Positions 1 to 64,000 of a stretch of 64,000 bases of DNA are shown here, in pieces (within the stretch, counting starts at the first letter, position 1; each line of letters begins with the position of its first letter). Below the pieces are notes generated by a model. The model did not search any database. It saw nothing but the letters and a program-made list of their open reading frames with translations, and was not told where the DNA came from. The DNA lies in the NCBI RefSeq assembly GCF_013201825.1, contig NZ_CP053836.1:2976001-3040000 (forward strand), in the 5' to 3' direction. The stretch is from Halarcobacter ebronensis. GTDB lineage: Bacteria > Campylobacterota > Campylobacteria > Campylobacterales > Arcobacteraceae. The position numbers and the translations under genes were made by a program.

Positions 1-456
1 TCTTTTTACAAGATTTAACTGTTGAGCTAAATCTATTTTGAAAAACTGATCTTGAAGATACTCCAAATGATCCGTATAACTTTTGATTTCTGGAAGCACA
101 AAATCCATTGAACCTTTTTCCAAAAACTTTAAATATGCAGGTGACAGTGTAACAGCTGAATTTAAAAGTTCTAACTGTGACATATCACTAAGTTTTATAT
201 GATCAAAACTATTTTGAACTAACCATCCAAGTCCAAGCAAGGATTTTATCTCTTTTATATGAGCTAAGTGTTCAAACTTTTTCAAATCATAGAACTCAGC
301 TAATATATCTATAACAATCAAAGTATCTCTACCTAAAATATACTCTTTTGTAATATATTGTAAGATTTTTGCTTCTGCTTTTGAGCACTTTAAGTGTTTA
401 AAAAATGTAGTTTTTTCTACATTTTCAGCTTTTATATAATCTATAATCTCATTCAT
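1..456 (-). CDS. Partial protein of unknown function (N-terminal 152 codons)
   Basis: A reading frame opens at ATG 456 and runs without a stop off the left edge, so only the N-terminal 152 codons are visible. Its ATG overlaps the stop of the upstream small membrane protein (TCAT on the plus strand, ATGA in the coding sense), which implies translational coupling in one operon. The visible part is mostly helical and charged, with no signal peptide, membrane segment or nucleotide-binding loop. I do not recognise the family. An AAA-type ATPase with an N-terminal helical domain is possible, but the ATPase core would lie outside the window. The gene is real to judge from the open frame and coupling; the function is unknown. 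Confidence 0.6.
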   Translation of the reverse strand, partial: MNEIIDYIKAENVEKTTFFKHLKCSKAEAKILQYITKEYILGRDTLIVIDILAEFYDLKKFEHLAHIKEIKSLLGLGWLVQNSFDHIKLSDMSQLELLNSAVTLSPAYLKFLEKGSMDFVLPEIKSYTDHLEYLQDQFFKIDLAQQLNLVKR

Positions 457-806
457 TGATTCAGTTTTTCCTTTAACTCATTGTAGAATTTTTCTTTATT
501 TAGTTTATCTTTAAATTCAATTTCGTAGTCATCATTTATTATAATTGTTAGTGCTCTATCATCAAGTTTTTTTATATCTTTTAACTTTATACTTTTTTTA
601 TTGTTTTTTAAATCTACTTCAAAACTATTTTCAACTTCCATCACCTCATCGCCACAAATTCCCTTGTAACTACCTTTAGAATAAACAATATTTTCACACT
701 TCTTATCCTTGAAATGATCTTCAATTTTGTGCATATTTGAACTATCCATCATATTTAAAACTATTACAATGGTTGCCACAATTCCTACTAAAATCATAAA
801 AATCAT
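453..806 (-). CDS. Small single-pass membrane protein, unknown function
   Basis: 117 residues. The first 20 or so (MIFMILVGIVATIVIVLNMM) form one hydrophobic helix. A charged soluble part follows, with many Lys, Asp and Glu and a Cys pair (KKCENIV and GICGDE). A longer reading from TTG 818 is possible, but I place the start at ATG 806 because GGAG sits six bases before it, inside the longer reading. It overlaps the next gene by four bases. No family recognised. A PH-like or beta-rich C-terminal half is conceivable from its alternating pattern, but that is only inference. Confidence 0.6.
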   Translation of the reverse strand: MIFMILVGIVATIVIVLNMMDSSNMHKIEDHFKDKKCENIVYSKGSYKGICGDEVMEVENSFEVDLKNNKKSIKLKDIKKLDDRALTIIINDDYEIEFKDKLNKEKFYNELKEKLNQ

Positions 807-870
807 AAAAAACTCCAATTCAATTAAACATCTTATATATTACTACAATTTCTTTAAATCTATTCAATAT

Positions 871-907
871 CTGGTGTACTTTTTGTAACCAGCAAGTAGT
901 TCTACTT
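871..907 (-). terminator. Two small hairpins after the AEC transporter gene
   Basis: Just past the stop of the transporter gene (minus strand) lies AAGTAG-TT-CTACTT (894-907), followed by an imperfect stem with arms CTGGT (871-875) and ACCAG (888-892). Neither has a strong U run on the minus strand, so this is a plausible but weak terminator. Confidence 0.35.
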
Positions 908-1831
908 TTAGTTTAGATATTGTAAAAAACCTAAAATAAATGAAACAGTAAAGAGAGAAAAAAGTGTCTCAAAAGTGATAATAGAAGCCATAAGATTTGT
1001 ATCTCCTCCAAGCTGTCTAGCTAAAATAAAAGAGGAAGATGCTGTTGGCATTGCTGCAAAAATTACAAGTATTGTCATTAAAGAAGAATCAAGAGAAAAA
1101 AGTTCTCCAATAAAAAACATCACTAAAGGCATAAGAATAAGTTTTAGTGCTGAAGAGATTATTAACTCCAATTTTGCTTCTTTTACTGAGTTTAAATCTA
1201 AAGCAAATCCAATTGACAAAAGTCCAAGAGGAAGTGCTGTTGCACTAAGTATCTCTAAAAATTTAACTGCAACAATTGGCATATAAAAATCAAAATAGTT
1301 TATTCCTCCGCCAATTAGACAAGCTACAATCAAAGGATTCTTTACGATTGATTTAATCATACCCATAAAGGTTGCTTTTGTATCATTTACATAAAAAGCA
1401 AAAACAGTTATGCATATTACATTTATAATTGGTATTGCAAAGGTTATAAGAAGTGCAGCTAATGCTATACCTTCATCCCCTAAAATTGCAGAGACTAGAC
1501 CTAAAAAAACATAAGTATTAAATCTAATAGCACCTTGAACAACTGAACTAAAAGCAGCCCCTGAAGATTTCATCTTAAAGTTTATTATTATACTTATAAC
1601 AAGAATGGCAAAAATCGCTAATATTCCAGTTACAACAAAATCAAAAGCTTCAAGATTGTTCAAGTTTGCAGTTGAGAGTTTAAAAACCAAAAGCGCTGGC
1701 ATAAGAATAAAATATGTCAATTTATCTGCATTCTTCCAAAATTCGGAAGAGGGAAAATCAATTTTTTTAAATGAAAATCCTGTTAAAATAAGTAAAAATA
1801 TTGGAATAAGTGCAGTTAAAATATGTTCCAT
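908..1831 (-). CDS. AEC-family (auxin efflux carrier-like) permease
   Basis: 307 residues with about ten hydrophobic helices spread over the whole length. It opens with MEHILTALIPIFLLILTGF and ends with MPTASSSFILARQLGGD followed by a last helix. Both are typical of the AEC / YfdV-like inner-membrane transporters, which in bacteria are assigned to malonate, malate or other organic-acid transport. The length matches the family (300-320). The ATG at 1831 is preceded by AGAAGAG. The gene stands alone, with no neighbour suggesting a substrate, so the substrate is undetermined. Confidence 0.8.
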   Translation of the reverse strand: MEHILTALIPIFLLILTGFSFKKIDFPSSEFWKNADKLTYFILMPALLVFKLSTANLNNLEAFDFVVTGILAIFAILVISIIINFKMKSSGAAFSSVVQGAIRFNTYVFLGLVSAILGDEGIALAALLITFAIPIINVICITVFAFYVNDTKATFMGMIKSIVKNPLIVACLIGGGINYFDFYMPIVAVKFLEILSATALPLGLLSIGFALDLNSVKEAKLELIISSALKLILMPLVMFFIGELFSLDSSLMTILVIFAAMPTASSSFILARQLGGDTNLMASIITFETLFSLFTVSFILGFLQYLN

Positions 1832-1920
1832 AAACTCTTCTATTAAAAAATTAAAGAGAAATTATATCTTATCTTTTTTGAAAATAATAATTTTATACTC
1901 TCTTTTGTAGTTTGCAAAGA

Positions 1921-2430
1921 TTAAATCTTTGCAAGCTTTCCTAACTGTTCTAAAATATTGTTTGCACTCTCTTCATTTAGAGGTTTATCATAACTTGTTA
2001 AAAGCTCTCTTCCTAAAACATTTGCACCCATATGGATAAACTGCAATCTCATTGCTTGAAGAACTTTTGTTCCTCCTCCACCACTATGTGTTGCTAGTGC
2101 TACAAATTTCTCATTAAAAGTCTCTCTCCAATCTTTTGTTGCCCTTGAAGACCAAGATATAGCATTATTTAGAACAGGAGGCATAACACCATTATATTCA
2201 GGAGCAACAATAATAAAAGCTTTGAAACCAGCAATCTTTTCTACTAACTCTTTTGCCGCTTGAGGAATACCATTTTTCTCCTCTTCTATTGTGTTATATA
2301 AAGGGAGATTTAGACTAACTAAATCAATAATCTCGCTTTTTAATCCTTGTGCATCCCCTAGCTCTTTAAGTTTTTGAGCCAATAGAAGATTGTTGTTTGA
2401 ACTTGCTACTAAAATACCTATTGTAGACAT
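1921..2430 (-). CDS. NADPH-dependent FMN reductase family protein
   Basis: 169 residues, flavodoxin-like fold. The N-terminus MSTIGILVASSNNNLLLAQKL is the FMN-phosphate loop, and VAPEYNGVMPPVLNNAISW is the characteristic FMN_red motif (PEYNGxxPxxLKNAIDW). It probably reduces FMN, quinones or azo compounds in the cytosol with NAD(P)H. A reading from TTG 2451 is possible, but AAGAAGGA lies seven bases ahead of ATG 2430, inside that longer version, so I take ATG 2430. Single gene; physiological substrate unknown. Confidence 0.82.
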   Translation of the reverse strand: MSTIGILVASSNNNLLLAQKLKELGDAQGLKSEIIDLVSLNLPLYNTIEEEKNGIPQAAKELVEKIAGFKAFIIVAPEYNGVMPPVLNNAISWSSRATKDWRETFNEKFVALATHSGGGGTKVLQAMRLQFIHMGANVLGRELLTSYDKPLNEESANNILEQLGKLAKI

Positions 2431-2555
2431 TAAAAATCCTTCTTTTTTCAATAAAAGTGCATTTTATAACTTTTTGTTTAGGTAAAAATTAAATTTACTC
2501 TATAAAAATACAATTCAAGGAATACTATTTGTATAGTCTCCTTTAAAGGATATAT

Positions 2556-2783
2556 ATGAAAAAGCCAAAGAAGCCCTTCAATCCAGATGATTTTTTTACA
2601 ACAACAAAGGTAAAAGATATAGCTGTAAAATTTGAACATCTTTATAAAATGAATTTCAAAGAAACAAGCTTAAATGATGAGCTAATAAAACTAAACTATG
2701 AAATTATTTCAAAAGAGTATAAAGATTTTATGGCAAGTTCACTAGCTGATTATTATGAGTTTGAAGTTGATGAAATAGTTTAA
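2556..2783 (+). CDS. Small hypothetical protein, 75 residues
   Basis: The ORF begins at ATG 2556 behind AAAGGA and ends in TAA, followed by a strong hairpin. The protein is hydrophilic with a Lys/Pro-rich start (MKKPKKPFNPDD) and an acidic C-terminus (YYEFEVDEIV). It has no membrane segment or known motif. The good ribosome site and downstream hairpin make it a likely real gene. I do not recognise the family. Confidence 0.6.
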   Translation: MKKPKKPFNPDDFFTTTKVKDIAVKFEHLYKMNFKETSLNDELIKLNYEIISKEYKDFMASSLADYYEFEVDEIV

Positions 2784-2803
2784 AATTAACTTTATTTTAG
2801 ACC

Positions 2804-2830
2804 TAGACAAAGGAAAAATTCCTTTGTCTA
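2804..2830. terminator. 12-bp perfect hairpin between convergent genes
   Basis: TAGACAAAGGAA - AAA - TTCCTTTGTCTA is a perfect 12-bp stem with a 3-base loop between the convergent 75-residue ORF and the decarboxylase gene. Its right arm contains the TAG stop of the decarboxylase gene (2828-2830). It can serve both strands, although the U-tracts are short. Confidence 0.6.
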
Positions 2831-4189
2831 TATAAGTGTTGCAAGTTTTGCATGTACTGGTATATTTACAGCATTGATATTTGGTTTTTTATTATTATGA
2901 AAATCAAATTTTAGTTTTACTTCTGGTCTAAAGATTAAACAATGGGTTGAACCTCCAAAATGGAACATTCCTAGCTCATCACCTTTTTTGATTTTTTGTC
3001 CCTCTTTTACAGTAATTTCACAAGATGATACTTCTGCCATACCTATTGCTATAAAGCACATTAAGCCTATTTTTGGATTGTCAGCTTCTATAAAAATAAC
3101 AGCTCTAGTTGCAACCGCACTTAGAAAGGGTTGTGAATCATTTGGAGCACTAGGATCTGCTTCTTGTTTATTTACAAAACCATAATATTTGTTTTCTAGA
3201 TAATAAGTTCCATTTACAATAAAAGCTTTTTTTATTTTTCCACCTACTGGAGAGTTCCATCTGTGATAACTTAATGCACTTAAAAATGCTTGATAAACTG
3301 TCCCGCCTTCAAACTCTTTTGCCAAAGGATCAAAGTTCATCATATTTTCTAAAGAGTAAGGTTGTCCTTTTAGCCAAAACTTTGCATCTTTTTTTACATC
3401 TTTTACAACTTGTAGAGGCGCAGATTCGCAAGCATTTACTATTATATCTTCACCCTTTGCTATTGGTCTTACTCCTTCTTTGAATTTTCTTGTAAAAAAA
3501 TCATCCCAAGATTTAAATCCATAATATTTATCTTCAGGATCACACTCAAATATATCTTCAAACTTTTTTTCATTACAATTTTTTTGATCTTTCTCTTTTA
3601 TAGCTTCACAAGCCACTTTTACCATCTCTTTTTTAGCTGGTGCACTTAACCAAGCAATTACTTCAGGAGTCTTTTTTGGATAATTATCCACTAAAACATA
3701 TCTTGAATCTTTACTTACAAGGTATTTGCTCCAATATTCAAGAATCTTTTTAAACTGTTGGTTCACCAAACTATTTGCAAAAAAATCATAACCAAAACTT
3801 GTAGCCATAGGCCAATCAAGAAGGGCATTTATAGGAAACCCTATAAGACCACAAGGCTCCAAATCTCCTTTTTTATCTTTGCACACAGTAAACTGCGGCG
3901 CTTGGGTCATAATACCATTTAATAGAATTAAAAACTCATTAAAATCTTTTACCTCAGAAGTTCCAAGTGGAGTTTTTTCTCGCCAGATTCTAGCTTCTGT
4001 GAACATTGCAGCAGCAGTAGCATTTAAAACCGAATCATTTTCAACCATCTGCTTAAAATCTTTTATTGGTTTTATCAAAGGTTTATTTTGTTTATAAACC
4101 TCCATTTTTAACTCTACTATCCACGCATCAATATGCTCTGTTTGAGAAGGAAGCCAGCCACCAGCCCTAATCTTTTTTAAGTGATTCAT
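2828..4189 (-). CDS. Phosphatidylserine decarboxylase-like pyruvoyl enzyme, long form
   Basis: 453 residues, much longer than the usual bacterial Psd (about 220-290). The C-terminal half carries the Psd core. SYHRWNSPVGG contains the His of the family, and MFHFGGSTHCLIF holds the self-cleavage motif GGST at 412-415, where Ser414 would become the pyruvoyl group. The N-terminal roughly 190 residues resemble the extra domain of the fungal/bacterial Psd-like group that also includes the Psilocybe tryptophan decarboxylase PsiD. The substrate may therefore be phosphatidylserine or an aromatic amino acid. ATG 4189 follows AAAGGA. There is no signal peptide. It stands alone next to the restriction locus. 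Confidence 0.75.
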   Translation of the reverse strand: MNHLKKIRAGGWLPSQTEHIDAWIVELKMEVYKQNKPLIKPIKDFKQMVENDSVLNATAAAMFTEARIWREKTPLGTSEVKDFNEFLILLNGIMTQAPQFTVCKDKKGDLEPCGLIGFPINALLDWPMATSFGYDFFANSLVNQQFKKILEYWSKYLVSKDSRYVLVDNYPKKTPEVIAWLSAPAKKEMVKVACEAIKEKDQKNCNEKKFEDIFECDPEDKYYGFKSWDDFFTRKFKEGVRPIAKGEDIIVNACESAPLQVVKDVKKDAKFWLKGQPYSLENMMNFDPLAKEFEGGTVYQAFLSALSYHRWNSPVGGKIKKAFIVNGTYYLENKYYGFVNKQEADPSAPNDSQPFLSAVATRAVIFIEADNPKIGLMCFIAIGMAEVSSCEITVKEGQKIKKGDELGMFHFGGSTHCLIFRPEVKLKFDFHNNKKPNINAVNIPVHAKLATLI

Positions 4190-4407
4190 AACTATTCCTT
4201 TATAAAAATTGTTTAATTACACAATAACACTTTACTTACTTAACAGTTTTATTATAAACCATAAAGTTCACAATTTACGTCACAGAATATAATGGTTTTA
4301 TAAATATAAGAGATTTTCATCAAAAAATGTAAAGTTAAAAAAAGGAAAAAAATTTTTAGTAAAAAAGTATTTCTACTTCTTCACTAATTCAGTTTTAAAA
4401 TTATAAG
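4190..4407. other. Intergenic region, 218 bp
   Basis: This AT-rich spacer separates the start of the decarboxylase gene from the end of hsdR. It must hold the decarboxylase promoter. An imperfect inverted repeat (ATAAACCAT ... ATGGTTTTAT, about 4253-4302) surrounds a short less AT-rich core with two TGTGA half-sites on the minus strand. I cannot assign a regulator. No ORF seen. Confidence 0.4.
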
Positions 4408-7400
4408 TTAAATATTTTCTTCATCTTTTAGACAACTCAATTCAACCTGCTTTATCACTAAAGCTAAAGCTTCTACTGCATTGTCTGGTGGATATTTATA
4501 TTTTTTAAGAAGTCTTTTTACTTCTCTTCTCATTCTAGCTCTTGTGTTCTCTTTGTATTGCCAATCTATTGTTTTAGAATTTTGAATTGTTTTTGTAAGT
4601 TCTACAGCTAACTCTTTTAGGACACTTTCACCCATAGCTTCTTTTACAGTATCAAACTTTGTTAATGCATCATAAAATGATTTTTCTTCATCTGTTAGTC
4701 CCAGTTCATTCCCTTTTAGAAAATCTTCCATCATATCTTTTGACATTTTTAAAAGTTCATCTATCACTTCTGCATTTGTAAGCGCTTTGTTATTGTATTT
4801 ATTCATCACTTCATTCATCAGAAATGAGAATTTTTCACTCTGAACTAAGTTTGTTTTTTCATACGCTTTTATTTTATTTGATAATAATCTTTTTAGAAGT
4901 TCTAGGGCTATATTTTTTCTTTTCATTGAAGATATCTCTTTTAGAAACTCTTCATTAAAAATATCTAACTCACTTTGTTTGATACCTAAAATATCATTAA
5001 GTTCTAAAATTGAATCTTTTTGAATAGAGTCTTTTACTAAACTTAGAACTCTTTGATTTATCTCTTTTAGATTAAACTCTTTCCCCTCTAACTTATTTAA
5101 AGCACTTTTTACTGCTTTAAAATAAGCAATCTCTAGTTTCATATCATCATCAAGCATTGAGTTACAAAGTGTTTGGGCTGCGTTTAATTCACTAACTTTT
5201 TTATTAAACTCTTTTTTTATATTTTCTTCACCATAACTCTCTATTAAAACATGTTCTACACCATCACCAATAAGAGTTAATCTATCTTTATCACTTCCGC
5301 TTTTAAATCCACTATAATCAAAAGCAGAAAAAAGTTTTCTCAAAAAAGTTAGAGCATCTTCTAGCTTATGAAAAGCCGCATCAAGGTTTAGTTCAACTTT
5401 ATCTACATCTCTTCTTGTATATGTTTGTAACGCCTCTTTTAATGATCCCATAATTCCTATATAGTCAACTACAAGTCCACCTACTTTGTCTTTAAAAACC
5501 CTATTTACTCTGGCTATTGCTTGCATTAGATTGTGTGACTTCATAGGTTTATCAATATACATTGTACTCATAGAGGGCACATCAAAACCTGTAAGCCACA
5601 TATCCACGACAATCACTATTTTTAATTCATCATTTATGTCTTTAATTCTTTTTGCTAAATAAACCCTATCATCTTTTGTGGTTTCATATTTTTTTAAAAG
5701 TTCATCATCACTTGCACTTGATGTCATAACAACTTTTATTTTCCCCTTATCCATATCATCACTATGCCAATTTGGACGAAGCTTTATAATTTGCTCATAA
5801 AGATTAACTGCTATTTTTCTATTCATACAAACTATCATTGCTTTGTCTAAAAACTTTGATGCAAGGATAATCTCTCTATTTTCATAGTGAGTTACTATAT
5901 CCATAGCTAACATTTCCAGTCTATGGGTATCTCCCACTATCTCTTCTAGCTTTGTGAATTTTCTTTTTGATTCATCAAGAAGCTCTATGGGAGCACCTTC
6001 ATCTTCTAGTTTTTCATACTCTTCATCAATCTCATTTAAAACTTTTTCATCTAGTTTTAGTTTTGCTATTCTACTTTCATAATATATCTTTACAGTTGAG
6101 CCATCTTCTACAGCTTGGGTCATATCATAGATATCAACCTCATCTCCAAAAATTTCCCTTGTGGATTTATCACTATTTTCTATTGGAGTTCCTGTAAAAC
6201 CTATAAGAGTTGCATTTGGTAAGGCATCTCTAATATGTTTGGCATATCCATAGCTTATTTTCCCTGTTTTTGTGTCAACCTTTGCTTCCAAGCCATATTG
6301 ACTTCTATGGGCTTCATCTGCTATAAGTATAATATCTCTTCTATCACTTAGACACTCTATTTGTACCTCATCATCTTTTAGAGCAAATTTTTGAATTGTT
6401 GTAAATATTATCCCTCCACTTTCTCTATTTAACTTCTCTCTTAAATCATCTTTATCTTCTATTTGTATTGGTGTTTGTCTTAAGATACTATTTGCTTTTG
6501 AAAAAGTAGTAAATAGTTGCATATCTAAGTCATTTCTATCAGTTAGTATTATTACCGTAGGGTTTTTTAAAGCTTGTATGATAGAGCTTGTATAAAATAC
6601 CATAGAGAGTGATTTTCCACTTCCTTGTGTATGCCAAACAAGACCTGCTTTTTTTGATTTCTCTAAAATTGAGTTTACCGTAGAATCCACTGCTTTTTTT
6701 ACTGCAAAATATTGATGATAGGCACTTAATATCTTTGTGCTTTTTACCCCATCTTCTACAAAAACAATAAAGTTTTTTATGATATCTAAAAGTCTACTTT
6801 TTTCAAACATTCCTAAAAGTAAAGTTTCTATTTGAATATGTGAGTTTAATTTTACTCCATCGACACTTTTCCAAGCACTAAATCTCTCAAAATTTGAGCT
6901 TATAGTTCCAGCTTTGGCATTTACTCCATCACTTATCACCAGAAAAGCATTTGTATTAAATAGACTTGGAACCTTTTGTTTGTACGTTTGTAATTGATTA
7001 TAAGCTTTTTCACACCCTACTTTTTCATTTGACAAGGATTTTAGCTCAAAAACAACCAAAGGCAATCCATTTATAAAAACTATTAAATCAGGTCGTCTCT
7101 CATCAAACTCTACGATAGTAAACTGATTGACTATCAAGAATTCATTTTTTGAAATATCTTTAAAATCAAAAAGATATACCTTGTCCCCTTTGTCATTTCC
7201 ATCTTTATCTTTATAGACAACATCTACACCTTCTACTAAATACTTATGAAAGGTCTTGTTATTTTCGCTCATCATCGGTGAGTTTGGGTGAATAATTTGT
7301 TTGAATACATCTTCTAAAATATCTTTTGCAATAGTAGGATTAATCCTTTTTAAGCTTTCAAAAAATTTCTCTTTTAAAATAACTTCATGAAAATCATCCC

Positions 7401-7518
7401 TAGCACTCTCTACTGCTTCAGGAGCTATATCTATACCACTTTTATACTCATAAGCCAAATCATTTTCAAAGATTTGTATTATTGCTTGTTCTAAATTATC
7501 TTCGTAAAAGTTATTCAT
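4408..7518 (-). CDS. hsdR: Type I restriction enzyme, R subunit
   Basis: 1036 residues, normal for HsdR. The N-terminal PD-(D/E)XK nuclease has Asp144 and Glu158-x-Lys160 in RPDLIVFINGLPLVVFELK. The SF2 translocase follows: TQGSGKS (297-303), DEAH (401-404), FTGTP (441-445) and the motif VI region QAIARVNRVFKDK. The C-terminal helical part binds the M subunit. It cuts DNA after ATP-driven translocation when the HsdMS target is unmethylated. It is the last gene of the operon; its ATG overlaps the stop of a 50-codon ORF (TAATG), so its translation is probably coupled to that ORF. No frameshift seen; it appears intact. Confidence 0.95.
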   Translation of the reverse strand: MNNFYEDNLEQAIIQIFENDLAYEYKSGIDIAPEAVESARDDFHEVILKEKFFESLKRINPTIAKDILEDVFKQIIHPNSPMMSENNKTFHKYLVEGVDVVYKDKDGNDKGDKVYLFDFKDISKNEFLIVNQFTIVEFDERRPDLIVFINGLPLVVFELKSLSNEKVGCEKAYNQLQTYKQKVPSLFNTNAFLVISDGVNAKAGTISSNFERFSAWKSVDGVKLNSHIQIETLLLGMFEKSRLLDIIKNFIVFVEDGVKSTKILSAYHQYFAVKKAVDSTVNSILEKSKKAGLVWHTQGSGKSLSMVFYTSSIIQALKNPTVIILTDRNDLDMQLFTTFSKANSILRQTPIQIEDKDDLREKLNRESGGIIFTTIQKFALKDDEVQIECLSDRRDIILIADEAHRSQYGLEAKVDTKTGKISYGYAKHIRDALPNATLIGFTGTPIENSDKSTREIFGDEVDIYDMTQAVEDGSTVKIYYESRIAKLKLDEKVLNEIDEEYEKLEDEGAPIELLDESKRKFTKLEEIVGDTHRLEMLAMDIVTHYENREIILASKFLDKAMIVCMNRKIAVNLYEQIIKLRPNWHSDDMDKGKIKVVMTSSASDDELLKKYETTKDDRVYLAKRIKDINDELKIVIVVDMWLTGFDVPSMSTMYIDKPMKSHNLMQAIARVNRVFKDKVGGLVVDYIGIMGSLKEALQTYTRRDVDKVELNLDAAFHKLEDALTFLRKLFSAFDYSGFKSGSDKDRLTLIGDGVEHVLIESYGEENIKKEFNKKVSELNAAQTLCNSMLDDDMKLEIAYFKAVKSALNKLEGKEFNLKEINQRVLSLVKDSIQKDSILELNDILGIKQSELDIFNEEFLKEISSMKRKNIALELLKRLLSNKIKAYEKTNLVQSEKFSFLMNEVMNKYNNKALTNAEVIDELLKMSKDMMEDFLKGNELGLTDEEKSFYDALTKFDTVKEAMGESVLKELAVELTKTIQNSKTIDWQYKENTRARMRREVKRLLKKYKYPPDNAVEALALVIKQVELSCLKDEENI

Positions 7519-7670
7519 TAGATTAAAACCCTTTCAATTATAGTAAAGTCCGTACTTAAGTAATTTTTAATCCCATATAAGTAATAATTCTTATGCTCAT
7601 TTACCAAAGATGTAAAAAGAGATGGGGTGCTCGCCTGCCCAAACTGGCGACCATTTTTTATTAAATCCAT
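7518..7670 (-). CDS. 50-residue ORF coupled to hsdR
   Basis: ATG 7670 lies inside the last codons of the preceding nuclease-like gene. TTAGGA stands eight bases before it, and its TAA overlaps the hsdR start as TAATG. The product starts MDLIKNGRQFGQASTPSLF and ends TDFTIIERVLI. It contains a Tyr/Asn-rich stretch and no membrane segment. Codons 7-16 are strikingly GC-rich (7622-7652) compared with everything around. The overlaps at both ends and the ribosome site suggest it is translated. It may be a coupling peptide for hsdR, a small partner of the accessory genes, or the remnant tail of a lost gene. No family recognised. Confidence 0.5.
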   Translation of the reverse strand: MDLIKNGRQFGQASTPSLFTSLVNEHKNYYLYGIKNYLSTDFTIIERVLI

Positions 7671-8209
7671 GTTGACAATCCTAAATTCAAATCACCTGAC
7701 TTTTCATATCTATCTTGATATGTCGATTTATTATAATTATCATCAATATAAAAAGCTGTTACTAAAAAACTACTGTTTCTATTTAGTTTTTCTATAATTA
7801 CAACATAATCATGTGATTTTGCCCAAATATATAAACGAAGTTTTCCTCTATTTTGACCTTCTGTCTCTCTATAAAAAAAAGCAAATATATTTTTTTCAAT
7901 TTTATTAAAATTTTGTATTAGATATTTTATCCATCTTATTCTTTTTGCACGATTTTTATCAAACTTTCTTATTTTTTTTGTTTGCCAAGTTCTTCCTCTA
8001 GGAACTCTAACTTCTTTTTCTCTTGTTATCACATGCCAAAATATCTTAGGTTTACTTTTTTTCATTGAATTCATATCTATATCAATATTATATTGATTAT
8101 TTAAAACTGTTGTATTAGTTATAAAATCATTTTCAAAGTATTTGTATAAAATCTCTAAATTTTCCCTAACTGTTTTAGAGCTATCATATTGAACGATAAG
8201 ACTTGTCAT
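7661..8209 (-). CDS. Predicted small nuclease/toxin-like protein in the hsd operon
   Basis: 182 residues from ATG 8209. That ATG overlaps the stop of the DUF3800 gene as ATGA; a TTG at 8215 would add only two residues. The basic middle part (KKIRKFDKNRAKRIRWIKYLI) is followed by a beta-rich end with RLYIWAKSHDYVVIIEKLN and FLVTAFYIDD. This pattern resembles the phage Barnase-EndoU-ColicinE5/D-RelE-like (PBECR) nuclease group often found beside DUF3800 genes. The assignment rests on the general pattern, not on proven catalytic residues. Given its place between FRG/DUF3800 genes and hsdR, a defence-accessory role is likely. Confidence 0.55.
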   Translation of the reverse strand: MTSLIVQYDSSKTVRENLEILYKYFENDFITNTTVLNNQYNIDIDMNSMKKSKPKIFWHVITREKEVRVPRGRTWQTKKIRKFDKNRAKRIRWIKYLIQNFNKIEKNIFAFFYRETEGQNRGKLRLYIWAKSHDYVVIIEKLNRNSSFLVTAFYIDDNYNKSTYQDRYEKSGDLNLGLSTWI

Positions 8210-8898
8210 CCACAATACCCCGCTTGATGATGAAAGATATTAAACTTTGACTCTTCTCTAGGAGTACTATGCAATAAGTGTTTTTGAGATTTTTCTTCCA
8301 AATAATCATATATAATATTTTTTATTTCACTTTTATGAGACAAATCTGTTCTTTTTTTATAAGCGATAGCTCCTATAAAAAAATCTGCTACTTGGAGAAG
8401 TACAGCTTCATGGGAACGAATCATTTGAAAATAAAGCTCTATATTGTTATGTTTTTTTGCTAATAAAAACTCTTTTAAACTTCCTAACTCTTCAGCACCA
8501 TTTGAATCTTTATAATCAGTATAAATATAATAGCTGTTTTGTTCTTTTAGCATAGGTTCAAAGGCTAAATACATAAGCTTATAATAATACTTATCATGAC
8601 TTCCATTATTGAAAGTCTTATGATCTAATACAGTTTTATCACTACTAATACCTCTAAAACTCAAAAAATTACTTTCAAAGAAATAATCTATTAATGCCTT
8701 GTAAAAAGCTAAACCAGATTTGCTGGCCTTAGTCCATTTTAGCTCATGAAAAGCATTATGTTTATATTTTAAGTATTTAATATATCTAGTGGCTTCTGTA
8801 AATTTCTCTTTTTCACAAAAGATTGCTCCTCCACCCATAATATTTATACCATCATTCTCTAAGTGGCATGTTTCATCAAAAAATACTTTATATTCCAT
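8206..8898 (-). CDS. DUF3800 domain protein (RNase H-like fold predicted)
   Basis: 230 residues. It begins MEYKVFFDETCH; the early Asp-Glu pair (8-9) is the DUF3800 signature, normally written D-E-S/T. It continues with HELKWTKAS and later HEAVLLQVADFFIGAIAY, the family's C-terminal Asp motif. DUF3800 proteins are predicted nucleases that turn up in defence islands. ATG 8898 follows AAAAGG. The stop overlaps the next start by four bases. The protein looks complete. Confidence 0.8.
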   Translation of the reverse strand: MEYKVFFDETCHLENDGINIMGGGAIFCEKEKFTEATRYIKYLKYKHNAFHELKWTKASKSGLAFYKALIDYFFESNFLSFRGISSDKTVLDHKTFNNGSHDKYYYKLMYLAFEPMLKEQNSYYIYTDYKDSNGAEELGSLKEFLLAKKHNNIELYFQMIRSHEAVLLQVADFFIGAIAYKKRTDLSHKSEIKNIIYDYLEEKSQKHLLHSTPREESKFNIFHHQAGYCG

Positions 8899-8909
8899 TT
8901 TTATACCTT

Positions 8910-10001
8910 TTATAAAACCAAATCATTTATATTTTTTGGTATTTCTAAACTATCAATAAAATTATCAAATTTATCCATATCTAAAACACCTATCTCTTCG
9001 TAACCTAACAATGAAAGTTTTTCTCTTACTTTTGTTCTTGATATATCATTGTTGACAATAAACTCATAAAGTGCTTTATTTTGAGGGAATCTTTCTTCTA
9101 TATATTCTAAAACTTTTGTTTTATAATCTTTTTTCCCTTCAATTTCTACACTTACCTCTTCATAAGAAACTACTTTTTCTTTCTCACTCTCATTGTCTAC
9201 ATAGTTATGTTTTAAGTATTTTGCTAAATGTTCTGGTTCAGGGAATAAGCTATATCTATTTATTCCTATTTGATCAAGTTCTTCAAGCAATTGTTTTTTA
9301 TACTCTTTAGGAATGATAATTCTATTTTCATCCCTTTTTACATCAAATTTTATTTTTTTATCATAACTACCTTTATTTGAAAAAATAAAAAAGTCTCCAT
9401 CTTGTTTTATCACTCTGTTATTATTTTTATTACTTTTTACTAATGCAAACTCTTTATTAAGTATTCTCTCTAACTCTTTTTTTGAAAGCTCTACACTTAA
9501 CTGCTCTTTTACAAAACTATAAAAACTATTTACTCCAAAATCATACTTTACTTTTGGAAGTAAAGAGATAATATCTACCTCTTTTTTATCATAATTTTCA
9601 AGTTCACTAAAAATATATACTGCTCCGTCACTACATTTTTTGCAATCTTTCGTACACTCTTTTTCACATTTTTGATGGGTAATACATGCAAAATATAAAG
9701 CCACTAAAGAGTTTTTTGTGATATCTAAAAGTCTAGTTGGTAAGCCTTGATGTTGCATATATACAAGTTTGTCTATAACTGAACTTAGTTTTGACATCTC
9801 ATTATAAAGGTTTCTTTCCATTTCATAGTAAAGATTGTGTTCATTAAACAAATGATCTCGAAATACGCTTGGTACCAAATCCCAATTTGCATTACTTTGA
9901 CCTCTAAAATAGTTGGTATATTGTTTCTCTGCGGGTAGTTCCAAACTTTTTATCTGTTCTTTGACACTTTTTAAGTAATCCTCTACATGTTTTATTGTCA
10001 T
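8910..10001 (-). CDS. FRG domain protein in the type I RM operon
   Basis: 363 residues. The N-terminal FRG domain shows NYFRGQSNANWDLVPSVFR (around 30-48) and MQHQGLPTRLLDIT (around 90-105). This domain is frequent in prokaryotic conflict loci but its biochemical activity is not settled. A four-Cys cluster (CEKECTKDCKKC) probably binds a metal. The C-terminal part is charged and helical, without recognised motifs. ATG 10001 starts one base after the hsdS stop, with AGATAAGGG ahead. It is co-transcribed with hsdS and the DUF3800 gene. Confidence 0.8.
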   Translation of the reverse strand: MTIKHVEDYLKSVKEQIKSLELPAEKQYTNYFRGQSNANWDLVPSVFRDHLFNEHNLYYEMERNLYNEMSKLSSVIDKLVYMQHQGLPTRLLDITKNSLVALYFACITHQKCEKECTKDCKKCSDGAVYIFSELENYDKKEVDIISLLPKVKYDFGVNSFYSFVKEQLSVELSKKELERILNKEFALVKSNKNNNRVIKQDGDFFIFSNKGSYDKKIKFDVKRDENRIIIPKEYKKQLLEELDQIGINRYSLFPEPEHLAKYLKHNYVDNESEKEKVVSYEEVSVEIEGKKDYKTKVLEYIEERFPQNKALYEFIVNNDISRTKVREKLSLLGYEEIGVLDMDKFDNFIDSLEIPKNINDLVL

Positions 10002-10002
10002 C

Positions 10003-11256
10003 TTATACCCTTATCTCACCACTTATAAGTTTTGGTAAAAGTGCATCTCTTTGTTGTTTTAATATTTGATTTTGTTGTTGATTTTGTTGTATTTGTTCAA
10101 AAATTGGTTTAACAATATGTGAAAACTTTTCACATATATTTTTACTTATTGGAAAACTCAATTCACGTATAGCTTTCAATGATAAATTTTTAATTGTAGT
10201 TCCATTTGCATAATTAAAAAGGTACTGTTTAAAATAGTCACTTTTGAATAAACAAGCTATAAAAACTTTATAATAATTCTCTAAAACATTTATATAACAT
10301 ACACTTTTACTAAGAAATATTTTTTCTTCATTATAAAAAGCAATATTTCCTAATGTTCCATTTATTGATAAAAAAATAGTATTTTCATTTAATTCTTTTT
10401 TATACTTTTCATATTCTTCTTTATTTGTTCTTTTTGTTTTTTGATCTATTTCAATCATTCCATTGACTAAATTATTACCATTAATAAAAAAATACTCTCC
10501 ACCATCTATATACTTTGGAGTGCCATGTAGTCCATCTCCTATTTTTGATGATATACTTTTTAAATCTAAAACTTCCCAATTAATAGGTATTTCTCCCAAT
10601 TCACTTGGTTTCATATCTCCGCCACTATCTTTATAGGGTTTGCCTTGATTATTTGGAAAATTGAAGTTTTCAAACCACTCTTTAAAGAGTGTACTTGCCA
10701 TCTCTTCTAAGGTTTGATTTATTTGATTATTTATCTCTATTTTATCATCAAAGGCAGATAAAATATCTGCTATTCTTTTTTGTTCATTAATATCTTTAGG
10801 AATTATAAAATTAAATTCTCTCATAGCTTTAAGAGGCATATTTTTAATAGTTGTCCCCGTTGCATATGTATCTATGTAATATTTAAAATAATCAGTATTC
10901 AATGTATGTTTAATGAAATTTTTATTAAACTCTTCTAAAACATTAAAATAACAAGCACTTTTACCTAAAAAAACTTTTTCTCCATTATAAACTGCAATAT
11001 TTCCTAAGGTACCATTGATTGATACTAAGATAGTCCTATCATTCAAAATTTTTTTATATTTATTATATTCTATTTCTGAACATTTTTTTGTTTTCTCATT
11101 AATTACAATTCTTCCATTTAATAAATTATTACCATTGATAAAAAAATACTCTCCATTATCAGAATAATTAGGTGTTCCATGTAATCCATCACCTAAAATA
11201 GAAGTAACTTCCTTGAGTTTTTTTTCTTCCCACCCTTGAGGCAATTTATTACTCAC
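10003..11256 (-). CDS. hsdS: Type I restriction enzyme, specificity subunit with twin recognition domains
   Basis: 417 residues, two target recognition domains separated by conserved helical spacers (about 155-200 and 380-410, ending LLPKLISGEIRV). The two domains are close copies. DGLHGTP occurs at 23-29 and 241-247, SINGTLGNIA at 79 and 297, GTTIKN at 134-139 and 352-357. The alignment is collinear with a constant offset of 218 residues. Two similar domains should read similar half-sites, so the bipartite target is probably nearly palindromic. The start is GTG 11256, overlapping the TGA of the upstream gene (GTGA), so translation is likely coupled to that gene. Confidence 0.92.
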   Translation of the reverse strand: MSNKLPQGWEEKKLKEVTSILGDGLHGTPNYSDNGEYFFINGNNLLNGRIVINEKTKKCSEIEYNKYKKILNDRTILVSINGTLGNIAVYNGEKVFLGKSACYFNVLEEFNKNFIKHTLNTDYFKYYIDTYATGTTIKNMPLKAMREFNFIIPKDINEQKRIADILSAFDDKIEINNQINQTLEEMASTLFKEWFENFNFPNNQGKPYKDSGGDMKPSELGEIPINWEVLDLKSISSKIGDGLHGTPKYIDGGEYFFINGNNLVNGMIEIDQKTKRTNKEEYEKYKKELNENTIFLSINGTLGNIAFYNEEKIFLSKSVCYINVLENYYKVFIACLFKSDYFKQYLFNYANGTTIKNLSLKAIRELSFPISKNICEKFSHIVKPIFEQIQQNQQQNQILKQQRDALLPKLISGEIRV

Positions 11257-12662
11257 TTTGCCACCTTATAATAGGTACTTCTACCATTTCCACATCTTTT
11301 TAATATTTTTTTATCTTCCACAAGTGTTTTTAAAATCTCATATACTTTTGTACTTTGTAGTCCTGTTAACTTTACAGCTTCTTTTCTTGTAATTTTTTGA
11401 TTATCTAAAATATAAATTAAAATAGCTTTCTCTTCAATAGTTAATCGTTCGTAATCGTTCGTAATCGTTCGTAATCGTTTGTAATCGTTCATTTCTGGCA
11501 GTATTCGTTCGTAATCATCCGTTTTTCTATCTTGTGGACGATAAAACTCCACATCTACAAAGTCACTTTTCTCTTCTATCATTGGCTCTTTTAAATGATT
11601 TTCAAGACAAAGGGTTTTTATCCTTTTTATTCCACTTCCCCACTGTTCTATTAGTCCCAACTCTTTAAAGATATTTGCTAATACTTTGTTTCTAGTCTCA
11701 CTTCTACCATTTTCTATATCCTCTTTTGTGATTGTATTTGGGAAGCTTCCAGGACTTACAATATTTACAATATCATCATAGACCCCTACTTTTATATCCC
11801 TTCCACTATTGGTATAGTCCCTATGAATAAAAGCATTTATCAAAGCTTCCCTTAGAGCTACAAGGGGTATCTCATAGGTATCTGTTCTTTGGAGTGCTTT
11901 TATCTCACCTTTTAGATTTATGTGATTTAGTATAAAGTTTTGTGTATTTTCAAGGTTTGAGAAGATATCACTTTGGTACTCTTTTTTATCTATAAACATA
12001 TCCATGGTGATACCCTTAAATCTTGCGCACTTTACACTAGTGTGAGAAAAGGTTCCAAGGATGATAAGCAATGCATTTGTAGCATAGGTTTTGTTTGACT
12101 CTTTTTTGATAAGTTTTAGGTTCTCTAACTTTTTCTCATCTAAAGTTTTTCCTACACTTTTAAAACTCTCATATAGTGGTGTTAAGTCTAAAGATTCAAA
12201 CTCAATATCATAGTTTACCTCTTCATCAAAACCTATATTTCTTTTTTGTCTCTCTAGTTCAAGGATATTTTCATACTCTGCTTTTCTATTGCTTGCACCT
12301 ACTCGTATGTAAGTTCCTTGATTTTTACCTTCACTTTTTAGATAATAGGGCAAAAGATTTCCCCTAAAAACTTCTACTACAAGAAGAAGTTTTCCTTCAC
12401 AATTTACAGTATAGATTTCAGGAATAATATTTGGCGTACAGTTATCATAGATAATAGAAGCTATTTTATCTTGAAGTTCAAAGATATTTTCCTCTTCTAT
12501 TCCTACAATATTTCTATCATCATCTACTCCGATGATAAGTTTTCCTCCAGCTGTATTGGAAAAAGAGATAACTGTTTTAGCTATTTTCTTATTTTCTGGT
12601 AGTTCTTGCTTAAACTCTAAAGTCTTGCTTTCTCCTAAAGATATCTGCTCAATTAATCTCAT
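11253..12662 (-). CDS. AlbA_2 / HATPase-type DNA-binding regulator within hsd operon
   Basis: 469 residues. The N-terminal AlbA_2 (Schlafen-like) domain has [35 protein letters not shown]/HATPase_c_4 part around 270-370 shows [15 protein letters not shown] and [10 protein letters not shown]-terminal winged helix (about 410-469) reads [22 protein letters not shown]. Proteins of this kind are common between hsdM and hsdS. Between the ATPase part and the winged helix, residues about 391-407 are encoded by a 10-bp tandem repeat. Changing the copy number would shift the frame and remove the winged helix. ATG 12662 overlaps the end of hsdM by 14 bases. Confidence 0.85.
11441..11490. repeat. 10-bp tandem repeat, five copies, inside the AlbA_2 gene
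   Basis: Five consecutive 10-mers read TTAATCGTTC, GTAATCGTTC twice, GTAATCGTTT and GTAATCGTTC. Two degenerate copies, GTATTCGTTC and GTAATCATCC, follow at 11501-11520. The unit is not a multiple of three. All three frames through the repeat are open, but just downstream both other frames hit a stop within about eight codons. Gain or loss of one unit would therefore truncate the protein, which is the layout of a phase-variable contingency locus. Confidence 0.85.
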
Positions 12663-14163
12663 AGCCTAAGCCTTTTAGATTCTCTTTTATCTGTTTTTCT
12701 AAAATATTTGACTTCTCAAACTGCTCTTTTAGTTGAGTGGATAACTTTGTCATCTTCTCTTCAAAAGGTATACCATCATCTTCTTCTTGCGCTATTCCCA
12801 CATATCGCCCAGGAATTAATACATAATCATGTTTTTGTATCTCTTCAAGGCTTGCACGCTTGCAAAAACCTTTTATATCTTTATAGTTTCCCTCTTTGCT
12901 TTTGTATGCGTGATAAGTGTCAGCTATGGATTTAATCTCCTTTTCACTTAATTCACGGTGTTTTCTTGTAACCATCTCCCCAAGATTTCTTGCATCTATA
13001 AAAAGTGTTTCACCTGTTCTATCTCTATGTTTTTCATGGGATTTATTTTGAGAAAGTATCCAAAGGCATACAGGAATACCCGTAGAGTAAAAAAGCTTAT
13101 CAGGAAGTGCAACTATAGCATCTACCTTATCATCCTCTATCATAGCCCGTCTAATATTTCCTTCATTTGAAGTATTTGAACTAAGACTTCCATTTGCAAG
13201 TACAACTGCACCTAGTCCTGCTCTACTTCCAAGGTGAGTGAGAATATGAGAAAGCCAAGCATAATTTGCATTTCCAACAGGAGGAATTCCCCATTGCCAT
13301 CTATCATCATCTTTGAGTCTTTCCCCTCCCCAATCAGAGATATTAAAAGGGGGATTTGCCATAGCGAAATCTGCTTTAAGGTTTTTGTGCAAATCGTTGT
13401 GAAAACTATCTGCATGGTGAGCACCAAGATTTCCATCAAGACCACGAATAGCCAAGTTCATTTTACACAATCTCCAAGTAGTAGGATTACTCTCTTGTCC
13501 ATATATTGAGATATTGTTTATATTTTGAGAATGCTCTTGAATAAATTTTCCAGACTGAATAAACATACCACCACTTCCACAAGCTGGGTCATAAACTCTT
13601 CCTTTATATGGTTCTATCATCTCAACAATAGTTTTTACAACAGAAGTTGGAGTATAAAACTCACCCCCTGTAATATCTGCAAAAGCATTTAAAAAGTATT
13701 CATATACTCTACCCATCAAATCTTTTTCATCGTGATATTTTGCAGATACATTTGTAATCAAAGTGATAAGCTCACCAAGTTTTGTTTTATCTAAATCTGG
13801 TTTTGCATATCTTTTGTCCATCACACCCTTTAAAGAGTTATTCTCTTTTTCTATTTGCAAAAGGGCATTGTCTACTAGTTTTCCTATTTCTGGTGAATTT
13901 GCATTATCTCTTAAAACTTGCCATCTTGATTCTTTTGGAACCCAAAAAATATTATCCATGATATATTCATCTTTATCTTCCTCAAAACCATCACCCTCTT
14001 GTACAAGTTTTTCATAACGTTCATTAAATTTATCAGAGATATATTTTAAGAAAATAAGACCTAAAACAATGTGTTTATACTCTCCTGCATCCATATTGTT
14101 TCTAAGCTTATCAGCCATCTTAAAAAGTTCTTTTTCAAATCCTACATTTGCAGTAGTTGTCAT
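12649..14163 (-). CDS. hsdM: Type I restriction enzyme, M subunit (N6-adenine methyltransferase)
   Basis: 504 residues. The N-terminal HsdM helical domain (1-130) is followed by the methylase core with [11 protein letters not shown] (motif X), [10 protein letters not shown] (192-201, SAM binding) and NPPF (270-273, catalytic). The length is normal. It methylates adenine in the target set by HsdS and protects host DNA. It is the first gene of the operon; ATG 14163 follows TTTAGGAAT. The promoter should lie in the 286-bp gap upstream. Confidence 0.95.
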
Positions 14164-14449
14164 ATATTTTATTCCTAAATTTTCATAAATAATTTTTACT
14201 AATGATTTTATCTAATATTCTATTAGGTATTTGTTATATTCCACAAATTGTAGAATCGATAGATTATTTACATCTATTAAAAATAATTAAAGGCTGGCAA
14301 AAATTTAAAGACTTAAAAGAATATGCAGATTTTTAAATAGGTCAAGGCGGAAAGAAAATTATACGAAGGATTTTACTTGTGCTAAATGAGTTTGTATAAT
14401 TTTCTTTCCAACGAAGAGATATGACGAAAGATGTGTATTATTTTAAGTC
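14164..14449. other. Intergenic region upstream of hsdM, 286 bp
   Basis: No ORF seen. The hsdM promoter and the end of the nfo transcript lie here. It holds a nested inverted-repeat structure: an outer 11-bp pair AAGACTTAAAA (14308-14318) / TTTTAAGTCTT (14441-14451) and an inner 16-bp pair described separately. Confidence 0.5.
14349..14409. repeat. 16-bp perfect inverted repeat, possible palindromic intergenic element
   Basis: GGAAAGAAAATTATAC (14349-14364) is repeated in reverse complement at 14394-14409 with a 29-base loop. Flanks GTCA (14341) and TGAC (14421) extend an imperfect symmetry. The stem is long and richer in G+C at its base than its surroundings. It may be the nfo terminator, a REP/MITE-like repeat, or both. 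Confidence 0.6.
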
Positions 14450-15295
14450 TTACTTCCCTACCAACTCATACATAGCTTTAATCTCCTCCGCCCAAATAGT
14501 TTCATCAATAGTCTCCAACACAAGAGGAATATCATCCATTCTTTCATCATTCATAATAAATTCAAAAGCATCCCAACCAATTTTTCCTTTTCCTAAACTA
14601 TCATGTCTATCTACTTTGCTTCCAAGTTCTGGTTTTGAGTCATTTAGATGCATTCCCATTAGATATTTTCGTCCAACAATTTTGTCAAACTCTCCCCAAG
14701 TTTTATCATATGTTTCACGTGTTCTTATATCATAACCTGCTGTAAACATATGACAGGTGTCAATACACACGCCAACTCTGCTTTTATCTTCAATTTTATC
14801 AATAATATAAGCCAAATGTTCAAACTTATATCCTAAATTACTTCCTTGACCTGCTGTGTTTTCTATTACAAGTTTTACGTCTTTTGTTGCTTCGATTGCT
14901 TGATTCATTGACAGGGCAATTCTATCAAGACACTCCTCTTCACTTATTTTTCTTAAGTGACTTCCTGGATGAAAATTTAGTCTATCAAGTCCTAAAATCT
15001 CACATCTTTGCAGTTCATGTATAAAACTTTGTAGTGATTTTTCCCTTGCCTCTTCACTTGGATGTCCTAAATTTATTAAATAACTATCGTGTGGCAAAAT
15101 ATGTTTTGGTTCAATTTTACTTTTTTCTAACTCTTTAAACCACTTGTCAACTGTTTTACTATCAAGCTCTTTTGCTGTCCATTGTCTTTGATTTTTTGTA
15201 AAAAGAGCAAAAGCCTTAGCTCCGATTTGTGTTGCATTTATTGGAGCATTAAAGACTCCTCCACTTGCACTTACATGTGCGCCTACATATTTCAT
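14450..15295 (-). CDS. nfo: Endonuclease IV (AP endonuclease)
   Basis: 281 residues, normal for the family. It starts [14 protein letters not shown] and contains [40 protein letters not shown] and HDSLGKG. These are the zinc-binding TIM-barrel motifs of Nfo, with His, Glu and Asp ligands in place. It cuts the backbone 5' to abasic sites in base-excision repair. The ATG at 15295 is the conserved start. It is a single gene, transcribed away from the lipoprotein-queH region. Confidence 0.95.
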
Positions 15296-15374
15296 TATTA
15301 AATTTCCTTGATTTTTTTATTTTGTATTCTACTAAAAAAGTCTGTTGTTAATTTTAAGAAGATTTTGTAAAAAT

Positions 15375-15758
15375 TTACTCTTTTACAATTTTTATTAAAA
15401 TATTATTCTCTTTATCTCTAAAAAGAGTATTTTTTTTATTTTCTTCAAAAAGTTTTTTTATAAATTTATCTTCATATTTGCTACTTAAAAACTCTTTGTT
15501 AAAACTTTTATAAGTTTGACAAGCAAAAGTATCTTTACATATTCTATCATCATACATTTCTAAATTTAAAACAACTGTTCCCGCACTTAAAACTTGCACT
15601 TGGGTATAGTTTTTGTATATTGAGATAAATCCTCTGTCGTAAAATTTTATTTTCGGAGTTTTAATAAGTATTGTAGCACTTGAAACAATTTTTGGTTGAT
15701 TAAAAGAACAAGCAGAAAAGCTTAATAAAATGATTACAATAAGAGCTATTTTTTTTAT
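15375..15758 (-). CDS. Small lipoprotein with apparent ATA start codon
   Basis: An open frame encodes a lipoprotein signal, KKIALIVIILLSFSAC, with the lipobox Cys at position 17. A 110-residue mature part follows, with two further Cys (RICKDTFACQTY) and a basic C-terminus. No ATG, GTG or TTG occurs ahead of the signal peptide. AAAGGA stands six bases before an ATA codon (15756-15758) exactly where the start should be. The next usable GTG (15599) would remove the whole signal peptide. Either ATA is used, or the start was mutated and the gene is weakly expressed or silent. Function unknown. Confidence 0.6.
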   Translation of the reverse strand: MKKIALIVIILLSFSACSFNQPKIVSSATILIKTPKIKFYDRGFISIYKNYTQVQVLSAGTVVLNLEMYDDRICKDTFACQTYKSFNKEFLSSKYEDKFIKKLFEENKKNTLFRDKENNILIKIVKE

Positions 15759-15787
15759 CTCTAATCCTTTGTTATAAAAAGTTTCAC

Positions 15788-15793
15788 TATAAT
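15788..15793 (+). promoter_or_regulatory. -10 box upstream of queH
   Basis: TATAAT lies 38 bases ahead of the TTG start of queH; a second TATAAT lies at 15806-15811. The ribosome site AAGG (15821-15824) follows. This gap also serves the divergent lipoprotein gene. Confidence 0.5.
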
Positions 15794-15830
15794 ACTGAAA
15801 AATTTTATAATAGATAATAAAAGGTTATAA

Positions 15831-16904
15831 TTGTTAGTACATATATGTTGCGCGGTCGATTCACATTACTTTTTAGAAAAAATTCAAGAGGAGTTTCCAA
15901 ACGAAAAGATTGTAGGATTCTTCTATGACCCAAATATTCATCCATATAATGAGTATAGACTAAGATATTATGATGTTGAATATTCATGTAAAAAACTTGG
16001 TATTGAACTTTTAGAGGGTCCATACAATCTTGAAGAGTGGCTAAAAAAAGTAAAAGGGCTGGAAAATGAACCTGAAAAAGGTGATAGATGTACCGTTTGC
16101 TTTGACGATAGATTAGAAACAAGTGTAAAAAAAGCTATTGAATTAGGACATGATAAATTTACAACAACCCTTTTAATCTCACCTAAAAAATCCCAAGATA
16201 AGTTAGAAAAAATAGGTAAAGATTTAGAAAAAAAATACAATTGCCAATTTATTTTCAAAGATTATAGAAGTGGAAATGGAACTCAAAAGCAAGGGGAAGT
16301 TGTAAAAGAAAATTCACTTTATAGACAAAACTACTGTGGTTGTATTTACGCTTTAAATGCCCAAAGGGAACATCAAAATAAAATTATGGATGAGATGTTT
16401 TCACCAATATCAAAACAGATTCTACCTGAATCAATAGAGAGCAGACTTGAACTTTATAAAAAAAGAGATGAACTTCAAGAGCAAGGGATCCCTTTTAAAA
16501 TAATCAAACAAAGATTTTTAAACTATAGATTACTTAGAGGAACTGTAAAGATTGATAAAAAAATAGTGCCTTCTTATATTCTTTGTTACTCAACACTTAG
16601 TAAAAGAAGAACAAGTGCAAATATAGTTTATGAAAAAAATGAGATTTTTTATTTAGGAAAAGATGAAGTAAAACTTTTAAGCCTTCAAATTTTTAATGAT
16701 ATAGGAAATAGCTCATACAAAAATGTAAAAAGTCTTATTTTCAATCCACCAACTTTTGAATCTGAACTAAATATTAGAGATGCCATTACCAAAAATCCTT
16801 ATGGTCTTTCAACTATTATTATCGTAGATGAAGTGATAGATGGAAAATATGAGATAGAGTTAGATGCCGTTGTTTATGAAGATGTAAAAGAGGTTATTAT
16901 ATGA
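15831..16904 (+). CDS. queH: Epoxyqueuosine reductase QueH
   Basis: 357 residues from TTG 15831, preceded by AAGG at six bases. The Cys pattern is that of the QueH (DUF208) family: Cys6-Cys7 in MLVHICCAVDS, CTVC at 87-90, and C169-x-C171 in YRQNYCGC. These bind the iron-sulfur cluster and metal. YDPNIHP is also typical. It performs the last step of queuosine synthesis, reducing epoxyqueuosine in tRNA. The C-terminal roughly 170 residues are an extension beyond the short QueH of other phyla. Its stop overlaps the start of lpxB (ATGA). Confidence 0.9.
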   Translation: MLVHICCAVDSHYFLEKIQEEFPNEKIVGFFYDPNIHPYNEYRLRYYDVEYSCKKLGIELLEGPYNLEEWLKKVKGLENEPEKGDRCTVCFDDRLETSVKKAIELGHDKFTTTLLISPKKSQDKLEKIGKDLEKKYNCQFIFKDYRSGNGTQKQGEVVKENSLYRQNYCGCIYALNAQREHQNKIMDEMFSPISKQILPESIESRLELYKKRDELQEQGIPFKIIKQRFLNYRLLRGTVKIDKKIVPSYILCYSTLSKRRTSANIVYEKNEIFYLGKDEVKLLSLQIFNDIGNSSYKNVKSLIFNPPTFESELNIRDAITKNPYGLSTIIIVDEVIDGKYEIELDAVVYEDVKEVII

Positions 16905-17950
16905 GGCTTTTAGTGTGTGCTTTGGAGACCTCTTCAAATATACATCTAAAAGAGCTAAAAAAGTCTCTAAACTCTGATGTAGAGTTTGTAGGCGTATTTG
17001 ATAAAGAGCTTGGTACCCCTTATATGGACCTCTCAAACCTTGCAATTATGGGATTTATTGATGCTATAAAAAAACTTAGATTCTTTTTCAAACTAAGGGA
17101 TGATTTAGTAGAACTTGCAAAAGATTGTGACAAAGTTTTGCTTATGGATAGTTCTGGTTTTAACCTACCACTTGCAAAAAAAATAAAACAAACCTATCCA
17201 AATAAAGAGATTATTTACTATATTCTGCCTCAAGCTTGGGCATGGAAAAGAAAAAGAGTTTTTGCTTTAGAAAAATATTGTGACAAACTTTGCTCGATTT
17301 TACCCTTTGAGAGTGAAATCTACACACAAAAAGATAAAATAAAATATGTAGGGCATCCACTTTTAGATGAGATAAAAGAGTATAAAGAGGAACTAATCCA
17401 AAGTAATATCATCTCTTTTATGCCTGGAAGTAGAAGAAGTGAGATAAAAAGACTTCTGCCAATCTACAAAGAGATAGCTTCTAAACTAGAGAATAAAAAA
17501 TGCGTATTGATTGTTCCAGCAAAATTTTCACAAGATGAAATAAAAGATATTTATGGTAACATATGCATGTTTTTTGAAATATCAACAAATGCTCATAAAA
17601 CCCTCTATGAGAGTGAATTTGCATTTATTTGTAGTGGAACTGCGACACTTGAGTCTGCTTTGATAGGAACCCCCTTTGTACTTAGCTATATTGCTAAATC
17701 CTTAGACTATTTTATTGGTCGAAAACTGGTAAAACTAGAGTATGTTGGATTGGCAAATATTTTATATAAGTGCATAGATAATACTGTTTTACACAAAGAA
17801 CTACTGCAAGACGAGGTTACAGTAAAAAACCTCTTTGATATTTATGAAGATTTTAATAGAGAAGAATTTATAAAAAATGTACACAAACTCCGAGACTACC
17901 TGCAAAAAGGGAGTTCAAAAGAGGTTGCAAAAATAATAGAAAACGAGTAG
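16901..17950 (+). CDS. lpxB: Lipid-A-disaccharide synthase
   Basis: 349 residues, GT-B glycosyltransferase. FMPGSRRSEIKRLLP and ICSGTATLESALIGTPFVLSY are diagnostic LpxB motifs. It joins UDP-2,3-diacyl sugar and its monophosphate to form the beta-1',6 disaccharide of lipid A at the inner membrane. The start overlaps queH by four bases, and the next gene follows after four bases, so it is in an operon with gnnB-gnnA-fabZ-lpxA. The N-terminus is slightly shorter than in E. coli. Confidence 0.92.
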   Translation: MRLLVCALETSSNIHLKELKKSLNSDVEFVGVFDKELGTPYMDLSNLAIMGFIDAIKKLRFFFKLRDDLVELAKDCDKVLLMDSSGFNLPLAKKIKQTYPNKEIIYYILPQAWAWKRKRVFALEKYCDKLCSILPFESEIYTQKDKIKYVGHPLLDEIKEYKEELIQSNIISFMPGSRRSEIKRLLPIYKEIASKLENKKCVLIVPAKFSQDEIKDIYGNICMFFEISTNAHKTLYESEFAFICSGTATLESALIGTPFVLSYIAKSLDYFIGRKLVKLEYVGLANILYKCIDNTVLHKELLQDEVTVKNLFDIYEDFNREEFIKNVHKLRDYLQKGSSKEVAKIIENE

Positions 17951-17954
17951 ATAT

Positions 17955-19049
17955 ATGAAGATTAATTTTATTGATTTACAAGCTCAATACAAAGCCTATG
18001 AGCAAGAGATAAACAAAGAGGTTTTAGAAGTTATGGCCTCTGCTCAGTTTATTGGGGGGCAACAAATCTCAACATTGGAAAAAAATCTAGCACAATTTTG
18101 TGGAACAAAAGAGGCACTTGCTTGTAGTAGCGGAACAGATGCTCTTCTTTTAGCACTTATGGCACTTGATATTAAAGAAGGCGATGAAGTTATTACTACA
18201 CCTTTTACTTTTATAGCAACTGCTGAAGTTATAGCTTTTTTAAAAGCTACACCTGTTTTTGTAGATATTGATGAAACAACTTACAATATTGACCATACAA
18301 AAATAGAGGATAAAATAACTTCTAAAACAAAAGCTATTATTCCAGTCTCTTTATATGGTCAAACTGCAAATATGGATGAGATAAATGCCATAGCTTCAAA
18401 ACACAATTTATGTGTTATTGAAGATGCTTGTCAAAGCTTTGGAGCAGAGTATAAAGGGAAAAAATCTTGTAATCTTTCACATATTGGTTGTACAAGTTTC
18501 TTCCCATCTAAACCTTTAGGTTGTTATGGAGATGGTGGAGCTATTATGACAAATGATGAGAATCTTGCTTCAAAAATGAGGATGATTTTAAATCATGGTC
18601 AAAATGAAAGATATAGCCACAAATATGTTGGAATAAATGGAAGACTTGATGCTATTCAAGCTGCAATTTTGAATGTAAAAATGAAACATTTTGATAAAGA
18701 AATTGAAGCAAGAGCAAAAATTGGTCAAAAATATATTGACGAATTAAAAGATGCAAAAGGGGTTACTCCTCCAACAATTTTAGAGGATAGAACTTCAGTA
18801 TTTGCACAATTTACACTTCTTTGTGAAAATAGAGAAGAGCTTCAAGCAAAACTTAGCCAAGCCTCTATTCCTACAGCTGTACACTATCCTAAACCTTTAC
18901 ATCTTCAAGAGGTTTTTGAATATTTAGGATACAAAAAAGGTGATTTTCCTATTAGCGAAAGAGTTTCACAACAAGTTATCTCACTTCCTATGAGTCCTTT
19001 TTTAACAAAAGAGGAACAAGACTATATTATTAAGACTATAAAAGGATAG
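17955..19049 (+). CDS. gnnB: DegT/DnrJ-type aminotransferase, probable GnnB
   Basis: 364 residues, PLP-dependent sugar aminotransferase. ACSSGTDALLLAL binds the PLP phosphate, VIEDACQSFGAEY holds the PLP-pyridine Asp, and Lys186 in SFFPSKPLGCYGDGG forms the Schiff base. Its position between lpxB and an NAD-dependent oxidoreductase, with lpxA two genes further, is the arrangement of the GnnA/GnnB pair that converts UDP-GlcNAc to UDP-GlcNAc3N. By motif alone it could also be a WbpE/WlbC-like O-antigen aminotransferase; the context favours GnnB. Confidence 0.82.
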   Translation: MKINFIDLQAQYKAYEQEINKEVLEVMASAQFIGGQQISTLEKNLAQFCGTKEALACSSGTDALLLALMALDIKEGDEVITTPFTFIATAEVIAFLKATPVFVDIDETTYNIDHTKIEDKITSKTKAIIPVSLYGQTANMDEINAIASKHNLCVIEDACQSFGAEYKGKKSCNLSHIGCTSFFPSKPLGCYGDGGAIMTNDENLASKMRMILNHGQNERYSHKYVGINGRLDAIQAAILNVKMKHFDKEIEARAKIGQKYIDELKDAKGVTPPTILEDRTSVFAQFTLLCENREELQAKLSQASIPTAVHYPKPLHLQEVFEYLGYKKGDFPISERVSQQVISLPMSPFLTKEEQDYIIKTIKG

Positions 19050-19057
19050 AGTTTAAG

Positions 19058-19957
19058 ATGCTAAATATTGCTATTATAGGATTAGGTGCAATGGGAAGAA
19101 ACCATTATAGAATCCTAAAAGAGAGTAACAAAGTTAACATAGCAGCACTTTGCGATGTTGACACAAGCAATACCTATGATGAAAATTTTTATACTGATGT
19201 TGAAAGTTTAATAGAGAATGAAAACATTGATGCAGCAATTGTTGCTGTTCCAACATTTCTACACCATGATGTTGCAATAAAATTAATAAAACACAAGATT
19301 CCACTTCTAATAGAAAAACCCGTAGCTTCAACACTAAAAGAGGCTGAAGAGATTTTAAAAGCGGCTAAAGAGTTTAATGTAAAAGTTGCAATTGGACATG
19401 TTGAGAGATTTAATCCAGTTGTAAAAGCTTTAAAAGATGAACTAAAAGATAAAGAGATTTATAGTATAAATATCACAAGAGTAGGACCATTTCCTCCAAG
19501 AATTGCAGATGTTGGAGTATTAACAGACTTAAGTGTACATGATATAGATTTAACAAGATATATAACCCACAAAAATATTATGAGAAAAGCAATATTCAAA
19601 TCTCAAAAAATACATAATCACTATGAAGACAATGCCATAATTTCATTTGAATTAGAAAATGATATTATTGTAAACCTTACAACAAATTGGCTAACACCAT
19701 TTAAAAAAAGAACAATAGAAGTAGCTTGTAAAGAGGCTTACTACGAAGCAAATCTGATAACTCAAGATTTAACAGAGTACTCTCAATACCACACAAATAA
19801 CTCTTATGTAACAAGAAACTGTTTTGTAAAAAAAGATGAACCCCTTAAAAAAGAGTTACAAGAGTTTATAAAATTTGTTCAAGGTGGTGATGACACAGAA
19901 CTTTGTTCAATTGAGGACAGTATGATTACATTAGAAATAGCAAACCAGGAGGAATAA
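19058..19957 (+). CDS. gnnA: Gfo/Idh/MocA oxidoreductase, probable GnnA
   Basis: 299 residues. The N-terminal Rossmann domain has [17 protein letters not shown] (NAD binding) and the family motif [15 protein letters not shown], followed by GHVERFNP and [12 protein letters not shown] in the substrate domain. It would oxidise the 3-OH of UDP-GlcNAc so that GnnB can place an amino group, giving lipid A with amide-linked acyl chains at positions 2 and 3. The last bases overlap the fabZ start (TAATG), and GGAGGA before the junction serves fabZ. Confidence 0.82.
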
Positions 19958-20400
19958 TGTTAGACATTAACGAAATACAAGAGATTTTACCACATAGATA
20001 CCCATTTTTATTGGTTGATAGAATTACTGATATAGAGAAAGGAAAATCAATCATTGGTTATAAAAACATCTCTATTAGTGAACCTGCATTTTTGGGACAC
20101 TTCCCAGGGCATCCTATCTATCCAGGTGTACTTATTTTAGAGGGTATGGCACAAGCTGGTGGAGTTCTAGCATTAAAAAGTAATGATTTAACAAAAGAGC
20201 AATTAGCTGCAAAAGTTATCTATTTTATGAGTATAGATGGTGCAAAGTTTAGAAACCCTGTAAAACCAGGTGATAAACTTGAATATAGAATAGAGATTAA
20301 AAAACTTAGAGGTACACTAATTGTGTTAGAGGGTAAAGCTTATGTAGATGAAACCCTAGTTGCAGAAGCTGAATTAAAAGCTATGATTGTAGATAAATAA
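19957..20400 (+). CDS. fabZ: 3-hydroxyacyl-ACP dehydratase FabZ
   Basis: 147 residues. [11 protein letters not shown] and [23 protein letters not shown] carry the FabZ hot-dog fold active site (His in GHFPGHP, Glu in LEGMAQ). It dehydrates 3-hydroxyacyl-ACP in fatty acid elongation and competes with LpxA/LpxD for the same acyl-ACP, hence its common place beside lpxA. AGGAGG precedes ATG 19957. Complete and of normal length. Confidence 0.95.
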
Positions 20401-20411
20401 TTGGACAAAAT

Positions 20412-21194
20412 ATGAGTAACATTCACACAACTGCTATAATCGAAGATGGAGCACAAATTGGTGAAAATGTAGTTATTGGTGCATATTGTATTATTGGTAA
20501 AAATGTAAAAATTGGAGATAATTCAGTTATTGATTCCCATACAATTATTGAAGGGAAAACAACAATAGGGAAAAACAATCACATTTTTTCACATGCTACA
20601 ATTGGAACAATTCCACAGGATTTAAAGTTCAAAGGTGAAGATGTTGAACTTATTATTGGAGACAATAACAAAATTAGAGAGTATACGCTTTTTAATCCTG
20701 GAACAATTGGTGGGGGAGCAAAAACAGTAATTGGGAACAATAACTTTTTTATGGGTTATGTTCATATTGCCCACGATTGCAAAATTGGTAATAACTGTAT
20801 TCTTGCAAACTGTGCAACCCTTGCAGGCCATGTTGAGATTGATGATTTTGTTGTAATTGGTGGTATGACACCAATTCATCAATTTTGTAAAATTGGTTCT
20901 GGAGTTATGGTAGGTGGAGGTTCAGTTGTAACGCAAGATATTCCACCATTTTGTCTTGCTGAAGGTAACAGAGCAAAAATAAAAGGGCTAAACCTTACAG
21001 GTCTTAGAAGAAGATTTGAAAAAAGAGAAGATGTGGATTCTTTAAAAGCTGCATATAAAGCTCTATTTAGAGGGCATAAACCTTTAAAAGATATTGCAAC
21101 GGAACTTTTAAACGAAACAAGTGATAATAATGTTAAAATGTTATGCGAGTTTATTTTAAACACAACAAGGGGAATACCTTTTGAAAGAAAATAG
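20412..21194 (+). CDS. lpxA: UDP-N-acetylglucosamine acyltransferase LpxA
   Basis: 260 residues of left-handed beta-helix hexapeptide repeats (such as [19 protein letters not shown]), with a C-terminal helical part after [21 protein letters not shown]. The catalytic His is His121 in HIAHDC. It adds the first hydroxyacyl chain to the sugar nucleotide in lipid A synthesis. With gnnA/gnnB upstream the natural acceptor is probably the 3-amino sugar, giving an amide bond. It starts 12 bases after fabZ. Confidence 0.95.
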
Positions 21195-21208
21195 GAGAAT
21201 ATGATTTT

Positions 21209-22426
21209 ATGAGTCAACTTGAATGTGATTTTTGTGGAGCACCAGATACAAAGGATAATCCTATCATCTCTGGAGACAATGCTTGTATTTGTAAAGCTTG
21301 TGTAGTTGCTGCATATGAAATAATGACAGGAACAAAAATTCCTGATGAAGATAATGAAGAACAAATTGGAGAGTATAAAGCTCCAACAGAACTAAAAACT
21401 CCTGCTCAATTAAAAGAGATATTGGATGATTATGTTATAGGTCAAAATAGAGCAAAAAAAGTGCTTTCTGTTGCTGTATATAATCACTATAAAAGAATTT
21501 TTAGAAAAGATGAATTTGAAGAAGATATAGAGATAAATAAATCAAATGTACTTTTAATAGGACCAACAGGTTCAGGAAAAACTTTACTTGCTCAAACTAT
21601 CGCAAAATATCTTGATGTTCCACTAGCAATTGCAGATGCTACAAGCTTAACAGAGGCTGGATATGTTGGAGATGATGTTGAGAATGTTGTAACAAGACTT
21701 TTACAAGCAGCAAATGGTGATGTAAAAAAAGCTGAAACTGGAATAATCTTTATTGATGAAGTTGATAAAGTTGCAAGAATGAGCGAAAACAGATCAATAA
21801 CAAGGGATGTTTCAGGGGAAGGTGTTCAACAAGCACTTCTAAAAATAATAGAGGGTTCTGTTGTAAATGTTCCGCCAAAAGGTGGAAGAAAACACCCTGG
21901 ACAAGATGCAATCCAAGTTGATACTACAAATATCTTGTTTATTTGTGGTGGAGCTTTTGATGGACTTGAAGAGATTATCAAAAAGAAAAAAGGTGGTAAT
22001 GTTTTAGGATTCAATCAAGAGAAAAAGAGCAAAAAAGATAATGAAATTCTTTGTGATGTTGAATCTCATGATTTAGTAAAATATGGACTTATTCCAGAGT
22101 TAATTGGAAGACTTCATATGATTGCAACTCTAAATGAGATCTCTGAAGATGATATGATACATATTTTAACTGAGCCTAAAAATGCTTTAGTTAAACAGTA
22201 TGTAAAACTTTTCCAACTTGACAATGTTGAGTTAGAGTTTGAAAAAGATGCATTAAAAGAGATTGCAAAACTTGCGATTGAGAGAAAAACTGGTGCTAGA
22301 GGTTTAAGATCAATTTTAGAAGATATTATGTTAGATATTATGTATGATTTGCCTCAGTTTAAGGATAAAAAAGTAATTATAACAAAAGAAGTTGTTACAA
22401 AAGAGAAAGAACCAAAAATAGCTTAA
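21209..22426 (+). CDS. clpX: ATP-dependent Clp protease ATP-binding subunit ClpX
   Basis: 405 residues. The zinc-binding domain has Cys6, Cys9, Cys28 and Cys31. GPTGSGKT is the Walker [10 protein letters not shown] the Walker B, and [12 protein letters not shown] includes the sensor/arginine region with the RGS-like pore loops between. It unfolds substrates for ClpP. ATG 21209 is used; an earlier ATG at 21201 opens a three-codon dead end. AGGAG lies 11 bases upstream. The RKHPGQDA motif typical of ClpX is present. Confidence 0.95.
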
Positions 22427-22439
22427 AGAAGGGACGTAG

Positions 22440-23471
22440 ATGTTATTAGACAAACTAATTGGAATATTTTCAAATGATATGGCAATAGACTTAGGTACTG
22501 CAAACACAATTGTTTCAGTAAAAGGGAAAGGGATTATTATAAATGAACCATCTGTTGTTGCAGTTCAAAACGACAGATATGGGAAAGATAAAATCTTGGC
22601 TGTTGGGCAAGAAGCTAAACAGATGATTGGTAAAACTCCATTAAATATTACTGCTGTTAGACCAATGAAAGATGGTGTTATTGCCGACTTTGAAATGACT
22701 GAGAGAATGATTAGATATTTTATTGAGAAAGCTCACTCAAGAAAATCTTTTATTAGACCAAGAATCATCATCTGTATCCCTTATGGTATTACGCAAGTTG
22801 AAAGAAAAGCTGTAAAAGAGTCAGCTCTAAGTGCAGGAGCTAGAGAAGTATTCCTTGTTGAAGAACCAATGGCAGCGGCAATTGGTGCAGGTATCCCTGT
22901 ATCTGACCCATCTGGTTATGTGGTTGTTGATATTGGTGGTGGTACAACTGAAATTGGTGTTACCTCTTTAGGTGGATTGGTTCTTTCAAAATCTATCAAA
23001 GTTGCAGGAGATAGATTTGATAAAGCAATTATGGAGTATGTAAGACAAAACTACAACCTATATATTGGTGAAAGAACAGCTGAAAATATTAAAATTGAGA
23101 TTGGTAGTGCTATTAAACAAGAGCATGAACTAAAAATCAAAGTAAAAGGTAGAGACAACTCTGGACTTCTATCAACTATTGAATTAGGGTCTGAAGGTGT
23201 TAGAACAGCTATTAAAGAACCTCTAAGAGAGATTGTATCTGCTGTAAGATCTGTATTAGAGGATATGCCACCTGATTTAGCAGGTGATGTTGTTGATAAT
23301 GGTGTTACACTAACAGGTGGAGGAGCACTAATTAGAGGACTTGATAAATATCTAGCAGATATTATCAAACTTCCAGTAAGAGTTGCCGATGAGCCACTAT
23401 TAGCAGTAGCTTATGGTACAAGTAATGTTTTAGATCAGGACGCCCTATTAAAATTAATTACTAATGATTAA
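22440..23471 (+). CDS. mreB: Rod-shape determining protein MreB
   Basis: 343 residues, actin fold. DLGTANTIVSVKGKGI is phosphate loop 1, VVVDIGGGTTEIGV phosphate loop 2, and TLTGGGALIRGLDKYL the adenosine motif. It forms membrane-bound filaments that guide side-wall synthesis. It sits 13 bases after clpX and overlaps mreC by eight bases. Complete. Confidence 0.95.
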   Translation: MLLDKLIGIFSNDMAIDLGTANTIVSVKGKGIIINEPSVVAVQNDRYGKDKILAVGQEAKQMIGKTPLNITAVRPMKDGVIADFEMTERMIRYFIEKAHSRKSFIRPRIIICIPYGITQVERKAVKESALSAGAREVFLVEEPMAAAIGAGIPVSDPSGYVVVDIGGGTTEIGVTSLGGLVLSKSIKVAGDRFDKAIMEYVRQNYNLYIGERTAENIKIEIGSAIKQEHELKIKVKGRDNSGLLSTIELGSEGVRTAIKEPLREIVSAVRSVLEDMPPDLAGDVVDNGVTLTGGGALIRGLDKYLADIIKLPVRVADEPLLAVAYGTSNVLDQDALLKLITND

Positions 23472-24270
23472 GTTTCTCTTTTTTGTACTTTTTCTAGCGA
23501 TCTCTTTAGGCTACATCTTTGAAGTTGATGAGATGATTGCTAGAAATATAAAACCCTTTGAAGCAGTAAAAAGATTCTATATAGACACAATAATAACTAT
23601 AGAACAAAAGAGTGAAAAATATTTTAGACAAGCTTCAACTATTCAAGAACTTCAAACAGAAAATGAAAAACTAAGACTATATAAAACTCTTTATGAGTCT
23701 GCACAAAATCAGTTAGACTCAGTTTTAACTACAATAAAAAATCCAAACTCAACTACAGCTCAAGTAAAATTTGTAAATGTTCTTTCATATGTAGATTTTG
23801 ATAACTTTACAAAAGTTTGGCTTGATATGAAAAAAGTGGATAACTCTATATTAGGGGTGATTTCTGACGGTTATGCAGCTGGAATTGTTGTAAATCAAAA
23901 TGGAAGAGCAAAAGCTTTATTAAATGGAAATGAGAAATGCAACTATGCTATTTTTATTGGAGAGAACAGAGCACCAGGAATCATCCATGCTTCTAAAAAC
24001 AAAGATGAACTTATAGCAAAATTTGTACCTATTTGGTTTAATATCAAAGAGGGAGATGAAGTTATAACTTCAGGTATGGATAATATCTTTTTTGAAGGCT
24101 TAAAAGTTGGAAAAGTAACTGCTATCCAAAAGATGCAAGATATTCAAGAAGTAAGTATAAAACCCTATGCAAATGTACTTACACAAAACTCATATTTTGT
24201 ATATAAAAGAGTGACTAAAGAAGAAAAAGAAGAGAATAAAACTGAGCAAAAAACAGATGACAAATCTTGA
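23464..24270 (+). CDS. mreC: Rod-shape determining protein MreC
   Basis: 268 residues. The N-terminal membrane helix (MIKFLFFVLFLAISLGYIF) precedes a coiled coil (about 50-85, QELQTENEKLRLYKTLYES) and two beta domains with GDEVITSGMDNIFFEGLKVGKV. This is the periplasmic MreC scaffold that links MreB to the cell-wall synthases. It overlaps mreB by eight bases and the following methyltransferase by fourteen. The C-terminus is a Lys/Glu-rich tail. Confidence 0.9.
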   Translation: MIKFLFFVLFLAISLGYIFEVDEMIARNIKPFEAVKRFYIDTIITIEQKSEKYFRQASTIQELQTENEKLRLYKTLYESAQNQLDSVLTTIKNPNSTTAQVKFVNVLSYVDFDNFTKVWLDMKKVDNSILGVISDGYAAGIVVNQNGRAKALLNGNEKCNYAIFIGENRAPGIIHASKNKDELIAKFVPIWFNIKEGDEVITSGMDNIFFEGLKVGKVTAIQKMQDIQEVSIKPYANVLTQNSYFVYKRVTKEEKEENKTEQKTDDKS

Positions 24271-25192
24271 AATTTTATTAGCTAAACAAAAATATATAAT
24301 CCTAGATGGTGCTCTAGGGACACAGATGCAAAAAAATGGATATGATATTAACGACTCTTTATGGTCAGCTAAATTTCTTGCAGAAGATCCAAAAGCTATA
24401 GAAGAGATACATTTACAATACCTTGAAGCAGGAGCTGATTGTATAATAACATCATCATATCAAGCTAGTATTGAAGGGTTTTTACAAAAGGGTTTTACAA
24501 AAGAGAAAGCCAAAGAGTTAATAGTTCTTTCAATAAACCTTGCAAAAAAAATTAGAGATGAATTTTGGCAAAATCTTAAAGATAAAAGCAATAGAGGAAA
24601 ACCCCTTGTTGCTGCTTCAATTGGACCCTATGGAGCATTTTTGGCAAACGGTTCAGAGTATACAGGAGAGTATAATATCCCTAATGAAGAGTTAAAAGAG
24701 TTTCACAAAAAAAGATTGGAGATAATTGCAAAAACAAATCCTGATCTTTTTGCAGTTGAAACAATTCCTTCATTAAATGAAGCAAAAATAATATGTGAAC
24801 TTTTAAAAGCCTTTAATATTCCAGCCTGGATAAGCTTTAGTGCAAAAAACTCTTCACTTACAAATGCAAATGATGATATTAAAGAGTGTGCGAAATATCT
24901 TGATGAGCAAAAACACATAACTGCCCTTGGAATAAACTGTACTGCCCCAGAACACATCTCTTCACTAATTAAAAATATAAAAGCTGTTTCTTCAAAACCT
25001 ATCGTAATATATCCAAATGGTGGCTCAAAATATAATCCACTAACTAAAAAGTGGGAAAGTAGTTCTACAGATTCAAAAGAGTTTGGGAAACTTGCAAACC
25101 TATGGAAAAATGATGGAGCTTCAATTATAGGTGGATGTTGCCAAACAGGTCCAGAAGAGATAAAAGAGATAAGAAGAGTTCTGCTCTGTTAA
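24257..25192 (+). CDS. mmuM: Homocysteine S-methyltransferase family protein
   Basis: 311 residues, TIM barrel. ILDGALGTQMQKNGYD is the N-terminal signature. The zinc-binding Cys residues lie in GINCTAPEHI and in IIGGCCQTGPEEI. These are the three Cys ligands of the Pfam S-methyl_trans family. It probably transfers a methyl group from S-methylmethionine or S-adenosylmethionine to homocysteine, giving methionine. It overlaps mreC by 14 bases and ends against ribE on the other strand (stops overlap by four bases). Confidence 0.85.
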   Translation: MTNLEILLAKQKYIILDGALGTQMQKNGYDINDSLWSAKFLAEDPKAIEEIHLQYLEAGADCIITSSYQASIEGFLQKGFTKEKAKELIVLSINLAKKIRDEFWQNLKDKSNRGKPLVAASIGPYGAFLANGSEYTGEYNIPNEELKEFHKKRLEIIAKTNPDLFAVETIPSLNEAKIICELLKAFNIPAWISFSAKNSSLTNANDDIKECAKYLDEQKHITALGINCTAPEHISSLIKNIKAVSSKPIVIYPNGGSKYNPLTKKWESSSTDSKEFGKLANLWKNDGASIIGGCCQTGPEEIKEIRRVLLC

Positions 25193-25800
25193 TAACTAGC
25201 CATTATCCCTTCAACTCTATCCCAAGTCAAATCATCATTTTTATTTTGGAACATATTGTAAATATATCTAGCAAACATATCTGTCTCTAGGTTTACTTTT
25301 GAGCCAATTTTATAAGTCTCAAAAAGTGTATTTTTTATAGTATGGGGAATAATTGTAAGTCTAAAAGAGTCTTTTAAAACCTCATTTACAGTTAATGAAA
25401 CACCATCAATAGTTACACTTCCTTTAGGGATAATATATTTTGAAAACTCTTTAGGAAGGGAAATTGTAAAATCTGTTGAATTTCCATTGTTTTTTATAGA
25501 TTTAATTGTACCTAAACAGTCCACATGTCCTTGGACAATATGACCTTCAAATCTATCTCCCATCATCATTGCTGGCTCAATATGAACTTTACCTCTATAA
25601 TTTTCCATAGCTAAAATACTTTGGGTTTCAGGTGAAAGCTCCACACTAAAAGTATCATTTGTTACTCTAATAACAGTAAGACAAGCTCCATTTACAGCAA
25701 TAGAATCTCCAATTTTTGGTTTATATTTTGCTTTTAGTGTTAAAGTACTATTTTTTAGGCTAAGAACCTCAGCCATCTCACGAATAAGACCTGTAAACAA
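25189..25800 (-). CDS. ribE: Riboflavin synthase, alpha subunit
   Basis: 203 residues from TTG 25800 with AAGGA five bases ahead, giving the canonical N-terminus (M)FTGLIREMAEV. A longer open frame reaching 25953 is only upstream read-through. Two lumazine-binding repeats are present (VNGACLTV / GDRFEGHIVQGHVD and IDGVSLTVNEV / NLETDMFARY). It dismutates two 6,7-dimethyl-8-ribityllumazine into riboflavin. It converges on the homocysteine methyltransferase gene. Confidence 0.92.
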   Translation of the reverse strand: MFTGLIREMAEVLSLKNSTLTLKAKYKPKIGDSIAVNGACLTVIRVTNDTFSVELSPETQSILAMENYRGKVHIEPAMMMGDRFEGHIVQGHVDCLGTIKSIKNNGNSTDFTISLPKEFSKYIIPKGSVTIDGVSLTVNEVLKDSFRLTIIPHTIKNTLFETYKIGSKVNLETDMFARYIYNMFQNKNDDLTWDRVEGIMASY

Positions 25801-25883
25801 AGGATTTCCTTTTAAAAATTCTAAAGAGGAGCAATGAATTACTCCTTGTAATCTTAAATATAAAGTATTAACTAACTTCAATG

Positions 25884-25892
25884 TGATATAAT
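25884..25892 (+). promoter_or_regulatory. Extended -10 promoter for mnmG
   Basis: TGaTATAAT (25884-25892) is a perfect extended -10, predicting transcription from about 25899 and a leader of about 215 bases before mnmG. It lies just beyond the ribE start, which is on the opposite strand. Confidence 0.55.
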
Positions 25893-25923
25893 ACCGAAAA
25901 TTTATTAAGAGAGTAATTTCGAG

Positions 25924-26097
25924 CAAATTTCTTAGATAAGTGGAAGAAAACATTTATCTAAGAGATTTCCATTAATAAATATTAAATTATTAAAGAGAGA
26001 ACAACAAGTTGTTCTCTTTAGAGTTTGTTTCTTTAAAGAGAGTTTTACTCTCTTGCTAAAAGAAGTCATAAAATACAGGTCCCTTAAAAATAGGGAC
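25924..26097 (+). promoter_or_regulatory. Structured mnmG leader with four hairpins
   Basis: Four palindromes follow in series. TCTTAGATAA / TTATCTAAGA (25930-25939 / 25954-25963) sits within a 19-bp imperfect pair. AGAGAACAAC-AA-GTTGTTCTCT is at 25996-26017. AAGAGAG-TTTTA-CTCTCTT is at 26036-26054. GTCCCT-TAAAAAT-AGGGAC is at 26079-26097. The ribosome site AAGGAA (about 26105) follows. They could attenuate or stabilise the mnmG message. I do not recognise a known riboswitch. Confidence 0.5.
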
Positions 26098-26114
26098 TAC
26101 TTTTAAGGAAAGAA

Positions 26115-28010
26115 ATGGAATATGACGTAATAGTAGTAGGAGGAGGTCACGCAGGAATTGAGGCCTCTTTGGTAGCTGCTAGAATGGGTAAAAAAACCCT
26201 ACTTATTACAATGCTTGTAGAGCAAATTGGTGCCGCAAGTTGTAACCCAGCTATTGGTGGACTTGCTAAAGGTCACTTGGTAAGAGAACTTGATGCAATT
26301 GGTGGAGAGATGGGATTATGTACAGATAATACTGGTATCCAATTTAGAATATTAAATGCTTCAAAGGGTGCAGCTGTTCAAGGAAGTAGAGCTCAAATAG
26401 ATATGGATGAGTATAGACACTATATGAGAAAAGTGTGTCACAATACTCCTAATCTTGAGGTTTATCAAGATGAAGTAACTTCACTAATTGTTGAAGATAA
26501 CTGTGTATGTGGAGTAAGAACAAAACTAACTGAAGAGTTTAAAGCAAAAAAAGTAATCCTTACAACAGGTACTTTTATGAGAGGTTTAGTTCATATTGGT
26601 GAAAACAAATATGAAGCGGGAAGAGCATGGGAATTACCCTCTTCTACCCTATCAATTCAGTTAAAAGAGCTTGGATTAAAAGTTGGAAGACTTAAAACTG
26701 GAACACCATCAAGAATAGATGCAAAATCTATAAACTTTGATGTAATGGAAGCTCATGGTGGAGATGAAAAACCAACACCTTTTTCATTTAGAACAGATAA
26801 AAGTAATTTTAACCCTACTCAACATCCATGTTATATCACATATACAAACCTAGGAACCCATGAGACTATCTCTAGTAACTTCCATAGAGCGCCACTTTTT
26901 ACAGGACAAATAGAGGGGAGAGGACCTAGATATTGCCCAAGTATTGAAGATAAAGTTAGTAGATTTTCTGAAAGAGAGAGACATCAACTATTTTTAGAAC
27001 CTCAAACAGCAATGTGTACAGAGTACTATATAAATGGACTTTCAAGTTCACTACCTATTGATGTGCAAAAAGAGATGATTCACTCAATAAAAGGTTTGGA
27101 AAATGCAAAAATAGTTAGATATGGTTATGCTATTGAATATGACTATGTTGACCCAACTGAACTGCAGCACACGCTAGAAACTAAAAAATTAAAAAACCTC
27201 TACAATGCTGGACAAATCAATGCAACAACTGGTTATGAAGAAGCTGCTGCACAAGGACTTATGGCAGGGATTAACGCAGCTCTTGCAATAGATAATAAAG
27301 AACCATTTGTACTTAGACGAGATGAAGCATATATTGGTGTACTAATTGATGATTTAGTTACAAAAGGTACAAATGAACCATATAGAATGTTTACTAGCCG
27401 TGCTGAATATAGACTACTTCTTAGAGAAGAGAGTGCAGATTTAAGGCTATCAAAATATGGTCATGAGTTTGGACTAATTTCAGATGAACAGTTACAAAAA
27501 GTTGAAGAGAAAAGAGAGACTATAAATAGTGCTGTTGAATTTATGGCAAATGAGTGGTTCACTTCTAAAAAAGAGAATCTAGAACTACTTGAAAACTTAG
27601 GTGAAGAGAAAATCAAAGATAGAGCCCAACTAATAGATATAGTTGGAAGAAATACTGTTGACTCTGCAAAATTTGATAAGCTAGTACCAAGTTTGGCAAA
27701 TACACCAGAATATCTAAAAGAACAAATCATAATAGAAGCAAAATATTATAGATATGTGGATAAACAAAAAAGACAAATTGAGAAGATGAAAAAAATGCTT
27801 CAAATGAAAATACCTGAGGATTTTGATTATAAAGCAATCCCTGGATTATCAAATGAAGTTGTTGAAAAACTAATAAAATTTAATCCACCAACACTATTTA
27901 ATGCAAGTGAAATTTCAGGTGTAACACCAGCAGCAATTGATATTTTACATATGTATGTAAATGTAAAATGTCAAAAGCAAGAAAAATTGATAATAGGAAA
28001 TAAAAAGTGA
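26115..28010 (+). CDS. mnmG: tRNA uridine-5-carboxymethylaminomethyl modification enzyme MnmG (GidA)
   Basis: 631 residues, full length. [21 protein letters not shown] is the FAD-binding Rossmann motif. [27 protein letters not shown] and the C-terminal helical region ([36 protein letters not shown]) are all typical. With MnmE it modifies the wobble uridine of several tRNAs. It is the last core gene before the accessory island; the next ORF begins 42 bases after its stop, so the island abuts the 3' end of mnmG. Confidence 0.96.
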
Positions 28011-28052
28011 TAATATGTAAAATAAACTTTGATAATGGAAGTTTAATTTAAT

Positions 28053-29756
28053 ATGTCAAAAGGTAAAAGTATCATTCCTGATTTCATGTCAGATAATCCA
28101 AATGATACTTTTAAATTTTTATTTCCTTTAAAACTAATACTCGATGAAGATAAGTTCGGAAACAGTCACTATGAAGTTGTAGTAAAAAATATGACTAAAA
28201 GTGAAGTTTTCACTTATCAAGTATCTCCAGAACTTCTATTTACTCATTTTCCTCTTTATAAATCTTTTAAAAATGGTGAAAAAACAGAATCTAATCCAAG
28301 TAAAGAAATCGTTGAAAAAATTTTTACTATTGATTCCACATCAATAAATAGTTCAGCAGAAAAAAAATTAAATGATCTGTTAGATAAAAAAACTATTGGA
28401 ACTTTATTAGGATGGAATTATAAATATTTAGATACTGCAAAGTATATTAACTGTTATTTAATTGAACAATATGATATAAAAATCATCATTCCTCACTATG
28501 CCATAGGAATCTATTATTATTTTAGATTCTCTGAAATGAGAGAGGCTGCTTTAGATTGTAATATTGAAAGTTTATATGTTATGTGTGATGACAATAGAGC
28601 CGATGCAAAAATTGTTTTACCGACTCCAAGAACAGATGAAGATGCAGCATTTATTCATAGATATGCCTGTCAATCAACAGCACAAAATGAATTTGAAAAT
28701 ATAAGTAAATACATCCATCACTACTTAAAGTATATGAGAGAGCATGATTTAGATGAAGAAATTGATGGAGTTCATTTAAAAATAAATTTTCCTGTAAAAG
28801 AGAAGTTTAAAATAGATACAAGAGTAAGCCTTGTTACTAATAAAGAAACAAAGGAAGAGTACTATTTTATACATGAAATCACTAATGATAATTCAGATAT
28901 AGGATTTGATAAATTCACAAAGATAGTTGAACAAAATAAAATAATAACAGATCTTGAGGATTTAGAAAATTTATCAAAAGTAGATAGAGAAATTCCAGAA
29001 GAAACGACAGAGATATTAAAAGTAAAAGATGCAAATAAAAAGCACACTAGTACACAACATCGAAAAGATAGAAAAAAAAGCTGTGGAAGTTTACTAAATA
29101 TTGAAATAGAACATGACACACAAACAAAAGATATTATAAAAGATTTACTAAAGATATACCAAGAGCAAGAAAACAATGATAAGGTAGACCAAAGTCTTAC
29201 GGAATCTTCTTCAAAAGGAGATAAGGCTACTAGACGAGTTATAATTTCAAGTGAATTTGATAAAGAGGAAGCTAGACCTTTAAATGAAATAGATAATTTT
29301 GTTGTATTTAGACAATATATGGAATTTTTAAAACAACAATCTACTATTAAAAACTTTACGTTAAGTGAAGTAAAAAACTTACCTGAATTTTTAATCGAAA
29401 AGGCTGGAGAGAAAAAAATAAATCCTAAATGTAAAATGAACAAAAGAACTAGACAATATTTAACTGCAACATTTAAGTATGAGAAGTTTTATGTCGGATT
29501 ATTAGAATTAGAAAATTACCCCTCTTCAGCTGCCTCTTCTTGGGTAATAATCTCTGACTCAGTTATTACAAATAATACCTTTGACTTTTTTATAAATTTA
29601 TATTTTAAAGATAATAACTCTATTCCAGATATTGCAAAGAATTATAAAAAAGCCGATCCAAAATTTACTAAAAAAAATCATGAAAGAAATGAAAACTTAG
29701 ATGAAATTCAACTAGCTAAATGGTATGCTGGATTATTGGGAAAAATTAATCTGTAG
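28053..29756 (+). CDS. tnsE: TnsE-like protein
   Basis: 567 residues, close to Tn7 TnsE (538). The order of parts matches TnsE as I know it: an N-terminal mixed domain (IPHYAIGIYYYFRFSEMREA, then VLPTPRTDEDAAFIHRYAC), a long charged linker (about 310-405, KKHTSTQHRKDRKKS), and a C-terminal domain with DNFVVFRQYMEFLKQQS followed by VGLLELENYPSSAASSWVI. TnsE steers Tn7 to replicating lagging strands and conjugal plasmids through the sliding clamp. Here it is separated from tnsABC by cargo and faces the other way. A 7-bp inverted repeat (28023-28045) precedes its start. The assignment is by pattern; a profile search is needed. Confidence 0.6.
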   Translation: MSKGKSIIPDFMSDNPNDTFKFLFPLKLILDEDKFGNSHYEVVVKNMTKSEVFTYQVSPELLFTHFPLYKSFKNGEKTESNPSKEIVEKIFTIDSTSINSSAEKKLNDLLDKKTIGTLLGWNYKYLDTAKYINCYLIEQYDIKIIIPHYAIGIYYYFRFSEMREAALDCNIESLYVMCDDNRADAKIVLPTPRTDEDAAFIHRYACQSTAQNEFENISKYIHHYLKYMREHDLDEEIDGVHLKINFPVKEKFKIDTRVSLVTNKETKEEYYFIHEITNDNSDIGFDKFTKIVEQNKIITDLEDLENLSKVDREIPEETTEILKVKDANKKHTSTQHRKDRKKSCGSLLNIEIEHDTQTKDIIKDLLKIYQEQENNDKVDQSLTESSSKGDKATRRVIISSEFDKEEARPLNEIDNFVVFRQYMEFLKQQSTIKNFTLSEVKNLPEFLIEKAGEKKINPKCKMNKRTRQYLTATFKYEKFYVGLLELENYPSSAASSWVIISDSVITNNTFDFFINLYFKDNNSIPDIAKNYKKADPKFTKKNHERNENLDEIQLAKWYAGLLGKINL

Positions 29757-30005
29757 ACTTCTATTTCAATTAACATATTCTCTCATAAAATATTTATCGA
29801 TTTTATTCCTTTATCTAACGTTAAAGTCTATAAAATTTATAGATAGAAATATCTATATAAATGATATCTATAAATTTCATAGATTAATATTCTTGTTTTA
29901 AATGATTCTTTTTTATATATAAATATCTCTTTTTTCATTTTATCCAGAAAGACTACATATAAAAATAATATAATATTTAGTAATTTTTTATTAAAATATA
30001 TTATA
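29757..30005. other. Very AT-rich gap with clustered ATCTATA-type palindromes
   Basis: No gene seen. At 29826-29886 there are overlapping inverted repeats built from TATAGAT/ATCTATA (for example TATAGAT-AGAAAT-ATCTATA and ATCTAT-AAATTTC-ATAGAT). They may end the TnsE-like transcript, bind a regulator of the downstream gene, or be transposase sites displaced from an end. Confidence 0.4.
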
Positions 30006-30021
30006 GATAATTAAGAATTAT
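30006..30021. repeat. Palindromic site 1 (upstream of first type IIG-like gene)
   Basis: GATAATTAAGAATTAT. Bases 2-16 are a dyad, ATAATT-AAG-AATTAT. It ends 11 bases before the start codon of the 30033 gene. An exact inverted copy lies after that gene's stop. Confidence 0.85.
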
Positions 30022-30032
30022 AGGTAATTAAA

Positions 30033-32315
30033 TTGACAACATATACAAATGAATTAGAGGGACAAACAGAGTTTTATACTACGTTTTTAAAAAGAGTAAA
30101 TAATAAATTGACTTTATCAGATATTTTGTCTGATAATAATGATGGAGTACTAAATGGTAACTTACTTGAGTTTAAATTAGTTATAAATGATTTAAATAGT
30201 GTTTTATTTCAAGCTATAAAATATTTATCTGCTATGAGAATGAAAGGGAAATCCGTCCCTGCAAACATAATTTTAATCTCATTAAATGACCATCGTGCAT
30301 ATATTTATAGCTCAAAAGAATATTTATATAACATTGAGCAAGTTTATATTGGTAGTGCATCAAAAAATAATATAGGTTTCCAAGCAATAACATCACCTTT
30401 ACAACTTAACTATAGTTCTTCGATAGAAGCTGAAAAATTAGTTCATCTTTTGAAAACAACATTTTATACAAGAATTAATATTGATGAGAATTGCATTGTT
30501 GGTTGGGCTAGTAGATATTATAGAGAAAATCCAGAAGCCACAAAATCAGGATTTATCGGAGATGAGACAGGGGAAACTCAAATTGTTGGAGAAATTAGAA
30601 AACCTGAAAAATTTAAAGAATTTATTAACCCTTATAAAGGTGAATCAAATATAAAGTTTCAATATTTAATGGATAAACTTAATGATGAAATTCAAAAGAA
30701 AAACTTAGGAGCTTTTTACACTCCATCTTTATATGTTAAAAAATCTATAGAATTAGTTAGAGAAGCTATAAGGAGAGTCCCAGAAGGAAATGATTATATT
30801 ATTTTAGACAGATGTGCAGGAACAGGTAATTTAGAACTTGAATTATCAGATGAAGAATTAAGTCATTGTATTGTATCAACATATGAATATTACGAATACA
30901 AAGTACTAATGGAACTTATAGGAGATAAAGTTCTACATATAATACCTCCTTTTGAAGTAAAAGAAACCTTTAATAACGGAACAGTACGTGGTGCAGATGC
31001 TTTGAGCAAAGAATATTTAAATATTGATATAATTAAACAATATATAGATAATCCAAAGTGTACTATTATTTTATATGAGAATCCACCTTATGCAGAAACA
31101 ACATCTATGGAGCACCAAAGACAAAACCAAGGTAAAAAATCATCTGCATGGAAAAAAGGATTTGTTGTACAAGAAATGAAAAAAGAGGTTTCAGGTGTTG
31201 CTACTAATGATTTAGCAAATGCATTTATATGGTCTGCTTTTAAATATTACTTGAGACAAGAAACAGACAGTTATATTGTTTTTTCACCTGTAAAATATTG
31301 GAAGTCTCAACATTTAATTGAAAAAGAATTTTTAGATGGGTTTGCTTTTAATAGAAAACATTTTCATACAAATACTAATGCTTGCATCATGTGTGCACTA
31401 TGGAGTAATAAAAATAAAACTCTTAAATCCATATCCTTAAAAGCAGTAGATATAAAAGATAATGAATCTGTAGTTTATCCTAAAAAACTAAAAGTAGATA
31501 AAGTATTTACATTATATAGCAAAAGATATTATGAAAAAAGAAAGTTTGAAGATGACGTAGAAAATGGCATTGTTGTTGGTCTAAATGGGACAGAAGATAC
31601 TGTTGGAAAGATAAGAATATCACCAAAATATAACAAGAATATTTTAGGCTATTTGGTTGCGGATAGTACAACATTTGATAATCCAGATGCTAAATCAAGT
31701 TTAGTTATTGCAGGAAGATATAATGGTAATGGTTTCTTTTTACGAAAAGATAACTTTTTAGAAAAGCTTCCTATGTTTGCAGCAAGTCGTTACATAAACT
31801 ATAATAGAGAATGGACTGAAAGAGGTAGAATAATGAAGTCTGCTGATGGAAGTGTTAAGTTTTTAAAAGATATAAAAAACAAAAAAATAGAACAATATTT
31901 ACTAAAATGTTTATTATTTACAACATTAGAAATGCAAAATCACATGAGAACTTTTATAGGGTCTGATAATAGATTTTATCGTAATGAACTTTGTTTAGAT
32001 ATAAGTAATGGCGAGACAATCGCATCAAGTAGTTTATCTAATCTAAAATTAACTGATGTAGAAAATAATTTATTACAACAATGGAATATTGTTCTAAATA
32101 TTGCAATGCAAACAAAAAATTATGATAATACTTTAACATATGGTGTATATCAAATTTTTGATGAACTCAATACATTTCATAGAAATGATTTAGATAAAAA
32201 AGTTTTTGATTATCCTGAATTGAATGGGCATTTAAATACATTAAAAACATTAGTCAAAAATTATTACAATCAAGAAATTGTTCCAACGTTATTTGAATAT
32301 CAATTTTTAAAATAA
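30033..32315 (+). CDS. Type IIG-like restriction-modification protein (N6-adenine methylase with nuclease-like N-terminus)
   Basis: 760 residues from TTG 30033 with AGG ahead. Residues 43-65 (GNLLEFK with Glu46 and Lys48, then QAIKYL) look like a PD-(D/E)XK nuclease core. NLGAFYTPSLYV (224-235) is methylase motif X, LDRCAGTGNLE (258-268) the SAM motif and ENPPYAE (349-355) the catalytic NPPY. The C-terminal 350 residues would be target recognition. It probably methylates, and perhaps cuts, phage DNA. The gene is bracketed by inverted 16-bp palindromes at 30006 and 32322. A methylase-only role is the main alternative. Confidence 0.78.
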   Translation: MTTYTNELEGQTEFYTTFLKRVNNKLTLSDILSDNNDGVLNGNLLEFKLVINDLNSVLFQAIKYLSAMRMKGKSVPANIILISLNDHRAYIYSSKEYLYNIEQVYIGSASKNNIGFQAITSPLQLNYSSSIEAEKLVHLLKTTFYTRINIDENCIVGWASRYYRENPEATKSGFIGDETGETQIVGEIRKPEKFKEFINPYKGESNIKFQYLMDKLNDEIQKKNLGAFYTPSLYVKKSIELVREAIRRVPEGNDYIILDRCAGTGNLELELSDEELSHCIVSTYEYYEYKVLMELIGDKVLHIIPPFEVKETFNNGTVRGADALSKEYLNIDIIKQYIDNPKCTIILYENPPYAETTSMEHQRQNQGKKSSAWKKGFVVQEMKKEVSGVATNDLANAFIWSAFKYYLRQETDSYIVFSPVKYWKSQHLIEKEFLDGFAFNRKHFHTNTNACIMCALWSNKNKTLKSISLKAVDIKDNESVVYPKKLKVDKVFTLYSKRYYEKRKFEDDVENGIVVGLNGTEDTVGKIRISPKYNKNILGYLVADSTTFDNPDAKSSLVIAGRYNGNGFFLRKDNFLEKLPMFAASRYINYNREWTERGRIMKSADGSVKFLKDIKNKKIEQYLLKCLLFTTLEMQNHMRTFIGSDNRFYRNELCLDISNGETIASSSLSNLKLTDVENNLLQQWNIVLNIAMQTKNYDNTLTYGVYQIFDELNTFHRNDLDKKVFDYPELNGHLNTLKTLVKNYYNQEIVPTLFEYQFLK

Positions 32316-32321
32316 CCATTA

Positions 32322-32337
32322 ATAATTCTTAATTATC
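32322..32337. repeat. Palindromic site 2 (downstream of first type IIG-like gene)
   Basis: ATAATTCTTAATTATC, the exact reverse complement of site 1, begins six bases after the stop of the 30033 gene. Sites 1 and 2 delimit 2332 bp. Confidence 0.85.
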
Positions 32338-32357
32338 AGTACTTTGATTAGTAAGAG

Positions 32358-32379
32358 AACTAGGCTTTTATGCCTAGTT
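32358..32379. terminator. Hairpin terminator between type IIG-like gene and recombinase
   Basis: AACTAGGC-TTTTAT-GCCTAGTT is a perfect 8-bp stem followed on the plus strand by TTCTAG. It lies between two convergent genes and eight bases beyond the recombinase stop, so it probably ends both transcripts. Confidence 0.65.
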
Positions 32380-32386
32380 TTCTAGA

Positions 32387-33319
32387 TTATATAGAGAAAT
32401 TAAAAGTTTTTCTAGGATGTTTTGTACGTAGCAATTTTCTTTGATGCTTCATATTTACTTTTGTATATATTTGAGTAGTAGAGATAGATGCATGACCTAA
32501 CATATTTTGAATATAACGTACATCTACACCTTCTTCTAGAAGCAAAGTTGCAAATGAATGTCTAAACATGTGAGGTGTCACATGTTTATTCAAACCTATT
32601 TTATTTTGATACTTTTGAATCATTAATCTTATTGATTGTTCTGAAAATTTCTTATTTAATCTATTTAGTAAAAAATATCCTTCAATATCTTTTTCTATGC
32701 CAAAAAGTTTTGAATACTCTTTTATTAAAGATAAAACTTCTTGATCACATATTTGAATTATTCTTTCTTTAGATCCTTTTCCAAAAATTTTAATTATTCC
32801 AGTTTTTATATTTATTGCATCAAGTTTTAAATTTGATAATTCAGACACTCTTATTCCCGTTGAAAAAAGTATCTCAATTGAAACAATATCTCTTACTAAC
32901 AATTTATAACTACAAGAATTTTTGTATCTATACTCATTTTTTAATGTATATAGATATTTTAAAATCTTTTTTATCTCTTGTAACTCCAAAGTTTTTGGTA
33001 AAAGTTTAGGTTCTTTTAATGATAGTTTTAATTTCCGAAATGGGTTAAGATCAATTAAATCATCAAATTCTAAATAATTAAAAAAAGCTTTTAATACAGC
33101 AATTTTTCTTTTTATTGTTTTAACTTTATAATCATTCACATATAAAGCTTCAACCCAATCTTTTAAATCATATTTATTGATTTTTTTTATTTCGTAGTTA
33201 ATAAACCTTTCTAAAAATTGATTTATATCTATATCGTATGCACGAAGGGTTTTTGAGTTTAAATTTTTTTCATATTTACAATGAAATCTAAATTTTTCAA
33301 TTGCATTTTGTAGTAGCAT
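32387..33319 (-). CDS. Tyrosine recombinase/integrase
   Basis: 310 residues from ATG 33319, chosen because AGGAG lies ahead at good spacing; a longer TTG reading from 33406 has none. The N-terminal SAM-like core-binding domain covers about 1-105. The catalytic domain has Arg157 (STGIRVSEL), Lys in GKGSKER (about 181-184), His250 and Arg253 (PHMFRHSFATLL), His276 (LGHASI) and Tyr285 (TTQIYTKV). All active-site residues are present, so it should be functional. XerC/D-like size. It lies between two genes bracketed by inverted palindromes, so an inversion or cassette-exchange role is plausible. It may instead mark a separate integrative event. Confidence 0.9.
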   Translation of the reverse strand: MLLQNAIEKFRFHCKYEKNLNSKTLRAYDIDINQFLERFINYEIKKINKYDLKDWVEALYVNDYKVKTIKRKIAVLKAFFNYLEFDDLIDLNPFRKLKLSLKEPKLLPKTLELQEIKKILKYLYTLKNEYRYKNSCSYKLLVRDIVSIEILFSTGIRVSELSNLKLDAINIKTGIIKIFGKGSKERIIQICDQEVLSLIKEYSKLFGIEKDIEGYFLLNRLNKKFSEQSIRLMIQKYQNKIGLNKHVTPHMFRHSFATLLLEEGVDVRYIQNMLGHASISTTQIYTKVNMKHQRKLLRTKHPRKTFNFSI

Positions 33320-33465
33320 ATTTCTCCTTTTTATAAAATTTAAGGAGTTTAGTAACTTTTTATTAAATAATTCTTTGGTCAAATTTCTTCGATATAATAA
33401 GGTCAATTATAATTTAATAAGTAAACCAATAATTTTAATAATTAATTTGATATACTTGAATTAAC

Positions 33466-33481
33466 GATAATAAAGTATTAT
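33466..33481. repeat. Palindromic site 3 (upstream of second type IIG-like gene)
   Basis: GATAATAAAGTATTAT. It differs from site 1 at only two bases (7 and 11), and these change together so that the dyad ATAATA-AAG-TATTAT is kept. Like site 1 it ends exactly 11 bases before a start codon (33493). Confidence 0.85.
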
Positions 33482-33492
33482 GGATTATTTAC

Positions 33493-36400
33493 ATGTTAAA
33501 ACCAAATTTTATTAAAACTCACAATTTTATAAATATAATGTTAAAGAAGAAAGAACTTTCTTCCCAGAATTTAGAAATTTTAATTTCGCAACTACATATT
33601 TTGAATAATATAAACCCTGAAGAAACAGAAGAAAATCAAAAAACTTTTATAAGAGATTTCTTAATTAATACCTTCAATTATAATATCAATACTGCAGGTG
33701 ATATAGATTGGGCAATATTAAATGAATCACATAAAGTAGAAGTAATTATTGAAGTAAAAAGAATTAAAAATGAAACAGAAATGGTTACGAAGGAAAACTT
33801 CTTAAAAAAAGCATTTTACGAAACAGTATTATATTTTATGAGAGAACGTAATATAGGGAATATAGATTTAAAACATATAATAATAACAAACACCTATAAT
33901 TGGTTTATAGTTGATGCAACGGAATATGAGAGGCTTTTTTGGAACAATAAAAAATTTAGAAAATCATTTTCAGACTGGAATAATAAGAAAACATTAAATA
34001 ATAAAACGGATTTTTTCTATAATGACATAGTAAAGCCCTTTTGCGAGTCAATTAATAATTCTAGAAAAACATCTTTATTTGAAACAGATAATGAATTAAT
34101 AGATTTTACTCATTTTAATATAAAAGAACTTACTTTTAGTGATTCTGAAAGAAACTTTGAAAATATATATAAACTACTTAGCTCTGACACTTTAATGAAA
34201 GATTTTACACCAAATGATGGAAACTCTTTAAACAAGAATTTTTATGATGAGTTACTTTATATACTCGGTTTGGAAGAACAAAAAATTGATGGTAAAAAAA
34301 GAATTATAAGAATTAAAAAAGATAGGCAGATAGGATCATTTTTTGAAAATGTTTATTCTTTACTCCATAGACATAATAAGTTATCTAATAATGAAGATGA
34401 GAATTTTAATAAAGTAATTTCATTAATTATAGTTTGGCTTAATAGAATATTATTTTTAAAACTCTTTGAAAATCAATTAACAGGTTTTTCAAAAAATGAA
34501 AATCTATCATTTTTAAAAAAAGAATTTATAAAAGATTTTGATGAATTAGATAAACTTTTTTTTGCAGTATTATCTAAAAAAGCAGATGATAGACTAGATG
34601 ATGTTAAAAGGAAATATAATTTTATTCCATATTTAAATAGTTCTTTATTCGAAGAATCAGAAGAAGAAAAAAAACTAATTTTTATTTCACAACTTGATTC
34701 AACTTCAAAAATTAAATTTTATAAAAATACAATATTAAAAGGCTCTAATGGAAAAAGAATTTCAGGGGAAAGCAGTCTTTTATATTATTTATATGATTTC
34801 TTAAACGCATATAGCTTTGGTAGTTTAAACAATATCAATACAGTAGAGGAACAACACAAAGAATTAATTAGTAGCTCTGTATTAGGATTGATTTTTGAAA
34901 AAATAAATGGCTATAAAGATGGTAGTTTTTATACTCCAAGTTATATAACTACTTTTATGGCAAAAAATATTCTTGAAAAATTTGTTATTGATAAGTTTAA
35001 TGAGATAAAAGAATGGAATTGTAAAAATATTGATGATATATTTGATTATATTGGTAGCTCAAAAGAGGATAGAAAAGAAGCAAATGAGATAATTAATAGT
35101 TTAAAAATATGTGATCCTGCAGTTGGAAGTGGACATTATTTAGTTTCTATGTTAAATGAGATAATAAGGCTTAAGTCAGACTTAGGAATATTGAGTGACA
35201 AAAATGGTAAAAAAATTAGAGACTATAAAATCTTAATTGAAAATGATGATTTAGCTTTTAAAACAATTGATAATGAATATTTTACCTATCAAAAACCTAA
35301 AACTGTAACAGAAAACCATTTGATACAAGAAACAATATTTTTAGAAAAACAAAATATTATAGAAAATTGCTTATTTGGTGTTGATATTAATCCTAATTCA
35401 GTAAATATTTGTAGATTGAGATTATGGATAGAACTTTTGAAACACACCTACTATACAGAAGATAGTAACTTTGAATATCTACACACTTTACCTAATATAG
35501 ATATAAATATAAAAGTAGGAAACTCTTTATTAAGTAAATTTCCATTAATAGATAATGAGAATGTGCCAAAAGCATTAAAAGAAAAAATTGAAGAGTATAA
35601 AAGTATAGTTAAAGAGTATAAAAATACAAATGATAAACTAATAAAACAAGATATAAAGAAAAAAATAAATGAAATGAAAAAAGAGTTTATTTTAGACTTT
35701 AAAAACAACACAAAAAATATTTTAAGTTTAAAAAAAATACTTAATGGATATACAACTCAAAAAGAAGTAAAAAAAGGTTACATTCAACAGTTTGGTTACG
35801 AAGGATTAACTAAAGACATCATACTTAAGTATGCAACAGATACAACAGGTAGTTTATTTGACATTAATAGCATAATGACTAAATCTCAAATAAAAAAAGC
35901 AAAAAAAGTAAAAAAAGAAATCTTAAAAGATATTGATAAACTTTATAAAGATATACAAAAAGCTGATAATGATAAACTATATGAAAATTCATTTGAATGG
36001 CGCTTTGAATTTCCAGAGATTTTAGATGAAGAAGGTAAGTTTATAGGATTTGATGCAATAATTGGTAATCCTCCTTATATAAGAGAACCAGAAAATAAAC
36101 AAGCCTTTAATGGACTTCATGACTCTCCATGCTACAAAGGCAAAATGGATCTATGGTTTTTATTTGCATGTAAAGGTATAGATTTATTAAAAAGTAATGG
36201 TAGATTATCATTCATTGCTACAAATAATTGGATATCCAATTATGGCGCATCTAGATTTAGAAATAAAGTCCTAGGTACTACTAAAATTGAAGAATATATT
36301 GATTTTGGAGAATATTTTGTTTTTGATAGTGCCGATGTTCTTACAATGATATTTACACTTAAAAAAACACTCATATTAAACGATTATAATTGTAATTATT

Positions 36401-37413
36401 CAAGAATTTTAGATAAAACTATAAAAGAAGATGATGTTAAAGAGTTTTTAATTGGGATTCCCAATGAAAAAACACAAAAGTACAGTGCCTTAATGTTCAA
36501 TCAAAACTTATTTGACAAGAATATCATTTTTTTGAATAGCAAAATTGCAAATGTATTAAATAAAATTGAACAAAACAAAAATTTTAAACTTGATGAAAAA
36601 GAAGAACTTGCACAAGGTATTGTAACACCAAATGATTCAGTTAATAAAAAATCACTAGAAACTTTAGGAAATAATTTTAGATTAAATGAAGGCATCTTTA
36701 CTTTAACAACAGAAGAAATAGAATATTTGAATTTAAATGAAAATGAATTTGAGATAATTAAACCATTATATACCTCAAATGAAATAAATAGATATTTTAC
36801 TAATCAAAATAATAAAAAATGGATTATTTATACTGATAGTAGTTTTAAAGATACTAATAAAATGGATAATTACCCAAACTTAAAATATCATCTTGATAAA
36901 TTTAAAGATGTAATTACAAGTGATTATAAGCCATATGGAATTCATAGAGCAAGGAATGAATATTTTTTTAAAGGAGAAAAAATTTTATCTTTAAGAAAGT
37001 GTGTAAATAGACCTCTTTTTAGTTATGTTAATTATGATAGTTATGTCAATCAATCATACTATATTATAAAATCTGAAAGAATTAATCTAAAATATTTAAC
37101 AGCACTTTTAAATTCTAGTTTAGTCGCTTTTTGGCTTAAATACAAAGGAAAAATGCAAGGTAATAACTTTCAAGTTGATAAAGAACCACTATTAGATATA
37201 CCAATATTGTCAATAGAGGATGACCAAGTTACATTAAATAAAATTACTAAAATCATAGATGAAATTATTTTGATTAAAGAGAATAATGATGATGACGATA
37301 TGATGTCTTTATTTAAATTAGAAAACGATCTAAATAATATATTTTATAGGTTATATAAACTTAATAATGATGATATAAAAATTATTGAAGAAACAAAGTT
37401 CAAATACCTATAA
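33493..37413 (+). CDS. Large type IIG-like restriction-modification enzyme (Eco57I/PglX-like)
   Basis: 1306 residues, the size of fused endonuclease-methylase-recognition proteins. The N-terminal nuclease has DIDWAIL with Asp72 and IIEVKR with Glu87 and Lys89. GSFYTPSYIT is methylase motif X. ICDPAVGSGHYLVS (about 538-551) is the SAM motif, and IIGNPPYIREP (about 856-866) carries the catalytic NPPY. SLVAFWLKYKGKMQGNNFQVDK near the C-terminus is typical of the recognition domain. The related PglX methylases belong to BREX, but no other BREX gene is nearby, so a stand-alone type IIG system is the better reading. Flanked by palindromic sites 3 and 4. Confidence 0.85.
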   Translation: MLKPNFIKTHNFINIMLKKKELSSQNLEILISQLHILNNINPEETEENQKTFIRDFLINTFNYNINTAGDIDWAILNESHKVEVIIEVKRIKNETEMVTKENFLKKAFYETVLYFMRERNIGNIDLKHIIITNTYNWFIVDATEYERLFWNNKKFRKSFSDWNNKKTLNNKTDFFYNDIVKPFCESINNSRKTSLFETDNELIDFTHFNIKELTFSDSERNFENIYKLLSSDTLMKDFTPNDGNSLNKNFYDELLYILGLEEQKIDGKKRIIRIKKDRQIGSFFENVYSLLHRHNKLSNNEDENFNKVISLIIVWLNRILFLKLFENQLTGFSKNENLSFLKKEFIKDFDELDKLFFAVLSKKADDRLDDVKRKYNFIPYLNSSLFEESEEEKKLIFISQLDSTSKIKFYKNTILKGSNGKRISGESSLLYYLYDFLNAYSFGSLNNINTVEEQHKELISSSVLGLIFEKINGYKDGSFYTPSYITTFMAKNILEKFVIDKFNEIKEWNCKNIDDIFDYIGSSKEDRKEANEIINSLKICDPAVGSGHYLVSMLNEIIRLKSDLGILSDKNGKKIRDYKILIENDDLAFKTIDNEYFTYQKPKTVTENHLIQETIFLEKQNIIENCLFGVDINPNSVNICRLRLWIELLKHTYYTEDSNFEYLHTLPNIDINIKVGNSLLSKFPLIDNENVPKALKEKIEEYKSIVKEYKNTNDKLIKQDIKKKINEMKKEFILDFKNNTKNILSLKKILNGYTTQKEVKKGYIQQFGYEGLTKDIILKYATDTTGSLFDINSIMTKSQIKKAKKVKKEILKDIDKLYKDIQKADNDKLYENSFEWRFEFPEILDEEGKFIGFDAIIGNPPYIREPENKQAFNGLHDSPCYKGKMDLWFLFACKGIDLLKSNGRLSFIATNNWISNYGASRFRNKVLGTTKIEEYIDFGEYFVFDSADVLTMIFTLKKTLILNDYNCNYSRILDKTIKEDDVKEFLIGIPNEKTQKYSALMFNQNLFDKNIIFLNSKIANVLNKIEQNKNFKLDEKEELAQGIVTPNDSVNKKSLETLGNNFRLNEGIFTLTTEEIEYLNLNENEFEIIKPLYTSNEINRYFTNQNNKKWIIYTDSSFKDTNKMDNYPNLKYHLDKFKDVITSDYKPYGIHRARNEYFFKGEKILSLRKCVNRPLFSYVNYDSYVNQSYYIIKSERINLKYLTALLNSSLVAFWLKYKGKMQGNNFQVDKEPLLDIPILSIEDDQVTLNKITKIIDEIILIKENNDDDDMMSLFKLENDLNNIFYRLYKLNNDDIKIIEETKFKYL

Positions 37414-37425
37414 TACTTTATTATC
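37410..37425. repeat. Palindromic site 4 (overlaps stop of second type IIG-like gene)
   Basis: ATAATACTTTATTATC, the exact reverse complement of site 3. It overlaps the TAA stop (37411-37413) of the 33493 gene. Sites 3 and 4 delimit 3960 bp. Confidence 0.85.
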
Positions 37426-37566
37426 AATACTATAGATTTAAAAGGAGGCCCTTAGACTAGGTAGTTTGACATTTTGATAAAAGGATATTTACTTTCATAA
37501 AATTTTTTGAGATTTTAATTCCAAAAAAAATAAATTCATATAAGGAAATAATTACAATAGATATAT
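37426..37566. other. Gap between type IIG-like gene and tniQ
   Basis: 141 bp between convergent gene ends. It contains a patch of higher G+C (about 37441-37490, AGGAGGCCCTTAGACTAGG then TTTGACATTTTGATAAAAGG) unlike its surroundings. The patch could be a leftover transposon end or scar. No ORF. Confidence 0.35.
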
Positions 37567-38736
37567 TTATTTATCTATACTTTTATAAATATTTTTAAAA
37601 CCTTTATGAATTGAAAAATGGCATCCAACTATTTCAGCAACACTCATCTGATTTACAACTTTCTTTTGAGTTCTTAAATATTTAATAGCCCCTAATACTT
37701 CACGTTCACTTATTTCTCTTCCAATTTTATTTTGCATAGGAATAAGTTCATATATCATCTCTTTATACCAAAAAGGAATATTTTTAAAGCCATGCGTAAA
37801 ATCTCTATATATCAAATGATTATCTTTTGAAAAATTTATCAAATTCGTAGGATAGTTTTGAAAAAGATAATAAACCATAGAATTTAATATAAACTCTTTT
37901 CTTATAGATAAAGCTTTTTTTGAATTGTATCTATCAAGTTTTTTACAAATAGTTTTATACTCTTCCAATAAAGGAAACTTTTCTAAATTTAACTTTTCTT
38001 TTCTAGCAAGTAAAAATCTAAGATAAGTTAAACTTTCAAAAACAAATACTGATTTTACTCTTTGTTTATTTATCACAAAATATCCTCTACTCAATCCTTT
38101 TTCAAACCACTTGATAGCTTTCAATCCATATTCATAATTTGATTGAATAAATATAGTAACATTTTCTCTTAAATCCTTTTCACAGTTGTAACAAATACAA
38201 AGTTCTTTTTCATGTTTTATCTTGGGTAAACTAATTTTATTATAACATCGCCAGCACCTATCTGTTAAAAAAACTTTGTGTTTAAGACAAGCGTTATAAA
38301 AGTTATATCTCCACTTTTTTCTAAAGTACGGTATTTTATCTTCTGCCAAACATTTAGGACAATACATTAACCCATTATGAGTTCTTTTGTCTGTTAATTT
38401 TCTAATTTGCAAAGGTGGATATAAACTATTTTCATCACATAAAAATAAATAACCTTCTTCACTATGTAAGGAAAGACTAAATATTTCTTTTTTCGAGAGT
38501 TGACTTTTTTGAGCCAAGTGTTTAAATAGCTTTTCATCATATAAAAAATCTAAATCTGTTCTTGATATAGCACTACCCTCATGCCGGATAAATAAAGAAA
38601 TAAATTCAGATAAACTTCTTCTATGTTCTATTGCCATGCGTGTTAACCAAGAACTAAGAAGTTCATCTTTTAATGGTCTGGGCACAATTAAAAAGAAATA
38701 GTCTTGAACCCAGTCTCTATTTCTCTTTAATTTCAT
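37567..38736 (-). CDS. tniQ: TniQ/TnsD-family target-selection protein
   Basis: 389 residues. VPRPLKDELLSSWLTRMAIEH is the TniQ N-terminal signature. Two zinc-binding clusters follow: CPKC...C.KH then CWRC (about 133-172), and CICYNC (about 191-196). The C-terminus is helical and probably binds DNA. TniQ/TnsD proteins recognise the insertion site and recruit TnsC. It is intermediate in size between short TniQ and Tn7 TnsD (508), so a sequence-specific att-recognition role is plausible. It starts one base after the tnsC stop. Confidence 0.85.
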   Translation of the reverse strand: MKLKRNRDWVQDYFFLIVPRPLKDELLSSWLTRMAIEHRRSLSEFISLFIRHEGSAISRTDLDFLYDEKLFKHLAQKSQLSKKEIFSLSLHSEEGYLFLCDENSLYPPLQIRKLTDKRTHNGLMYCPKCLAEDKIPYFRKKWRYNFYNACLKHKVFLTDRCWRCYNKISLPKIKHEKELCICYNCEKDLRENVTIFIQSNYEYGLKAIKWFEKGLSRGYFVINKQRVKSVFVFESLTYLRFLLARKEKLNLEKFPLLEEYKTICKKLDRYNSKKALSIRKEFILNSMVYYLFQNYPTNLINFSKDNHLIYRDFTHGFKNIPFWYKEMIYELIPMQNKIGREISEREVLGAIKYLRTQKKVVNQMSVAEIVGCHFSIHKGFKNIYKSIDK

Positions 38737-38737
38737 A

Positions 38738-39607
38738 CTACAACTTTGGTAAGTAACCTATATCTTCAACCGTTATATATTCGCGCTTAGATTTAATAGC
38801 TTTTACCGCAGCTTTTTTCAGCAGATTTACTGTCATACCTATAAGTCCTTCAGACTGATGAAAAAGTGCATTTATAATTTCTGGATTATCTGCCATATTT
38901 GAAGCTTCTTTTAAAGGTAAACATCTTTCATATGTTGCTACAAAAGAGCGATATTTTCTATCATTGTTCCATCTAGGAAGTTCAATTGATGGAAATCTTG
39001 TTGCTGTTTCTTCTCCTATAGATAATGCAGAATGAGCAGCTCTTGTACCTGCTAAAACAATGGTTAAAGACAAACTATTACTTAGTTGTTTTAAATCATC
39101 TATGAAAGTACGTTGTTTATTTAAGTTTCCTGTTAATGCACTATGTATTTCATCGACTAAAATCATTTTTGTTCCTAGCTTCTTTAGGTAATGTTTTGCG
39201 AGCTTTTCTTTTACTGCAACTTTATCAACTGCTTTATGAGGGACACACAATTCATTTAAAATACGAGTATATAACTTACTTTCATCAGGAGTTGTAGGAG
39301 CTTGAAAATAAATGATAGGGATATCATAAGTAATCCCATTTTCATTTTCAATAGGTTCCAAGGTACTTTTATGCAAATCATACATTCTTTTTAAAATTGC
39401 TGTTTTACCATTTATAGAATCACCATAAATTAAGACTCCCTCATGTCTTATTTGTGGAGGATCATCAAATTTATCTTCTAAGAATTCAAGAAGCTTAACC
39501 GCGGCACCATATCCAATCCATTTATCTTTTTTACAGTATAAAATTCTCTCTTCATCACTTTTATCTAAGTAGTTAAAGGCTTCTTGTGTTAAGTTACGTT
39601 CATTCAT
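38738..39607 (-). CDS. tnsC: TnsC/TniB-type AAA ATPase
   Basis: 289 residues. GDSINGKT (62-69) is the Walker A and MILVDEIHSAL (148-158) the Walker B, with the sensor region TIVLAGTRAAHSAL. The short length is that of TniB (Tn5053) and CAST-type TnsC rather than Tn7 TnsC (about 555). It forms ATP-dependent filaments on DNA that connect target selection (TniQ) with the TnsA-TnsB transposase. It lies three bases after tnsB. Confidence 0.88.
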   Translation of the reverse strand: MNERNLTQEAFNYLDKSDEERILYCKKDKWIGYGAAVKLLEFLEDKFDDPPQIRHEGVLIYGDSINGKTAILKRMYDLHKSTLEPIENENGITYDIPIIYFQAPTTPDESKLYTRILNELCVPHKAVDKVAVKEKLAKHYLKKLGTKMILVDEIHSALTGNLNKQRTFIDDLKQLSNSLSLTIVLAGTRAAHSALSIGEETATRFPSIELPRWNNDRKYRSFVATYERCLPLKEASNMADNPEIINALFHQSEGLIGMTVNLLKKAAVKAIKSKREYITVEDIGYLPKL

Positions 39608-39610
39608 TTG

Positions 39611-41500
39611 TTAACCTATTGGATAAATATCATAACCATCATCATCTTCCTCTTTGACAGAAGAATCTAAACGCATAGGTTGAGTTTGTGTTTCTTTATA
39701 ATCTATTTGCTCTTTTTCCATTTTTAAGGTTTTCTCTTGATGTCTTTTTGAGCTTTTTTTACGTCTTACAGATTTTTTCTCTCTTTTTGCTGCTTCAACT
39801 TTTTGTCTAAGTCTCTCTTTTGCTTCAAAAATATCATGTGGTTCAAGTTCTCTTCCAGTAACCTGTCTTTTTGCTTCTGATATTGCTTCTCTTAATTCTG
39901 ATAGATTCATTTGAGGTTTTCTTATATCTGCATAGGGAATAGTTATATATTCGTTAATATCTTCATCATATACATATATTTTACTGATATCTCTTGGATC
40001 ACGTCTACAGATAACTTCATTTTTTAACTCAGGTTTTAATTTTTTATACTGACTTGGAATAATCCATTTTCTAAGTGATTCAGAGAAATAAGTGATGTAA
40101 TCAATCGTAATACCATTTTTCTGGACAGTACGTTTTATTTGAGGGAGTAATGCCATTCTAAGTTTTAAAGTATTTGTTGGAACTGTTGGTAAAAATGGGA
40201 TTGATTTTTCTTTACCCACTCCATATAAACCTTGATAAAATTTTTCTTCAGGTGTCATAAATATTGAGCTATGTTCTGTTTTATGATAAACATTTATTAC
40301 AAAATCTAAATACCATTCTTCGAGTTCATCAATAGTCATAGCAGCTTCTGCTTCAGAATCATAACTTCCTTTTTGAAATATATTAGATCTAGTTGTACCT
40401 GGTAAGGCATGCATTTTTTTCATATATGTACCCAAAACTCTTTCAACTGCACCACCAAACTCTGGTCTTGCAACGGGTCGATACCTATCTTCTATTCTAA
40501 ATTCTTGACAAAAGTTGCGTAAACTAATCGAAGTAAAGTCCTTACCGTTGTCCATATGTACCTTTCTAGGTAATCCATAAACAGGGTATTCACCCTCAAC
40601 TTTATATTTTGCTAATAATTCATCCTTTGGTAAAATTGCATTTAATAAACATTGCCCTACACTAAAATAACTAGGTGCTTCTAAAGAGATATAGAAGCCA
40701 TACATCATCCTACTATATACATCAATTGCAACAGTAATAAAAGGTCTTCCAATTGGTTCTCTATTTTCTTCATCAACCAAAATAACATCAACTTTAGTAT
40801 GATCAATTTGAATAATATCTAAAGGCATTTTTACATCTGGAAATTTATTTGGCATTCCTCTAGTTTCATTTACTCTTATTCCATTTCTATATTTTGCAAT
40901 AATTTTTGGATGTAAATCATTTATTCTATTTCTTATAGTATTTTTTGTGGGTGCTTTTAGTTCTATATTCTGACATTTATAGACAATTTGCTCATAAATA
41001 TCTTGTAAAGGATATTGTTGTTTATGTAGATACATCTCTTCTATTACACTATTAATTATTGTATCAACAGATTCATCTAATCTACTTTTCCCTTTACCTC
41101 CACAAAATTCTCTTCTAGAAGCTAGAGAACTTACTGTCTTATATTGTTCATAAGTATTAAGCCATCTATATATCGTGGCAATGCCTTTTTTATTTTTCTT
41201 AGCAACTTTTTGAACATCATTCGCTGTTCTATTTTCAATATCTAATAAAGGTTCAATAATTTTAAATCGTTCATTTGCCTTATCTAAATCCTTTTGTTCA
41301 GTATCAGCTAACTCTTTTATTCTTTTTTTTATATTTTTGGGATCACTAATTAAATCATTGACTTTTACAATTTTTTCATTATATGGTTTATTTAATTTTT
41401 TGAGAAGCACTTCATCTAAAGAGGGATACCCTTTTATAATATATTCTATATCTTGGTAAAAAATTTTGCTATCAATATCAAAGGAAATTACATTAGCCAT
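39611..41500 (-). CDS. tnsB: TnsB transposase (DDE integrase)
   Basis: 629 residues. N-terminal helix-turn-helix domains (about 80-210, including GIATIYRWLNTYEQY) bind the transposon ends. The RNase H-like catalytic core has Asp233 (IIQIDHTKVD), Asp317 (VHMDNGKDF) and Glu353 (GGAVERVLGTYMK). A beta-barrel and a basic C-terminal tail (KREKKSVRRKKSSKRHQ) follow; the tail contacts TnsC in relatives. It joins the 3' ends to target DNA. The start overlaps tnsA by eight bases. Catalytically intact. Confidence 0.93.
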   Translation of the reverse strand: MANVISFDIDSKIFYQDIEYIIKGYPSLDEVLLKKLNKPYNEKIVKVNDLISDPKNIKKRIKELADTEQKDLDKANERFKIIEPLLDIENRTANDVQKVAKKNKKGIATIYRWLNTYEQYKTVSSLASRREFCGGKGKSRLDESVDTIINSVIEEMYLHKQQYPLQDIYEQIVYKCQNIELKAPTKNTIRNRINDLHPKIIAKYRNGIRVNETRGMPNKFPDVKMPLDIIQIDHTKVDVILVDEENREPIGRPFITVAIDVYSRMMYGFYISLEAPSYFSVGQCLLNAILPKDELLAKYKVEGEYPVYGLPRKVHMDNGKDFTSISLRNFCQEFRIEDRYRPVARPEFGGAVERVLGTYMKKMHALPGTTRSNIFQKGSYDSEAEAAMTIDELEEWYLDFVINVYHKTEHSSIFMTPEEKFYQGLYGVGKEKSIPFLPTVPTNTLKLRMALLPQIKRTVQKNGITIDYITYFSESLRKWIIPSQYKKLKPELKNEVICRRDPRDISKIYVYDEDINEYITIPYADIRKPQMNLSELREAISEAKRQVTGRELEPHDIFEAKERLRQKVEAAKREKKSVRRKKSSKRHQEKTLKMEKEQIDYKETQTQPMRLDSSVKEEDDDGYDIYPIG

Positions 41501-42161
41501 GGTTTAACTCCACAAAAGATTTCATAGTAAGTTCACTACTAAATAGATCTGATTTTAATTTACCATTTGAAACTAATGACCAAATGTTATTAGATATCAT
41601 TGCATATTCTTTTGGATTAGATGTAATTCTTTGGACTAAATCAAAAGCAGTTAGTTTTGTAGTGTCTTTAAGAACATCTAATATTTCATTTTCATATTTA
41701 TGCTCAATTGGATTTTCCATATACCTATATAAAAAATCTAAATTTTCTATATATACTTTACTATATGAAAGTTCAGTAAATACATCAAATTTTAAATCAT
41801 TTTCTTTTGTAAACACTTTTGTAGCTTCAAACTTTTCTTCAAAATATTCTTTATTTTTTTCAAGTTCATTTGAATGCTTCACTTCGATAATTTTATCTTG
41901 TAAACCTGATTCTTTTGTCCTTTGAATATAGCAGTCTAAACTATATGTCAAATGTCTATTTCTAAAATCAATTTCAATTTGAGGTTGTTCATAATATGCA
42001 AAAACACTATCATCAAATTCTAGAGATAGATAGCAGGCTCTTTCCAATAAGGATTCATAAATAATTGATTTTCCATTTTTTATGCTAGGAAAATGTCCAA
42101 TGACTGAACGATAGCTCTTTTTTATTTTACGTTGCGGAAATTTAATATAATCTGCTAGCAT
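41493..42161 (-). CDS. tnsA: TnsA endonuclease
   Basis: 222 residues. The restriction-enzyme-like fold has YESLLERACYL (Glu36, Glu40), LTYSLDCYI (Asp76) and IIEVKHSNEL (Glu93, Lys95). A C-terminal winged-helix part (about 165-222) follows. TnsA cuts the 5' ends, so the element should move by cut-and-paste. It is the first gene of the tns operon. The presence of TnsA separates this element from Tn5053-type elements that lack it. Confidence 0.88.
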   Translation of the reverse strand: MLADYIKFPQRKIKKSYRSVIGHFPSIKNGKSIIYESLLERACYLSLEFDDSVFAYYEQPQIEIDFRNRHLTYSLDCYIQRTKESGLQDKIIEVKHSNELEKNKEYFEEKFEATKVFTKENDLKFDVFTELSYSKVYIENLDFLYRYMENPIEHKYENEILDVLKDTTKLTAFDLVQRITSNPKEYAMISNNIWSLVSNGKLKSDLFSSELTMKSFVELNHG

Positions 42162-42247
42162 AATTATTTTCCATTAAATTTAGTTATTTTTAAATTGTAT
42201 AGTAAAGAAGCTTTAATCTTAATTTTTAAAAATTTTTCTGCGTATTA

Positions 42248-43207
42248 TTAATTTATTGTTAATTTATATTGATGTACTTCTTTTATCCCTTTTGTTCTTT
42301 TAGGTTTTTTAACGGGGAAATCAAATTGTGTTGCCAAAATTGGTTGATTTTTGTCTAAATCATAAGATTCTTTATAATTTATCATAAATATTGCTGAAGC
42401 TACAGTATTTGGTTTTGTTCCAAAGGGCATGAGAACTATTTGATTATATCCAATATCATTTATTAATCTTTTCAAAAGTTGATAAGAAGCATATGGATTA
42501 TCTGCGGGAGAATAATATAATTTCATTTTACCTAATAAGTCAATATGATTAGTTAGAGATATATTTTCCCATCCATACTGAAACCCAGGGATCGAAATAA
42601 TTGGAAAAACATCTTGATATATTTTATTGAAATCATCTATATCAAGTACTGTCGCTAGTCTATCATCTTCAAATCCAATAAAAGTTATAATAGCAGCTTT
42701 ATCTTTATTAATATTGTCTAATGGTTCATCTAAATAAAAAGGTTTGATATAAGATAAATTTCCTGAATCATAAGAAAGATGAAATTGTTGTTCATGAAAG
42801 CCAACCTTTTCGTTAGTATATTCTAGTGGTTCTACATAATATATATCCACTTTAAAATTCTTCTTTAACTTATTTAAGTAAAATAAAATAGTGATTATTT
42901 CTATATAAGATAGTGTAGTACTATCTAAAATTATTTTAAATGAAGTATTAATTAATTTATTTAATTCAATCTCATTAAATTTGTTTTTTTTTATAGGTAA
43001 ATTATTAATATAAAAACTATCATCATTTTGAATATAATATATTTCATAGGAATTCCTAATACTACCATTCTTTTGAAAATAATCATGTATTGCATCACTT
43101 CGTTCATCAATTTTTTTTCCATAAAATATAGTGATATTTTTTTCATCATCTATTTCAAGATTATTTAATTTATCTTGAATATCAATACTATTAAACTTAA
43201 TACTCAT
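42248..43207 (-). CDS. Unknown 319-residue protein, last gene of putative conflict operon
   Basis: No family recognised. It alternates predicted strands and helices like a Rossmann-type fold (KIILDSTTLSYIEIITILFYL, KVDIYYVEPLEY, AIITFIGFEDDRLATVLDID). Strikingly ordered stretches such as PIISIPGFQYGWENISL, YYSPADNPYASYQLL and VLMPFGTKPNTVASAIF look like conserved pocket motifs. It has no membrane segment or signal. It overlaps the upstream ATPase gene by 11 bases, so it is translated with it. It is probably the effector or sensor of the system. Confidence 0.7.
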   Translation of the reverse strand: MSIKFNSIDIQDKLNNLEIDDEKNITIFYGKKIDERSDAIHDYFQKNGSIRNSYEIYYIQNDDSFYINNLPIKKNKFNEIELNKLINTSFKIILDSTTLSYIEIITILFYLNKLKKNFKVDIYYVEPLEYTNEKVGFHEQQFHLSYDSGNLSYIKPFYLDEPLDNINKDKAAIITFIGFEDDRLATVLDIDDFNKIYQDVFPIISIPGFQYGWENISLTNHIDLLGKMKLYYSPADNPYASYQLLKRLINDIGYNQIVLMPFGTKPNTVASAIFMINYKESYDLDKNQPILATQFDFPVKKPKRTKGIKEVHQYKLTIN

Positions 43208-45224
43208 TTAATAAATCCAATAAGGTTTTTTCTTTTTTATGACTATTATTGTCATTTTTATCATCATAATTTAAAATACGCTTTTTTATTTTTTCAAATT
43301 CTAATTCATTTTGTGTATCAAAAATACTTTTAATATCTCTTATTGAAAAAACAATTTTTCTTTTTTGTCTAGGGCTAATTCCAAAATATGAAGAAAATAT
43401 AGGATGCAAACGGTATTCTTTTAATGAACCTTGTTCTGTTTTATCTTCGACTTTAGTAATATCTTTTTCTACTAATATAGACCACATATTTAATTCTTTC
43501 AATAAACTTTCAAACTCCGTTCTTGATTGTTCTTTGGGATCTTTACTTGTTTGTTTATATTGAATCGAGAATTCATTAACTTCTGCAATACTTTGTGCTG
43601 GATCGTTTTGTCTAATTTGAAATAACTGACCTAATCTACCTGCAATTGTTTTTAAAGAAAAACCTTTGTTTCCAGAGCTAGAAATTTTTCTGTCAAATTC
43701 ATAGGTACTCACATTTTTAGCTGCACTGGCTTGTAGTTCTACCGGTATTGAAATATTTTTCATACTTGAAAAAGAAATATCGTTATTTTCTAATTCAATA
43801 ATAGATTTGTGAAAAAGTTCTATGAAATGCCTTACATTATTGCAAGATTGCTTTACAAAGCGATCTAACCCACCATAATATGGACATATTTTATAGGTAT
43901 ATTTATTATAAAAAAACAAAATTGCTCCTAATAAATTAATATTTTTCCAATGTTTATATTTTTCAGTATTTCCTTTAAAGTGATCATAAATTTCATCAAT
44001 ATTTAATGTTTCTCTGTTTAACAAAATTGCATTTAGAATTGTATCCGTATGATTTTCACTGAAGAAATCACTTACTTTTTTATTGGAGCTTTTTAGAGAG
44101 TTTTCTATACTTTTTTTTACTTTATTTGATAATCCATTATCTTCCATTAAACATTGAGCAACCCTTTTTAAATCATAAAGAGGAAGTATTTTTTCTACAA
44201 CAGATATTATATTTTCTTGATATACTTTTTCTTTTCTTAAATTCAAGTAGTTTTCAGAAGACAAATAATTAACATCAAATTTTTCTAAAAACTCATATTT
44301 ATTATTATAATAAAATTGTAAACTATTGATTATAATTTCACAACAGAGAAGTTTAAAATTGTTTTCATTAACAATGACATCTTTATCAATATCAATTACT
44401 CTGTAATCATTACGTTCTTGTAGTTTTTCATCTCCAAATAAATCATAAGTAGGTTCATAATGTTTTTTGTATGTAACATTATAGATAATTCCATTTTCAA
44501 CATTCTTCATCCATGTATTTATTAAAACTTGTTGCTCATAACTAAAATTCTCAAATTCATCTAAAAAAACAAAAAAGGTAGTATTCTTAAATACTTCTAT
44601 CTGACGAATTAAATCTATATATTCTGAAATCATTGTTTTTGCATCAATAATATAAGGTATACTACTATCAGTATAAGATAACCAATTATTTAGTAGTACT
44701 CTTACTTCTCTCAGATGTTCATTAATCTCAACAAAATTAATTTTTTCATTTATGTTAAAGGGCTTAAGTAAATAAAGTGGCACAATTAAATTTTGTACTT
44801 GTTTTTTTACATCACTATTTTCATAAGAAGAATCAAGGAATGTAATTAAAAAATTAGATAACTCACTTATAATAGATAATCCTATATATGCGTTTATTAC
44901 AGGTCTCCATGCTTTGTCTAACGAACATTCAGACATATCAGAAAGCAATCGAGAGTCCGGCTTAAAATAAATACCAATATTTTCTAAAATATCTTGATCT
45001 ATTCTCTTTTTTTTCTTACTAAAAAGAGTAGGATAACAATGGTATTTTAAAAATGCTGTTTTGCCAGAGCCTCTACCACCACGTATATGATTAGATTTTT
45101 TATAATGCAATAATGATTTATAATTTATTGGAAGAACATATATACCCCATAAATCATCGCCTTTTTCTTCTATTCTATTTTGTGTCAAAAAAGTTGACAA
45201 AGGCATTTTCATGTTTTTTTTCAT
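43197..45224 (-). CDS. ORC/CDC6-like AAA ATPase of putative conflict system
   Basis: 675 residues. HIRGGRGSGKTAFLKYH holds the Walker A (50-56), and TTFFVFLDEFENFSYEQQ the Walker B (Asp222-Glu223). The rest is helical, with an insertion ending FDRKISSSGNKGFSLKTIAGRLGQLFQIRQ and a C-terminal winged-helix-like part (EYRLHPIFSSYFGISPRQKRKI). This architecture fits the ORC-CDC6-like ATPases described in computational surveys of prokaryotic conflict systems together with PRTase-like partners. ATG 45224 starts one base after the PRTase stop. Intact. Confidence 0.75.
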   Translation of the reverse strand: MKKNMKMPLSTFLTQNRIEEKGDDLWGIYVLPINYKSLLHYKKSNHIRGGRGSGKTAFLKYHCYPTLFSKKKKRIDQDILENIGIYFKPDSRLLSDMSECSLDKAWRPVINAYIGLSIISELSNFLITFLDSSYENSDVKKQVQNLIVPLYLLKPFNINEKINFVEINEHLREVRVLLNNWLSYTDSSIPYIIDAKTMISEYIDLIRQIEVFKNTTFFVFLDEFENFSYEQQVLINTWMKNVENGIIYNVTYKKHYEPTYDLFGDEKLQERNDYRVIDIDKDVIVNENNFKLLCCEIIINSLQFYYNNKYEFLEKFDVNYLSSENYLNLRKEKVYQENIISVVEKILPLYDLKRVAQCLMEDNGLSNKVKKSIENSLKSSNKKVSDFFSENHTDTILNAILLNRETLNIDEIYDHFKGNTEKYKHWKNINLLGAILFFYNKYTYKICPYYGGLDRFVKQSCNNVRHFIELFHKSIIELENNDISFSSMKNISIPVELQASAAKNVSTYEFDRKISSSGNKGFSLKTIAGRLGQLFQIRQNDPAQSIAEVNEFSIQYKQTSKDPKEQSRTEFESLLKELNMWSILVEKDITKVEDKTEQGSLKEYRLHPIFSSYFGISPRQKRKIVFSIRDIKSIFDTQNELEFEKIKKRILNYDDKNDNNSHKKEKTLLDLLNEY

Positions 45225-45225
45225 A

Positions 45226-46143
45226 TTATCTCTTTTCTTTTAATGCTTTCCATTTATCATTATTTTTATAAATAATTGATAGATTATTATCTGGCACTCC
45301 GGTAGAAAATATGTGTGTTGTTCCTATCGCACCAAAACCATATCTAGAGGAACATTTTAATCCCCTTTTTTTAATTAACTCTTTATAAAACTTATGTAGA
45401 CTTTCAATGGTATTTTCATTATCAAACAAAAATTGTTTATTCTTATTATAATAAAAAAAAGAATTTTCTAAGGAAATGCTTTCAATAGGTTGTATTTCGA
45501 TCATCAAACTTAATTCTTTTGCTTTTTTTAAAATATTTTTAATACCATATTCATGAGCAATTAAAGGTATAAATAATAAATCATAATTTTTTAATTTACT
45601 TATATTATCTTCAATAAAATCACTTATTTGTTGCCCACTTCCTACAAAATCATCAATAAAACATAACACTTTTACATGTCTATCTATTTCTGTTTTTTCA
45701 ACATCTATAATAAGAGAGCGTGTTATAAAGTTATCTCTTGCTAATTTCATATAGAGATGCCCACTTTCACCTAAATCTCCTGTTGTGATTGTTGAAAATC
45801 TAAGAGGAAAGGTTAAATTTAAATTTTTAGAAGAAGAAAAAAGCTTTTCTTGAAAATCTTCTAAATCATTTATTTTATAAAGACCTTTATTTCTTAAATA
45901 TTTAGGAAGTTTAATAAAAAATGTATTATGCAACATAGATAATATTGACTGTTCATTTCTATAAATAATTTTATTTATAACTAATATAGAAAAATATCGC
46001 TCTTCATCATTCTTAAAATTATTAAGCCAATTATCTAAATCTTTTTTTGTCAAGTTCTGCCAATATCCTAACTCTATATATTTTAAACATTTTTTATAAA
46101 TTTTTTCATATACTATTTCATAATCTTCAGGAGCTTTAAACAA
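45226..46143 (-). CDS. Phosphoribosyltransferase-like protein of putative conflict system
   Basis: 305 residues from TTG 46143 behind AAAGGAAA. The PRPP-loop-like motif VLCFIDDFVGSGQQISDFI has Asp164-Asp165 and GSG (168-170), as in type I phosphoribosyltransferases. An upstream helical domain covers 1-110. The C-terminus has SRYGFGAIGTTHIFSTGVPDNNL, a conserved-looking pattern. It could modify a nucleotide, a protein or a signal molecule, or merely bind PRPP-like ligands. It lies between a DNA methylase and the ORC/CDC6 ATPase in a tightly packed operon. Confidence 0.75.
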   Translation of the reverse strand: MFKAPEDYEIVYEKIYKKCLKYIELGYWQNLTKKDLDNWLNNFKNDEERYFSILVINKIIYRNEQSILSMLHNTFFIKLPKYLRNKGLYKINDLEDFQEKLFSSSKNLNLTFPLRFSTITTGDLGESGHLYMKLARDNFITRSLIIDVEKTEIDRHVKVLCFIDDFVGSGQQISDFIEDNISKLKNYDLLFIPLIAHEYGIKNILKKAKELSLMIEIQPIESISLENSFFYYNKNKQFLFDNENTIESLHKFYKELIKKRGLKCSSRYGFGAIGTTHIFSTGVPDNNLSIIYKNNDKWKALKEKR

Positions 46144-46161
46144 CTTTTTCCTTTATTATTT

Positions 46162-47388
46162 TTATAAGAAAAGGGGAAATTTCTTTATATCTTCTAGAGT
46201 AATATGTCTCGCTGCAACGCCTTTAGAATGAGATTTTATCCATAATTGCCCCTCTTCTGAAGTTAAAGATTCATAAACTCTATTTCGTAATTCATTATTG
46301 TCTATTCTTATTATAAATACACAATCAGTAGCTATAAAATATCCAGATTTAACTAAACCTACTTTTCCCACACAACTCGAGCCTACACGAGCAAAAATTA
46401 TGTCATTTTCTTTAGCAATTTTGTCTTGAAATTTTAATAATTGATTCGTTTTTTTTAATCTAGATCTAAATACTAATCCTTTCCTAAAATTAGTTGTATG
46501 AAGGATATGACTTTCTTTAAATTCTTTTAGCAGATATCTTGATTTACCTCTAATAAACTCTATATCATATTCATTTAATTGTTTAAATTCTTTTTTATTA
46601 TTTAAATATTTATAAAAACTATAATCCATTCTTTTTATGGCTTGAGTGTTTGAAATATATATTTCATGATTAGTTATTTGATTTATTAATTTTATTTTTT
46701 TTAATAAAGGTCTATCATTTTTTAATGTTAAAATATGTGTTTTTGCATCAGTTTTTTCAAATATATTTCTAGGTAATTCTATCACATTTAATATAGTATA
46801 GTTTTCTATTAAGAATTTTCTAAAAACTTCTAAATATTTATTTACAAAAAAACCATCAGGAAGGATAAGAGATAATACACCATTATTTTTTAAAATTCTT
46901 AAAGATTGTAAAATAAATATTACTTCTGCAGGAATTGTTTTTGTCTTTGAAAAAGAGTTTAAATGATACGTAGCTAATATCTTTTTTGTATCATCATTTT
47001 GTTTAACTAAATAGAAAGGAGGATTACCTATGCATAAATCTACTTCTCCTACTTTGGTTAATATAGTTTCAAGTTCGTTAAAACTAAAGATATCTTTGTT
47101 AAAACATTTTATTTTTAATTGTTGATCCTTAACCTTTTGACAACATTCTATATCGATATCATTCCCAAAAAATTCAGAGGTAGACCATTTTTTTTGAGCT
47201 TCAATCAATAAAGAACATTCCCCCATTGCTAAATCAATCACTTTAATCGGTTCACTCATCTCTAAATGATTAATCATAATATTACTATATTCACTTGGCG
47301 TAAAAAATTGTTTATATGCAATCATTTTTGTCATTTTTGATGAAACCTTTTCTAAATGCTCTGATGTTTTTTCTAAATATTTTAACAT
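46162..47388 (-). CDS. N6-adenine DNA methyltransferase heading the conflict operon
   Basis: 408 residues. QFFTPSEYSNIMI (27-39) is motif X, KVIDLAMGECSLL (49-61) the SAM motif and CIGNPPFYLV (119-128) the catalytic motif. The last 140 residues (FRKGLVFRSRLKK, DIIFARVGSSCVGKVGLV, HITLEDIKKFPLFL) resemble a type I S-subunit half, so recognition is built in. It may mark self DNA for the downstream ATPase/PRTase genes, as in RM-like defence. SD is weak (GAAAG). First gene of the operon. Confidence 0.85.
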   Translation of the reverse strand: MLKYLEKTSEHLEKVSSKMTKMIAYKQFFTPSEYSNIMINHLEMSEPIKVIDLAMGECSLLIEAQKKWSTSEFFGNDIDIECCQKVKDQQLKIKCFNKDIFSFNELETILTKVGEVDLCIGNPPFYLVKQNDDTKKILATYHLNSFSKTKTIPAEVIFILQSLRILKNNGVLSLILPDGFFVNKYLEVFRKFLIENYTILNVIELPRNIFEKTDAKTHILTLKNDRPLLKKIKLINQITNHEIYISNTQAIKRMDYSFYKYLNNKKEFKQLNEYDIEFIRGKSRYLLKEFKESHILHTTNFRKGLVFRSRLKKTNQLLKFQDKIAKENDIIFARVGSSCVGKVGLVKSGYFIATDCVFIIRIDNNELRNRVYESLTSEEGQLWIKSHSKGVAARHITLEDIKKFPLFL

Positions 47389-47714
47389 AGTTATACTTTC
47401 TTTATATATTTATTTAAATAACTTATTAAACTAAAATATCTGATAATAACAGGATTTATCTATTATTATTTTTTATTTTGTACTTATTTTTTGATATAAT
47501 TACAAACTATGAACTATCATATACTATATGGGGATTTAAATGTAGTTTTTTCATTATCATTTTTTTTTGATTATGACATAAAAAGTGTAAAACACACTAA
47601 TTAACAAGAATCTAAATACTCACTTTAACTAGAAACTTGACTTATACAAAAGTAAAAAGTCAGGATTCTGGTTTTATATATTTAATAAATAGTTGGATTT
47701 TCAAGGAAAATTGA
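47389..47714. other. 326-bp intergenic region at right margin of the island
   Basis: This region holds the divergent promoters of the conflict operon (minus) and the SAM methyltransferase (plus). On the plus strand TGATATAAT (47492-47500) is an extended -10. Two imperfect direct repeats, TGACATAAAAAGTGTAAAA (47574) and TGACTTATACAAAAGTAAAA (47638), might be a transposon end or an operator. I found no clear terminal inverted repeat. Confidence 0.4.
47509..47604 (+). CDS. Possible leaderless 31-residue peptide
   Basis: An ATG at 47509 lies nine bases after an extended -10 box (47492-47500), about where transcription should begin. The ORF (MNYHILYGDLNVVFSLSFFF...) has 31 codons and no ribosome site. 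It would have to be translated from a leaderless message. The composition is not convincing; it may be chance. Confidence 0.2.
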   Translation: MNYHILYGDLNVVFSLSFFFDYDIKSVKHTN

Positions 47715-48314
47715 ATGAAACCAGAAGAAATTGGAAAAGCATATAATCAGATTACTCACATTTGGGATAGTGAAGAATTTGATATGAATAATGGCATTAC
47801 TCAGCACAAAAAAGCAATAAGTTTTGTCAAAAATCGTGGTAATGCTCTAGATATAGGTTGTGGCTGTACTGGTCGATTTATCCAATTACTCATAAATGAA
47901 GGTTTCATACCTACAGGTTTGGATGTTTCAGACAAAATGCTAAATATTGCACAAAAGAAACATCCAAATGTTCAATTTATACAAGCTGATATTTGCCAAT
48001 ATAAGTTCTCTAAAAAGTATGACTTTATAACTGCATGGGACAGTATTTGGCATATTCCTCTATCAGAACAGCAAAATGTTCTTTATAAAATCATTGAAGG
48101 TCTTAATGTTGGAGGAGTATTTATATTTTCATTTGGTGGTACTGCAAAAGAAGGCTCTCATACGGACAATTTTATGGGACCAGAAGTTTATTATTCATCG
48201 CTTGGTTTAAATGGTTTTATAAAATCATTCATTGAACTAGGATGTATTATTAGACATTTAGAGTTTGATCAATACCCAGAAGTTCATACTTACCTTGTAG
48301 TAGAAAAAATCTAA
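47715..48314 (+). CDS. Class I SAM-dependent methyltransferase
   Basis: 199 residues. ALDIGCGCTGRFIQLLI is motif I, GLDVSDKMLNIAQKK motif post-I, and FIQADICQYKFSKKYDFITAWDSIWHIPL motifs II-III of the small-molecule (Methyltransf_25-type) family. The substrate cannot be told. It is a single gene next to the island. AAGGAAAATTG precedes ATG 47715. It is followed by a bidirectional hairpin. Confidence 0.8.
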   Translation: MKPEEIGKAYNQITHIWDSEEFDMNNGITQHKKAISFVKNRGNALDIGCGCTGRFIQLLINEGFIPTGLDVSDKMLNIAQKKHPNVQFIQADICQYKFSKKYDFITAWDSIWHIPLSEQQNVLYKIIEGLNVGGVFIFSFGGTAKEGSHTDNFMGPEVYYSSLGLNGFIKSFIELGCIIRHLEFDQYPEVHTYLVVEKI

Positions 48315-48379
48315 TAAACAATTCAAGCCAAATAACCAACTTATATCCATATATTTCCAAATAGTTTTATAACAAAAAT

Positions 48380-48408
48380 AATCCTCTAATATTTAAAATT
48401 AGAGGATT
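48380..48408. terminator. Bidirectional terminator
   Basis: AATCCTCTAAT-ATTTAAA-ATTAGAGGATT is an 11-bp perfect stem between convergent genes. It has T-rich flanks on both strands (TTAACTTTTG on plus, ATTTTTGTT on minus). Confidence 0.8.
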
Positions 48409-48450
48409 TAACTTTTGTAGTTAATATCTTTTTATTAATAGAAAGTTTAA

Positions 48451-49011
48451 TTAATCACCTAATTCACTTAATTCATTAACTAATGTTTTTGATATAAGCT
48501 CTATATCCTCAGGTTCATTTTCTGCTTTACGATTAAATGTCCCTATTTGAAGGTTAACAGCAATATCTTTGAAATAGCTATATTTTGTTGTACTTCTTGG
48601 AATAGAGAATGATGCAAGCTGTGTATTGTTTTTATCTAACACTTTGACAGTATAATAAAACTGTGGTTTATTTAAAGTATTTCCACCATAATTAAATACT
48701 CTTGAGTAGAATAAAGTAATATCAACTTTATATCCATCTTCAGAAAATAAACCTTTATTTTTTAATGCTTCAGTAAGAAAAGACTCAAAAGATTCTTTTA
48801 ACTCACTTTCATTTTTATAAGTTTCATTTAAAGGGTTTTTAGCAGAATCATCTAGAGTTAAATCAAAATTATTAACTACATATTTTGATTGAGCTTTTTT
48901 TATTGGTGTTGGTTTTACATCATAATTATACATTGAACCACACCCACTAAAGAAAACAAGACTTACAATAGCCAAAAAAGCAATTTTTAAAATCATAAAA
49001 TTTTTAGTCAT
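48451..49011 (-). CDS. Lipoprotein, unknown function
   Basis: 186 residues. The signal peptide ends in LVFFSGC, with a lipobox Cys at about 24. The mature part is beta-rich with SKYVVNNFDLTLDD and YYTVKVLDKNNTQLASFSIP, resembling DUF4410-type periplasmic lipoproteins in layout. It overlaps the upstream lipoprotein gene by eight bases; GGAG precedes the ATG. The two probably act together in the envelope. Function unknown. Confidence 0.7.
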   Translation of the reverse strand: MTKNFMILKIAFLAIVSLVFFSGCGSMYNYDVKPTPIKKAQSKYVVNNFDLTLDDSAKNPLNETYKNESELKESFESFLTEALKNKGLFSEDGYKVDITLFYSRVFNYGGNTLNKPQFYYTVKVLDKNNTQLASFSIPRSTTKYSYFKDIAVNLQIGTFNRKAENEPEDIELISKTLVNELSELGD

Positions 49012-49999
49012 TTAAATAACTCCCTATAAGTAGAGTATTCCATTTACCTTCTTTTGAGTCAGTACTCTTCCATAAATTATACTCAAGTTTAATAAACTCT
49101 TTTGACTCTGGTGTATCAATATCGTTTATCGCTTTTAATGCAAGAGCTCTATCTTGCCATAACTTTGATTCTCTATACTTTTTAACTAAAAGATCAAATT
49201 GACTCTCCCCTCCAAGAAGTCCCAACATTGAAATTGAAGCAAGTCTCAAATACTCATCACTATTTGAAGAAAAAGCAATTAAAGTATCTAAAGCTTTGGG
49301 ATTATTTGAAAAACCTAGTTCATATATATTTATATAGTTTAGCTTATCAGTATTTTTTATTCCATCATTTATTTTTTTTACTATTTCATCAACTTTTTTA
49401 TCACTCATTTTATAGTGGAAGTATTCTTTATTTATCTTTGCAACTATCTCTCTAACCATAATCATAATTGGTTCATTAAAACAAGAGTCAAACACTTCAG
49501 TAATATATATAGCAGGAAGTTCCCCTCTTTTAACTACTGAGTTAAAACTTTTTGTTTTTCCATCTATTGTTACTTTAACGTTTAACATTGAAAAAGTCAC
49601 CATAGGACTGAAAGCAGAAACTCTATGTGTAAAAAGCTCAAAATTATCCAATGACATACTATTTTCAGCATCATCTACAATATCTAAAGGTAGGTTTCTA
49701 GCTTTTAGCTCACTATCCAAAGCTTTTTTAATAAAAGCATATCTATTAAAATCTTTTTGGTCTTTTTTTAAAAAAAGAATATCTACAAAACGACCCGTTA
49801 AACTTCTTTTTCCCTCATCCATATCATTTTTAAAAACTGCCTCTTTTACAGCAGTTTTATCTGACACCACATCATAACTATTGTTTGATTGTTCATAATC
49901 TTTGAGTGGTACATCTATTTTCATAGAGCAACCTTGTATAAACAATACAACACTTACAACAACAAAAAATTTTATTGTCATATTCAACTTAATTTTCAT
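49004..49999 (-). CDS. Lipoprotein with C-terminal HEAT-like repeats
   Basis: 331 residues. Signal peptide MKIKLNMTIKFFVVVSVVLFIQGC has its lipobox Cys at 24. The middle domain is of unknown type. The C-terminal 110 residues form helical repeats (NPKALDTLIAFSSNSDEYLRLASISMLGLL, then DLLVKKYRESKLWQDRALALKAI) of the HEAT/PBS type, suggesting protein binding. ATG 49999 follows AAAAAGGAG. First gene of a two-gene operon. Confidence 0.7.
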   Translation of the reverse strand: MKIKLNMTIKFFVVVSVVLFIQGCSMKIDVPLKDYEQSNNSYDVVSDKTAVKEAVFKNDMDEGKRSLTGRFVDILFLKKDQKDFNRYAFIKKALDSELKARNLPLDIVDDAENSMSLDNFELFTHRVSAFSPMVTFSMLNVKVTIDGKTKSFNSVVKRGELPAIYITEVFDSCFNEPIMIMVREIVAKINKEYFHYKMSDKKVDEIVKKINDGIKNTDKLNYINIYELGFSNNPKALDTLIAFSSNSDEYLRLASISMLGLLGGESQFDLLVKKYRESKLWQDRALALKAINDIDTPESKEFIKLEYNLWKSTDSKEGKWNTLLIGSYLND

Positions 50000-50244
50000 T
50001 TTTCTCCTTTTTATATAAAACAGCCATAAAATAATAATTATTTTAATTAGGAAATCCTACAATATAATAATTTAAGAAGATATAAATTTAATAATAATAT
50101 ATTGAATTTTTTAATAAATAATCTTTTTTATTTATTTAAATAGCTTAATATTAAAATAGAGGATTTAACAAACTATTAAGAGAGTATATGTAGCACAATT
50201 TTTATTTAAACTATATACTTTTTGAAAATAGAATAATAGGAATA
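50000..50244. other. AT-rich spacer without genes
   Basis: It contains the promoter of the lipoprotein pair (minus strand). I see no ORF, RNA gene or clear repeat here. It leads into the decayed genes at 50249. Confidence 0.4.
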
Positions 50245-50248
50245 AAAA

Positions 50249-50390
50249 ATTGAAACTGCTTTAATTACCGTTCAAGTAGAGGTTTAGGAAAAAGTATGGC
50301 TACAAATCTGGCAAAAAAGAATTATAATATTATAGTAACCTATAATAATTCCAAAGAGGAGGTTATAAATGTAAAAGAAGATATAGAGTT
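50249..50390 (+). pseudogene. N-terminal relic of a short-chain dehydrogenase
   Basis: Reading in frame from 50249, and adding one base in ACCGTTC, gives ETALIT-(G)-SSRGLGKSMATNLAKKNYNIIV. This is the NAD(P)-binding start of a short-chain dehydrogenase (TGxxxGxG). A one-base deletion breaks the glycine loop, an in-frame TAA lies just before, and the sequence stops after about 45 residues. The rest of the gene is missing. Confidence 0.7.
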
Positions 50391-50600
50391 TTTGTCATCA
50401 ATGTATTTAAAAATGTTACCTCTTTTACGCCCTTGCAGTATATAAAAATACAAAGATTGCAATTAGCAAGAAGGCTGTTAAAATTTGACAATCAAGATGT
50501 CATGGGAACAGCCTTTGCTATAGGTTATCAAAGTCTTTCACAATTTAGCAATGACTACTCTAAATATTTTGGGATAAACCCTAGCTTAGAGATAAAAAAA
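50391..50600 (+). pseudogene. C-terminal relic of an AraC-family regulator
   Basis: The frame from 50391 reads VFKNVTSFTPLQYIKIQRL, then RRLLKFDNQDVMGTAFAIGYQSLSQFSNDYSKYFGI. This is the second helix-turn-helix of AraC-type regulators, with the hallmark GYxSxSQFxxxYxxxFG. The N-terminal ligand domain and first helix-turn-helix are gone and replaced by the dehydrogenase relic in another frame. The open frame runs on into the 3' end of the opposite hemD gene. Confidence 0.75.
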
Positions 50601-50607
50601 TCTAAAA

Positions 50608-51489
50608 TCAAAGGGATAGTGCTTTTAAAACACAACTTTGAAGGGTTGTATTATCTGCAACTATTGGTTTTATCTTTTGTGGGAAATATTTTGCAGTGGT
50701 ACTTCCTATACTTATTGCTTTGAAACTATTTTTCCACTGAATATTTTTAAAAAAATATTTGATTGTAGAGGGTGAAGAGAAGATAATAATTGAATTATCA
50801 GGAAGATTTATTTCCCCTTTTAAACTTTCACTTAAGGTCTCATAGATTGGAATATATTTACAATTTATAAAATTTTCTAAATTGCATAATACCTCTTTTG
50901 CTCCTATATATGCAGCATTTTTGCCTATAAGTTCGTTTTTTATCTCCATTGCAAAACCATAGCTGTTTTTCTCTTTACCAATAAAAGCTAGTTTTCCGCC
51001 AAGATTTTTTATCTCTTTTGCTGTTTCTGTTGAAATTGCATAAGAGGGGATTTTTTTCCACTGTTTATTTATACTATCCAAATGTTTTATACCACGAGGA
51101 GATGTAAAAATCAAAGCATTATAATTACTTAAATCAAGCTCTTCTACAATTAATTTGGTTTTTATTACAGGTATATTTTTTGCATACTTTATATGTTTGT
51201 TACTAAGTATATAGATATTTTTTCTTTTACTTCTTAGATCAAAAATAAAGTTCTTTATTCTTTGATTTAAGTGTGATAAAAAAGTATCCCTAGGTGCTAT
51301 TACAATATCTGAATTCTCATCAACAATAAACTTGATTCTATTTTTTGATAATTCAAATGTTAGTCTAATAAACTCTTTAAAGAATATATTTTTACTAACA
51401 CTTTTGTCTCTTATAAATTTATTTTGAAAGGCATCATACTCAAAATATAATAGATTTAAATTGTAAAATAGTGTTTTCTCATTTTTCAT
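50608..51489 (-). CDS. hemD: Uroporphyrinogen-III synthase with N-terminal extension
   Basis: 293 residues against about 215 usually. Residues from about 93 on follow HemD (IYILSNKHIKYAKNIPVIKT, NALIFTSPRGIKHL, SYAISTETAKEIKNLGG, IIIFSSPSTIKYFF and AISIGSTTAKYF), the enzyme that closes the tetrapyrrole ring. The first 92 residues (ending near IAPRDTFLSHLNQRIKNFIFDLR) are an extra domain I cannot name. ATG 51489 has an excellent site (AAGAAGGGAG), so the extension is translated. HemD sequences diverge widely; the fold is recognisable rather than strongly conserved. Confidence 0.75.
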   Translation of the reverse strand: MKNEKTLFYNLNLLYFEYDAFQNKFIRDKSVSKNIFFKEFIRLTFELSKNRIKFIVDENSDIVIAPRDTFLSHLNQRIKNFIFDLRSKRKNIYILSNKHIKYAKNIPVIKTKLIVEELDLSNYNALIFTSPRGIKHLDSINKQWKKIPSYAISTETAKEIKNLGGKLAFIGKEKNSYGFAMEIKNELIGKNAAYIGAKEVLCNLENFINCKYIPIYETLSESLKGEINLPDNSIIIFSSPSTIKYFFKNIQWKNSFKAISIGSTTAKYFPQKIKPIVADNTTLQSCVLKALSL

Positions 51490-51714
51490 AATTACTCCCT
51501 TCTTCTATTTATCAAAGTATATAATAAAATTGCCATAATAATTCTCTAATTGCAAAAATAATTTTACTCTTCTAAATAAGAGAAACACATTAATAAATTA
51601 TTCAAATAATATATTTTTTTAATTTATAAATCAGTATAGTTAAAAGACTATTTTATTATTATTCGATTTTAAACATATTTAGACCAGCATTTATATTTAA
51701 CTCCAAGGACATTT

Positions 51715-53436
51715 ATGACAAATAGTGAAATACTAACCTCAACTCTATATCTATTTACTGTTGCCACTTTGCTTGTTGCTCTTTCTAAAAAACTTGGTCT
51801 TGGCAGTATTTTAGGTCTTTTAATAGCTGGTATCATTGTAGGTCCCCACTCAATTGGTCCAATTTTGACAAAAGAGGTAGAGTCAGTTCGTCATATTACA
51901 GAGTTTGGTGTTGTTTTACTTCTTTTTGTAATTGGCTTAGAGATGCAACCAAAAAAACTTTGGAGTATGAGAAAAGAGGTTTTTGGTTTAGGAAGTGCAC
52001 AAATTCTTCTCTCTGGTTTTTTTATTTTTTTATATTCAATCTTTTATACATCATCTTGGCATGTTTCACTTTTGGTTGGTCTTACTTTTGCTCTATCATC
52101 AACAGCTTTTGTTATGCAAATTTTGCAAGAGAAAGGGGAACTTTATTCTCCAATGGGAAAAAGTAGTTTTGCAATTTTATTAATGCAAGATCTTGCAGTT
52201 GTTCCTTTGTTGGCTCTTGTACCTATTTTAGCAGAGAAAGGAAGTTTAACAGATGGACACTCAATTTGGCAACAGTTTTTAATTGCAATTGGTTCTATTG
52301 TTGCATTAACTGTTTTTGCAAAATATATTGTTCCAAAACTTTTAGATTTTTTAGCAAGAAATAAAAATAGAGATGCCTTTTTCTTCTCTGTTATTTTAAG
52401 TGTTGTTTTTGCTGCTTGGACAATGGAGCATGCAGGTTTGTCTATGGCATTGGGAGCTTTTATTATGGGGATGATGCTTTCAAATTCGCAATATCACTAC
52501 CAAATACAAGCAAGTGTGGAACCCTATAAAGGTCTTTTAATGACACTATTTTTTGTTGCTGTTGGGATGTCTATTGACTTAAATGCAATGTTAGATAACC
52601 CTTTTGTTTTATTACAACACCTAATAGTAATAATGGGTATAAAAATAGTAGTTCTTTTTGCAATTATGCTTTATATGGGATATAACCGTTCAACTGCAGT
52701 CTCTGTCTCTTTTTTATTGGCTCAAAGTGGAGAGTTTGGTTTTGTACTATTTGGTGCAGCAAAAGCTTTAGGGGTAATAAGTGATGAACTTTTTGTTGCA
52801 GCAATAACTATTATCTCTTTTAGTATGCTTCTAACCCCTTTAGTTGTAAATTTAAGTGAGAAACTTGCACAAAAACTTGACACAACTCCAATAGAGATTA
52901 AATCTGCCTATGTTCCTGAAGATTCATGGGAAGGGGTTATAATTGCGGGATATGGGAGAGTAGGAAGATTAGTTGGAACTATGCTTCAACAGGCAAATGT
53001 CCCTTTTGTAGCTTTTGATATGGATATTGAAAGAGTTGAATTAGGACAAAAAGAGGGAAGACAAGTCTATTATGGAGAGTTAAGCAATCTAGATTTTATC
53101 GCTCAAATTGGTTTAGATAAAGCAAAAGTTGTAATTGTAACAGTTGATAATCACCATAGTGCAGCAAAAATTGTTTCACATATTAGAACTTTACACCCAA
53201 CACTACGTATTTTATCAAGAACGAATAATATGAAAACAAGAGATTTACTTCTTAAACATGGAGCTTCATGGGCAATGCCAGAATCATCCGAGGGAAGTTT
53301 ACGACTTGGTGCAGAAGCACTTCATAGTTTAGGTCGTTCTAGAGAAGAGGTAATTGAACTACTTACATTTTTTAGAAAAGATGATTATGAAACCATAAGA
53401 AGATTGCATGATGGAATCAACGGTAATATAAAATAG
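51715..53436 (+). CDS. Kef-type monovalent cation:proton antiporter (CPA2) with TrkA-N domain
   Basis: 573 residues. About twelve membrane helices (1-380) include GLLIAGIIVGPHSIGPIL, the LQDLAVVPLLAL motif and GAFIMGMMLSNSQY. A cytosolic Rossmann domain follows (GVIIAGYGRVGRLVGTMLQQANVPFVAFDMD) that binds nucleotide and gates transport. It resembles KefB/KefC/YbaL. It probably exchanges K+ or Na+ for H+. It is a single gene with a long AT-rich leader. Confidence 0.88.
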   Translation: MTNSEILTSTLYLFTVATLLVALSKKLGLGSILGLLIAGIIVGPHSIGPILTKEVESVRHITEFGVVLLLFVIGLEMQPKKLWSMRKEVFGLGSAQILLSGFFIFLYSIFYTSSWHVSLLVGLTFALSSTAFVMQILQEKGELYSPMGKSSFAILLMQDLAVVPLLALVPILAEKGSLTDGHSIWQQFLIAIGSIVALTVFAKYIVPKLLDFLARNKNRDAFFFSVILSVVFAAWTMEHAGLSMALGAFIMGMMLSNSQYHYQIQASVEPYKGLLMTLFFVAVGMSIDLNAMLDNPFVLLQHLIVIMGIKIVVLFAIMLYMGYNRSTAVSVSFLLAQSGEFGFVLFGAAKALGVISDELFVAAITIISFSMLLTPLVVNLSEKLAQKLDTTPIEIKSAYVPEDSWEGVIIAGYGRVGRLVGTMLQQANVPFVAFDMDIERVELGQKEGRQVYYGELSNLDFIAQIGLDKAKVVIVTVDNHHSAAKIVSHIRTLHPTLRILSRTNNMKTRDLLLKHGASWAMPESSEGSLRLGAEALHSLGRSREEVIELLTFFRKDDYETIRRLHDGINGNIK

Positions 53437-53538
53437 AGGTTTACTCTCAATCAAAAATTTATTTATAATTTTTATTTATAAAACTTAGAGATTAATCTAA
53501 TTTATTATAGAATTCACAAAAATAATTTAGGATAAGAA

Positions 53539-54378
53539 ATGAGAGTCTACCTCTATGCAAAAAGTGGTCATGCAATTGGACTTGATGCCACAAGAAGATG
53601 CGCTAGTATTGCTAAAATTTTAGAAGAAAAAGGTTGTGATCCAATCTTATGCACTTGTGATTTTAGAGCTGGAGCATATGCAAAAGAGATTTTAGGCATT
53701 AAAAAATATGTCTCTGTTGATGTTTTATCAAATCTTCCAAATATCATGGAAAGAGGAGATATTCTCATCTATGATACAGATGAAGCAAGTGATTTTATGC
53801 AAAAGCATATGAAAGATTTTTGTACCCTTTTATATAAGATTCCAGAAGATATCCCTTCTACAATAGTAGATGAAGAGTATTTTACAAAAAAAGAGGATCA
53901 AAAGATTGAAAAGCTCTTCTTTTTTGGGGATGATGATTACAATAATACGCTACTTAAAATGCGTAAAAACTCTCCAAAACAAAATATTCCTCTACTTTGT
54001 GGACACTACTTCTTTTTGGGAAATGAAAAAGAGTTAGAACCATATTTCAGCAATCTTTTAGAAGAAGAGAGTTATGTTGATTCAATACAAAATGCAAAAT
54101 ATCTTCTAAGTGGTTCACTTAATGCCTGTATTGAGTCAATAAAGTGCGGAGGAAAACCTGTATTATTTAAAAGAGAAGATAAAAATTATGATGAAGATTT
54201 AATAAAAAAATTAAACCTGCCAATAATAAAAACAACAAGTTTAGAAGAGGCAATAGTTGAGTTTGAAAACGTTATAAAAACGTATCCAAAGATAAATGAA
54301 CTTGAATCTTTTGATATTAATAATATTATAAAAACTATTTGTAGTAAAGTAGAAACTTACAAAAAACTTACAAATTAA
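53539..54378 (+). CDS. Conserved protein with GT-B (PseG-like) fold, unknown function
   Basis: 279 residues. It begins MRVYLYAKSGHAIGLDATRRCASIAKIL, like nucleotide-sugar hydrolases/glycosyltransferases of the PseG or MurG type (GHxxR near the N-terminus). The C-terminal half has YLLSGSLNACIESIKCGGKPVLF, matching the sugar-nucleotide loop of GT-B enzymes. Catalytic function cannot be assigned. ATG 53539 follows TAGGATAAG. Confidence 0.55.
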   Translation: MRVYLYAKSGHAIGLDATRRCASIAKILEEKGCDPILCTCDFRAGAYAKEILGIKKYVSVDVLSNLPNIMERGDILIYDTDEASDFMQKHMKDFCTLLYKIPEDIPSTIVDEEYFTKKEDQKIEKLFFFGDDDYNNTLLKMRKNSPKQNIPLLCGHYFFLGNEKELEPYFSNLLEEESYVDSIQNAKYLLSGSLNACIESIKCGGKPVLFKREDKNYDEDLIKKLNLPIIKTTSLEEAIVEFENVIKTYPKINELESFDINNIIKTICSKVETYKKLTN

Positions 54379-54389
54379 ATATATAATTG

Positions 54390-54422
54390 AAACTTATGTT
54401 TATTTATGTTTATTATAAGTTT
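54390..54422. terminator. 8-bp inverted repeat after the PseG-like gene
   Basis: AAACTTAT (54390-54397) and ATAAGTTT (54415-54422) bracket a 17-base loop, 12 bases after the stop. It is a possible terminator just ahead of the ccoG promoter. Confidence 0.4.
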
Positions 54423-54430
54423 GCTTTATA

Positions 54431-54436
54431 TATAAT
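54431..54436 (+). promoter_or_regulatory. -10 box of ccoG
   Basis: TATAAT in TTTATATATAATTACA, 25 bases before the ccoG start; the ribosome site TAGGATGAG follows. Confidence 0.5.
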
Positions 54437-54460
54437 TACAAAAAACAGTAGGATGAGAAA

Positions 54461-55849
54461 ATGGAAGCACAAATTGAAGAGGAGATAAATAGTTCTCCTT
54501 ACCGTATTAAACGATATTATGCATATATATTAGCAACTATCGTATCTTTAGTTGTTCCTTTTATTACAATAAATGGAAATCACATCTTTTTATTATCATT
54601 TGATAAAAAACAACTACACTTAATGGGTGTTGCATTTGATATGCAAGAACTGTATCTAATGCCTTTTTTACTAATGCTATTATTCTTGGGTATTTTTGCA
54701 GTAACAGCAATTGGTGGTAGAGCATGGTGTGGATGGACCTGTCCACAGACAATCTTTAGGGTTGTTTATAGGGATTTAATAGAGAGTAAACTTTTAGGTC
54801 TAAGAAGAATTAAAAATAAACAAAAAGAGCCAGACTGGAAAAAACCAGAAAATGCTTCAAAAAGAGTTATAGCAATTATCATTTGGTCACTTTTATCAAT
54901 TATTGCAGCAGCTGATTTTATGTGGTATTTTGTTCCACCAGAAGACTTTTTTGCATATTTACAAAATCCAGCGGAACACTGGTTTCTAATTGGTTTTGTT
55001 CTTATAATTGCAGCATTTTTAGTTTATGATGTTGTATTTATGAAAGAGAACTTCTGTGTATATATTTGTCCATATTCAAGGGTACAATCAGTTCTTTATG
55101 ATGATGATACTTATCAAGCAATCTACTCTACAAAAAGGGGTGGACATATATATAATGAGCAAAAAGACAAAATTGTATTCAAACAAAAAGATTTAACAGA
55201 TCCAAATAATGAATGTACTGCTTGTGAATCATGTGTTACAGTATGTCCAACTCATATTGATATTAGAAAAGGTCTTCAACTTGAATGCATAAACTGCTTA
55301 GAGTGTGTTGACGCATGTACAACTGTTATGGGTAAATTAGGGAAACCTTCACTTGTACAATGGACAAGTACAAGGGATATTGAAAAAGGTGAACCTACTA
55401 AAATTGTTAGAAAATCTACAATCATGTACACTGTTGCGCTTATTGTTATTATTGGTGTACTTTTTGTTATGGGTGGGGAAAAAGAGCATATGTTGTTAAA
55501 TGTTAATAAAACAACACAACTTTATAAAATAAAAGAAGGTAATGTTGTATCAAATAACTTTTTATTCCTTTTTCAAAATACAGATTCAAAAACTCATACT
55601 TATAATTTGGAAGTTATAGACCATCCAGATATTAAAATTGAAAGATTTTCACCTTTTAAATTGAGTCCTAAAAAAATGGCAAAAAAAGTTGTAATACTAC
55701 AAACTGAAAAAATTTTAGTTACTAATGCAACTAAAGATACCCCTATAACTGTTACAATTAGAGCTTATGCAGTAGATGAACCAGAAAAAATTTCTGTTTT
55801 AAGAAAAGCTGTATTTATCTATCCAAGAGCAGATAAGTTAAACAAATAG
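54461..55849 (+). CDS. ccoG: Cytochrome c oxidase accessory protein CcoG
   Basis: 462 residues. Five or so membrane helices are present, with the [12 protein letters not shown] motif between the second and third. Two [4Fe-4S] motifs follow ([17 protein letters not shown] and [15 protein letters not shown]), then an immunoglobulin-like periplasmic C-terminal domain. CcoG helps deliver copper to the cbb3 oxidase by reducing it. No other cco gene is close, so it stands alone. Complete. Confidence 0.92.
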
Positions 55850-55882
55850 AAGTAAGAAGGAGAAAGAACTCCTTGCTTACTT
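55850..55882 (+). terminator. Terminator hairpin after ccoG
   Basis: AAGTAAG-AAGGAG pairs with CTCCTT-CTTACTT across a 6-base loop with a one-base bulge (13 pairs), beginning with the last base of the ccoG stop codon. T-tract weak. Confidence 0.6.
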
Positions 55883-55907
55883 AACTCAATATTTACCTCA
55901 AATAAGT

Positions 55908-55913
55908 TATAAT
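55908..55913 (+). promoter_or_regulatory. -10 box of pyrG
   Basis: TATAAT in AAGTTATAATCGCG, 51 bases ahead of the pyrG ATG; CGGAG at about 55951 is the ribosome site. Confidence 0.5.
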
Positions 55914-55964
55914 CGCGAAATAATTTTACAATTTTCAATCAATTTTTTTACGGAGTTTTTTATA

Positions 55965-57587
55965 ATGGTCAAGACTAAATTTATATTTGTTACAGGTGGG
56001 GTACTAAGCTCACTAGGGAAAGGTATCACATCAGCATCAATTGCAACTATCTTAAAACAATCAGGTTTTAATGTTTCAATGCTTAAGATTGATCCATATC
56101 TAAATGTTGACCCAGGGACAATGAGCCCACTAGAGCATGGAGAAGTTTTTGTTACAGCTGATGGAGCAGAAACAGATTTAGATTTAGGAAACTATGAGAG
56201 ATTTATCGATAAAACATTAACAGCAAAAAACTCTTTTACAACAGGTCAAGTTTATCAAAGTGTAATTAGAAGGGAAAGAGAAGGTGGATATTTGGGTAAA
56301 ACTATCCAAGTAATCCCTCATGTAGTTGATGAGATTAAAGCTAGAATTTATAAAGCTGCTGAAGATAACGATTTTTTAATTATTGAACTTGGTGGAACAG
56401 TTGGGGATATTGAAGGGCTTCCTTTTATGGAGTCAATTAGAGCAATGAGACATGAACTACCAAAATCTCACACAATGAATATTCATGTGAGTTTAGTTCC
56501 ATATATTAAAGCAGCAGGTGAATTAAAAACAAAACCAACTCAACACTCAGTTCAAGAGCTTAGAAGAATTGGTATCACTCCACATTTACTTGTATGTAGA
56601 ACAGAAAAACCTTTACCAAAAAATTTAAAAGACAAACTTGCACTTTCATGTGATGTTGATAAAAGTGCGGTAATTGAAGCTGGAGATGCACAATCAATTT
56701 ATCAAGTACCACTTCATTTTATAAAAGAGGGGATTTTAACTCCACTATCTGATCATTTAAATGTAAAACTAAAACCAAATATGGAAAAATGGGATACTTT
56801 AGTTAAAAACATTCTTGTACCTCAAGATGAAGTTACTATCGCTTTTGTTGGGAAATATCTTGATTTAAAAGAGTCTTATAAATCTCTTATTGAAGCACTT
56901 ATTCATGCAGGGGCACACCTTAATACAAAAGTAAATATTACTTGGTGTGATTCACAAAGAATTGAAGATTGTGGAGCTTATGAGGTTATTGGAAATGCAG
57001 ATGGAATTTTAGTTGCAGGTGGATTTGGGCACAGAGGTGTTTTAGGAAAACTTGAAGCGATTAAATATGCTAGAGAAAATAAAATACCATATCTTGGAAT
57101 CTGTCTTGGTATGCAACTTGCTATTATTGAGTATGCAAGAAATATTCTTGGAATTGAAAAAGCAAACTCAATTGAGTTTGATCCTGAAACACCTGAACCT
57201 ATTATCTATTTAATTGATGAATTTATTGACCAAAGTGGAAATAAACAAGTAAGAACTCATAAATCACCAATGGGTGGTACAATGAGACTTGGGGAATACC
57301 CTTTTGAACCTCTAAAAGGGAGTAAGTTACAAAAAGCTTACGGGAAAGAGGAAGTTTATTATGAAAGACATAGACATAGATATGAAGCAAACCCTGCATA
57401 TAAAGAGAGACTTGAAGCAGCTGGTATGATAATAACAGGACAATCAAATGGTCTTATTGAAGCAGTTGAAATAAAAGATCATCCTTGGTTTGTGGGTGTT
57501 CAGTTTCACCCAGAGTTTACTTCACACTTGGAGACACCAAACCCTATAATCTTAGAGTTTGTAAAACAAGCTAATCAAAGTCATTAA
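55965..57587 (+). CDS. pyrG: CTP synthase
   Basis: 540 residues. The N-terminal synthetase domain has [27 protein letters not shown], with [23 protein letters not shown]. The C-terminal glutaminase has [10 protein letters not shown] with the nucleophile Cys, and the His-Glu pair in [10 protein letters not shown]. It converts UTP to CTP using glutamine and ATP. The stop overlaps the recJ start (TAATG). Confidence 0.97.
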
Positions 57588-59152
57588 TGTCTAAGATTAC
57601 AAAAAAAGAACTTTTTGATATACTAAAAGCAAGACATGAAAACAATCAGTATTCTCGTCTTGCACAAATTCCCGAACCAAATAGCTTTAAAGATATAGAT
57701 TTAGCCATTAAAAGGATTAAAAAAGCTATTCAATCAAATGAAAAAATTACTATTGTTGGTGATTACGATGTAGATGGAGTAGTATCAACTACCATTATTG
57801 TTGATTTTTTTAAAAGAGCAGGAATAAAAGTTGATTATATCATTCCAAATAGATTTACCCATGGATATGGACTCTCACCCAAAATAGTTGATATGATTGA
57901 TGAAGGTTTGGTAATCACCGTTGATAATGGTATCTCTGCAAATGAAGCTGCAAAAAAGCTAAAAGAGAAAAATATTGATTTAATCATAACAGACCATCAT
58001 ACAGTAGGAGAAGAACTTCCAAACGCTATAGCAATCATAAATCCAAAACAAGAGAACTGTAATTTTCCTTTTAAAGATATTTGTGGAGCTCAAGTTGCAT
58101 GGTATTTATGTGCAGCACTTAAAAAAGAGCTAAACTTAAATGTAAATCTACAAGAGTTTTTTGATCTACTTAGTGTAGCTATTATTGCAGATATTATGCC
58201 AATGACCAGCCTTAATTATACTATGGTTAAATATGGCCTTAAACAGATAAAAACTTCAAATAGACCAGCTTTTATTAAAATAAATGAGATGATGCACAAA
58301 GATTTATATGTCTCTGATGATGTTGGTTTTACCATTGCTCCAAAGATAAATAGTGCAGGAAGAATGGATGATGCCTCTGTTGCTCTCTCTTTTTTACTAT
58401 CTGAGAGTGTTTATGAAGCAAATGACTCTTTACAACTGCTTGAAGAGTTAAACTGCTATAGAAAGGTTTTACAAGAGAGAATCTCTCAAAAAGCAATACT
58501 TGCAACCCAAGAAGAGGATAATGCAGTAGTTGTTTGGGGAGAAGATTGGCATGAGGGAGTTATTGGAATAGTTGCTTCAAAACTCTCAAACGCATATAAA
58601 AAACCAGCCTTTATCTTCTCAATTAAAAATGGTATGGCAAAGGGAAGTGCAAGGGCAAATGCAAATATTGACCTTTATACAATTATCTCTGAAACTTCTG
58701 ATATTTTAAAAGGTTTTGGTGGACATAAAAATGCAGCAGGACTCTCACTGGAAGCAAAAAATCTTGAAGAGTTTAAAAAACGAATAAATGAGATTTTGGA
58801 TATTGAGCCAGAAGATTTACACATTGAACATGATGTATTAGGAGAGTTAGATGTCTCTTGTGTGGATAATGAATTCCTTGATATTATAGAGAAATTTGAG
58901 CCCTATGGTTTAGGTAATCACCGACCAATTTTTAAAGTAACAAACTCTAAAATCATAAAATCTCAACTCTTTGGAAAAGATAAAAACCACTTGAAACTAA
59001 CACTAAATAACAATGGCTTTATTTTTGAAGCTTTACAATTTTATACTGAAAATAGAGATTTTAAAGAGTATGTTGATTTGGTAATTTCAATAAATAAAAA
59101 TGAGTTTAGAGGGGAAATAAGCCCTCAGTTTTTAATACAAGATATCTTATAG
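57587..59152 (+). CDS. recJ: Single-stranded-DNA-specific exonuclease RecJ
   Basis: 521 residues. The DHH domain has GDYDVDGVVSTTI, VDNG and IITDHHTVGEELP, and the DHHA1 domain has KGSARANANIDLY with GFGGHKNAAGLS. An OB-fold C-terminus (YGLGNHRPIFKV) follows. It degrades single strands 5'-3' in recombination and mismatch repair. It is coupled to pyrG by a TAATG overlap. Its 3' end overlaps the opposite FlgO-like gene by six bases. Confidence 0.93.
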   Translation: MSKITKKELFDILKARHENNQYSRLAQIPEPNSFKDIDLAIKRIKKAIQSNEKITIVGDYDVDGVVSTTIIVDFFKRAGIKVDYIIPNRFTHGYGLSPKIVDMIDEGLVITVDNGISANEAAKKLKEKNIDLIITDHHTVGEELPNAIAIINPKQENCNFPFKDICGAQVAWYLCAALKKELNLNVNLQEFFDLLSVAIIADIMPMTSLNYTMVKYGLKQIKTSNRPAFIKINEMMHKDLYVSDDVGFTIAPKINSAGRMDDASVALSFLLSESVYEANDSLQLLEELNCYRKVLQERISQKAILATQEEDNAVVVWGEDWHEGVIGIVASKLSNAYKKPAFIFSIKNGMAKGSARANANIDLYTIISETSDILKGFGGHKNAAGLSLEAKNLEEFKKRINEILDIEPEDLHIEHDVLGELDVSCVDNEFLDIIEKFEPYGLGNHRPIFKVTNSKIIKSQLFGKDKNHLKLTLNNNGFIFEALQFYTENRDFKEYVDLVISINKNEFRGEISPQFLIQDIL

Positions 59153-59761
59153 AACCATTGGTGCTATAACTCTTCTATTTTGACCACTTGCCTCTAAATC
59201 TAAAATCTCTTCATCAACAATAGTTTCACTACTTGCTGAACTTAGAATATTTCCAGTTGTTATATCAATTAGTTTTACAAACACTATTAAACTTTGTGTA
59301 GTTACACTGTAAGTTCCTACAACTGCAAATTGGTTATCAACTTCAGAGCTTTTTATATCTTTTTGTTCTCTTGTCAAAAGATTAAAGCCACGATGTCCAA
59401 GTTGGAAATCTCTGCCAAGTTCAATCTCTCTTATTATAATTCCTCTTCTAGATAAAGAGTTCTTAAGCTGTTCAGATAGTAAAAATCCTAATTTTGAATG
59501 ATTTTGCAAAGTATCAATATTTACAAAATCTGATACTAAAACAACCTCTTCATTTCCAATTTCTGCGTTTAATCTACTCTCTTGTTTTTTTATTAAATCT
59601 TCAACAAGAGAATTAAAATCGTTTGAACCAATAATGTTTTTATGATAGGTTGGTGATTTACTTGCAATTGATTTTGCAATATTTGAACATGAAGTTAAAA
59701 AGATAATTAAAAATATTGAAGTAAAACTATACTTCAATATTTTTATAGATTTTGAACTCAT
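59147..59761 (-). CDS. FlgO-family lipoprotein
   Basis: 204 residues. Signal peptide IFLIIFLTSC has its lipobox Cys near 25. The FlgO domain has VVLVSDFVNIDTLQNHSKLGFLLSEQLKNSLSRRG, FAVVGTYSVTTQSLIVFVKLIDITTGNILSSAS. FlgO-type lipoproteins sit in the outer membrane and aid flagellar assembly or motility in Vibrio; related domains occur in non-flagellar proteins. It follows a second FlgO-like gene after five bases, and the two are likely one operon. Confidence 0.8.
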   Translation of the reverse strand: MSSKSIKILKYSFTSIFLIIFLTSCSNIAKSIASKSPTYHKNIIGSNDFNSLVEDLIKKQESRLNAEIGNEEVVLVSDFVNIDTLQNHSKLGFLLSEQLKNSLSRRGIIIREIELGRDFQLGHRGFNLLTREQKDIKSSEVDNQFAVVGTYSVTTQSLIVFVKLIDITTGNILSSASSETIVDEEILDLEASGQNRRVIAPMVL

Positions 59762-59766
59762 TAATA

Positions 59767-60435
59767 CTATTTTTCTTCTATTATTTTAATAGTTCTTGCA
59801 GGTTGGCAATCTTTAAATAACACACAGTCATTTCTTTTGTTGTGTTGATAAGTTGCTCTTGCACTAGAGATGATTTTACCAGTAATATTATCTAATACTC
59901 TCGCATTTAACATTACTTTTCCATATTGTCTTGAGTAAGTACCCACAACCACATATGTATTTGGTATTTCATCTTTAATTTTATGAGGATTTCTACTAAT
60001 AAAATATTCACCTTGTTCATTTATTGAAACAGCCAATTGTCCTCTGTATTCAATTACGTTGAAACCTCTATTTGATATCTCATTAATTAAACTTTCACTT
60101 ACTATTCTTCCAAACTCTGTAGTCTTTTTAAAATTATCAAGTCTAACAAAAGATGTGATAAGTACAGGCTTACTTGTATTCATCTTTGTATTTTGCATCA
60201 TTTGAGTAGCCAGTGAATTTATTGTATCTTCAAGAGTATACTGCGTAGTAACATTTTTTTGCATATCATTTGCGATTTGAATATGCTGTTTAGTAATTTG
60301 TACTTTTTTGTCTTCTTTTGCAACTGAAGTATCTTCATAATTTTTTGCTGTTGTTGTTGGGATTTCAAGTGCACAACCAGTAATTATTGAAGCTGTTGCA
60401 ACGACAAGGCAAGATTTAGCGAAAGTTTTTAACAT
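59767..60435 (-). CDS. FlgO-family lipoprotein, first of pair
   Basis: 222 residues. Signal MLKTFAKSCLVVATASIITGC has its lipobox Cys at 21. Its FlgO domain (VLITSFVRLDNFKKTTEFGRIVSESLINEISNRG, TYVVVGTYSRQYGKVMLNARVLDNITGKIISSARA) aligns along its length with the downstream gene, so they arose by duplication. The C-terminus has CVLFKDCQPARTIKI, with a Cys pair not present in the partner. AGGGGA precedes the ATG. Confidence 0.8.
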   Translation of the reverse strand: MLKTFAKSCLVVATASIITGCALEIPTTTAKNYEDTSVAKEDKKVQITKQHIQIANDMQKNVTTQYTLEDTINSLATQMMQNTKMNTSKPVLITSFVRLDNFKKTTEFGRIVSESLINEISNRGFNVIEYRGQLAVSINEQGEYFISRNPHKIKDEIPNTYVVVGTYSRQYGKVMLNARVLDNITGKIISSARATYQHNKRNDCVLFKDCQPARTIKIIEEK

Positions 60436-60581
60436 AAATTCCCCTTATATTCGTTCTTACGATTTTATTTAAAAATAGCTTATAAATTCTTGAAAACCAA
60501 ATAAATAAGCATTTTTATAATTCTTGTTTTTTCATCTTCTTGTGTTAAAATAATCAAAAAATCAAGATAAGGAGTTTTGCC

Positions 60582-61133
60582 ATGTCAACACTTTTAGTAC
60601 CCATATCAAATGGATTTGAAGAGATTGAAGCTTTAACAATTGTAGATGTATGCAGAAGAGCTGATATTGAAGTTACTTTAGCTTCTATTAATGAAATTGA
60701 AATAGTAGGGGCACATAATATAACTATTAAAGCTGATGCCCTTTTAAAGGATGTAGATGCAGATGCTTTTGATATGATAGCACTTCCTGGTGGTCTTCCA
60801 AATGCTTTTAATCTTGCTAAAGATGAACTTCTAAAAACAATACTTCAAAAATTTAAAAAAGAGAATAGATATATTGGGGCAATTTGTGCTGCTCCTTTTG
60901 CTTTACATACAGCAAATGTTCTAAATGACAAATATACTTGTTATCCAAGTTTTGAGCAAAAAATTGACTCTTCAACTTATGTGGAAAATGAAATTGTTGT
61001 AAAAGATGATAAGGTTATTACTTCAAAAGGACCGGCAACAGCTATGCAGTTTGCTTTGGAATTAGTAAAAATATTAAAAGGTGAAGAGAGCTTTACAAAA
61101 GTTAGAGATGGGCTTTTATTTAAGGCTTCTTAA
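60582..61133 (+). CDS. DJ-1/PfpI family protein
   Basis: 183 residues. MSTLLVPISNGFEEIEALTIVDVCRRADIEV and ALPGGLPNAFNL, with the nucleophile Cys in IGAICAAPFAL, identify the DJ-1/YajL branch of glutamine-amidotransferase-like proteins. Relatives act as stress-related chaperones or glyoxalases; the exact activity is uncertain. AAGGAG precedes ATG 60582. The 3' end overlaps the opposite glycosyltransferase gene by 18 bases. Confidence 0.9.
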   Translation: MSTLLVPISNGFEEIEALTIVDVCRRADIEVTLASINEIEIVGAHNITIKADALLKDVDADAFDMIALPGGLPNAFNLAKDELLKTILQKFKKENRYIGAICAAPFALHTANVLNDKYTCYPSFEQKIDSSTYVENEIVVKDDKVITSKGPATAMQFALELVKILKGEESFTKVRDGLLFKAS

Positions 61134-62261
61134 TTTTTCTAAAATCTCTTCATTTTTTTGCCAAAAATCTAAAAAACTATGGGAGATAGACATATCTCTC
61201 ATAAATAGATATGCTTTCTCTTTTTTTGCCAAATACTCTTCTTTATCATTTGAGAGTTCATTAATAGCTTTTATTACCTCATCATAATTGTTTATATCAA
61301 CAATATAACCAAAATCACTATTAACAAAAGTTTTCGGACCACCTTTGTTTGTAACTATTACAGGAAGAGCTGAAGACATAGCTTCCATTACAACTTGCCC
61401 TAAAGTATCTGTTGTTGAAGGGAAAATAAAACAATCACTAGATGCATAAACTTTAGATAACTCTTTACCTCTTTTTCTACCTAAGTAGGTAATAGATTCA
61501 TCTTTTATCTCTTTATTTAGCTCTTTATCTCCAACTAAAATAAGCTGACAATTTTCAAACTTACCCTTTTGCCAAATATCAAGGAGTTTGTGAACATTTT
61601 TTTCAACAGAGATTCTTCCCACATATAAAACTTTGAATCTATTTTTATCAAAATTGTAAGGATCCCAAATAGTTTCATCTTTAAAAGATTTATCAAAACT
61701 TTCTATATTTATTCCTGCTTTTAAAAGATATATCTCTTCATCTACAAACCCAAGTTGCTCTTTTAGGGTTTTGAAATACTCATCTGATCTTGAAAAAAGA
61801 GCTTTATACGGACTATAAAAAAGTTTTAAAAACTTTATTGTACCCCATCTAACAAAAGCATTTTTAGTATTTTTATACATATATGCAGGGAAATCTGTAT
61901 GATAAATCCCCGCAACTGGTATTTTTAAAAGTTTTGCACTTATAAGGGCACAAAGCCCTACAGTACCAGGAGTTGAGATATGCAATAAATCAGGCTTTAA
62001 CTCTTTTATCTTTTTTTTAATCTTGAAAAAAGGTGGAAGAACCAAATCCAATGATTTATAAAAAGGCATTCTCATTCTAAAAATTGGCTTGAAGTTTACA
62101 ATATTTGGAAACTCCTCTTCTGTCCCTTTGCTTGTAGAGGTTATAACTGTAAACTCTTTTTCAAAAAAAATTGCCTCTTTTGAGAAATCTTGAATAAACC
62201 TAGATACTCCATTAACATCAAATACGGTATCGCTTATTAAACAAATTTTTATTTTTTTCAT
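61116..62261 (-). CDS. Glycosyltransferase family 4 protein
   Basis: 381 residues, GT-B. CLISDTVFDVNGVSRFIQDF is the N-terminal glycine-loop region, and PDLLHISTPGTVGL lies before the linker. VLYVGRISVEKNVHKLLDIW and FPSTTDTLGQVVMEAMSSALPVIVTNKGGPKTFV are the donor-site motifs (EX7E-like). It resembles MgtA/SQD2-type transferases that glycosylate diacylglycerol. With an LpxH-like phosphatase and a patatin-like lipase next door, membrane-lipid modification is a reasonable guess. Acceptor unknown. Confidence 0.82.
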   Translation of the reverse strand: MKKIKICLISDTVFDVNGVSRFIQDFSKEAIFFEKEFTVITSTSKGTEEEFPNIVNFKPIFRMRMPFYKSLDLVLPPFFKIKKKIKELKPDLLHISTPGTVGLCALISAKLLKIPVAGIYHTDFPAYMYKNTKNAFVRWGTIKFLKLFYSPYKALFSRSDEYFKTLKEQLGFVDEEIYLLKAGINIESFDKSFKDETIWDPYNFDKNRFKVLYVGRISVEKNVHKLLDIWQKGKFENCQLILVGDKELNKEIKDESITYLGRKRGKELSKVYASSDCFIFPSTTDTLGQVVMEAMSSALPVIVTNKGGPKTFVNSDFGYIVDINNYDEVIKAINELSNDKEEYLAKKEKAYLFMRDMSISHSFLDFWQKNEEILEKLRSLK

Positions 62262-62293
62262 TTGAATATACTATTGCATATTGATTACAGCAC

Positions 62294-62329
62294 TATTACA
62301 TGTTATTAAGTTGTAATCTACATGTAATA
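62294..62329. repeat. 10-bp inverted repeat upstream of LpxH-like gene
   Basis: TATTACATGT (62294-62303) and ACATGTAATA (62320-62329) lie between two divergent genes, ending 10 bases before the LpxH-like ATG. The half-sites contain the palindrome ACATGT. It may be an operator, or an RNA hairpin covering the weak ribosome site. Confidence 0.5.
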
Positions 62330-62339
62330 AAATCCCTTC

Positions 62340-63077
62340 ATGAAATATAAAAGCATATTTATATCTGATGTTCATTTGGGAACAAAGTTTTCTAATACAA
62401 AATTTTTGTTGGATTTTTTGAAACATAATGATTGTGAAAATCTATTTTTGGTGGGAGATATAATTGATGGATGGGCTATAAAGAGAAGATTTGTATGGCC
62501 TCAAACACACTCAGACGTTATTCAAAAAATTTTAAAAAAGGCAAAAAAAGGTTGTAATGTTACTTTTATAACAGGAAACCATGATGAGTTTTTAAGACCT
62601 TTTGTTCCTCTTATTTTAGGTAACTCTTTAGAGGTTAAAAATGAAGCGGAGTATACATCAGTATCAGGGAAAAAATATTTAATAACCCATGGTGATTTTT
62701 TCGATTCAATCACAATGACAAAAAAGTGGTTGGCAATTTTAGGTGATTATGGTTATGACTTACTTTTAAATCTAAATCAGATGTTAAATGTTATAAGAAG
62801 TAGAGTTGGAATAAAATCAAAATGGTCTTTGTCTAAATATGTAAAAGACAATGTAAAATCCTCTATCTCTTTTATAACTGCCTTTGAAGCTACTTTGGCA
62901 AGACATGCAAAATATAAAGGTTATAATGGCATAATTTGTGGACATATCCATAAAGCTGAAATAAAAAAAATCGACTCAATTGAGTATCTTAATTGTGGAG
63001 ATTGGGTTGAATCTTGTACAGCTTTGGTTGAAACCTTTGATGGTGATTTTAAAATAGTGAGTTGGTTATATAAATGA
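62340..63077 (+). CDS. Metallophosphoesterase, LpxH-like UDP-2,3-diacylglucosamine diphosphatase
   Basis: 245 residues. Metal-binding motifs in order are FISDVHLG, LVGDIIDGW, TGNHDEFL, ITHGDFFD and CGHIHKAE. The spacing and the size fit the LpxH/LpxH2 group that splits UDP-2,3-diacylglucosamine in lipid A synthesis. No strong ribosome site precedes the ATG. It overlaps the patatin-like gene by four bases (ATGA). Other phosphoesterases share the fold, so LpxH is likely, not certain. Confidence 0.8.
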   Translation: MKYKSIFISDVHLGTKFSNTKFLLDFLKHNDCENLFLVGDIIDGWAIKRRFVWPQTHSDVIQKILKKAKKGCNVTFITGNHDEFLRPFVPLILGNSLEVKNEAEYTSVSGKKYLITHGDFFDSITMTKKWLAILGDYGYDLLLNLNQMLNVIRSRVGIKSKWSLSKYVKDNVKSSISFITAFEATLARHAKYKGYNGIICGHIHKAEIKKIDSIEYLNCGDWVESCTALVETFDGDFKIVSWLYK

Positions 63078-63835
63078 GTGATAAAAAATTGGCTCTTGCC
63101 CTTGGTGGAGGAGCAGCAAAAGGAGCTTTTCATTTAGGGGTTTTAGATTTTTTTGAAGAGAGTAAAATAACTATTGACGCCTATTCAGGAAGTTCAATTG
63201 GAGCTATTATTGCAGCATCCCATGCAAGTGGAGTAAAAGCAAAAGAGCAGTTACAAATTTTTTCCTCAAAAGATATAAAAAAGCTATTAAAGTTTAACTA
63301 CTTTAGAAATGGTCTTATTAGAATAGCTGAAAATCAAAAGATTTTAGATGATTTACTTCCAATTAAAAGACTTGAAGATATTCCAAAAGAGATCTATCTT
63401 ACAGCTTATGATTTAAGAAAAAAAGAACTTCATTACTTTACTGAGGGTGACACTCAAAAACTCTGTATGGCTTCAAGTGCTTTAATACCACTTTTTCGAC
63501 CCATTTCATATAAAGATATGTATCTAATTGATGGGGGGCTTTTTGATTCAGTTCCCATAAAACCTTTTGATAAAAACTCTTATGAAATTATTGCCATTGA
63601 TCTTTTTCCAAAAAAAATAAAAGATGAGAAGATAAGAAGGGTAACCCTTTTTAAATCTCTACAAAGAAAATTGTTTGTGCAACTACATGAAAACCATAAC
63701 TTTACAATTTTAAATACAAATCAGTATCTAACAAGCCTTGAGATATGGGATTATTCCATGTTTACTTTTAAAGAGCTAGAAGAGTGTTTTAAATTGGGAT
63801 ATAAAGAGGCAAAAAGACATTTTTCATCTTTATAA
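63074..63835 (+). CDS. Patatin-like phospholipase
   Basis: 253 residues. The oxyanion motif is ALGGGAAKGAFHLGVL (9-24), the nucleophile elbow YSGSSIGAI (Ser), and the dyad Asp lies in LIDGGLFDSVPI. All catalytic elements of the RssA/patatin family are present. It probably hydrolyses membrane phospholipids on the cytosolic side; there is no signal peptide. It is translationally coupled to the LpxH-like gene. Confidence 0.9.
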   Translation: MSDKKLALALGGGAAKGAFHLGVLDFFEESKITIDAYSGSSIGAIIAASHASGVKAKEQLQIFSSKDIKKLLKFNYFRNGLIRIAENQKILDDLLPIKRLEDIPKEIYLTAYDLRKKELHYFTEGDTQKLCMASSALIPLFRPISYKDMYLIDGGLFDSVPIKPFDKNSYEIIAIDLFPKKIKDEKIRRVTLFKSLQRKLFVQLHENHNFTILNTNQYLTSLEIWDYSMFTFKELEECFKLGYKEAKRHFSSL

Positions 63836-63897
63836 ATCTACCCTTAAACTAGATAAGTACCTTAAGTGTTTTTCATCTTTTTTTATATGCTATTGGA

Positions 63898-63903
63898 TAT
63901 AAT
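63898..63903 (+). promoter_or_regulatory. -10 box of dnaE
   Basis: TATAAT in TTGGATATAATC, 35 bases before the dnaE ATG. Confidence 0.5.
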
Positions 63904-63937
63904 CTATTTTAATTTAAAAAAGAAAAAAGAATAGATT
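63901..63937 (+). promoter_or_regulatory. 8-bp inverted repeat in the dnaE leader
   Basis: AATCTATT (63901-63908) and AATAGATT (63930-63937), the second directly touching the ATG. The left arm overlaps the -10 box, so a full RNA hairpin is unlikely; a DNA-binding site is the better reading. Confidence 0.4.
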
Positions 63938-64000
63938 ATGTCACAAACTCCAGAATTTACACACTTACATTTACACACAGAATATTCACTTTTAGATGGT
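63938..64000 (+). CDS. dnaE: DNA polymerase III alpha subunit, N-terminal fragment
   Basis: The first 21 codons are in the window; the gene continues past the right edge. FTHLHLHTEYSLLDG is the start of the PHP domain of bacterial DnaE (HLHxHxxYSLLDG). Poor ribosome site (AAAAAAG). This is the replicative polymerase subunit. Confidence 0.9.
   Translation, partial: MSQTPEFTHLHLHTEYSLLDG

Follow-up and report, generated by a model that had tools for sequence, protein, structure and literature searches.

Which kind of element lies behind mnmG in Halarcobacter ebronensis, where does it end, and which of its proteins brings it there? The window analysed here, a 64,000-nt stretch of contig NZ_CP053836.1 whose coordinates are used throughout, had been described in an initial annotation as holding a Tn7-like element with an unusual mixture of parts, in which a short TnsC and TniQ are combined with a displaced, inverted TnsE-like gene. 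With a probability of about 0.78, we read it as a cut-and-paste Tn7-like transposon (TnsA plus TnsB, TniB-type TnsC, TniQ and TnsE) and as a member of a Campylobacterales lineage whose homing site is the 3' end of mnmG. The element is a genuine, complete-looking Tn7-like transposon and is ordinary in kind; what is new, as far as our searches show, is the site and the TnsE branch. The mnmG-homing lineage and its fixed insertion point, rather than the mixture emphasised initially, are the main point of this report.

Table 1 Features of the mnmG-associated Tn7-like element (window coordinates)
Feature	Position	Strand	Evidence or remark
mnmG (gidA), target gene	26115..28010	+	TIGR00136 E 3.5e-263; junction 27969
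Left copy of target-site duplication TAAAA	27964..27968	.	
Left end, begins TGTCAAAAGCAA at 27969	27969..28043	+	Kept in relatives
tnsE homologue, 567 aa, divergent branch	28053..29756	+	Fold match Z 14.1; profile-profile E 8.7e-35
Left cargo: methyltransferase-like protein, NPPY motif, possibly restriction-modification	30033..32315	+	Motif only
Left cargo: XerC/D-like tyrosine recombinase	32387..33406	-	PF00589 E 5.4e-40; TIGR02224 4.4e-70, below its cut-off
Left cargo: type IIG restriction-methyltransferase	33493..37413	+	PADLOC REase_MTase_IIG E 6.8e-260; Eco57I 4.4e-33
tniQ, 389 aa	37567..38736	-	PF06527 E 6.9e-25
tnsC, TniB type, 289 aa	38738..39607	-	PF05621 E 7.4e-52
tnsB	39611..41500	-	PF09299 1.4e-13; PF00665 1.6e-7, just below cut-off
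tnsA	41493..42161	-	PF08722 7e-11
Right cargo: CARF-like protein	42248..43207	-	PADLOC CARF6 E 3e-48; no Pfam match
Right cargo: ORC-CDC6-like ATPase	43197..45224	-	PF24389 E 5.1e-75
Right cargo: PRTase-CE phosphoribosyltransferase	45226..46143	-	PF24390 E 2.1e-38
Right cargo: N6 DNA methyltransferase	46162..47388	-	PF02384 E 1.7e-20
Right end ...CATTATCATTTTTTTTTGATTATGACA, terminal TnsB-like site	47546..47578	-	
Right copy of target-site duplication TAAAA	47579..47583	.	

Core genes and their layout in relatives

The four minus-strand genes first identified by eye as tnsA, tnsB, a TniB-size tnsC and tniQ are supported by Pfam, with matches to the TnsA-like N-terminal, TniB, TniQ and Mu-transpos_C families over their cut-offs and rve just below (Table 1). 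The TnsB D-D-E, TnsC GDSINGKT and LVDE, and TnsA E-D-EVK motifs, which we take to be the catalytic motifs of these proteins, look intact on visual inspection. TnsA, TnsB, TnsC/TniB and TniQ thus occur together, as is a hallmark of Tn7-like elements. This tnsB has one match in the genome, which consists of a single 3.17-Mb contig; a TnsD profile found no match there, and the controls were likewise unmatched.

The placement of the inverted TnsE-like gene at the edge opposite the tns operon was confirmed, and it recurs in relatives. Among the mnmG relatives carrying tnsE and all four tns genes, 16/17 have tnsE at the far end and inverted with respect to the operon; in the exception, G221, the operon is turned round, so that tnsE and the tns genes point the same way, with tnsA first. 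Where TnsB is most similar (66-97%; ten relatives), the order is always mnmG, tnsE, cargo, then tniQ-tnsC-tnsB-tnsA on the other strand (10/10), with no cargo between tnsE and tniQ in G054, where the interval is 201 bp and holds no ORF of at least 100 aa. Elsewhere in the family, tnsE lies at the far side and points towards the tns operon in 6/6 elements (G007b, G034, G028b, G084, G013b and G004), a count restricted to stretches holding both; seven further family stretches with a tns operon contained no tnsE that we could find. In G176, tnsA and tnsB lie near a sister-branch tnsE and point in the same direction as it. The 16/17 relatives and the similar description of Tn6022 weaken the claim that the mixture is unusual.

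A search of the 104 genomes of the family gave TnsE matches in 20, and the best match lies beside mnmG in all 20, four of them being short scars only. Across the order, 36/398 genomes match the TnsE profile, and the named relatives of the protein come mostly from Aliarcobacter and Arcobacter genomes, which makes Arcobacteraceae the probable family searched and Campylobacterales the probable order. We examined 25 loci, 24 from the order-wide TnsE search (some from the home family) and one from a separate search: mnmG is directly upstream in 14, including loci from four other families (f6, f10, f16 and f20), and the other 11 comprise one mnmG-type copy located elsewhere (G428) and ten loci with copies or fragments from other branches of TnsE.

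A fixed insertion point inside mnmG

The left end of the element falls inside the mnmG reading frame and supplies the last 13 codons and the stop, so that MnmG in this window ends in 13 element-encoded residues, with a stop codon that differs from the expected one. Insertion lies 50-51 bp past the mnmG codons G(I/V)TPA in 24/27 elements or scars (98 bp in G061, 53 in G100 and 55 in G077), counts that are not independent because the elements are related. The 27 spacings come from one left-end reading of 25 loci plus G021 and G221, taken from a separate left-end reading; G062, G288b and G428 gave none. The native mnmG stop of 12 congeners that have no TnsE match lies 57-69 bp past the same codons; the final few codons of the gene are therefore lost on insertion. 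At register 51 the left end encodes C-Q-K-Q-stop or similar, and at register 50 a different short MnmG tail. Comparison of relatives shows that it is the tnsE-side end that faces mnmG. A further Tn7-like hallmark is thereby present, a fixed attachment site at a fixed spacing from conserved gene sequence.

TniQ as the likely reader of mnmG

Between the two sub-clades of mnmG elements, TniQ is 52% identical, TnsB 44% and TnsE 24%. Over 43 mnmG-mnmG pairs with TnsB identity of 43-50%, mean identities were 52.4% for TniQ, 41.4% for TnsC, 36.6% for TnsA and 24.0% for TnsE, and TniQ stood at 52.5% in 13 further mnmG pairs with TnsB below 43%. The 11 non-mnmG pairs in the same TnsB band (43-50) averaged 32.7% for TniQ; comparison of mnmG with non-mnmG elements (251 pairs) gave 36.5% for TnsB and 25.4% for TniQ. 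The better conservation of TniQ than of TnsB and TnsE between sub-clades points, at the sequence level, to TniQ as the likely reader of mnmG, although swapping of tniQ among elements, and not a constraint from the site, might instead account for it. The mnmG-type elements form one clade, with support of 1.0 for TnsB, 1.0 for TnsE and 0.73 for TniQ.

Two blocks of TniQ mark the mnmG type, residues 98-122 and the C-terminal helix-turn-helix-like end. The former shows 64% identity between mnmG sub-clades and 11% to non-mnmG TniQs, and the latter carries the block VGCHxSIHKGFxKIYK, confined to mnmG-type rows of the alignment; the four sub-clade-B TniQ sequences were compared without roughly their first 25-37 residues. 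The TniQ model had a mean pLDDT of 77, and TniQ and TnsD structures appeared within its first 15 structural ranks.

We consider it unlikely that the TnsE homologue reads mnmG in place of TniQ. Such a role would account for tnsE always touching mnmG, as it does in the 20/20 matching family genomes and even in decayed scars that keep the tnsE start beside mnmG, but this adjacency follows from the position of tnsE at the left end and the orientation of that end towards mnmG. Moreover, of the core proteins TnsE differs most between the mnmG sub-clades and TniQ least, and sister branches of the same TnsE family are found in dprA, beside flhF and beside argJ.

Less probable again is a Tn6022-type element using TnsF together with TniQ, even though the layout of Tn6022, with an opposite-strand tnsE near its left end, is similar in the portions of PMC10293859 consulted. 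Gene-order inspection showed no TnsF next to tniQ in the window or in G054, whose interval between tniQ and tnsE lacks any ORF of at least 100 aa; the window gene next to tniQ encodes a IIG enzyme on the other strand, and the site is mnmG rather than comM. The tyrosine recombinase looks catalytic, with its catalytic residues apparently present by eye, and is unmatched in the stretches of several relatives. A gene first taken for TnsF is not TnsF.

Ends and extent of the element

The element occupies 27969-47578 (19,610 bp) and is flanked on either side by TAAAA, in agreement with the 5-bp duplication anticipated for it. Its left end carries three TnsB-like sites (spaced TGATAAT) starting at 27983, 28003 and 28025; its right-end sequence, ...TGATTATGACA, finishes at 47578 with a single clear predicted TnsB-like site. 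TGT...ACA termini, repeated TnsB-like sites and a 5-bp duplication, again a Tn7-like hallmark, are therefore all present. A search for repeated TnsB sites had been suggested near the mnmG end, at 42162-42247 and at 47389-47714: three sites lie at the mnmG end and one at the right end, and no element end was found at 42162-42247.

The right end was evaluated without selection in the 18 mnmG elements that have tnsE and all four tns genes, the window's own included. A strict right-end motif was present to the right of the core in 14/18, and in 11 of these 14 one copy was followed by the element's own 5-bp duplication, to which G016 adds a 4-of-5 match; in G080 and G079 the motif was flanked by other bases (other right-end candidates in G079 were not credible and were left out of the counts). 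No copy was found right of the core in G012, G118, G288a and G221, of which G288a and G221 have less than 1 kb of sequence left there. Within these 11 elements, no copy of the motif precedes the different duplication of another element, a check that drew only on elements pre-chosen for a matching end, the unselected figure being 11/14. Several of the 5-bp duplications are simple A/T strings. Lengths of the 11 elements whose two ends could be placed range from 13.5 to 26.8 kb, and the space available for cargo is 0.2-15.9 kb left of the tns operon and 1.4-17.3 kb right of it.

The boundary initially drawn at 42247 is consequently internal, given the right-end motif and the duplication test across relatives, and with the right end at 47578 the four genes at 42248-47388 belong to the element as a second cargo bay; cargo is not limited to the left side. 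It is very improbable that the element ends near 42247 and that the genes at 42248-47388 form an island of their own: sequence resemblance to G054, the closest relative, does fade ~100 bp past tnsA, but the right-end motif with its matching duplication lies at 47578, and a right cargo bay exists in 11/11 elements with both ends placed.

A divergent TnsE beside mnmG

The 567-aa protein is a divergent TnsE, as its initial description as TnsE-like had proposed, and both a fold match and a profile-profile alignment support this. Its AlphaFold model has a mean pLDDT of 61.8, with residues 413-567 at about 76-96. VIA-align of the modelled C-terminal domain against TnsE entries gave Z 14.1 (9d5l), 12.7 (5d17) and 12.2, the next unrelated chain scoring 6.6, and in Foldseek seven TnsE C-terminal-domain chains ranked first (E 0.0099-0.15, none <0.001). 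A profile search against TnsE had been suggested as a check; direct scans of the window protein with the TnsE_C and TnsE profiles gave no match, but profile-profile comparison (probability 99.9, E 8.7e-35) aligned it over 520 columns, nearly its whole length, with a set of five TnsE proteins from other elements; one member of that set scores above the Pfam TnsE_C cut-off (28.3 bits versus 26.7). Pfam TnsE_C was detected in 1/14 close members (E 0.0006). In the genome search with TnsE_C, weak sub-cut-off matches occurred in four relatives and in 3/14 control genomes likewise; only matches above the cut-off were used. A profile of the 567-aa protein found no TnsE among PDB sequences, where kinship was visible by fold comparison alone, and gave no alignment to a profile of the Tn6022-type TnsE (probability 1.4). 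A TnsE search of plasmid and phage records returned none at E 0.01.

The initial annotation had named adjacency of mnmG and the TnsE-like gene in genomes lacking tns genes as evidence against its reading. Such adjacency does occur in the stretches of G028 and G251, but the left end is present there too, and since tnsE lies behind a left end with TnsB-like sites we read these loci, together with G082 (no tnsA or tnsB in 28 kb), as truncated or decayed elements, or as elements with more distant tns genes, and not as a host gene. That the 567-aa gene belongs to the host downstream of mnmG, with the transposon merely beside it, is hardly credible: G028 and G251 have its homologue next to mnmG with no tns genes within about 17 kb, but the left end with its TnsB-like sites separates mnmG from the gene, only G000, G054, G061 and the scar G062 match among 16 genus genomes, different DNA follows mnmG in G067 and G068, and the protein has a predicted TnsE fold.

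Cargo and off-site copies

The left cargo had been described as two type IIG-like enzymes and a tyrosine recombinase. One clear IIG enzyme and the recombinase stand, but the second IIG-like protein (30033-32315) is recognisable by motif, with no Pfam, NCBIfam or PADLOC match. Taken together with the right bay (Table 1), the cargo genes are likely to function in phage defence.

In G288, one copy lies at mnmG and a second (G288b) on a 28-kb contig away from mnmG, with both ends and a duplication, CATAG, intact. The neighbours of G288b comprise an integrase (PF00589 E 9.2e-15), a RepB-primase-like protein (E 0.0048, below cut-off), a Lin1244_N protein and a toxin-antitoxin pair; a relaxase-like gene had no Pfam match and resembled three small Pseudomonas plasmids only (27-29%), and the Rep-like protein had no match when compared with plasmids. 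The TniQ of G288b lacks the conserved C-terminal tail. Judged from its sequence context, G288b is what a TnsE route would leave behind, as the single clean off-site case on a contig that is only mobile-looking. The G428 copy is also off-site, and it may be rearranged, as its left and right flanks do not match.

Proposed mechanism and significance

We propose that the C-terminal helix-turn-helix-like region of TniQ and its lineage-specific insert would bind the conserved mnmG sequence, and that mnmG-bound TniQ would recruit TnsC with no TnsF partner. Upon insertion, as comparison of relatives shows, the left end replaces the last few MnmG residues with a short transposon-encoded tail. TnsE may provide another route, leading into DNA that is replicating or mobile, and cargo (restriction and CARF/ORC/PRTase/methyltransferase genes) probably fills two variable bays flanking the tns operon. 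On balance we favour the fuller proposition that these elements form an undescribed mnmG-homing lineage of Campylobacterales, in which a mid-size TniQ alone would read the 3' coding end of mnmG with no TnsD-length protein, TnsF or Cas component, the MnmG C-terminus is recoded by the left end in either of two insertion registers, a separate TnsE branch would lead to mobile DNA, and neighbouring branches use dprA and comM.

Such a lineage offers a small, apparently complete system, with TnsABC, TniQ, TnsE, defined ends and a new site in a conserved gene, and provides a sequence-level candidate for the DNA-reading part of TniQ. The natural off-site copy and the mnmG copies make both target routes testable. 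The lineage also illustrates how, throughout an order of bacteria, a single safe site can house probable defence cargo.

Comparison with known systems

We found no report of mnmG (gidA) as a Tn7-type site in the open-licence literature searched, where supplementary tables may list mnmG. The parts of a recent review consulted give glmS, yhiN, comM, parE and tRNA genes as sites in a table and add guaC, yciA, ffs and rsmJ in the text, and do not mention mnmG or dprA (PMC11406308); the main texts of PMC10293859 and PMC8649781 contain neither mnmG nor gidA. Interruption of comM, not of dprA, is described in the consulted sections of PMC11472951, and a Campylobacterota paper on Tn7-like elements concerns, by its title, toxin-linked elements.

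Already known, from the portions of PMC10293859 consulted, are the combination of TniQ with TnsE and a similar far-end tnsE layout: Tn6022 and AbaR-type elements share TnsA, TnsB, TnsC, a short TniQ and an opposite-strand tnsE near the left end. They differ in using comM and TnsF plus TniQ, whereas the window element uses the mnmG 3' end with no TnsF seen, and the window TnsE is not profile-alignable to a set of TnsE proteins among which is a Tn6022-like plasmid copy. CRISPR-associated transposons share the TniB-size TnsC and TniQ, but here no Cas effector domain was found in the element's 12 main proteins, one CARF-like cargo protein being present, and no CRISPR repeat array appeared among the 20 direct-repeat families listed.

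With Tn7 the element shares TnsABC, a 5-bp duplication, a site at the 3' end of a conserved gene and two likely ways of reaching a target, one through a TniQ-family protein for the site and one through TnsE, the protein that steers Tn7 into conjugating plasmids. The gene is glmS there and mnmG here, and tnsE lies here at the far end, outside the operon. In Tn7 it is the tnsA-side end that lies next to glmS; unlike Tn7, insertion here falls inside coding sequence and the tnsE-side end faces the gene. The Tn7-like elements of Campylobacterales inserted in dprA and comM share the same core, a far-end tnsE facing the operon and a sister-branch TnsE; they differ in interrupting competence genes, and TniQ identity between mnmG and non-mnmG elements averages 25%.

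Cargo of the window element and its relatives

The four-gene operon in the right bay of the window element looks like an unnamed defence system. On the left side, the 760-aa protein had no match when Pfam, NCBIfam and PADLOC were searched. XerC/D-like recombinases are repeated cargo of several related mnmG elements (in genomes G016, G061 and G012, and near those of G028 and G082), and the one in G016 is accompanied by a 73% identical IIG gene.

Cargo features of the window element
Feature	Window positions	Content
760-aa protein	30033-32315	motifs DRCAGTGNLE and NPPY
XerC/D-like recombinase	32387-33406	
Right-bay operon, four genes	42248-47388	CARF-like, ORC-CDC6-like ATPase, PRTase-CE, N6 methyltransferase

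Insertion sites of neighbouring clades

Related Tn7-like elements carrying sister-branch TnsE, that is, TnsE from outside the mnmG-type clade, are inserted in dprA in G273 (loci L171 and L182) and G299 (L184 and L170), and also at L146 and L148. Truncated ORFs at the dprA elements match DNA_processg_A (4/4), and the DNA past the right end resembles, as read by eye, the remainder of DprA; the 5-bp duplications are ATACT in G273 and GTGGC in G299. A comM-like gene (ChlI/Mg_chelatase matches) contains the start of a G007 element, so that these two competence genes are sites used by neighbouring clades. Other sister-branch elements adjoin argJ (L173, G353) and an SRP54-type GTPase gene, probably flhF (L172, G403; duplication CATAC).

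Scars and orientation at mnmG

Scars lie 3' of mnmG at L076 (G062), L094 (G077), L093 (G100) and L092 (G003), where the sole remnant is the left part of an element with approximately the first 30-60 tnsE codons. G080 has two additional tnsE-start fragments downstream of its mnmG element, at 2769185 and 2779391, as if multiple insertions had piled up at this site. Unlike in the 16 other relatives, tnsE and the tns operon of the G221 mnmG element (L167) run in the same direction. Elsewhere in Campylobacterota, the Nitrosophilus labii plasmid pHRV44 carries a Tn7-like operon (L119, 12083-18911) in which tnsA-tnsB is duplicated.
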